A stretch of DNA of 30,697 bases from a virus: positions 1-30,697 of the IMG/VR virus record IMGVR_UViG_3300028844_000212; one strand, written 5' to 3'. Positions 1 to 30,697 of the stretch are shown here, piece after piece. Position numbers and translations under genes: made by a program. The notes beneath the pieces were generated by a model. The model saw only the letters and a program-made list of their open reading frames with translations. It had not been told where the DNA came from and did not search any database. Within the stretch, counting starts at the first letter, position 1. The number at the start of each line of letters is the position of its first letter.

Positions 1-56
1 TGATCTGCAAGATTAAGTAAATCTTTTATTACTTTCTTGAATTCTGCATCCCACAT
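1..56 (-). CDS. 5' end of a leftward gene, unknown product (partial)
   Basis: On the minus strand an ATG at 56-54 opens a frame that stays open to the left edge (18 full codons, starting MWDAEFKKVIKDLL). An AAAGG-type ribosome-binding site lies just upstream at about 63-68. The visible part is a charged amphipathic helix, too short to identify. It is the only leftward gene in the window, so 57-470 is a divergent intergenic region between two transcription units. The call rests on the start codon, the ribosome-binding site and an uninterrupted short frame; a chance ORF is possible. Confidence 0.5.
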   Translation of the reverse strand, partial: MWDAEFKKVIKDLLNLAD

Positions 57-181
57 ATTATACCTTTCTGTTATTAATAGATTCTACACGATGTACTACA
101 AGTAAACTACTTGGTAAATTAAATAGGTTAGTTTAAGATACTATTTAAAAAATACTCTTGGGTATTTTTATAGAAGCTATA

Positions 182-225
182 AGATTATAAGAGATCTTAG
201 AGATTATATAGAAAGATTATATAGA
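182..225. repeat. AGATTATA repeats in the control region
   Basis: AGATTATA occurs at 182-189, 201-208 and 214-221. The last two copies extend to AGATTATATAGA, giving a perfect 12-nt direct repeat with a 13-nt period. The repeats lie between the two divergent transcription units, where protein-binding or DNA-melting sites would be expected. A simple AT-rich drift product is the alternative. Confidence 0.5.
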
Positions 226-388
226 GAAATAGGGGGTATTAAAATAAAAAGGTGGTATATATATATTTAGGTTTAATTTACTTAATCTCAAGCTTACCCT
301 TAGCTCTCAAGGCCCTACTAAATCCTCTTAGACCTAGTAGTAATCCTTAGATATAGGAGTATATATACAGGGCTTATGTTCTTCCCCT

Positions 389-403
389 CTTAAAGGAGAC
401 ATT
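389..403 (-). promoter_or_regulatory. Candidate phage RNA-polymerase promoter, leftward copy
   Basis: Read on the minus strand this is AATGTCTCCTTTAAG followed by AGGGG. It matches the motif AATGTCYCCTWWAAG, also found at 436-450 (+) and 20272-20286 (+). The layout (conserved pyrimidine-rich block, AT step, G and then a purine-rich start) is that of T7-family single-subunit polymerase promoters such as T7 CTCACTATAGGG. If it is active, the transcript runs toward the leftward gene. The function is inferred; the repeat itself is directly visible. Confidence 0.4.
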
Positions 404-435
404 TAAAATTAAAGGTTCTATTGCTTTTATCCTAG

Positions 436-450
436 AATGTCCCCTTAAAG
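436..450 (+). promoter_or_regulatory. Candidate phage RNA-polymerase promoter before terminase
   Basis: AATGTCCCCTTAAAG, a copy of the 15-nt motif, lies 20 nt upstream of the terminase start. With initiation at G450 the leader would be about 21 nt and would keep the TGAGGA ribosome-binding segment at 459-464. It faces away from the copy at 389-403 and can pair with it as a stem, so an RNA-hairpin role is an alternative to a promoter role. Confidence 0.4.
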
Positions 451-470
451 TAAGGTTATGAGGACTTATT

Positions 471-2138
471 ATGAAAGATAGAAAGAAGCTATTAAAGCTG
501 CTAGAAGAAAAGCAGAAAAGAGCTAAGCTTAAACAATATGAAAGTGACTTCACTAGCTTTGCTAAAGATAATATAAAGATTATAACAAAAGATGCTAGAG
601 CTGGCTTTGTTGATTTTAATTTTAACGCGTGTCAAGATGAAATCACAAAAGCATTGGATAAGCAGTTAGCGGAGACCGGTAAGGTCCGCGCTATTATCTT
701 GAAGGCTCGACAGCAAGGCATATCGACTTATTGTGCGGGTAGAGTATTTTGGAAAACATACTATACTCCCCATGCACGATCTGTAGTTATGGCACATGAT
801 AGTGCTACTTCGGATGCCTTGTTTACAATGAGTAGAAATATTATAAAGAATATGAATCCTGAGTATAGACCTGATGAGGTGAAGTCCAATGCAAAGGAAA
901 TCGTTATTTCTGCTCCACACTTTCCTAAGAATGATGCGGGCGATAGGCCAGTGGGTTCTTACAGACTATACACGGCAGGTGCACCCGAAGCGGGACGAGG
1001 TACAACTCCAACAATTGCGCATCTATCTGAAGTTGCATTCTGGATACACGATGAGAAAATTCTAGCTGGATTGTTTCAGGGTATATCAGAAGCTCCAGGT
1101 ACTGAGGTTATCATTGAGTCTACGGCTAATGGTGCTAAGGGAGAATTTTATAGGTTATGGAAAGGTGCTGTAGCAGGAGAGAATGATTATCTCCCGTTAT
1201 TTCTTCCGTGGTATAATACACCAGAATATTGTAGAGAAGCTCCGGAAGGTTTTGAACGCTCCTCAGAAGAGGAACTACTGGTAGAGGATTATGATTTAAC
1301 TAATGATCAACTCTACTGGCGTCGGTTGAAGATTGCTGAAGGTGGGGAACTAAAGTTCCGCCAGGAATACCCAGCGTCTCCTGATGAAGCGTTTATTACG
1401 GCTGGCTCTTCTGTGTTTAATGCAGAGAAGACAGCTAAGCTTGTAGCGGTAGAACCAGAAAAGAAAATGAATTTTGATTATGATGCATGTACGTGGGATA
1501 CTTCTAGTGAAGGTAAACTACATATATGGGATTATCCTGATTGGGATAACAACTATGTTATAGCTGCAGATGTAGCTTTAGGGGTTGGCCAAGATTACTC
1601 TAGTGCTGTAGTTTTAGATACAGAAAGAAGAGTAATTGCTTTGTTTAGAGATAATTATCTAGACCCTAGTAAGTTTGGTGATTTGTTGTTTTATCTAGGT
1701 AGATACTATAACAACGCTTTATTAACAGTTGAAAGTAACTCGATGGGTGTAGCCACATTATCTAGACTTACTCAAATGAATTATGTAAACTTATATAGAC
1801 AGACTAAAATATCTTCTATATCAAAAGAAGAAGGAACTGTTGTTGGCTTTAGAACTACACAGGTAACTAAGCCACATATAATAGGTAATCTTAAGAATGC
1901 TATAGAAAATGATGATATACTAATACCATCTAAAATAATGATACAAGAAATAAGAGATTATATTGCTACAGAATCAGGTAAGACTGAAGCAGCACCTGGC
2001 TGTCATGATGATACAGTTATGGCAACAGCTATTGCTTTAGAAACATTACGTACGCACTATGATAAACTAACGCTTAATAAAGTACCGTGGTCTCAACAGT
2101 TTTCAATGGAAGATCAAGATGATACTTTGTGGCTATAA
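471..2138 (+). CDS. terL: Terminase large subunit (DNA-packaging ATPase/nuclease)
   Basis: This motor docks on the portal, pumps DNA into the prohead and cuts the concatemer. It has 555 residues, normal for the family. The ATPase half shows a P-loop-like KARQQGIST (78-86) that lacks the usual GK[S/T], a Walker B strand IAHLSEVAF with the likely catalytic E187, and a coupling motif STANG (217-221). The nuclease half shows the RNase H-like acidic triad in AADVALGVGQD (D367), VESNSMG (E421) and HDDT (D513/D514). A basic amphipathic helix forms the N-terminus. GAGGA ahead of 471 sets the start. No adjacent small subunit is recognisable. It is the first gene of the rightward operon. Confidence 0.95.
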   Translation: MKDRKKLLKLLEEKQKRAKLKQYESDFTSFAKDNIKIITKDARAGFVDFNFNACQDEITKALDKQLAETGKVRAIILKARQQGISTYCAGRVFWKTYYTPHARSVVMAHDSATSDALFTMSRNIIKNMNPEYRPDEVKSNAKEIVISAPHFPKNDAGDRPVGSYRLYTAGAPEAGRGTTPTIAHLSEVAFWIHDEKILAGLFQGISEAPGTEVIIESTANGAKGEFYRLWKGAVAGENDYLPLFLPWYNTPEYCREAPEGFERSSEEELLVEDYDLTNDQLYWRRLKIAEGGELKFRQEYPASPDEAFITAGSSVFNAEKTAKLVAVEPEKKMNFDYDACTWDTSSEGKLHIWDYPDWDNNYVIAADVALGVGQDYSSAVVLDTERRVIALFRDNYLDPSKFGDLLFYLGRYYNNALLTVESNSMGVATLSRLTQMNYVNLYRQTKISSISKEEGTVVGFRTTQVTKPHIIGNLKNAIENDDILIPSKIMIQEIRDYIATESGKTEAAPGCHDDTVMATAIALETLRTHYDKLTLNKVPWSQQFSMEDQDDTLWL

Positions 2139-2161
2139 GATTCCAGTGTCCTCACTACTCC

Positions 2162-2186
2162 GGCGGAAGTAGGGGATAAATCCGCC
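2162..2186 (+). other. GC-rich hairpin after terminase
   Basis: GGCGGA (2162-2167) and TCCGCC (2181-2186) form a perfect 6-bp stem with a 13-nt loop in an otherwise AT-rich 67-nt gap. No U-run follows, so it is unlikely to be a complete intrinsic terminator. It sits just upstream of the AAGGAG ribosome-binding site of the next small gene and may act in RNA processing or stability. Confidence 0.4.
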
Positions 2187-2205
2187 ACCTATAAGGAGAT
2201 TTCTA

Positions 2206-2307
2206 ATGTTTAATAAATGGATAATAATTGCTGTTGTGTTACTTGTGTTTGTCACTATTATATTTATTGGAGCAAGCAATATGAAATGTACACCTCCGTG
2301 TATATAA
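2206..2307 (+). CDS. 33-aa single-span membrane peptide
   Basis: A 33-codon gene with a strong ribosome-binding site (AAGGAG, 2193-2198) and ATG at 2206. The product is one hydrophobic segment (about residues 5-22, rich in Ile and Val) after a short MFNKW start, then a small tail with two cysteines (MKCTPPCI). It ends 1 nt before the holin-like gene, which has no clear ribosome-binding site of its own and is probably translated by coupling. A role in lysis is inferred from the neighbour only. It is too small for family assignment. Confidence 0.6.
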   Translation: MFNKWIIIAVVLLVFVTIIFIGASNMKCTPPCI

Positions 2308-2308
2308 C

Positions 2309-2620
2309 ATGTCCTTTAAAGAATTAACAGCTCAACAGAAATCTACTATGACATGGAGATGGGCAGCTTTAAGTTTGTACCTGCTAGTGTGTTTTTATGA
2401 CTTTATGTTCGTCCCGATATGGTACGGAATAAATAGACCTGATATTTCACAATTCATGGAAATAATAAACTCTACAAAAGAACCTATGGTACAAATGGAA
2501 TTAATGAAAAAACTAACTGGCCAGCATAACCCGTTTACCCTTATGGGTGGTGGGCTGTTTCATTTAGCATTTGGTGCTATACTTACAGGATCTGCAGTAG
2601 GTATGAATAGTAAAGATTAA
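2309..2620 (+). CDS. Holin-like two-span membrane protein
   Basis: 103 residues with two hydrophobic segments: about 17-38 (WAALSLYLLVCFYDFMFVPIW) and about 78-97 (LMGGGLFHLAFGAILTGSAV). They are separated by a polar helix, and the C-terminus is a short charged tail. Size and topology fit class II holins or the T7-type holin group, which form lesions in the inner membrane to release endolysin. It lies directly after a 33-aa membrane peptide and near terminase, as the T7 holin gene does. No endolysin adjoins it, so lysis is inferred from topology and position. Confidence 0.5.
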   Translation: MSFKELTAQQKSTMTWRWAALSLYLLVCFYDFMFVPIWYGINRPDISQFMEIINSTKEPMVQMELMKKLTGQHNPFTLMGGGLFHLAFGAILTGSAVGMNSKD

Positions 2621-2633
2621 AAGAGGATATTAA

Positions 2634-2906
2634 ATGTCTATAGAAAAATCAGGAGAAACGTTTTCAGGTTATAATAAACCTAAGCGCACTCCTAACCATA
2701 AAACTAAATCGCACGCAGTACTTGCAAGATCTGGAGGTAAAGAGAAATTGATAAGATTCGGACAAAAAGGAGTATCAGGTGCAGGAGCTAATCCATCAAG
2801 TAAAAAAGATAAAGCAAGACAGAAATCTTTTAAAGCAAGACACGGAGCTAATATTGCAAGAGGTCCTTTATCTGCAGCTTATTGGGCGGATAAAGTAAAA
2901 TGGTAA
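2634..2906 (+). CDS. Small basic conserved phage protein (SAAYWADKVKW)
   Basis: 90 residues, strongly basic, no membrane segment. N-terminal KPKRTPNHKTKSHAV (16-30), a central KLIRFGQKGVSGAG stretch and a C-terminal block KARHGANIARGPLSAAYWADKVKW make up the protein. I recognise this pattern from virion-gene clusters of many marine and T7-like phages, where the function is not known. The charge suggests nucleic-acid or capsid contact. The ribosome-binding site is AGAGGA. Its last codons overlap the start of the next gene (ATGGTAA). Confidence 0.7.
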   Translation: MSIEKSGETFSGYNKPKRTPNHKTKSHAVLARSGGKEKLIRFGQKGVSGAGANPSSKKDKARQKSFKARHGANIARGPLSAAYWADKVKW

Positions 2907-3046
2907 AAAGTAAAAAGAGTAAAGGTGTAGACGGCAAAGCATGCTGGAAAGGATATAAACGTATGGGTACTAAAAAGAAAGGTGGCAGGACAGTAGATAA
3001 CTGCGTGCCAATTAAAAGAAAAGGCCCTTTAAGTAAACGATCATAG
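2900..3046 (+). CDS. 48-aa basic CWKGYK peptide
   Basis: ATG at 2900 overlaps the previous stop in a different frame and the frame runs 48 codons to TAG at 3044-3046. The product is Lys/Arg-rich with the pattern KACWKGYKRMGTKKKGG..VDNCVP, containing two cysteines. The same signature recurs as a short stand-alone protein or C-terminal tail in marine phage virion regions. Function unknown; a zinc or nucleic-acid contact is conceivable but unproven. Translation is probably coupled to the upstream gene. Confidence 0.65.
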   Translation: MVKSKKSKGVDGKACWKGYKRMGTKKKGGRTVDNCVPIKRKGPLSKRS

Positions 3047-3070
3047 ATTGAATGAACCCGGGAGTGGATC

Positions 3071-3226
3071 ATGAATAAAAAAGAAGAAACAAGATTTATT
3101 GCACAGACACATAAGCAGAAGCCTCCAAAGGAATCACATAAGAAACCTTTACCTAAAGCAGGCCAGTATAATGTAAAGAATTTAGAAGACTCTAAAAAGA
3201 TATATTCAGCTGGAGGAAAATACTAA
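3071..3226 (+). CDS. 51-aa basic protein of unknown function
   Basis: ATG at 3071 follows GGGAG (3060-3064). The 51-residue product is Lys-rich (MNKKEETRFIAQTHKQKPPK start) and ends in SAGGKY. Its TAA overlaps the portal ATG (TAATG), so portal translation may be coupled to it. No domain is recognised. Proline and lysine content suggests it is unstructured alone. The operon position between terminase and portal points to head assembly or packaging. Confidence 0.6.
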   Translation: MNKKEETRFIAQTHKQKPPKESHKKPLPKAGQYNVKNLEDSKKIYSAGGKY

Positions 3227-5394
3227 TGTCTGCAGATGGATATAAAGAAAAAGTAACTGATGAAGAACTGATTAACGTAATTGACCAGGGAGTAATGAAC
3301 TCTACAGGCGATTGGTTAAATTCATCAGACTTAGCACGTGAAAGACTTAAAGCTACCTACGAATATGCAGGTTTAGCTGTATCACATCTAGCACCACAAG
3401 GTGTATCAGCTATTGTTGATACGTCTACTACAGAAGTTGTAGAAGCATATACAGCTGTATTGTCAGATTTGTTTCTAAGCAACCAGCGTATCGGTAGATT
3501 TCTACCATGGGACGATACACCTGGCGCATTTAAGGGTGCAAAAGATGCTGGAGCCCTAGTAAATTACACTATATTTAAACAGAATAATGGTTGGGATATA
3601 CTAGAACAATGGATGAAATCTGCGCTATTATGGAAGAATTCTGTAATACGTTGGGGCTATATAGAGGATTATGACTACGTATTTGAAGAATATGACGAGA
3701 TATCTCAGACTAAGCTAGATGAACTTTTATCTGATGATAGTAACGAAATTGTTGGCGCACTTGAATTTGAAAATAGAGCAGTACAACCTAGCGAAGATCC
3801 AACAGCAGGGCCAGAAGTAGAGTTAGTTTATGTAAACGTACGTTGCAGAAAACAGATTAACAAATCAAAAATTAAATTAGAGTTAGTTCCACCAGAAAAC
3901 TTTCGCATTTCTCGAGATGCTACTACATTAGAAGATGCAACATTTGTTGGTATTCAAAGTAGTCTTACTCGATCTGAGATACGTAAGCTATATCCAGAAA
4001 TGGCAGAGTCTATAGATAATTGGGACGAGCTTGATGGAGAAACTTGGGCAGGTTCATTAGGCTATTCGCAAGATGTTGCTGCTAGAAAAGAAATAACAGG
4101 GCAAGAATATACACAAGGCTCAAACCAATATACTGGAGAGATGGGATTAGAAGCATTACGTGAAGTTACTATTACGGAATGTTGGATACATGTAGACAGA
4201 GACGGTGATGGTATTGCAGAATTAAAACATATCATATCAGCTGGTACTACTATCTTACATGAAGAAGATGCAACAAGTATACCACTTGCTGATATTGTTC
4301 CTATTGATATACCACACGAATACTACGGTTTATCAATGGCCGACTTCACTAGATCTTCAACACTCGCATCGACTGCTATACTTAGGGGTTTTGTAGAAAA
4401 TACTTATCTTACTAACTATGCACCTAAGCTAGCTGATCCTAATGTTGTAGACTTTTCTGCACTGCAGAATATGAAGCCTAAACAAATCATACCGACTAAT
4501 GGTAATCCACAAGGCGCTGTATTCCAGATGCCGCCTGAAGCTATATCAACTGGTACTGTACCTTTGCTTGAACACTTACAAATGATTAAAGAACAAGCTA
4601 CTGGTATGTCTAAAGCTGCGCAAGGTTTAAATGATACGCTATATGTATCAGGAAACTCTGAGCAAAAGATATCAGCTGTACAAAGCGCATCTCAAAAACG
4701 TATACAGCATATTGCTAGAAGGTTTGCAGAAACAGGGTATAAAAGATTAATATCTGGTTTGTATGATACATTAAAAGCTTCTATGAAAGGTAAAACAACT
4801 TTTAATTTTGCAGGTGTATTTTCTACTGTTAATATGGATTTGTTACCAGAGACTATGGATGTAGAAATACTACTAGACATTGGTGAAAATTCTAACAGTA
4901 CTAAGATAGCAAAGCTTTCTAAGATTGGTGGAGAGATACTACCAGGATTAAATCAACAAGGTGCTGGATCTGTAATTAAACCTGCAGCACCAGCAGTATT
5001 AGCTACTAAGTTAATAGAAGCTATGGATATAGATAGTAATGATTTCCTTGAAGATTATACTCAACCTGATTTCCAACAGAAGGCAGCTGAAGCATTACAG
5101 CAGCAATCTGAGGGAGCTCAAGCTGATGTAGAGAATACTAAACGTTTAGCTACAGCGAATACCGCTTTAGCGGAGGCAAACGTAAATTACACTAACGCTC
5201 AGGCAAAGAATACAGTCGATGATAACTCTAAGCAATTAGCAGTAGCAATCGATAGACATTTCCAAGAGTGGGCAGATCTTACTATTAAAGCAACTAAGGA
5301 AGGCGCAACATTACCGCCTCATCCAGAATATAGTGAGATCTTAATGATGTCACGAAATTTGCTACAACCTAATAACGAAGGAGAAAATCAATAA
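3226..5394 (+). CDS. Portal protein (head-tail connector dodecamer)
   Basis: 722 residues, close to the size of large podovirus portals such as that of P22. It would form the ring at the special vertex through which DNA enters and leaves and to which terminase and adaptor bind. Supporting segments: an N-terminal helical region with STTEVVEAYTAVLSDLFLS (about 66-84), a mixed wing domain, HVDRDGDGIAELKH near 330, EYYGLSMADFTRSS (about 365-378), and the helical core VSGNSEQKISAVQSASQKR with RRFAETGYKRL typical of the portal stem/clip. The C-terminus (about 620-720) is Ala/Gln-rich coiled coil, as in barrel-bearing portals. Order between terminase and scaffold supports the call. Confidence 0.88.
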   Translation: MSADGYKEKVTDEELINVIDQGVMNSTGDWLNSSDLARERLKATYEYAGLAVSHLAPQGVSAIVDTSTTEVVEAYTAVLSDLFLSNQRIGRFLPWDDTPGAFKGAKDAGALVNYTIFKQNNGWDILEQWMKSALLWKNSVIRWGYIEDYDYVFEEYDEISQTKLDELLSDDSNEIVGALEFENRAVQPSEDPTAGPEVELVYVNVRCRKQINKSKIKLELVPPENFRISRDATTLEDATFVGIQSSLTRSEIRKLYPEMAESIDNWDELDGETWAGSLGYSQDVAARKEITGQEYTQGSNQYTGEMGLEALREVTITECWIHVDRDGDGIAELKHIISAGTTILHEEDATSIPLADIVPIDIPHEYYGLSMADFTRSSTLASTAILRGFVENTYLTNYAPKLADPNVVDFSALQNMKPKQIIPTNGNPQGAVFQMPPEAISTGTVPLLEHLQMIKEQATGMSKAAQGLNDTLYVSGNSEQKISAVQSASQKRIQHIARRFAETGYKRLISGLYDTLKASMKGKTTFNFAGVFSTVNMDLLPETMDVEILLDIGENSNSTKIAKLSKIGGEILPGLNQQGAGSVIKPAAPAVLATKLIEAMDIDSNDFLEDYTQPDFQQKAAEALQQQSEGAQADVENTKRLATANTALAEANVNYTNAQAKNTVDDNSKQLAVAIDRHFQEWADLTIKATKEGATLPPHPEYSEILMMSRNLLQPNNEGENQ

Positions 5395-5696
5395 TGGCAC
5401 ACGTAATTATAGGCGCTGATGGAGTTGGCGCTGCACAAGCAGGCGGCGCAGTAACAACAACAAGCGGAAATAAAAATGTATTGTTTGTAAACGAAACTGA
5501 TTCAACAATAACTTTAGATCTTCATATAGGCGGTGCACATCACTCACCAGGTCTATCACATACAATACCTGCTAACAGTTATCTTAACTATTTACATACC
5601 GGCTCTCATGGTGCGGCTACAATGGTTAATGTTAAAACAGCACACGGTACTTCTGCTCAAACAGATGAGCGTGTATATATGTATCATAAAGTTTAA
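5394..5696 (+). CDS. 100-aa beta-rich head-region protein, unknown
   Basis: Starts in the portal stop (TAATG) behind GAAGGAG. The sequence alternates hydrophobic and polar residues with Gly, Thr and His (LFVNETDSTITLDLHIGGAHH), suggesting a small beta-sandwich. It has no membrane segment or signal peptide. It lies between portal and scaffold, so a head decoration or connector accessory role is possible, but I recognise no family. Confidence 0.7.
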   Translation: MAHVIIGADGVGAAQAGGAVTTTSGNKNVLFVNETDSTITLDLHIGGAHHSPGLSHTIPANSYLNYLHTGSHGAATMVNVKTAHGTSAQTDERVYMYHKV

Positions 5697-5699
5697 CTA

Positions 5700-6038
5700 A
5701 TGGATAAATATAAAAAGACAGCTGAGACGAGGCTGGGAAATACAAAATCCTACGGTAATCATAAAACACATCCAGAAGAATTAGCGCGAATGGCTCACGT
5801 AAAGGGTCACTTCGCTGCTAAAGAAAGAGATGAATTTTTTGATGAAGTATATGGTGAAGTCTTAGTTGACTTCTTTTTAGAGTGGCTTAAGACGGAGCCG
5901 CATGAAACAAAATCTCGAGAGTTCCTCTACTCTTCTGCAATGGCACTTGGTAGTGTTAAGGAAAGAATGATAAACTTCGAGATGTATGGGAAAAATATCC
6001 CACACCTTATGGAGGACACAACAGATGCGAGAGATTAA
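5700..6038 (+). CDS. 112-aa helical protein of unknown function
   Basis: Follows the previous stop by 3 nt without a clear ribosome-binding site, so it is probably translated by coupling. It has a basic N-terminal third (KYKKTAETRLGNTKSYGNHK) and then an acidic helical region (DEFFDEVYGEVLVDFFLEWLK, written here as the segment near 44-64). No catalytic motif is seen. Its size would suit a terminase small subunit, which is otherwise missing here, but no DNA-binding helix-turn-helix is evident, so that is speculation. It overlaps the next gene by 14 nt. Confidence 0.65.
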   Translation: MDKYKKTAETRLGNTKSYGNHKTHPEELARMAHVKGHFAAKERDEFFDEVYGEVLVDFFLEWLKTEPHETKSREFLYSSAMALGSVKERMINFEMYGKNIPHLMEDTTDARD

Positions 6039-6225
6039 TTATGAACATCTTGCTAAGAATATAGACGAAATGATAAACACACTTGAGTATGATTCATCGA
6101 GAAGTGCAGGTAAAACTAAACTTAACTCTGATAAACTTATAGACTTATATAGTCTACAAGAACGATACTCAAAGATGTTAAAGTCACAATCCCTTTCCCG
6201 TAATAAGGAGATGGTAAATGGCTGA
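6025..6225 (+). CDS. 66-aa helical protein of unknown function
   Basis: The start is taken at 6025 because GGAGGA (6011-6016) lies at the right distance. The longer frame from 5986 lies inside the preceding gene. The product is a mostly helical, charged peptide (MREINYEHLAKNIDEMINTL start) that could form a coiled coil. It ends 8 nt inside the scaffold gene. The place immediately before scaffold suggests an assembly factor, but no family is recognised. Confidence 0.6.
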   Translation: MREINYEHLAKNIDEMINTLEYDSSRSAGKTKLNSDKLIDLYSLQERYSKMLKSQSLSRNKEMVNG

Positions 6226-7321
6226 AACTAATACCGAAGCAACTATAGATTCTACCTTAACTGATGATACTATAGCCGAGGTTAATACTGATTTAACAGC
6301 TGATAATTTGCTGGCTGATATTGTACGTAATTCTGAATTCGTAGAATCTCTACCCGATGAGCAAGTTCCAGAGTTAGATCCGGAAGAATCAGACGACCAA
6401 GACCCAATACAGTCTGAGGAAGCCGATAGCGAAGATGTAGAAGAAGTTGAAGAAGAAGCTAATGATGATGAAGAAGAAGATGCCGCGGAAGCCGCTACCG
6501 ATATATCTGAACCATTTGCCGCTGAAGATTTAGACTTAGAAGCTAAGGTCATTGTCAAAATTGATGGCGAAGACTCTGAAGTTTCTTTTGGTGACTTGAT
6601 AAAAGGTTACTCTACTGAACAACATCTTTCTAAAAAGGGTCGTGAACTCGGTGACGCAAGAAAACAGATGGACATAGACTACGATACTAAAGTAAAAGAA
6701 CTTGGCAATATGTCAAAAGCTTCTGCTGCAGTCTTGTATTCTAATGAACAGCAATTGTCAAAAGAGTATCATGATATTGAAGCGCAAATCGATCAAGCGC
6801 GAAAAGACGGTGATACTTACGAAGTTAACGAACTTAAAGATAAACGTGAACAAGCTCAGAAAAGCTACTGGCAAGCTCGTAATCAACGAGAAGCCTTAGT
6901 AAAGCAAGTTACTGAACAAGAACAAGAAGCTCAACAGAAAGATTGGCAAGCTCAGCTTACTAATTTTAATGAAAAGATTCCTGAACTTATACCTGACTTT
7001 AATGATAAGACAGCTCAAAGCATACGAGAGTTTGCTATAGCTGAAGGTATACCTGCAGAGGTATTAGATTCAATAGCTGATCCTGTGATTGTAAAGTTTG
7101 TCGATGATTACCGTAGACTTAAACAAGGCGTGACAAAAGGCGCTGTTAAAAGAAAATCTGCCCCAACTAAAAAGATTCCTGTACGCAAAGCTAAAAGTAT
7201 AACTAAGCGTAAACAAGATGCTAACGAAGCTCAAAGACAAAAGGTCTTGAGTGGACAAGGATCTGAAGACGATCAACAGGGATTTTTAAGAGGTCTTGCC
7301 GAACGCTCATTGAATCTTTAA
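6218..7321 (+). CDS. Capsid scaffolding protein
   Basis: 367 residues. The first 110 are extremely acidic (runs of Glu/Asp, e.g. EEVEEEANDDEEEDAAEAA). Then comes a helical coiled-coil region rich in Gln, Lys and Glu (about 140-245), a short hydrophobic helix (about 265-300), and a basic segment (VKRKSAPTKKIPVRKAK, about 309-325) before the C-terminus LRGLAERSLNL. An acidic and coiled protein with a basic C-terminal patch directly before the major capsid gene is the classical scaffold pattern: the basic tail binds capsid and the protein is removed on maturation. Ribosome-binding site AAGGAG at 6205-6210. No protease motif is seen. Confidence 0.82.
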   Translation: MAETNTEATIDSTLTDDTIAEVNTDLTADNLLADIVRNSEFVESLPDEQVPELDPEESDDQDPIQSEEADSEDVEEVEEEANDDEEEDAAEAATDISEPFAAEDLDLEAKVIVKIDGEDSEVSFGDLIKGYSTEQHLSKKGRELGDARKQMDIDYDTKVKELGNMSKASAAVLYSNEQQLSKEYHDIEAQIDQARKDGDTYEVNELKDKREQAQKSYWQARNQREALVKQVTEQEQEAQQKDWQAQLTNFNEKIPELIPDFNDKTAQSIREFAIAEGIPAEVLDSIADPVIVKFVDDYRRLKQGVTKGAVKRKSAPTKKIPVRKAKSITKRKQDANEAQRQKVLSGQGSEDDQQGFLRGLAERSLNL

Positions 7322-7336
7322 TACCTTAGGAGGTAT
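7321..7336 (+). promoter_or_regulatory. Very strong capsid ribosome-binding site in a small dyad
   Basis: TAGGAGGT (7327-7334) is a near-perfect match to the 16S anti-Shine-Dalgarno end and lies 7 nt before the capsid ATG, fitting the most abundant virion protein. The site sits in a short dyad, ATACCT-TAGG-AGGTAT, which could fold into a weak 6-bp stem and modulate access. Confidence 0.6.
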
Positions 7337-7341
7337 ATATA

Positions 7342-8469
7342 ATGACTACTAATGTCGGCGGACGTATCACAGGTGGACCACAAGGTCCAGCACGTGCTAC
7401 TTCTACAAACGTCTCTCAAAGAGAAGACTTAGCTAACTTTATCACTATGATTACACGGGACGAAACTCCGTTCATGTCATCTATTGGTAAAACAAAATCA
7501 ACCGCTATTTATCATGAATGGCAAACAGACACACTAGAGGTTCCAGGCTCTTCACGAATTGCTGAAGGTCAAGATTGGATAGCTCCTGGATCAGGTGCAC
7601 AAACACCTGCAACAGGCGCAGCATTTGATCCGGTTGGACCGTTCCGTACACGCTTAGGTAACTACACACAAATCAATGGTAAAACTATTGCTGTGTCAGG
7701 TACTAGACGTGCAGTCGATCAAGCAGGTGTTGCAGACGAGTATGCATATCAGTTAAAGAAACGTGGTACAGAATTACGACGTGACGTTGAGCATGATATG
7801 ATCCACTCATTTAACGTATCAGCAGCTGTTGGCGCTCAGCCAAATACAGCACGCTCAGCAGGTGGGTATCAATCATTTATCAATGATTCAGCAACTACTG
7901 TATATGCGACTTCCGAGTGGGGTGTACCTAATGTAGTAAGTGCAGGTACTCATGCAATACGATCAACACTTGGTACTACAGCACAGCCAACAAAAGGCGC
8001 TTTAGCATTAACTGATGTCGATTCAGTTATGCAAAAGATTTACGAAGCTGGTGGTAAAGCTACTAAGATTATGTTGTCTCCAAAACTACGAAGAGACTTC
8101 TCTGATCTAATGGTTAGTGATACTGGTGTTGTACGTAATATTGACGAAAGCGGAAAACTCCGTCAGTCAGTAGACGTATACATGTCAGACTTTGGCGATC
8201 TAATGGTAGTTCCAAACTACATCATGGGTTTAGCTAATAGTGTCCAATTTACCAACAGCGCTAATGCGAATCTTGCAGCTACAACTCCTGTTGCAGACTT
8301 CTCTGCATTGATCTATGATCCAATGTGGTTTAACGTTGCTACACTACGACCTATGCAGGAAGTAGACGTAGGGCAGAAAGGTGACTCAACTGTTGGAATG
8401 ATGGTTGAAGAATGTACTTTAGAAGTACGTAACCCTAATGGTTGCGGCGCTATCTACGGTCTTAATTAA
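7342..8469 (+). CDS. Major capsid protein, SU10-like (DUF5309-type) HK97 fold
   Basis: 375 residues. The sequence follows the SU10-type major head protein pattern: QREDLANFITMITRDETPFMSSIGK near the start (24-48), then EWQTDTLEVP (59-68), an EGQDW loop, NYTQINGKTIAVSGT (111-125), and the long spine helix YAYQLKKRGTELRRDVEHDMI (134-154). The C-terminal part has LRPMQEVDVGQKGDSTVGMMVEECTLEVRNPNGC, the usual P-domain ending. It would form the icosahedral shell. It directly follows scaffold, has the strongest ribosome-binding site of the window and is followed at once by a terminator. No N-terminal protease domain is fused. Confidence 0.9.
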   Translation: MTTNVGGRITGGPQGPARATSTNVSQREDLANFITMITRDETPFMSSIGKTKSTAIYHEWQTDTLEVPGSSRIAEGQDWIAPGSGAQTPATGAAFDPVGPFRTRLGNYTQINGKTIAVSGTRRAVDQAGVADEYAYQLKKRGTELRRDVEHDMIHSFNVSAAVGAQPNTARSAGGYQSFINDSATTVYATSEWGVPNVVSAGTHAIRSTLGTTAQPTKGALALTDVDSVMQKIYEAGGKATKIMLSPKLRRDFSDLMVSDTGVVRNIDESGKLRQSVDVYMSDFGDLMVVPNYIMGLANSVQFTNSANANLAATTPVADFSALIYDPMWFNVATLRPMQEVDVGQKGDSTVGMMVEECTLEVRNPNGCGAIYGLN

Positions 8470-8475
8470 GACATT

Positions 8476-8511
8476 TGGAGAGCTTGTTAATTCAGGCTCT
8501 CCATATTTTTT
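8476..8511 (+). terminator. Rho-independent terminator after the capsid gene
   Basis: TGGAGAGC (8476-8483) pairs perfectly with GCTCTCCA (8496-8503). The stem extends inward by a T-G, T-A and G-C pair to a 6-nt loop, and TATTTTTTC follows. It lies 7 nt past the capsid stop. The arrangement matches T7, where a terminator follows gene 10 and limits readthrough into tail genes. Confidence 0.88.
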
Positions 8512-8534
8512 CAATAGAATCGAGAGGTTAATTA

Positions 8535-8636
8535 ATGAAAGAGTATTTAACAACTAAGAATATAATAATAGCAATAGCAGCCTGTATTATAATATGGTCT
8601 GTAGCAAAAGCAATGATGCCTGTGGCCGGTGTATAA
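8535..8636 (+). CDS. 33-aa single-span membrane peptide
   Basis: ATG at 8535 behind GAGAGG, 33 codons to TAA at 8634-8636, which overlaps the next ATG. One hydrophobic segment (NIIIAIAACIIIWSVAKAM, about 9-27) follows a charged MKEYLTTK start. It is the same length and topology as the peptide at 2206-2307, with no sequence similarity beyond that. It is the first gene after the capsid terminator. Function unknown. Confidence 0.6.
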   Translation: MKEYLTTKNIIIAIAACIIIWSVAKAMMPVAGV

Positions 8637-8815
8637 TGCCTAAAGTAGGAAACAAAAAGTTTAAATATACTAAAAAAGGTATGGATAAAGCGAAAGCATA
8701 TGCTAAACTAACAGATCAAGATGTAGCCTATAAAGCGGGTGGTGGTAACGTTGCAAGCTATTACGGTAAAGGTGGCAGAGTAGCTGGTTGTGGACCAGCA
8801 CAAAACAAAGCTTAG
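8636..8815 (+). CDS. 59-aa basic protein with AGCGP C-terminal tag
   Basis: The start at 8636 is chosen because it overlaps the previous stop (TAATG); the upstream ATG at 8594 lies inside the membrane-peptide gene. The N-terminal half is Lys-rich (MPKVGNKKFKYTKKGMDKAK). The C-terminal 27 residues, from YKAGGGNVASYYG to AGCGPAQNK, are repeated almost exactly at the end of the next gene. I have seen comparable Gly-rich GGxV / AGCG tails on small marine phage proteins of unknown role. A virion or connector-associated peptide is possible. Confidence 0.65.
   Translation: MPKVGNKKFKYTKKGMDKAKAYAKLTDQDVAYKAGGGNVASYYGKGGRVAGCGPAQNKA
8729..8809 (+). repeat. Duplicated C-terminal tag, copy 1
   Basis: 81 nt (27 codons) encoding YKAGGGNVASYYGKGG plus RVAGCGPAQNK. 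It matches 9034-9114 at 71 of 81 bases by hand count, and most differences are in third codon positions, so the protein sequence is being preserved. Confidence 0.85.
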
Positions 8816-8829
8816 ATAGAGGTTGAAGT

Positions 8830-9120
8830 ATGGTAAGCAGTACTAAAAAAGATGAACGATCTTTTATGAAGCAATATAAAGACGCTAAAAAATTAGTAGC
8901 TGGAAGTGTAACCCCTAGTGGCTCAAAAGGCCCTGTTAGTAGATTAAGAAAAGCTTTAAAAAACAAAAAGAATAAAGCTCTCTTAACACAGTATGGTTCA
9001 AGCGCAGGTAATTCTAGAGCCTTTAATACAGAATATAAAGCAGGTGGCGGTAACGTTGCAAGCTATTATGGCCGAGGCGGCAAAGTAGCCGGCTGTGGAC
9101 CAGCACAAAACAAAAGATAA
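8830..9120 (+). CDS. 96-aa basic protein with AGCGP C-terminal tag
   Basis: ATG at 8830 follows AGAGG. The first 65 residues are Lys/Arg/Ser-rich (GPVSRLRKALKNKKNKALL) and differ from the preceding gene, but the last 29 residues repeat the tag YKAGGGNVASYYGRGG plus KVAGCGPAQNKR. A shared C-terminus on two otherwise unlike proteins suggests a binding or targeting tag rather than a whole-gene duplication. It has no signal peptide or membrane segment. Function unknown. Confidence 0.68.
   Translation: MVSSTKKDERSFMKQYKDAKKLVAGSVTPSGSKGPVSRLRKALKNKKNKALLTQYGSSAGNSRAFNTEYKAGGGNVASYYGRGGKVAGCGPAQNKR
9034..9114 (+). repeat. Duplicated C-terminal tag, copy 2
   Basis: Second copy of the 81-nt block described for 8729-8809. 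Two amino-acid differences, both Lys/Arg exchanges; the other base changes are synonymous. Confidence 0.85.
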
Positions 9121-9143
9121 TATAAAACCCAGGAGGTAATAAG

Positions 9144-9362
9144 ATGGTAGTTTTTCAACTAGCTAACGGGAACGTTTACCCCGGCGAGAAATGCATATGG
9201 CGTACAGCGCAAACTGCAACTGGATATAAGTTAACACATTGGGAGCCACATACAAATGTAGCAGCAGGGGCAGCACCGACTGTAAACTCTGCAGCGATAG
9301 GTGCTAAAATGGGATATATAGGTAAGTCAGGTAGGTTCGTAGCTTATACTGAACCCTTTTAA
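9144..9362 (+). CDS. 72-aa protein of unknown function
   Basis: Strong ribosome-binding site (CAGGAGGT at 9130-9137). The product has alternating hydrophobic and polar residues with Gly and aromatic positions (VFQLANGNVYPGEKCIWRTA), suggesting a small beta-barrel or sandwich. It has no membrane segment. It lies between capsid and adaptor genes, where small head-completion or decoration proteins are common. The strong translation signal suggests it is made in quantity. No family recognised. Confidence 0.7.
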   Translation: MVVFQLANGNVYPGEKCIWRTAQTATGYKLTHWEPHTNVAAGAAPTVNSAAIGAKMGYIGKSGRFVAYTEPF

Positions 9363-9378
9363 TTAGGTAGGAGAGGAC

Positions 9379-9720
9379 ATGTCTAATTCATCAGAAATTA
9401 AATTCCGCGGAAAACAAGCGGACGGTAAAAACGGTATGGAAGCATCTTTTGATTTGGAAACAGGTCATGGTTATTTCCAACAAGATGTATCAAAGTTTAT
9501 AGATCAAGCTAAACTAGATAGGGAAAAACAAGAATACTTCGGTATTAAGAAAGGTGGTTACAGAAAGCTAGCTACGATACCAGATGTAATTGCTTTAAAA
9601 ATATTTGAGGATCATAATTTAGATCTACATTCCCAAGAGTTTATGAGTGATCCTAACAATCTTAAAAAATTAAAAACTATATTACATATGGAATACCGTT
9701 CTTTACTAGTTAATAATTAG
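9379..9720 (+). CDS. 113-aa conserved connector-region protein, unknown
   Basis: ATG at 9379 behind TAGGAGAGG. After a Gly-rich start the protein becomes helical, with DVSKFIDQAKLDREKQEYFG (36-55), GGYRKLATIPDVIALKIFEDH (59-79) and a C-terminal helix ending YRSLLVNN. The pattern resembles proteins encoded between capsid and adaptor genes in other short-tailed marine phages, where it is annotated as structural or hypothetical. No enzyme motif is seen. Its stop is followed closely by the GGAGGA of the adaptor gene. Confidence 0.7.
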   Translation: MSNSSEIKFRGKQADGKNGMEASFDLETGHGYFQQDVSKFIDQAKLDREKQEYFGIKKGGYRKLATIPDVIALKIFEDHNLDLHSQEFMSDPNNLKKLKTILHMEYRSLLVNN

Positions 9721-9731
9721 GAGGACCCATT

Positions 9732-10601
9732 ATGGCATTGACCTACACTCAACTAGTCGCCCTCGTGCGTTCGTGGTGTAACAGAGATGATGAAGTAGTA
9801 AGCGACGCTATAATTCAAGATGCTCTAAAATATGCAGCAGATAAAGCATATCGAACTCTCAGAGTTCCACCATTAGAAAATGTAGCAGTATATTCTAAAA
9901 CAATTTTAGAAGCCGCTACAACAACAGGAGGTATTACGCCTAGCGTAACAGAAATATTAATACCGTATGATCTCGTAGAGTTTATACAACTAAAAGAAAA
10001 AGATTCAGCAGGTGCAACGCTTAGAGTATTTAATGAAAAACTTAATGTAAGAACATTTAATAATCCCTATGCAGAAGTATACTCAGGTTATAATTATTGG
10101 ACACGCGAGCGCAATGTTATAAAATTTAGCCCAGGCTTTGGACAAGGTGGAAGTGACGCTAGTACTGTAGAATTATATTATTACCGTAGATTACCTGCAT
10201 TGAATGCTACGTATGCTGTAACAGTATTAAACTGGAACGCAGGATTTTTAACGGCATCTAGCTCTGGAGTAGCAACTGCAGGAAGACTATGGTTTTCTAC
10301 TATTAACTCCATTACTACAGCCTTTGCAACTCAAGCAGAAGCCGTAGCAGCAGGTGGAGTTCAAACTAACGGATACTTTGTTGGTAATACTACACCTAAC
10401 TGGCTCAGAGATGAGAACGAAAGGATTTTATTATTCGGCGCATTAGCAGAGGTATTTGCTTTTGTCCAAGAAGATGACCAAGCCGCTAAGTATCAAGCAA
10501 TGTTTATGAATGAAATACGTGAGCTCAACGATGAAGACGTTAGACGTAATGCTTCAGGTGGTAACTATCAAATGCAATTTAACGGGAGAGGATTAATATA
10601 A
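9732..10601 (+). CDS. Head-tail adaptor (T7 gp11 / P22 gp4-like position)
   Basis: 289 residues. The N-terminus MALTYTQLVALVRSWCNRDD, then DAIIQDALKYAADKAYRTLRVPPLE, is the helical signature of the adaptor family that sits under the portal ring: a short helix, an acidic turn and a long helix with a conserved LRVPPLE. The middle is beta-rich and aromatic (YNYWTRERNVIKFSPGFGQGG), and the C-terminus is a helical tail (FGALAEVFAFVQEDDQAAKYQAMFMNEI, about 240-267). It would join portal to nozzle. Ribosome-binding site AGGAGGA. Its stop overlaps the fibre start (TAATG). Confidence 0.78.
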   Translation: MALTYTQLVALVRSWCNRDDEVVSDAIIQDALKYAADKAYRTLRVPPLENVAVYSKTILEAATTTGGITPSVTEILIPYDLVEFIQLKEKDSAGATLRVFNEKLNVRTFNNPYAEVYSGYNYWTRERNVIKFSPGFGQGGSDASTVELYYYRRLPALNATYAVTVLNWNAGFLTASSSGVATAGRLWFSTINSITTAFATQAEAVAAGGVQTNGYFVGNTTPNWLRDENERILLFGALAEVFAFVQEDDQAAKYQAMFMNEIRELNDEDVRRNASGGNYQMQFNGRGLI

Positions 10602-13600
10602 TGACAACACCCGCAAGACCCGGCTCATTTACTGGAGCGACAGATAACGCTGCTAGTGGTGGTTTGTTTACTGATACATTAATTGACGGTATCCCTGATA
10701 TAATTGGAGTTGATGTTGACCGTGCAGAAACTGCTGCAACAAATGCGGAAGCATCTGCTACTACAGCAACTACACAAGCGACAAGTGCAACAGCATCAGC
10801 CGCAACAGCGACTACACAAGCTACAGCAGCGTCAACAGATGCTGCAAGTGCATTAGCTTCTAAGACTAGCGCAACAGCTAGTCAGGCAGCCGCTACAGCA
10901 AGCCAAACAGCAGCAGCTGCTTCAGAGACTGCAGCAGGAACTTCAGCTACTAATGCTGCTGCTTCTCAATCTGCAGCTGCCAGTAGTGCTACATCAGCAG
11001 GCTCATCAAATACAACTGCCGCTCAAAGCGCTAACTCTGCATTATCTAGTGCATCGAGTGCATCAACCTCAGCTGGTACAGCAACTACACAAGCTACGAG
11101 CGCAACTGCGTCGGCAGCTACCGCAACTACTCAAGCCGCAAGTGCTACGACACAAGCCGCAGCTGCTTTAGTATCTAAGAATGCAGCCGCTGCTAGTGAG
11201 ACAGCTGCTTTAGCATCTAAAAATGCAGCAGCCGCTTCAGAAACTGCAGCAGGGACTTCAGAGACTAACGCTGCTGCTTCAAAGACTGCCGCTGAAACTG
11301 CTGAGACTAATGCTGAGACTGCTGAGACAAATGCTGAAACAGCAGAGACTAATGCAGCGGCAAGTGCTACATCTGCCTCAACAAGTGCAACCAATGCAGC
11401 TTCAAGCTTAACAACATTTCAAGGATTATTTGTAGCTTCTTCTTCAGCTCCAGCATCACCAGATGTAGGAGATTTGTGGTACGATACTACAAACTCACAA
11501 TTAAAAGTTTATGTAACTGGATCGCCAGCAAGTTGGCAAATTGCAGGAGCTTACCTTCAAGGATTAATTGCAAACCATACGTTTACTTGTACAGCAGGAC
11601 AGACAGTATTCACAACTGATGATGCTTCAGGGACAATGTCTATAGATGTTGCGGCTAACGTCTTTGCATATCTCAATGGTGTTAAGCTTATTGGTGGCGG
11701 AACAGATTATTCAATATCAGGTAATACGATAACGCTTACATCAGGAGCTATTGTCAGTGATGTATTATATGTTGATATATTAACTAAGATATCTACAACT
11801 CAAGAAACAGCTTTGAATGCTCTGGTTACCCAAGCGACTGCTGCAAAAACAGCGGCTGAAACTGCGGAAACAAATGCGGAAACAGCAGAGACTAACGCTG
11901 CTACTTCTGCAACGGCGGCAGGAACTTCAGCAACTAATGCGGCTACTTCAGCAACTAGTGCAAGTAACTCTGCTACTTCTTCGGCTACAAGCGCGACTTC
12001 TAGTGCTGGAAGCTTAACTTCTTTTAACGATATATACCGAGGAGAAAGCAGTACAGCTCCCTCTTCACCTGCAACTGGCCAGCTCTGGTATGACACTACA
12101 AATACTGCAATGAAGGTTTACTCAGGTTCTGCTTGGACAGCAGCCTATGTCTCTGGTACTGGTTTCTTAGCGACCACAGGTGGTGCACTTACAGGAGCTG
12201 TGACAACTACTAGCACATTCGATGGAAGAGATGTAGCAGCTGATGGTACAAAACTTGATACTATAGAAACTAATGCTGATGTCACAGACACAGTTAATGT
12301 AACTGCGGCTGGTGCTTTAATGGATAGTGAGGTTACAAATCTCGCACAAGTTAAAGCCTTTGATTCTAGTGATTATGCTACAGCTGCTCAAGGTACATTA
12401 GCTGCTGCGGCACTTCCCAAAGCTGGTGGCACTATGACAGGTACAACTTCCCATGGTGATAATGTTAAAAGTACGTGGGGTACTGCACCCGACTTAGAGG
12501 TATATCACACTGGTTCTCATTCAAGAATTGCAGATGTTGGTACTGGGAAGCTACAGCTAGGAAGTGCTACTCAGGTTGAAATATTAAATGGAGATTTCTC
12601 AGAGCCTCTAGCTCAGTTTGTTCCTGATGGTGCTGTAACTCTTTATCACAACAATGCAGCTAAAATTGCCACAACAGCCACAGGAATAGACGTAACTGGT
12701 GAAACAGCTACCGATACACTTAATGTAAAGAGTGGTACTACTGCTGATTCTACTGGACAGCCAAGTGGAAACTTTGCTGCTACTGTTTATCACGCAACTA
12801 ATAGCAGCTCATCTCACGGTTTACTGGTTAAAAATAACTGGGCGGCAACTGCATCAACAGTTTTTGAAGCCGGATTAGACATTAGTGGAGGTGCGTATAG
12901 ACAATATCATAAAATAGACGGAACCGGTCAAGCTTTCTGGTCACCAGGAAACGTAGAACGTATGCGTGTAACTGGCACAGGTCTAGAAGTCACAGGCAAT
13001 GTTGCTGTAAGTGGTACAGTAGATGGTCGAGATGTAGCGACTGACGGAACTAAACTCGACGGAATAGAAGCCTCAGCCGATGTGACTGATGCTACTAATG
13101 TGACTGCCGCTGGTGCTTTAATGAAAACTGGCGGTACGATGACAGGTCTACTTGTTACTAAGACGCCCACTAGCACTACGGTAGCGGGTGCAAATGACAA
13201 TAGTTTTTCTGTTAGAGGTAATACCACATATCCGGCTGTGATGTCTTTCCACCGAGGTGGTGCTTATGCAGTAAACTTTGGATTATCAACGGCAAATAAG
13301 ATGGAGCTGGGTGGTTGGTCTGCTAGTACTATTAAACATACTTGGGATTTTTCAGGTAACTATACTGCTACTGGAAATATTACAGCTTACTCAGATGAAA
13401 GAGTTAAGGAAAATATAGAAGTAATTCCAGAAGCTCTGAATAAAGTAAAGCAGTTAAGTGGTTATACTTTTGACAGAACGGATTTCGTACCTGACGCAGA
13501 AACTGGTGTAATGCCAGAAACTCGACAGACAGGTGTAATTGCACAGGAAGTAATTAAAGTTCTTCCAGAAGCTGTGATGACAATGGATGATGGAAAGTAT

Positions 13601-13711
13601 GCAGTAGCCTACGGCAACATGGTTGGTTTACTAATAGAAGCAATCAAAGAACAGCAAGTTCAAATAGATGAACTTAAAGCTACTGTAGAAAGTAAAGGAG
13701 TTACATCATGA
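10601..13711 (+). CDS. Long tail fibre with C-terminal S74 intramolecular chaperone
   Basis: 1036 residues. Order: a short N-terminal segment; an Ala/Ser/Thr-rich coiled-coil shaft (about 40-275) of short repeats such as SATASAATATTQ and AETAETNAETAETN; a first DLWYDTTN module (about 282-325); a beta region; a second coiled coil (about 405-480); a second QLWYDTTN module (about 487-530); then beta-rich shaft with GRDVA[AT]DGTKLD twice (near 541 and 808). The S74 domain begins about 929 with SDERVKENI, where S931 and K936 form the expected cleavage dyad, and ends GNMVGLLIEAIKEQQ. Such domains trimerise the fibre and cut themselves off. The role is host binding. The fibre type is clear; the receptor is unknown. 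Confidence 0.88.
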   Translation: MTTPARPGSFTGATDNAASGGLFTDTLIDGIPDIIGVDVDRAETAATNAEASATTATTQATSATASAATATTQATAASTDAASALASKTSATASQAAATASQTAAAASETAAGTSATNAAASQSAAASSATSAGSSNTTAAQSANSALSSASSASTSAGTATTQATSATASAATATTQAASATTQAAAALVSKNAAAASETAALASKNAAAASETAAGTSETNAAASKTAAETAETNAETAETNAETAETNAAASATSASTSATNAASSLTTFQGLFVASSSAPASPDVGDLWYDTTNSQLKVYVTGSPASWQIAGAYLQGLIANHTFTCTAGQTVFTTDDASGTMSIDVAANVFAYLNGVKLIGGGTDYSISGNTITLTSGAIVSDVLYVDILTKISTTQETALNALVTQATAAKTAAETAETNAETAETNAATSATAAGTSATNAATSATSASNSATSSATSATSSAGSLTSFNDIYRGESSTAPSSPATGQLWYDTTNTAMKVYSGSAWTAAYVSGTGFLATTGGALTGAVTTTSTFDGRDVAADGTKLDTIETNADVTDTVNVTAAGALMDSEVTNLAQVKAFDSSDYATAAQGTLAAAALPKAGGTMTGTTSHGDNVKSTWGTAPDLEVYHTGSHSRIADVGTGKLQLGSATQVEILNGDFSEPLAQFVPDGAVTLYHNNAAKIATTATGIDVTGETATDTLNVKSGTTADSTGQPSGNFAATVYHATNSSSSHGLLVKNNWAATASTVFEAGLDISGGAYRQYHKIDGTGQAFWSPGNVERMRVTGTGLEVTGNVAVSGTVDGRDVATDGTKLDGIEASADVTDATNVTAAGALMKTGGTMTGLLVTKTPTSTTVAGANDNSFSVRGNTTYPAVMSFHRGGAYAVNFGLSTANKMELGGWSASTIKHTWDFSGNYTATGNITAYSDERVKENIEVIPEALNKVKQLSGYTFDRTDFVPDAETGVMPETRQTGVIAQEVIKVLPEAVMTMDDGKYAVAYGNMVGLLIEAIKEQQVQIDELKATVESKGVTS

Positions 13712-15030
13712 GTAAAGCAAGAACAATGTCTAACCTCCTGACATCTTCAGGAGATGTGATAACCACTGCCCTCGATAATGTGGGAGCAGCTATTACAGCC
13801 GGTAGCGGAATAGCATTAGGCGATAATGACAAGGCTACATTTGGTGCAGGTGATGATTTACAGATTTATCATGACGGGTCTAATAATTGGGTTAAAGGTA
13901 ATAATGCTGGAAATAATACAGTAGTTGTTGCTCCTGGTGGTACTGGAAGCGTTTTAATTACGAACTCTTCTGGTGATAATATCATTACTCAACAAGGTGA
14001 CGTAGCTATGTTGCATCACAATGGGGCAACCAAACTGGCCACCAAAGCCACTGGCGTAACAGTCACAGGTGAGATGGCTGCAACTACGATGGACCTCTCA
14101 AGCAACGCTGTAATAGATGGCACTGCCCTCGTAACAGGTGTATTAACCACAACTGCGGCTACTGTGCATAATGGTGGCATTACAATGCCTGACGATGCCA
14201 AAGCATTGTTTGGTACTGGTTCTGACTTAGAGATTTATCACGATGGTAGTAATAGTTATATTCATGATAGTGGTACGGGTAGCTTGAATCTTCGGGGAAC
14301 TGATCTGTACCTCAGAAATGCTGCGAATGAGGTTTACGTCATATGCGCATCAGACGGTGCGGTTTCTTTAAGGTATGATAATGTTACTAAACTAGCCACC
14401 AAAGCTACTGGCGTAACAGTCACAGGTGAGATGGCTGCAACTACAATCGCAGCGTCAGGTGCAGTCACTACAGGTCCGCTTACTACTACTGGCGACATAA
14501 ATTTGTCAGGTGAGTTAAATTTAAATGCGGCTAGTAATAATTACATAGACTTTACAGATGCTTTACATATTAGAGCGGCAGGATCGTCCCCCGCTTATGA
14601 AGATTCTATTTATTGTTTAAAAAATGCTCAAACTGTCCTTATGTACAATGGCGCAGGTAAAATAAACACCACAAATACTGGGGTAGGCGTCACTGGTGAT
14701 GTTGTTGCTAGTGGTAACGTAACTGCATATTCAGACCTTAGAATAAAAGACAACCTAGAGGTCATCCCTGATGCTTTATCTAAAGTTGAACAGCTTAATG
14801 GATACACATACACTAGGACAGACTCAGAAGATAAACAAGAAAAGCATACAGGTGTTATTGCTCAGGAAGTATTAAAGGTATTGCCCGAAGCTGTAGTCTT
14901 AGGAGAGACACCTGAAGATAATATGGCAGTAGCTTACGGCAACATGGTTGGTTTACTCATAGAAGCTGTTAAAGAACTTTCAGATAAGGTTAAAGAATTA
15001 GAGGAGAATCAAAATGGCTTTACCAAGTAG
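13708..15030 (+). CDS. Second tail fibre/spike with S74 chaperone
   Basis: 440 residues, starting in the previous stop (ATGA overlap). The body is beta-structured with two copies of G[DS]DL[QE]IYHDGSN, and TKLATKATGVTVTGEMAATT appears twice, marking a 119-residue internal repeat. The S74 domain begins with SDLRIKDNL (S342 and K347 as the dyad), followed by HTGVIAQEVLKVLPEAV and GNMVGLLIEAVKE. This chaperone is clearly paralogous to that of the upstream fibre. It probably forms a trimer that attaches to, or competes with, the long fibre. The C-terminal helix after the domain (ELSDKVKELEEN) may help trimerisation. Confidence 0.85.
   Translation: MSKARTMSNLLTSSGDVITTALDNVGAAITAGSGIALGDNDKATFGAGDDLQIYHDGSNNWVKGNNAGNNTVVVAPGGTGSVLITNSSGDNIITQQGDVAMLHHNGATKLATKATGVTVTGEMAATTMDLSSNAVIDGTALVTGVLTTTAATVHNGGITMPDDAKALFGTGSDLEIYHDGSNSYIHDSGTGSLNLRGTDLYLRNAANEVYVICASDGAVSLRYDNVTKLATKATGVTVTGEMAATTIAASGAVTTGPLTTTGDINLSGELNLNAASNNYIDFTDALHIRAAGSSPAYEDSIYCLKNAQTVLMYNGAGKINTTNTGVGVTGDVVASGNVTAYSDLRIKDNLEVIPDALSKVEQLNGYTYTRTDSEDKQEKHTGVIAQEVLKVLPEAVVLGETPEDNMAVAYGNMVGLLIEAVKELSDKVKELEENQNGFTK
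14032..14089 (+). repeat. Internal fibre repeat, copy 1
   Basis: 58 nt matching 14389-14446 with 3 mismatches by hand count, offset 357 nt (119 codons, in frame). It includes a 38-nt identical run, unusually strong for an old protein repeat, so it suggests recent duplication or gene conversion. Confidence 0.85.
14389..14446 (+). repeat. Internal fibre repeat, copy 2
   Basis: Second copy of the 58-nt block described for 14032-14089; both copies lie in the same reading frame of the second fibre gene. Confidence 0.85.
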
Positions 15031-15982
15031 CGGTACAATAACACTAGCGCAGATTGCCGCTGAATTTGGTGGCAGTGCCCCTCATTCTTTAAGTGAATAC
15101 TATAGAGGCGGGGCTTATACCACTTCAAATAATACAAATGTACCCACGTCTGGTGCAATTTCTCTCTCAAATTTCCATGGCGCACAGAATCAGGTTTTCT
15201 ATGCTGCTACAGGCGGAACGGTAACCACATCTGGAAACTACAAATATCACACCTTTACAGGATCAGGAACTTTTGCCATTCAAACCGCAGCTAATTCTGC
15301 GGGTGGTGGAATTGATTATGTAGTAGTTGCAGGAGGTGGTGGCAGTTCAGTAGATAACTCAAGTGGTGCTGGTGCTGGGGGCTATCAAGCTTTAGCTTCA
15401 CAATCTAAGAGTGTAGCAAGTTACTCAGTGGTTATCGGCGCAGGCGCTCCAGCTGCTACTAGCTACTACAGTAATAATGGTAATGCTAGTTCTGCCTTTG
15501 GAACTTCCTCTACTGGTGGTGGCGGCGGTAGTTCATGGAATGGTTCGTGTCACGGTAAAAATGGGGGTTCTGGTAGCGGAACTTGCTCGTCATCTTCTAC
15601 TGTTGGCACTGGTATATCAGGGCAAGGTAACAACGGTGGTGTCAGTACGCGAGGTGGCACTGGTGGCGGCGGCGGTGGTGCTAGTGCTGTTGGTTCCAAC
15701 TCATCCTCCACAAGTGGTGGCTATGGTGGTAATGGTTCGCAATGGTTAAATGGCAGCACTTACGGTGGCGGCGGCGGCGGTTGTGGAGAATACGCCTCTC
15801 AAGGTGGCGGATTAGGCGGCTCTGGCGGCGGCGGTCGTGGTTCAAATGCTAGAGGTGGCGGCGCAAATGGTGGTACTAACGGTACAGCAAACACTGGTGG
15901 TGGAGCTGGTGGTGCGCGACTGAGCAACGGATCTTTTAGTGGTGGCTCTGGAATTGTCGTGATAAGATATCAGTATCAATAG
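15014..15982 (+). CDS. Glycine-rich adhesin-like tail-tip protein
   Basis: 322 residues, beginning 17 nt inside the previous gene behind GAGGAG. The N-terminal domain (1-57) has the common phage pattern LPSSGTITLAQIAAEFGG with SLSEYYRGG and ends SGAISLSNFHG, which I take as a virion-attachment module. A beta segment (KYHTFTGSGTFAI) leads into YVVVAGGGG and a long glycine-rich region (about 105-310, many GGGGG runs), closing with GGSGIVVIRYQYQ, the standard end of this glycine-rich domain. Polyglycine-sandwich adhesins of T-even-like phages (S16 gp38) use such regions to bind receptors. Position after two fibres supports receptor binding, by inference. Confidence 0.78.
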   Translation: MALPSSGTITLAQIAAEFGGSAPHSLSEYYRGGAYTTSNNTNVPTSGAISLSNFHGAQNQVFYAATGGTVTTSGNYKYHTFTGSGTFAIQTAANSAGGGIDYVVVAGGGGSSVDNSSGAGAGGYQALASQSKSVASYSVVIGAGAPAATSYYSNNGNASSAFGTSSTGGGGGSSWNGSCHGKNGGSGSGTCSSSSTVGTGISGQGNNGGVSTRGGTGGGGGGASAVGSNSSSTSGGYGGNGSQWLNGSTYGGGGGGCGEYASQGGGLGGSGGGGRGSNARGGGANGGTNGTANTGGGAGGARLSNGSFSGGSGIVVIRYQYQ

Positions 15983-15990
15983 GAGGAAAT

Positions 15991-16359
15991 ATGGCACATT
16001 TTGCACAAATAGAAAGCAACCTAGTGACTCGAGTAATAGTTGTAGATAACAGCGACATACTTGATGAAGATGGGAATGAGTCAGAGGCAATAGGAGTGCA
16101 GTTCTGTAAGGATCTGTTAGGTGGTAATTGGGTTCAAACATCTTACAATAAAACTTTTCGTAAGAATTTTGCTGGTATAGATTACACTTATGATTCTACT
16201 AGAGATGCTTTTATAGAACCTAAAAAGTTCCCTTCTTGGGTATTAAATGAGACTACATGTATATGGGAAGCTCCAGTACCTTATCCCTCAGATAACAACG
16301 AATATGCTTGGGATGAATCAGAGACAACTTGGATAATTAATCCTCAAGATGAGGAGTGA
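15991..16359 (+). CDS. Conserved fibre-associated phage protein, unknown
   Basis: 122 residues behind AGGAGG. The pattern is MAHFAQIESNLVTRVIVVDN, GVQFCKDLLGGNWVQTSYNK, GIDYTYDSTRDAFIEPKKF, SWVLNE and W-rich repeats toward the end. I recognise this arrangement from many marine phages, where it is found next to fibre or adhesin genes. Whether it is a virion component or an assembly helper is not known. Aromatic and Asn/Asp content suggests a beta fold. It has no signal peptide. Confidence 0.72.
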   Translation: MAHFAQIESNLVTRVIVVDNSDILDEDGNESEAIGVQFCKDLLGGNWVQTSYNKTFRKNFAGIDYTYDSTRDAFIEPKKFPSWVLNETTCIWEAPVPYPSDNNEYAWDESETTWIINPQDEE

Positions 16360-16367
16360 ACCATAAG

Positions 16368-16586
16368 ATGGATATAGAAACCCGTATAAATAAATTAGAG
16401 TGGACGTTAGATCGTCACGATGAATCTATAAAAGAGTTACGCTCAGTGTCAAAAGAATTGAAAGTATCTTTATATTCTATTCATAAAACATTAATACAAA
16501 TTAAATGGTTTGCTGTTGGTGCTGCTGTCTTTGTAGTAGCAGATCAAATGGGAATCATGGGACTGATAGGGATTATAGGTGGATAA
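16368..16586 (+). CDS. 72-aa coiled-coil/membrane protein, XhlA-like architecture
   Basis: ATG at 16368 is preferred over GTG at 16356 since GAGGAG (16351-16356) is spaced for it. Residues 1-45 form a charged helix with heptad character (METR-type start, WTLDRHDESIKELRSVSKEL) and residues 47-71 a C-terminal hydrophobic segment (FAVGAAVFVVADQMGIMGLI). This helix-plus-C-terminal-anchor plan matches the XhlA/haemolysin-type phage proteins that act with holins. A membrane role is likely, lysis only possible. It is first of six consecutive envelope-directed genes; its stop overlaps the next start. Confidence 0.66.
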   Translation: MDIETRINKLEWTLDRHDESIKELRSVSKELKVSLYSIHKTLIQIKWFAVGAAVFVVADQMGIMGLIGIIGG

Positions 16587-16777
16587 TGTATACAGCGGTG
16601 CTACTGATATGTGTACTTGTATCACCTTATAATTGTTTTCAAATTAAAGATGACTTAGGTCCTTACACAACAATAGAACAGTGTGCGACTCGTGCCACTG
16701 AAATTAAAGATAATTGGGCTATACCCTTACATTTTCCTATGGGATTTAAATGTATAAGCCTAGGAGAAGGAGTATGA
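16586..16777 (+). CDS. 63-aa secreted cysteine-containing protein
   Basis: The start at 16586 overlaps the previous stop (TAATG). Residues 1-14 (MYTAVLLICVLVSP) are a short hydrophobic signal or anchor; the rest is a polar domain with cysteines near 17, 33 and 56 and a YTTIEQCATRATEI helix. The cysteines suggest periplasmic disulphides, which fits export. The C-terminal codons overlap the next start by 4 nt (ATGA). I have seen similar short proteins in marine phages without a known function. Confidence 0.65.
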   Translation: MYTAVLLICVLVSPYNCFQIKDDLGPYTTIEQCATRATEIKDNWAIPLHFPMGFKCISLGEGV

Positions 16778-17205
16778 AATGGATGTTATTAATTTGGTTA
16801 ACGCTTACATTAGCCGCGTGCTCGAGCTTAGACCTATCAGATATTGTTACGGGCGCTGGCGCTACTGGAGCAGCGGTTGTTGCGGCTACTGTAACTTCGA
16901 ATCCTGTAGTCATTGCTGGAATAACTGCAGGCGGTGCCATTGCGGGAGGAGTAGCGATGGATGATGCTCCACTGCAAGTAGCAGATTATGGTGGAGCTGA
17001 TGGTGAAATAAATTCTTTTTATGAACTTATGACTTTCGCTATTGCAAACTTCATGCAGCATATGGTAGGTATAGGAATACTACTCTTAGTAATATGGTTT
17101 TTAACCGGATACTTAGGTATGCGTAAGCGTAGACCAGAAGAAAAGCAATTACAGAAACAGCAGGAAATGCTACTTAATAAGATAGGCAAAATGAGGGATT
17201 TTTAA
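16774..17205 (+). CDS. Phage lipoprotein with glycine-zipper and membrane span
   Basis: The start at 16774 follows GGAGAAGGAG and overlaps the previous stop. The 143-residue product has a lipoprotein signal MKWMLLIWLTLTLAAC with lipobox LAAC, so C16 should be lipidated. Residues 27-62 are Gly/Ala/Val-rich (GAGATGAAVVAATV, GITAGGAIAGG), like glycine-zipper membrane segments. A second hydrophobic stretch at 96-113 (MVGIGILLLVIWFLTGYLG) is followed by a basic tail and a short helix (RKRRPEEKQLQKQQ). It thus contacts the membrane in up to three ways. An outer-membrane or superinfection role is possible; no family name is assigned. Confidence 0.7.
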   Translation: MKWMLLIWLTLTLAACSSLDLSDIVTGAGATGAAVVAATVTSNPVVIAGITAGGAIAGGVAMDDAPLQVADYGGADGEINSFYELMTFAIANFMQHMVGIGILLLVIWFLTGYLGMRKRRPEEKQLQKQQEMLLNKIGKMRDF

Positions 17206-17206
17206 T

Positions 17207-17887
17207 ATGACACGTAAATTACTTTTCTCAATAGCCTTTGCAGCTTTACTTGCAGGCTTTATGACACCGCTGATGATAACGAAAGCTTGGTCTGCAGATT
17301 CTAATACAGTCAGTTCAACTGTTGTAACAGATAAAGCACCGCCTACAGCTAATGCACCTTCAGTAGTAGTTAATAACTCTGATATATGTAAGTCAGGAGC
17401 TGCAGCATCTATACAGACACAGGTACTAGGTATAGCTAGTGGTATAACAATCACTGATAAAAATTGTGAAAGACTTAAGCTGTCTAGATCTTTGTATGCT
17501 ATGGGTATGAAGGTGGCTGCAGTATCGACTCTCTGTCAAGATCCTAGGGTCTTTGATAGTATGTGGATGTCTGGAACTCCCTGCCCGTTTATGGGTAAGA
17601 TCGGTGATGAAGCTAAACTTATGTGGCAAAAGAACGTAGAGTTTATACCTGAAGAATCTGAGATAAGATTACGTGAAGAGATAGCTATAATTGCTAGAGA
17701 TGAAGAGGCTATTATAGCAGCTGATAAAATACGGTTAGATAAAATAGCTGCTGATAAAGAACTTAAGAATAAACATAAAGAAGCTTTAGCGCAATCGCGA
17801 GCTCAAGCTAGGGAGTTTCAAGATGCAGATAAGAAACGTATTTGGGCTAACCCTCTTGGCTTGCTCCTTATGGTCTTACTCCTCTAA
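17207..17887 (+). CDS. Secreted four-cysteine coiled-coil protein with hydrophobic tail
   Basis: 226 residues, 1 nt after the lipoprotein stop. Signal peptide about 1-30 (cleavage after AWSA). A Ser/Thr/Pro linker leads to a compact domain with C61, C87, C110 and C126 in NNSDICKSGAA, KNCERLKLSRSLYAMG, LCQDPRVFDSMW and GTPCPFMGKIG, probably two disulphides. Then a long charged helix (about 147-210, IRLREEIAIIARDEEAII) and a hydrophobic C-terminus NPLGLLLMVLLL. The domain resembles a family I know from marine phages without function. The final 65 nt are read in another frame as the signal peptide of the next gene. Confidence 0.75.
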   Translation: MTRKLLFSIAFAALLAGFMTPLMITKAWSADSNTVSSTVVTDKAPPTANAPSVVVNNSDICKSGAAASIQTQVLGIASGITITDKNCERLKLSRSLYAMGMKVAAVSTLCQDPRVFDSMWMSGTPCPFMGKIGDEAKLMWQKNVEFIPEESEIRLREEIAIIARDEEAIIAADKIRLDKIAADKELKNKHKEALAQSRAQAREFQDADKKRIWANPLGLLLMVLLL

Positions 17888-19466
17888 CGCAGCTGAGCCA
17901 TGTCCATCAGGTACTGTGGGTCTATGTGATCCATCTGTATTAGAAACAATTGTAGAAACTATAACTGAGACTTCTCAGAATGATGGGCAAGGTACTTTAA
18001 CAACTACCGTTACTGTAGTAGACACAACTACGGTTACAGTTACTAATACAGACTCAGGTGATATTCTTGATGGTGATAATGGATTTGTGGCTTCTACTAA
18101 AGAAGGAGATATGGATTCAGACTGGGGCGGTGAAGGACCCGCTTCTATGCCAAGTGGCACAGGATGTGGCGCGCTAGGAACAGATAAGTGCGCATCAATA
18201 ACCGGTAGTGGTAATACAACATCTACAATGGGTGTGCCTAATATGGGTTCAACATTTATACAGACTATAGATATATCAGATTTAAATATAACTAAAGGCG
18301 GTAAGACTACATATAGTATAAAAGTAGATAAGCAAGATTCAAGTGATAGTATATACATGCATATCACAGGTACTAACGGATCTGCTGTAAGCTTTGCAGG
18401 AACTGACGTGCTATCAGCATCTGGTGTTAATTCAGGTTATGCTGAATATACAGGCGCATTCGACTTTGCAGATAGTCTTACTACAATAATAGTAGAGATA
18501 GGTGGTCGAGATATTAACTTAGCGATAGGGCCGTTATTCGACGACGTTAGTGTAAATGTACTATATAATGTAATAAGTACTATTGTATTACAAACAATTA
18601 CTACTGTTGAGCAATACGTATATAACAATGATGGAGCTACTGAGACAGAGATAGAGATCGTTAAAGATATATTTGATCATAACGATATAGTAGAACCTAC
18701 AGATGGTGATATGTATTTTGAACCAATAGAACCTAATGAAGATATATCTTATGATACTATTGAAACAGAATTAGATATGCCTACATTTGAAGTAGACTTT
18801 GAAATGGAATTTGAATTACCAGATTTTGAAATTGAATTTGATATGCCAGATATAAACGTATCAGATATTGAAATTGAAATGGATTTAGAAGTAATGCCAC
18901 CTCCAGATATGCCTAAACAACCAGAGCCTGATATAGCTCCATCTACTAATGTAGAAAAACCGGAGCCTGAAATGCAGGTAACTGAGGTAAAGCCAGAACC
19001 AGAGCCTGAGGTAGAAGCTAAACCAGAGCCAGAACCTGAGCCCGTGGATGAGCCTAATAATGATCCGGAACCTGATGTAAAGGAAGAAGTAAAAGAAGAG
19101 CCTACGGAAGAAATTAAAGAAGTTAAAGAAAAACCTAAAGAAATTAAAGTTGTAGATAAAAAAGAAGAGCCTGTTAAAGTTCAGAAGAAAATTGCTAAGC
19201 AGAAAGCTGGCAGTAAACTTGTTAAAGATATGGGCGACGCAAGTAGGTATGATTCAGGTAATCAGTTAAAGACTTTAATTATTATGAATGTTATAGCTGA
19301 TACTAAAAGCTTTTTTGTATCTAAGCAATTTAAAGAAATAGAAGGATTCTTTACAAGCGAGGTATTACCAGATAGTAATATCCCAGATAATAACGTCGCA
19401 GCATATTTAATGTATGTTGATGATGGTGGAACTATGAGTGATCTAATAGATCTGCAATATAAATAA
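17823..19466 (+). CDS. Large secreted protein: lectin-like domain plus Pro/Glu spacer
   Basis: 547 residues. GGGAG at 17811-17815 supports the ATG at 17823, 65 nt inside the previous gene. Signal peptide about 1-24 (ending SNAA). Residues 25-130 are Thr/Gly/Asp-rich with C27, C35, C115 and C123. Residues 140-250 look like a beta jelly-roll, with IDISDLNITKGGKTTYSIKV and the ending GPLFDDVSVNVLYN common in carbohydrate-binding modules. An acidic stretch of alternating residues follows (FEVDFEMEFELPDFEIEFD, 322-340), then EPEPEP and KE-rich spacer (366-460) reminiscent of TonB, and a compact C-terminal domain (465-547). It is probably an exported protein bridging the periplasm or displayed on the surface. 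The family is not recognised. Confidence 0.74.
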   Translation: MQIRNVFGLTLLACSLWSYSSNAAEPCPSGTVGLCDPSVLETIVETITETSQNDGQGTLTTTVTVVDTTTVTVTNTDSGDILDGDNGFVASTKEGDMDSDWGGEGPASMPSGTGCGALGTDKCASITGSGNTTSTMGVPNMGSTFIQTIDISDLNITKGGKTTYSIKVDKQDSSDSIYMHITGTNGSAVSFAGTDVLSASGVNSGYAEYTGAFDFADSLTTIIVEIGGRDINLAIGPLFDDVSVNVLYNVISTIVLQTITTVEQYVYNNDGATETEIEIVKDIFDHNDIVEPTDGDMYFEPIEPNEDISYDTIETELDMPTFEVDFEMEFELPDFEIEFDMPDINVSDIEIEMDLEVMPPPDMPKQPEPDIAPSTNVEKPEPEMQVTEVKPEPEPEVEAKPEPEPEPVDEPNNDPEPDVKEEVKEEPTEEIKEVKEKPKEIKVVDKKEEPVKVQKKIAKQKAGSKLVKDMGDASRYDSGNQLKTLIIMNVIADTKSFFVSKQFKEIEGFFTSEVLPDSNIPDNNVAAYLMYVDDGGTMSDLIDLQYK

Positions 19467-19477
19467 AGGAGTTTGCT

Positions 19478-20260
19478 ATGGCAGAAGTAGAATATAAGGG
19501 AATAAAAGTAGGCGGCAGCAAACTGCTACTTATTATACCGTTACTTGGTACAATAGGTGGTGGGCTATGGGCAGGCTTTGAAGCGTATACACGTTATATC
19601 GCCATGGAAGAAAAGATTGCAAACTTTGTATCACCTGATTTGTCACACATAGATAATTTTATGGTTAAGACAGAGGGTAAGTTTGAACTACTTGAAGCAG
19701 AATTTATATCAGTACAAGAGATACTTGAGACTGAGTTAACCTCGTTAAAAAATATAGACGATGCTACATCTGCTGTTATACGCGAGCAAGTTAATAGTAT
19801 TAAAGCTACTGCTGCTAAACTGCAGACAGACTTACACGATTTACGTATGGACTTGAATCAAGATATAGCACACAGTAATGATGTATTAGATAAATCTATA
19901 GATAAAGTTAATAGTGATATTGATAAACAAGAAGCTAGACTTGCTAAACAAGATGAACGTAATAGAGAATTAATTGAAGAGCAAGAAGATAAACTATCAA
20001 AACAAGACGATCGTAATAGACAATCATCTGAAGATATTACTAAAGCAAGCTCTAATAACGTTACTATAGTTAGAGGTCTTATAGCTAGTAGTGAAGAACG
20101 TAGAGATAAAGTAGTAGATAGATTAGATGCTAAGATTGCAGAGACGCAAGTGCTTATAGATAACATGATAAGAGAGAATAGAAAATTTGTTGATGGTTTA
20201 AAATCAGAGCTAGATACTAAGATAAAGAAAGCTCTTGTTAATCCGTTACTAGGTAAATAA
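19478..20260 (+). CDS. Membrane-anchored coiled-coil protein (conserved in marine phages)
   Basis: 260 residues behind AAAGGAG. The N-terminus MAEVEYKGIKVGGSKLLLII leads into a hydrophobic span (about 15-35, ending GGGLWAGFEAYTRY). The rest is a long coiled coil (about 60-245) of Asp, Lys, Glu and Gln with a near repeat L[AS]KQD[ED]RNR at about 155-185, and the protein ends KKALVNPLLGK. I recognise the N-terminal pattern from marine phages, where the protein is annotated hypothetical or structural. A single anchor with a rod-like domain would suit an envelope-spanning tether or an ejection helper. It is the last gene before the reductase hairpin region. Confidence 0.72.
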   Translation: MAEVEYKGIKVGGSKLLLIIPLLGTIGGGLWAGFEAYTRYIAMEEKIANFVSPDLSHIDNFMVKTEGKFELLEAEFISVQEILETELTSLKNIDDATSAVIREQVNSIKATAAKLQTDLHDLRMDLNQDIAHSNDVLDKSIDKVNSDIDKQEARLAKQDERNRELIEEQEDKLSKQDDRNRQSSEDITKASSNNVTIVRGLIASSEERRDKVVDRLDAKIAETQVLIDNMIRENRKFVDGLKSELDTKIKKALVNPLLGK

Positions 20261-20263
20261 ACT

Positions 20264-20312
20264 CCCTATTAAATGTCTCCTATAAGAGGAAGGCACATCA
20301 AATTTAATAGGG
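20264..20312 (+). other. Nested hairpin in the nrdJ leader
   Basis: CCCTATTAAAT (20264-20274) and ATTTAATAGGG (20302-20312) are a perfect 11-bp inverted repeat. Inside the loop TCCT and AGGA (20278-20281 and 20287-20290) form a second small stem. No U-run follows, so it is not a standard terminator. The element covers most of the 62-nt gap and overlaps the 15-nt motif copy, so it may be an operator, an RNA processing site or part of a promoter. Confidence 0.65.
20272..20286 (+). promoter_or_regulatory. Candidate phage RNA-polymerase promoter before nrdJ
   Basis: AATGTCTCCTATAAG followed by AGGAAGG, the third copy of the motif AATGTCYCCTWWAAG, 36 nt before the reductase ATG. The wider 23-nt block 20269-20291 matches the reverse complement of 384-406 at 20 of 23 positions by hand count. 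Being repeated in non-coding DNA at two unit starts supports a transcription signal; that a phage polymerase reads it is inference. Confidence 0.42.
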
Positions 20313-20322
20313 GAATATTAAC

Positions 20323-22038
20323 ATGCACAATATAGACTATCCTGGACCAGTAACTTCGCTATCACAAGAGATCGATGAGATGAAGTATAGGCAAAAAGGG
20401 GAAAGCTTTAACGATAAAATAAAAAGAATAGCAAGAGCTTTGGCTGATGACAAAGAGCATCAGTATAGTCTGGAAGATATTTTAGGTACAATGCGATTTC
20501 TACCAGCAGGTAGAGTACAATCTTCAGTAGGATCTAATAGAATTACCACAGCATATAACTGCTTTGTATCAGGTACAATAGAAGATAGCATGCATAGTAT
20601 CATGGAGAAAGCAAGTGAAGCAGCTGAAACAATGCGTAGAGGCGGTGGCATTGGTTATGATTTTAGTAAGATCAGACCAAGAGGCGACAAAATTAAATCA
20701 CTCGATAGCCAGTCTAGCGGTCCTATATCCTTCATGGGTATCTTTGATGCTGTGTGTCAAACCATCGCTAGCTCGGGACACAGACGTGGGGCGCAGATGG
20801 GTGTCCTCAGGATCGATCACCCGGACATTGAGGAATTCATTGCTGCTAAACGTAATTCTGATAAGCTTACTGGTTTTAATATTAGTGTAGGTATCACTGA
20901 CAAATTTATGGAGGCCTTAACCAATGACGGGAATGATGATTTTCAACTCAGCTATGAGGGAATCGAATACAAAACAATATCAGCGCGTGAACTATGGGAC
21001 TCCGTTATGGAATCGACTTGGGACTGGGCTGAACCGGGTGTATTATTTATTGACCGTATAAGTGAGATGAATAATCTTTTCTATTGTGAAGAGATAGTAG
21101 CTACAAATCCATGTGGTGAGCAACCGCTTCCACCTTATGGTGCGTGCCTTTTAGGCTCGTTTAATTTAACCAAATATATAGTCGACAATACATTTAATTT
21201 TAAACAGTTTAAAGAAGATATACCGATTGTAGTGCAAGCTATGGATAATGTTATAGACAGAACCATATACCCACTCAAGCAGCAGTCTGACGAAGCCAAA
21301 GACAAGCGTAGAATGGGGCTTGGCGTTACTGGCTTAGCTAATGCAGGGGAAATGTTAGGGATGCCTTATGCGTCTCCTGAGTTCCTCGTATGGGCTGAAA
21401 AAATATTTGCATGTTTACGAGACAACTGCTATAAAGCATCAGCAAAACTAGCTGGTATTAAGGGATGTTTCCCACTTTATAGGGAAGAATATTTACAATC
21501 AAACTTCATTCGCACTTTACCTGCGTCTGTAAAAAAGGAGATACGTGAAAATGGCATTCGCAATAGCCATCTTATTTCTATCGCTCCCACTGGTACCATT
21601 AGCCTTGTGGCTGATAATGTTAGTGGTGGTATTGAGCCAACTTTTAGCCATGCTTATGAACGCATTATTCAAACGTTTGATGGTCCTAAAACGGAAAACG
21701 TGGAGGATTATGCATACGCACGTGGAGTAAAAGGCCGATCAGCAAACGATATATCGGTACAAGATCACTTAGCTGTTCTATTATTAGCACAGCATTATGT
21801 AGACTCAGCATGTTCAAAGACATGTAACGTTGGAGATGATACCTCATATGAAGACTTTAAACAAGTATATGTTGACGCATGGAAAGGTGGGGCAAAAGGC
21901 TGCACTACATTCCGCATGTCAGGTAAAAGATTTGGCATACTTAATACTATAGAAGAAACTGTAGAAATGGCAAAAGAAGAGGGACCAGTCGAAGCGTGCT
22001 TCATAGACCCTCAAACTGGACAAAGAGAATGTTCTTAA
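20323..22038 (+). CDS. nrdJ: Adenosylcobalamin-dependent (class II) ribonucleotide reductase
   Basis: Reduces ribonucleotides to deoxyribonucleotides for phage DNA synthesis, using vitamin B12 to start the radical, so it needs no NrdB partner or oxygen. 571 residues, no ATP-cone domain. Key residues: C80 (in AYNCFVSG) and C275 (PYGAC) as the reducing pair, radical C264 in NPCGEQPLPPYGA with N262 and E266; the 11-residue gap between C264 and C275 equals C408/C419 of the Lactobacillus enzyme. The substrate loop APTGTISL is at 421-428 and DNVSGGIEPTFSH follows. C559 and C570 near the end are candidates for the C-terminal relay pair. A weak GGGGA precedes the start. It is the only clear metabolic gene among virion genes here. 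Confidence 0.93.
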   Translation: MHNIDYPGPVTSLSQEIDEMKYRQKGESFNDKIKRIARALADDKEHQYSLEDILGTMRFLPAGRVQSSVGSNRITTAYNCFVSGTIEDSMHSIMEKASEAAETMRRGGGIGYDFSKIRPRGDKIKSLDSQSSGPISFMGIFDAVCQTIASSGHRRGAQMGVLRIDHPDIEEFIAAKRNSDKLTGFNISVGITDKFMEALTNDGNDDFQLSYEGIEYKTISARELWDSVMESTWDWAEPGVLFIDRISEMNNLFYCEEIVATNPCGEQPLPPYGACLLGSFNLTKYIVDNTFNFKQFKEDIPIVVQAMDNVIDRTIYPLKQQSDEAKDKRRMGLGVTGLANAGEMLGMPYASPEFLVWAEKIFACLRDNCYKASAKLAGIKGCFPLYREEYLQSNFIRTLPASVKKEIRENGIRNSHLISIAPTGTISLVADNVSGGIEPTFSHAYERIIQTFDGPKTENVEDYAYARGVKGRSANDISVQDHLAVLLLAQHYVDSACSKTCNVGDDTSYEDFKQVYVDAWKGGAKGCTTFRMSGKRFGILNTIEETVEMAKEEGPVEACFIDPQTGQRECS

Positions 22039-22059
22039 TATTTAAAACGGAGGAGTGAC

Positions 22060-25000
22060 ATGGCAGAAGAAATTATTTCTGTTACAGATATAGCATCACA
22101 AGGAGTGGTCATTGATACTCCTCCAGTTGCATTAAGTCCTAATGTATTTACAGATGTACGTAACGTTAGATTTAAAGACGGTGCTGTTAGAAAAATATCA
22201 GGTGAGTTATTACTTAATGACATCACAGAAGATTTAGTACCAGCTAACGAAACTTTTGGACAAGTAAGATACTTCGCTGTATGGGAAAGTCCTAACAGAA
22301 CTCCTACTGGTTGCTACTATATATGGGTAGTAGACTATGTTAGAGCTAATATAGTTGTTGGACAAAAGATATATGTGCAAGATCACACAGGAACTAAGCG
22401 AGATATAACACCTGCTGCTATGACAAACGGATTTACGTTTACTATTACAGGCTGGCAGCACACTATATTCTCAGGTGGATTTGCTTTTATTATTAATAAT
22501 GGAATTGACAGACCACATTATATATTAGATACTCCAGGTAATACTAATATCGCTAATCTAGTATTAGCTGAGTTACCTGGCTGGGATGGGTATGATGTTA
22601 ACTCTACTGTTATTACAGATACATTTAGTACAGGTAACATACTAACATTTGATTTAGGACAAAAAGTAGATTTTGTAAATACATCTGTTGAAGTTACTGT
22701 AGCAGCCGCTGCAAGAACTGCACAAGTAGGTACGCCAGCAGGTTCAGGTACTGTAAACACAGCCAACTTTGTGCCAGGTGCTTTACCAGCTTACACGAGC
22801 CTGCCATCGGTCGGTGCTACTAATTTTCAATTATATAATGACGCAGCCACTAATACAACTATATGTTATATAGGTGGTATGGCTGATGGTAATGAAGTTA
22901 TAGTTAAAATAAAATCTCGTGTACCTGTTAATGTAACTGCAGGTATTATACAATCATTTGGTAGTTTACTAGTCGCTGGAGACTTAACAGAAAAAAGTAG
23001 TGCCAATGGCGAGGTTGTTAGACGATTATCAGGTGTTGTTAAGACATCAGATGTAGCAGTGCCAGGCGCTGTACCTAATAACTGGGATCCGTTTGCAGCT
23101 GGCGTTAGTACAGCTGATGAATTTACATTATCTGAAACAAACGTTATTACTGAAATGAAATCATTACAAGGTAACATGTATATCTATAGTACAAATAGTA
23201 TACACGTTATGAGACTAACAGGTAATGTTAATATACCTGTGCAGTTCGGTCCAGTTACTGATGAGTATGGTTGCTTAAGCCGTGGCTCAGTTATGGAATA
23301 TGATGGTAAACATTTCGTTGTGGGTAACAATGATCTCTATACTTTTTCAGGTAACCCAGGAAATATACAATCTTTATCTGATGGTAAGATAAGAGAATAC
23401 TTTTATAATAATTTAAACCCTATACATGAAGCTAAGATGTTTACACTACTTAACCATCATGAGAATGAGATATGGGTATGCTATCCTACACTAGCTTCGT
23501 TCAGAGGTGAGTGTGATGAAGCATTACTATGGAACTATAGAGACAATACATGGACTATAAGAGACCTTAATAATGTAGTATCCGGAGGTACAGGACCTAT
23601 TAAAGGTGGAGGTGTCCCTACAGCTACGATAGCTATCACAGGTAATTCAGGTAATGCTGGTTATACAAATGTAGGTAGACGCGAAACTCAAGCTGTAACT
23701 ATAAATGGTTCAACACCTAAAGCTACAATAGGTACTAAAGCAATTAAAACAGTTGCGGTTGGTACATTCAGTAACTTTACAACTGATGTGCTTGAAGTAG
23801 TCGACTTAACCGTTACAGGTACGACAGGTCCAAATGTAGTTAACGCAGTAAATACTCTTACATTCCCTGCTGCAGCTACGTTTACGTATGATAGAGATGG
23901 TTCTACATATCTTGATGGTGGTGCAAGTGCTGTTATTAATGGTGATGCATCTATAGGTAACGCAAGTTTTCCAGCTATCACTATACTTGGTACAAACCAA
24001 GCAGATGGCGCTACAATTAATATGACTACTTTTGTAGCAGCTGTAAAAGATTATATAAATAATAACAACGCTTTTGCTGATTTCACAGCAACTGCGTCTA
24101 CTAACGTACTGACACTTACCTCAGATCAACCAGGGGCTAGAGTTTTCACTACATCCACTTTTGCAATATCAGGAGGGACGACAAGTAACTTAACAATAGC
24201 CTCATCTACAGCAGGTGTAGGTGTATATGGTATAACAGCCGCTCTTAGCCCTGCTATATCCATGCAAATTACAGCTCCGGCTGTGGCAGGTGTTCATGCG
24301 GCGATTGACGAAACAGTACTTACAGCAATCAATCTTTCAAATCAAGCAGCGATTCAAGCGGATATTGTTACTAAGCTTCAAGCTATTACTGTGTTTAACG
24401 GTAGTAATAGTGCTATATATTCTGTAGATACTAGTGGTGGTGTCATACGATTTACAGCTATAAACGGTGGTAATTATGGTGCTTTAACAATAGCATTCAG
24501 TACTGCATATAGTGGTACTTCATATACAGAGACTACATTCGGTGGTAACTTAACTTCTAATGTTTCAGTTGTTACAACAGGTGTTGACAATAATCAGCCT
24601 CAACCATTGATGACAGTATCATTTCCAGACGGTACAACTACAGATTCAGTAATACTTACAGGCACTCAGACACGTGCTACAGTTGTAGCAGCAATCAGTA
24701 CTATTATAAACAGTAATGCGAGCTGGTCTACTACTACAGGTACAGGATTAGTAACAGCTACTGCTGCGGCGGTAGGGTTACAATCATCAAACTTTGATGT
24801 AACTATTACAAGCATAGGTGCATTACCTGCAGGATTCGCTAGCTCTACATTTACAGAAGCTCAGACTAGGGCAGGCGTAGCAGCAGCTAGTACTACAGAT
24901 ACAATCACGTTGACACCTCCGCTTGGTTCAGCAGTAACTGTAAACTTTGATAATACTAGTACGTACCCTGCTTATGATCCTGATACTGGTGGAAGCACTG

Positions 25001-26343
25001 CTTCTGTTACGGCAACCGAAATTGCTACAGCATTACAAGCTGCATGGAATGCCAGCGCATCTAGTACAGCTCATTTCTCTGTAGTTAGAGCAGGTGCTGT
25101 ATTAACTTTTACAAGTGTATCACGAGATGATATTGTAGGTGAGTTTAGTTATTCAGTTGCGCCAGGTGATACGCGTACAGGTACGTTAGTATCTCCATTA
25201 ATTACTAATTCTGTAGCAGGTAATATTACTGTTACAGCAGGTATAGCATCTATATTTTCTAAGATGACTCGTGTTACAATTACTATTAATACAGCATCTG
25301 GAAGTAGTGTGATATTTGATAGACACTATGGTGAAGGGCCTGGTCGATTACTTGATCCAGACTTTACCGCAGGTATAAGCGATTCAACTTACGGTGATTC
25401 AGGTGTAACTAGTGATGCAGCATATCTTAATTTATATTATGATCCTGCTAAAGACTTAGATAGAACTAATACCTCAGAGCAAGCTAAACCTAATGGTACA
25501 GTTACTGATACTCAAACAGCTTTACTTAAAGTCCTAACAGATGTTAGCACACAAGATGCTCTTGAGCTTACACCTGATAGTACATCAGCTCCTACTAATA
25601 TATTAATTAATCCTAGACAATTTGGAATTGCAGCAAACTACGTAACAGGCTTATCTCCTAATACAGAAGTTGTAGCTTCAAGAGTAGCTCCGACCACAGC
25701 TCAAATATTAGCAGTGGCTATTGGTAATACTGTTGCGACAACAGCGCCCACATTTGATAATACTGGGACTACTATAAGTACTGCATTTGATATAGTTAGA
25801 TCATGGGCAGATACTCAAGTTAATCCTAATGAGATATTTCCTATATTCGCACAGAGTGGGTATGTGAGTGGTGTGTTGTTTAACAGGTTACGAGCTGCTG
25901 ACTTAGGATATGACTTTGGTGGTACAGCTTATATATCATATGCTGAACGAGAACAAATGTCTATTACTCCTAACTTTGATACTGAAACTTTAGGTAGCTT
26001 AGCCTTATGGGCAGATGGTGGAACGATTGCGACTGTAGGTGGTACTCCTCAAAGAGCTACTTTACAAGTGCGAGCTCGAGCAACTAATAACCCAGGTGAA
26101 TTACCTTATCTCACGACTGCAGAAGATGATACACAAACTGATGCACGTAGAAATAAGTTAACTGTAAACGATTTTGTAGTTGGTAGTTCATATAAAACTG
26201 ACTTAAGAAGTACAGGTAGATTCTTAAACTATCGTATCGATGATGCAGCAGCTAGTACATCAGCTGGTTATACAGGTAGTAATACTAGAGCTTGGAATGT
26301 ATCCGGTTTACAACTACGTGTTACTAAAGGAGGAGCTAAGTAA
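22060..26343 (+). CDS. Tail nozzle / tail tubular protein B-like, greatly enlarged
   Basis: 1427 residues against about 790 in T7 gp12. The N-terminus SQGVVIDTPPVALSPNVFTDV with NVRFKDGAVRKISGE is the family signature of podovirus nozzle proteins, and the end (RFLNYRIDDA, then WNVSGLQLRVTKGGAK) is also typical. Family-like segments run to about residue 510 (e.g. EYGCLSRGSVMEYDGKHFVVGNNDLY) and resume near 1250. Between about 640 and 1060 are four diverged modules of about 105-114 residues, each beta - helix - beta, with helices VAAVKDYINNN, QAAIQADIVTKLQ, ATVVAAISTIIN and ATEIATALQAAW. It would form the distal tail tube through which DNA exits. Ribosome-binding site GGAGGAG. Confidence 0.82.
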   Translation: MAEEIISVTDIASQGVVIDTPPVALSPNVFTDVRNVRFKDGAVRKISGELLLNDITEDLVPANETFGQVRYFAVWESPNRTPTGCYYIWVVDYVRANIVVGQKIYVQDHTGTKRDITPAAMTNGFTFTITGWQHTIFSGGFAFIINNGIDRPHYILDTPGNTNIANLVLAELPGWDGYDVNSTVITDTFSTGNILTFDLGQKVDFVNTSVEVTVAAAARTAQVGTPAGSGTVNTANFVPGALPAYTSLPSVGATNFQLYNDAATNTTICYIGGMADGNEVIVKIKSRVPVNVTAGIIQSFGSLLVAGDLTEKSSANGEVVRRLSGVVKTSDVAVPGAVPNNWDPFAAGVSTADEFTLSETNVITEMKSLQGNMYIYSTNSIHVMRLTGNVNIPVQFGPVTDEYGCLSRGSVMEYDGKHFVVGNNDLYTFSGNPGNIQSLSDGKIREYFYNNLNPIHEAKMFTLLNHHENEIWVCYPTLASFRGECDEALLWNYRDNTWTIRDLNNVVSGGTGPIKGGGVPTATIAITGNSGNAGYTNVGRRETQAVTINGSTPKATIGTKAIKTVAVGTFSNFTTDVLEVVDLTVTGTTGPNVVNAVNTLTFPAAATFTYDRDGSTYLDGGASAVINGDASIGNASFPAITILGTNQADGATINMTTFVAAVKDYINNNNAFADFTATASTNVLTLTSDQPGARVFTTSTFAISGGTTSNLTIASSTAGVGVYGITAALSPAISMQITAPAVAGVHAAIDETVLTAINLSNQAAIQADIVTKLQAITVFNGSNSAIYSVDTSGGVIRFTAINGGNYGALTIAFSTAYSGTSYTETTFGGNLTSNVSVVTTGVDNNQPQPLMTVSFPDGTTTDSVILTGTQTRATVVAAISTIINSNASWSTTTGTGLVTATAAAVGLQSSNFDVTITSIGALPAGFASSTFTEAQTRAGVAAASTTDTITLTPPLGSAVTVNFDNTSTYPAYDPDTGGSTASVTATEIATALQAAWNASASSTAHFSVVRAGAVLTFTSVSRDDIVGEFSYSVAPGDTRTGTLVSPLITNSVAGNITVTAGIASIFSKMTRVTITINTASGSSVIFDRHYGEGPGRLLDPDFTAGISDSTYGDSGVTSDAAYLNLYYDPAKDLDRTNTSEQAKPNGTVTDTQTALLKVLTDVSTQDALELTPDSTSAPTNILINPRQFGIAANYVTGLSPNTEVVASRVAPTTAQILAVAIGNTVATTAPTFDNTGTTISTAFDIVRSWADTQVNPNEIFPIFAQSGYVSGVLFNRLRAADLGYDFGGTAYISYAEREQMSITPNFDTETLGSLALWADGGTIATVGGTPQRATLQVRARATNNPGELPYLTTAEDDTQTDARRNKLTVNDFVVGSSYKTDLRSTGRFLNYRIDDAAASTSAGYTGSNTRAWNVSGLQLRVTKGGAK

Positions 26344-26510
26344 TGGCAATTCTTAATGCGCCGCTTACTAACGATTCTGCTTTAGACTACACTCTATTTG
26401 AATTAGTTAGAGAAGTTAATATTCTTCAAGAACAAAACTTAAAGTTATTACAGGATATTAGAAGTGCAACAAACTTTGCAGATTTAAAAGTAAGGATAGA
26501 TGAAAAATGA
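26343..26510 (+). CDS. 55-aa helical protein of unknown function
   Basis: ATG overlaps the nozzle stop (TAATG) behind AAAGGAGG in the preceding gene, and its TGA overlaps the next ATG (ATGA). The product is a small helical peptide (LFELVREVNILQEQNLKLLQ) ending with a charged tail, probably a coiled coil. Double coupling to structural genes supports it being real. No family recognised; it is the first of the post-nozzle genes. Confidence 0.68.
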   Translation: MAILNAPLTNDSALDYTLFELVREVNILQEQNLKLLQDIRSATNFADLKVRIDEK

Positions 26511-27010
26511 TAAAACCTATTGAGGACAATAGTGTATTCGAAGTAATAAAACTTATGAATAAAAATGTAGCAAAGCATAATGCTGTTGGATATAAAAGAA
26601 ATGAAGCAACATGGATAGCCTTTTTCTTAGATATAGTTAAGAAACAAAAAGACGGTGATCCAAATTATTTTGCTGTTGGTGAATATAAAGATAACAAGCT
26701 AATAGGATTTCTTTTAGCTACAACTTTTAACAGTTACTATAACGGTGTTACTACAATGGACGTAAAAGATTGTATTATGGATGAGAGTTTAAGCACTCCG
26801 TTTACTGTTACTAAATTGTTTGATGCTATGATAGCACATACTAAAACTCATGGTGGAACTAGATGGCGTGCTGATTCAATACGATCTGAACACAACTCAC
26901 ATCAATATGCTAAGCTATTAAATGTAAAATATGGAGCTGAGCTTTACTTTTCAGTTCATGGAGAAATTAATATGGATAAGAATAAAAAGGAGGTTGAGCA
27001 ACATGGGTAG
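26507..27010 (+). CDS. GNAT-like protein in the T7 gp13 position
   Basis: 167 residues. The order helix - helix - strand (YFAVGEYKDNKLIGFLLATT), then MDVKDCIMDES and a late SEHNSHQYAKLLNVKYGAEL with a terminal strand (YFSVHG), fits a degenerate GNAT acetyltransferase fold. The classic acetyl-CoA loop (Q/R-x-x-G-x-G/A) is not clear, so it may be a structural protein of that fold. Proteins of this kind often directly follow the nozzle gene in T7-like phages, where gp13 is an internal virion assembly protein. It overlaps both neighbours slightly. Confidence 0.62.
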   Translation: MIKPIEDNSVFEVIKLMNKNVAKHNAVGYKRNEATWIAFFLDIVKKQKDGDPNYFAVGEYKDNKLIGFLLATTFNSYYNGVTTMDVKDCIMDESLSTPFTVTKLFDAMIAHTKTHGGTRWRADSIRSEHNSHQYAKLLNVKYGAELYFSVHGEINMDKNKKEVEQHG

Positions 27011-27536
27011 TGGCGGTGGAACAAAGACAGTTAGTACTGGTATAGATGAAGAGTTTAAACCGTATTTAGAGAAAGTACTTAGTGACGTTACAGATAAATA
27101 TACAGCTGATGTAGCTAATCCTGATGCTACTATAGCTGATATGGATCGACTTCAAAAAGAAGCGTTACTACGTGGAGAAGGTGAATCAAGAGATGCTATA
27201 TTAGGTAGAGGCAAATACGATATGACTGCGGCTAACAATCGCGATATGCGTAATATGATAGGTTCAGCAAGTGGTGCAGCATCTTTCGGTGGTGGCTTAG
27301 GCTCAGCACGTAACGATAGAGCTATGGCTTCTGCTATTGCAGATCAATCATTCCGTAATATGAAAGATCGACAAGAAACTACAGCTAGAGGATTGGCAGC
27401 AATGGGTGAAGCTGGTAATCAATATAGATCTTTTGAGCAAGAGAAAAAAGACGCACCTCATAAAGCTGCAAGTAGATACTTTGGTTACTTAGGTAATGCA
27501 CCTCAGACTAGAACAGAAACAGGTGGAGGTAAATAA
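27003..27536 (+). CDS. Internal virion protein, gp14-like by position and pattern
   Basis: The start at 27003 follows AAGGAGG and gives MGSGGGTKTV; the earlier ATG in this frame lies within the previous gene. 177 residues: a Gly-rich start, IDEEFKPYLEKVLSDV (14-29), then Ala/Gly/Ser-rich helical segments with NMIGSASGAASFGGGLGSAR and ARNDRAMASAIADQSFRNM, the pattern of T7 gp14-like ejection proteins. In T7, gp14 goes into the outer membrane as part of the DNA ejection channel. The C-terminus is TETGGGK. The function is inferred from gene order and composition. Confidence 0.66.
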   Translation: MGSGGGTKTVSTGIDEEFKPYLEKVLSDVTDKYTADVANPDATIADMDRLQKEALLRGEGESRDAILGRGKYDMTAANNRDMRNMIGSASGAASFGGGLGSARNDRAMASAIADQSFRNMKDRQETTARGLAAMGEAGNQYRSFEQEKKDAPHKAASRYFGYLGNAPQTRTETGGGK

Positions 27537-27572
27537 ATGGGCGTTGATATGTCGGAGGTACTGCTAAAATGA
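27537..27572 (+). CDS. 11-codon leader or frameshifted 5' end
   Basis: ATG at 27537 sits directly after the previous stop with GGAGG at 27526-27530. It encodes MGVDMSEVLLK and stops at TGA 27570-27572, overlapping the next ATG (ATGA). A -1 shift after GAT (27546-27548) would join MGVD to YVGGTAKM and continue into the 78-aa gene. Either a translated leader, a one-base indel or sequencing error, or rarely a frameshift; no slippery heptamer is visible. Confidence 0.4.
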   Translation: MGVDMSEVLLK

Positions 27573-27805
27573 TTGGTACATCTGCGGCGGGACCTGTAGG
27601 CGGCGTAGCAGCTACTGGTATATATGAAGGAGCTCTTAAACCTTTATTTAAAAAACTGTTTTTCAATAACGGCGGTATGGTAGGCGGACCTTTATCTCCT
27701 ATGATGACTAATGTTTCTAAAGTTAGATATAAACAACACGGTGGTAAAGTATCAGAAGAGATTGAGCTAAACTATCACGGACCATTAGCATCTAAAGGAG
27801 GATAA
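27569..27805 (+). CDS. 78-aa GGxV protein, post-nozzle cluster
   Basis: ATG at 27569 has GGAGG (27554-27558) at 10 nt. The product starts MIGTSAAGPVGGVAATGIYEG, a Gly/Ala hydrophobic stretch, then KPLFKKLFFNNGGMVGGPL, a second tag KQHGGKV, and ends IELNYHGPLASKGG. FNNGGMV / GGKV tags with a final YHGPLA are familiar to me from marine phage proteins encoded next to gp14-like genes. Probably a virion or membrane-interacting accessory protein. The frame remains open upstream to 27548, so its true N-terminus may be longer (see 27537-27572). Confidence 0.65.
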   Translation: MIGTSAAGPVGGVAATGIYEGALKPLFKKLFFNNGGMVGGPLSPMMTNVSKVRYKQHGGKVSEEIELNYHGPLASKGG

Positions 27806-27808
27806 CCT

Positions 27809-28864
27809 ATGGTGACTTCAATTAATAATCCTCAAACTATGGGGCTAGGTTTTAGAGATATGAATTCTGTACCTAGATATAATACACCGACAGGTCAGAC
27901 AACTCCGAGACAAGATGCAGCAGCTAACTTAGGTTATGAACGAGGTAAATCAAATCCAATAGGCTTACTTCCTGGTATGAGTGTTCTTAAAGGTCCGTTA
28001 GGATTAGGTAAAAATGATACATTCGGTAATGAAGGTACAACTGATGCACAAGGTAATGTGTTTGATTCTACAGGAAGAGCTTACGACCCTATAACAGGTA
28101 GAGCTGTAGCTTCATATAAAGATGCTGGTACAGGTTTTAATACTTTAAAAAATAGTTACGGTAAATTAAGAAACCACACGGGACCGATAGAGTCTGCGCT
28201 AGGTAGTTACGACAATTCAGTGTATAAATATATGGATGAAAATCCAGGTATGACAAAAGAACAAGCTAGAACTGCAAGACTACGTGGTGAAAATGCACCT
28301 ATGAATACTATAGCGGGTAGAATAAATACTAATACTAGTTCTATGGAAGATAATTTTAATGAAACTGGTGACGCATATATGAATAATAAACCTGTATCTC
28401 CATATGATATAGGCTTTGATGGATCAAGAGCAGGTACTCCTAAATCTACATCAGGTGTATTTGGATCTAATGCTGGTGACATCATACCAACAAATCGTAT
28501 GAGTGAAGGGTTCGGAGTAATGGGCGCTGACTCTGATACATCTATTACTTATGATAATGAGGGTAATTATAAAGGAGGGGATATTAGTATAATGACTCCT
28601 GGTGGTACAATGAGTTCTATAACAGATTCTGTTACTGGTGAATCTATTCAAACAAATACTATGTCTCCGTTACTTAAGCAAGAATTAGATCGTAGAGCAG
28701 GTAAGTTTCAATCAAGTAGAATTGTAGAACCTGATGGTGGTGGACCAAATGGTAAAATAAAATCTGTACCTTCACGTATAGCCGCAAGAAATATGAATGA
28801 GTTTGGAGATGTTATATCAGATGATGGAGATAACTCTACTGATAGTAATTCCGGAGGAAAGTAA
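27809..28864 (+). CDS. 351-aa virion-region protein of unknown function
   Basis: GGAGG just upstream supports the ATG at 27809. The sequence is polar, Gly/Asn/Asp/Thr-rich, with no long hydrophobic segment: MGLGFRDMNSVPRYNTPTGQ near the start, DAQGNVFDSTGRAYDPITGRAV (about 79-100), a helical part YKYMDENPGMTKEQARTAR, and an acidic Ser/Asn-rich C-terminus. The position between gp14-like and lysozyme-domain genes matches T7 gp15, another ejected protein, but no similarity is visible and it is much shorter. Stop overlaps the next start (TAATG). Confidence 0.68.
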   Translation: MVTSINNPQTMGLGFRDMNSVPRYNTPTGQTTPRQDAAANLGYERGKSNPIGLLPGMSVLKGPLGLGKNDTFGNEGTTDAQGNVFDSTGRAYDPITGRAVASYKDAGTGFNTLKNSYGKLRNHTGPIESALGSYDNSVYKYMDENPGMTKEQARTARLRGENAPMNTIAGRINTNTSSMEDNFNETGDAYMNNKPVSPYDIGFDGSRAGTPKSTSGVFGSNAGDIIPTNRMSEGFGVMGADSDTSITYDNEGNYKGGDISIMTPGGTMSSITDSVTGESIQTNTMSPLLKQELDRRAGKFQSSRIVEPDGGGPNGKIKSVPSRIAARNMNEFGDVISDDGDNSTDSNSGGK

Positions 28865-30697
28865 TGCAGATTAAAAAGTATGAAACAAAAGATCGTTATG
28901 GTAATAGTAAGTCTTTTGAATTCTTTGAGGGATCAGCGGATATGGAAGTACCAGGTATGACGAGTATGCCTAACCATCCAGGAGAACCTAAAGGAACTGA
29001 CACAGTACCTGCATGGCTGACACCCGGTGAGTTTGTTATTAACAAAGAAGCTACTGATATGTATGGACCATTGTTAAAGAATATTAATGATGAAGGAAGA
29101 AAGATGCAGAATGGTGAGCCACATAACCATCCGTCTGAAGCTATGTATGCAGCTGCAGGTCAGCCAGTACGTAGAAATAATGAAGCTATGCAAAATCTTA
29201 TAGATAGTAGAGAAGCAGATAGAGTATCATTACAAACTGTTCCTTATGAAAGTAGTTCAATGGATCCTCAAGAAATATATGCTTATTTAATATCTAAAGG
29301 TTTTACTTCTAATGCTGCGAAAGGTATTTTAGGAAATATTAAACATGAAAGTAACTTTGATCCAGCGGCTAATCAAAATACAGGTGGCCCTGGTAGAGGA
29401 TTATTCCAATATGAAGTTGGAGGTAGATACGATACAGATAATAACAATCTTTTAAAATTTGCAGCTGATAACAATGTAAGTCCATTAGATGCTAAGACTC
29501 AACTTGACTTTATGATTTCTGAAATGGATAACACAGATGAGTATGGAGCAGTTAGAAATAAAATCAATATGGCTAAAACGCCAGGAGAAGCAGCTGATAT
29601 TTTTGGATTAGATTTTGAAAAATATAAAGGTGACTTACAACCTAATCGTGCAAAGTTTGCAAACGATTTTATTGTTCGAGAACCTGTAGATCCAGCAGGA
29701 GCAATGGCTCCTAATGAATTCGGAGATATAGATTTAACAGGAGCGATGGCTGCTGATGAAACTATGTATCCAGCAATAACACAAGAAACTTTAGGTAAAC
29801 CTATTAGATCTTTAAAGGAAATAGATAAAGATATAGCAACACTAGAGGCCCGAAATTCAGCACAAGAGGTTGCGACTGAAGATCCTAGTTTTCTCGACAG
29901 GGCCGGAGACTTTATTCGTGATGCTGTGTCTGGTTATAGGGATTTGCGTAAAGACTATCGCAAAAGATATATAGATTATTACAACGCAGATCAAGGATAC
30001 TTTGATAGTATATATAGACAAGCTGGTGGTCCAGTACCTCAGTACTACGCTGTTGGTGATGAAGTAAGAGATTACTACAGAAGCGGAATACCTATGCCGG
30101 GATCAGCGCCAACTTATAATTATTCTAATGCACCTACATTTGAAACTATGGCAGATACTATTAAAGATAAACTTGAGAAAGAAGAAGCAGAGCGTTTACG
30201 TGAGGCACAAGAAGAAAGATTCGGAGCTGTTGATAAATTAAGTATGGATCGTTTACAAACTATGAAATACGCAGAGAAAATAGATGCACTTAAACGTGAG
30301 AGAGCAGAAGCATTGCGAATTGCTTATAATAATAGTTCAGCTCGTGAAGATGCATTCAATAAAAATTATTACACAGGCGTACCAGGAGATGTACCATCTG
30401 CAGATGAGTTTATGAATATTCCAAAAGATACGATGCCTCCAAAGATAGACGTAGCACCTATTGATCCTACGTTTTATGATGCATTTGGTAATCCATATGA
30501 TGATGCAGAACAAGCGCGCACATCAGATGTTATTAATGAAGCAGATTCTAAAGCAGGTATGCAAAGACAAACGCAGATAAATAGCTTAGGTCAGCGAGTT
30601 CCTATTACTGGTAATAATTTTTACAATATACCAGAAAGCGAAGTCAGAGGTATTAATACTGTTAATAGTAATTTAATTGAAGATACATACGATATAA
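28864..30697 (+). CDS. Internal virion/ejection protein with lysozyme domain (partial)
   Basis: The ATG overlaps the previous stop and the frame is open to the window edge (at least 611 codons). Residues 44-64 carry GTDTVPAWLTPGEFVINKEA, a motif shared by many phage tape-measure and internal proteins. Residues about 136-270 form a phage tail-lysozyme domain: IYAYLISKGFTSNAAKGILG, then KHESNFDP with E162 as the likely catalytic acid, and GPGRGLFQYE. QAGGPVPQYYAVGD lies near 367-380, followed by Glu/Arg-rich helices. Such a protein would locally cut peptidoglycan during DNA ejection, as T7 gp16 does with a different enzyme domain. Confidence 0.8.
   Translation, partial: MQIKKYETKDRYGNSKSFEFFEGSADMEVPGMTSMPNHPGEPKGTDTVPAWLTPGEFVINKEATDMYGPLLKNINDEGRKMQNGEPHNHPSEAMYAAAGQPVRRNNEAMQNLIDSREADRVSLQTVPYESSSMDPQEIYAYLISKGFTSNAAKGILGNIKHESNFDPAANQNTGGPGRGLFQYEVGGRYDTDNNNLLKFAADNNVSPLDAKTQLDFMISEMDNTDEYGAVRNKINMAKTPGEAADIFGLDFEKYKGDLQPNRAKFANDFIVREPVDPAGAMAPNEFGDIDLTGAMAADETMYPAITQETLGKPIRSLKEIDKDIATLEARNSAQEVATEDPSFLDRAGDFIRDAVSGYRDLRKDYRKRYIDYYNADQGYFDSIYRQAGGPVPQYYAVGDEVRDYYRSGIPMPGSAPTYNYSNAPTFETMADTIKDKLEKEEAERLREAQEERFGAVDKLSMDRLQTMKYAEKIDALKRERAEALRIAYNNSSAREDAFNKNYYTGVPGDVPSADEFMNIPKDTMPPKIDVAPIDPTFYDAFGNPYDDAEQARTSDVINEADSKAGMQRQTQINSLGQRVPITGNNFYNIPESEVRGINTVNSNLIEDTYDI

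Follow-up and report, generated by a model that had tools for sequence, protein, structure and literature searches.

In short-tailed phages the nozzle is the gate, and a nozzle gene of nearly double length raises the question of what its additional sequence builds and where on the tail it sits. The window analyzed here is a 30,697-nucleotide stretch (IMG/VR record IMGVR_UViG_3300028844_000212) from an uncultured bacterial virus whose relatives include phages SU10 and LUZ24. Its nozzle open reading frame (22060 to 26343, plus strand) encodes 1427 amino acids (aa) and covers the whole interval (24000 to 25230) in which a preliminary description, made from the letters alone, had seen four tandem diverged modules; a longer IMG/VR contig (L001) carries an identical nozzle. 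With T7 gp12 at 794 aa, the protein is indeed nearly twice that length, as the description had stated.

The 1427-aa product matches the virion structural protein family PHROG 3287 (E 2.6e-48) and, in sequence searches of the PDB, the solved nozzles of Pseudomonas phage Pa223 (9nwi, E 8e-36), Vibrio phage VP1 (8zkm, 3e-22), and E. coli phage SU10 (7z47, 2.5e-11). A profile of the nozzle family recovers the same structures at E values of 1e-42, 7e-31, and 1e-15, respectively. A full-length model of one relative (L077), poor at a mean pLDDT of 53, matched nozzle structures, a fold with a seven-bladed propeller, at Z 16 to 20, and its VIA-align match list was filled by propellers, not by the arm discussed below. 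The upstream portal, major capsid protein, and adaptor (the last, of SU10 type, encoded at 9732 to 10601) match the SU10 families PF23899, PF17236, and PF24175, and no T7-type nozzle was found among the PDB sequence matches, PHROGs, and phage-record matches listed. By homology, the protein belongs with the SU10/LUZ24-type nozzles and not with those of the T7 kind, which makes T7 a distant comparator. Nozzles of the former type are hexamers seated below a dodecameric adaptor. The earlier reading of a nozzle with extra domains is upheld by homology, profiles, the model, and copy-number comparison, and its T7 comparison gives way to SU10/LUZ24-type matches. The following parts of the protein flank the array of modules:

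22585 to 22944, plus strand: poorly conserved stretch, residues 176-295, with ~90 extra residues relative to Roseobacter phage CRP-7, lying before the conserved propeller part
22945 to 23604, plus strand: conserved beta-propeller part, residues 296-515, from profile alignment to 9nwi 146-355 and SU10 678-819
25246 to 25779, plus strand: linker between the array and the C-terminal part, residues 1063-1240, mostly modeled at low confidence (pLDDT 28-79)
25780 to 26340, plus strand: C-terminal blade and platform strands, residues 1241-1427, aligned to the LUZ24, SU10, and CRP-7 C termini

Alignment of the C-terminal part places the array between a conserved strand ending at residue ~515 and a strand at ~1258-1275, and in this alignment the linker has no counterpart in CRP-7 or LUZ24. 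The array (residues 516-1240 in these terms) lies after the conserved propeller part and not between blades 2 and 3. In SU10, Trp839, Trp847, and Trp857 of a blade 1 loop anchor the trimeric short tail fiber (PMC9509320); all three were confirmed in the SU10 sequence, and LUZ24 gp56 has a similar three-Trp loop, NLWDDDPNPWDTDTSVW, at the array site, apparently a fiber dock. As the alignment shows, it is the position of this SU10/LUZ24 loop that the array occupies in the sequence. Three closely spaced Trp residues were not found at residues 505-1262, which hold only the widely spaced Trp889, Trp996, and Trp1249, so no SU10-like short-fiber dock is apparent.

This position weighs on the reading in which the array would be a SU10-like nozzle extension, packed on the tail in the virion and straightening at attachment to lengthen the tail. 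The four immunoglobulin (Ig)-like nozzle domains of SU10 gp17 do so, adding 28 nm to the tail together with the short fibers (PMC9509320), and several features are shared with that Kuravirus: the propellers are homologous (residues 363-503 correspond to SU10 679-819 in 7z47), the portal, capsid, and adaptor belong to the same families, and both nozzles carry four extra beta-rich domains. However, in SU10 the domains are inserted between blades 2 and 3, alongside a three-Trp dock, whereas the four domains described here are in the dock-loop position of a nozzle that lacks such a dock. Residues 176-295, the least conserved nozzle part (60% mean pairwise identity), probably correspond to the SU10 blade 2-3 site and offer only their ~90 extra residues. 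We therefore consider an extension of this type unlikely.

The fold of the array was predicted with an AlphaFold2 monomer model of residues 500-1245, for which a 38-sequence family alignment was the input (protein residue = model residue + 499). Mean pLDDT was 77 overall and mostly ~90 across the array, which extends over ~23686 to 25245 (residues 543-1062). Modeled helices coincide with those placed near residues 658, 762, 872, and 986 in the preliminary description, and each has two strands before it and three or four after it. The four segments are thus predicted to form similar strand-strand-helix-strands modules, with the following bodies:

23923 to 24225, plus strand: module M1, residues 622-722, helix 655-667, presumed arm tip (model, profiles)
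24250 to 24585, plus strand: module M2, residues 731-842, helix 762-774 (model, profiles; weakest sequence support)
24595 to 24885, plus strand: module M3, residues 846-942, helix 872-884 (model, structural match, profiles)
24889 to 25245, plus strand: module M4, residues 944-1062, helix 985-998, presumed nearest to the propeller (model, profiles)

To relate the modules by sequence, single-module HMMs were searched for the other modules, with many shuffled, reversed, and non-module sequences as controls. Module-to-module matches spanned E 1.4e-5 to 2e-3, and the best controls reached ~2e-3. The links from M3 to M1 (1.4e-5) and from M3 to M4 (1e-4) were well above controls; those from M2 to M4 (8e-4) and from M4 to M1 (9e-4) were marginal, slightly better than the best controls. 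In hhalign, the M1-M3 pair had a probability of 76% (column-permuted controls: mean, 0.8%; maximum, 26%) and the remaining pairs 0.2 to 10%; the case for M2 and M4 therefore comes chiefly from the predicted fold. Aligning the whole array with itself, as had been suggested, gave no significant off-diagonal hhalign match owing to the shallow family alignment (Neff ~2), and module-wise profiles were required. M1 matches PHROG 29986 (E 2.3e-6), and no Pfam family covers any module. Antibody and titin chains returned by Foldseek from the PDB were rejected as relatives of the array, as their overall rmsd was mostly 15 to 39 Å and they reflect strings of sandwich domains. Taken with the model and the copy-number differences described below, the profiles confirm four homologous repeats.

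Upstream of the bodies, the model has strands that we assign to the modules in the reverse order:

23686 to 23718, plus strand: ascending strands assigned to M4, residues 543-553 (model strands 44-48 and 52-54; Ig-like chain matches)
23734 to 23760, plus strand: ascending strand assigned to M3, residues 559-567 (model; Milano sheath domain match; short relatives)
23788 to 23817, plus strand: ascending strand assigned to M2, residues 577-586 (model; FliD D2-D3 match)
23842 to 23886, plus strand: ascending strands assigned to M1, residues 595-609 (model; 9cuy match)

These assignments come from the first and last residues of aligned structural ranges on the monomer model. The sheath extension domain (SED) of Agrobacterium phage Milano comprises residues 91-203 (PMC10811340), and its contiguous residues 92-203 align in VIA-align with model residues 59 to 443 (109 residues, Z 9.8, rmsd 3.1), so ~276 residues must be skipped. 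FliD D2-D3 matches model residues 78 to 343 (M2), 9cuy matches 98 to 217 (M1), and Ig-like chains match 38 to 561 at a low Z of 3.5 to 4.3 (the outermost sandwich, assigned to M4). Several myophage tail or baseplate chains reach Z 8.8 to 9.8 against a module, in the predicted model only. Together, the ranges probably fit one scheme in which M4 encloses M3, M3 encloses M2, and M2 encloses M1. On this model, the repeat unit would include a strand upstream of the interval originally described.

Natural variation bears on the same scheme, with one segment absent from short-array relatives (n = 5; L077, L078/L080, L081, L082, and L083):

23782 to 24606, plus strand: stretch missing from five natural relatives, residues ~575-849, comprising M1 and M2 with their ascending strands (~275 residues)

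In these relatives, the M3 ascending strand meets the M3 body via a short turn. The deletion takes M1 and M2 with exactly the strands assigned to them and so provides independent support for nesting. If the modules were instead plain tandem repeats, each a self-contained domain like a bead on a string, the helix spacing of 104 to 114 residues and the complete strand-strand-helix-strand bodies would be expected, but the strands at residues 543-609 would be left without a domain of their own, the match to one contiguous domain needs residues ~276 apart, and the deletion keeps the M3 ascending strand beside the M3 body while the other two strands vanish along with M1 and M2. Tandem order is therefore quite unlikely in our view. 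Of the four tandem diverged modules first proposed, the homology stands, and the word tandem yields to the nesting indicated by the structural match ranges and the natural deletion.

Comparison of copy number among relatives, another of the checks proposed, recovered both the nozzles lacking M1 and M2 and an array-free nozzle of 533 aa in the cultured Roseobacter phage CRP-7, located in the same place, after ribonucleotide reductase. Natural nozzles therefore exist with zero, with two, and with four such domains, the count of two being assigned by homology. Between L077 and L082, the short arrays are ~87 to 95% identical and the rest of the nozzles 35 to 78%; when L082 and L083 are each compared with L077, the array is mostly 83 to 95% identical and the rest mostly 33 to 75%, as in a mosaic nozzle. 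Array and propeller thus appear to differ in their evolutionary history. The nozzle tree has very long branches to its outgroup and places the short types at two separate points, in part owing to this mosaic history, so the two-domain type may be either ancestral or a product of loss. Covariation of the short array with the fiber anchor was not used, as it involved two genomes only and was confounded with relatedness.

The genes around the nozzle have features of their own. The ribonucleotide reductase large subunit gene (20323 to 22038) lies within the structural block, directly upstream of the nozzle; the CRP-7 enzyme, also upstream of its nozzle, is annotated in two pieces. Four consecutive genes at 16750 to 20260 encode products of 151, 226, 547, and 260 aa in which we noted apparent signal peptides, membrane segments, or long stretches of acidic, Pro-rich, and coiled-coil character. 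Among the relatives compared, these genes are present elsewhere only in the closest one (L016), and the 260-aa product has a match (E 4e-7) in Pelagibacter phage HTVC115P, to a hypothetical protein; the region resembles an insertion of envelope-type proteins specific to this lineage. The nozzle is followed by a conserved 167-aa protein (26507 to 27010) that resembles an acetyltransferase by eye, with no family match at threshold, and by a product with a phage tail lysozyme domain (28864 to 30696; PF18013, E 7e-28) that is probably an ejection protein. The tail fiber gene (10601 to 13711) is followed by a second S74-chaperone fiber (13708 to 15030).

With a slight lean toward belief, we propose that the nozzle carries an out-and-back arm of four homologous nested domains at the dock loop, a path that rests on the predicted structure and the natural deletion. 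The chain would leave the beta-propeller after residue ~515 and head outward, giving one strand (or a pair) to M4, M3, M2, and M1 in turn; it would then return through the bodies of M1, M2, M3, and M4 and reenter the propeller at ~1241. On a hexameric nozzle, six such arms would extend from the outer edge of the tail tip; with two chain connections between neighboring domains, they might act as stiff struts. The innermost-nested domains would be the outermost in space, and since every additional domain is set into a hairpin of the one before it, they could come or go as a single block. The arms may position a fiber or replace the short fiber, meeting the cell envelope at attachment, and opening of the nozzle may make them swing, in analogy to SU10.

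The same arm can be imagined to read the host receptor itself and set the host range, given its likely surface location and the different histories of array and propeller in L077 versus L082, as is often seen for swapped host-range parts, but this is very improbable because conservation of the arm tip is similar to that of the nozzle core among long-array relatives (72% versus 74 to 77% mean pairwise identity) and it is the tail fibers with S74 chaperone ends that are replaced beyond their N-terminal part. This replacement is found even among very close relatives: compared with a relative whose nozzle is 91% identical, the tail fiber alignment is limited to the first ~180 residues. Together, tip conservation and fiber replacement argue for a structural partner of the arm. 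Of the two roles suggested at the outset, cell-surface contact or fiber docking, docking is still plausible given the location of the array at the fiber-dock loop, and direct receptor reading has become less likely. A bolder version, in which the nested arm is telescoping, has grown and shrunk through gain or loss of the domains farthest out, moves as a cassette from one nozzle backbone to another, and takes the place of the short tail fibers entirely, is speculative, and we doubt that it holds as a whole.

The preliminary description knew of no nozzle with such a repeat, a statement that finds no support in view of SU10 gp17, the crAss001 muzzle, and, from predicted structure, tail tubular protein B of Aristophanes, a T7-like Acinetobacter phage. 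The muzzle of phicrAss001 (gp44) has a nozzle-type propeller, and Ig-like domains with a nested insertion make up much of the protein (PMC10172136). However, its nested part has the crass fold and is not four copies of one module, and its insertions lie between blades 2 and 3 and in blade 3. Of the viral structural matches to the array, the Aristophanes protein is the strongest (Foldseek E 1.7e-6); it has two similar sequence modules by eye, nearer the N terminus than in our nozzle, and its sequence link to the array is weak (E 0.01 and 0.1). The nozzles of LUZ24 (gp56, 513 aa), Pa223 (9nwi), and CRP-7 (gp43) share the compact nozzle of our protein, and those of LUZ24 and CRP-7, unlike ours, have no array. 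The Milano SED (8foy and 8fqc) shares the M3-module fold at 22% identity and, as proposed here, is a surface domain inserted out-and-back into another, but it is a single copy in a contractile sheath with no detectable sequence homology to M3. With no Pfam family for the modules and no match of M3 to PDB sequences even at E 10, the sheath-domain link is structural only. Thus, extra nozzle domains were already known from SU10, crAss001, and, by prediction, Aristophanes, and the module fold was known from sheath proteins. As far as our searches show, the dock-loop position, the probable nesting of a single domain type four times over, and the natural series of zero, two, and four domains are new.

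Overall, relatives of this nozzle are encoded by 187 stretches in one virus collection, yet the array had no tblastn match at E 1 in a phage collection of 50,697 records. If an arm nested from copies of the same domain does occupy the fiber-dock site, it would show that tail tips can evolve by nested duplication, and the natural versions with zero, two, and four domains would form a ready series for testing the role of the extra domains.
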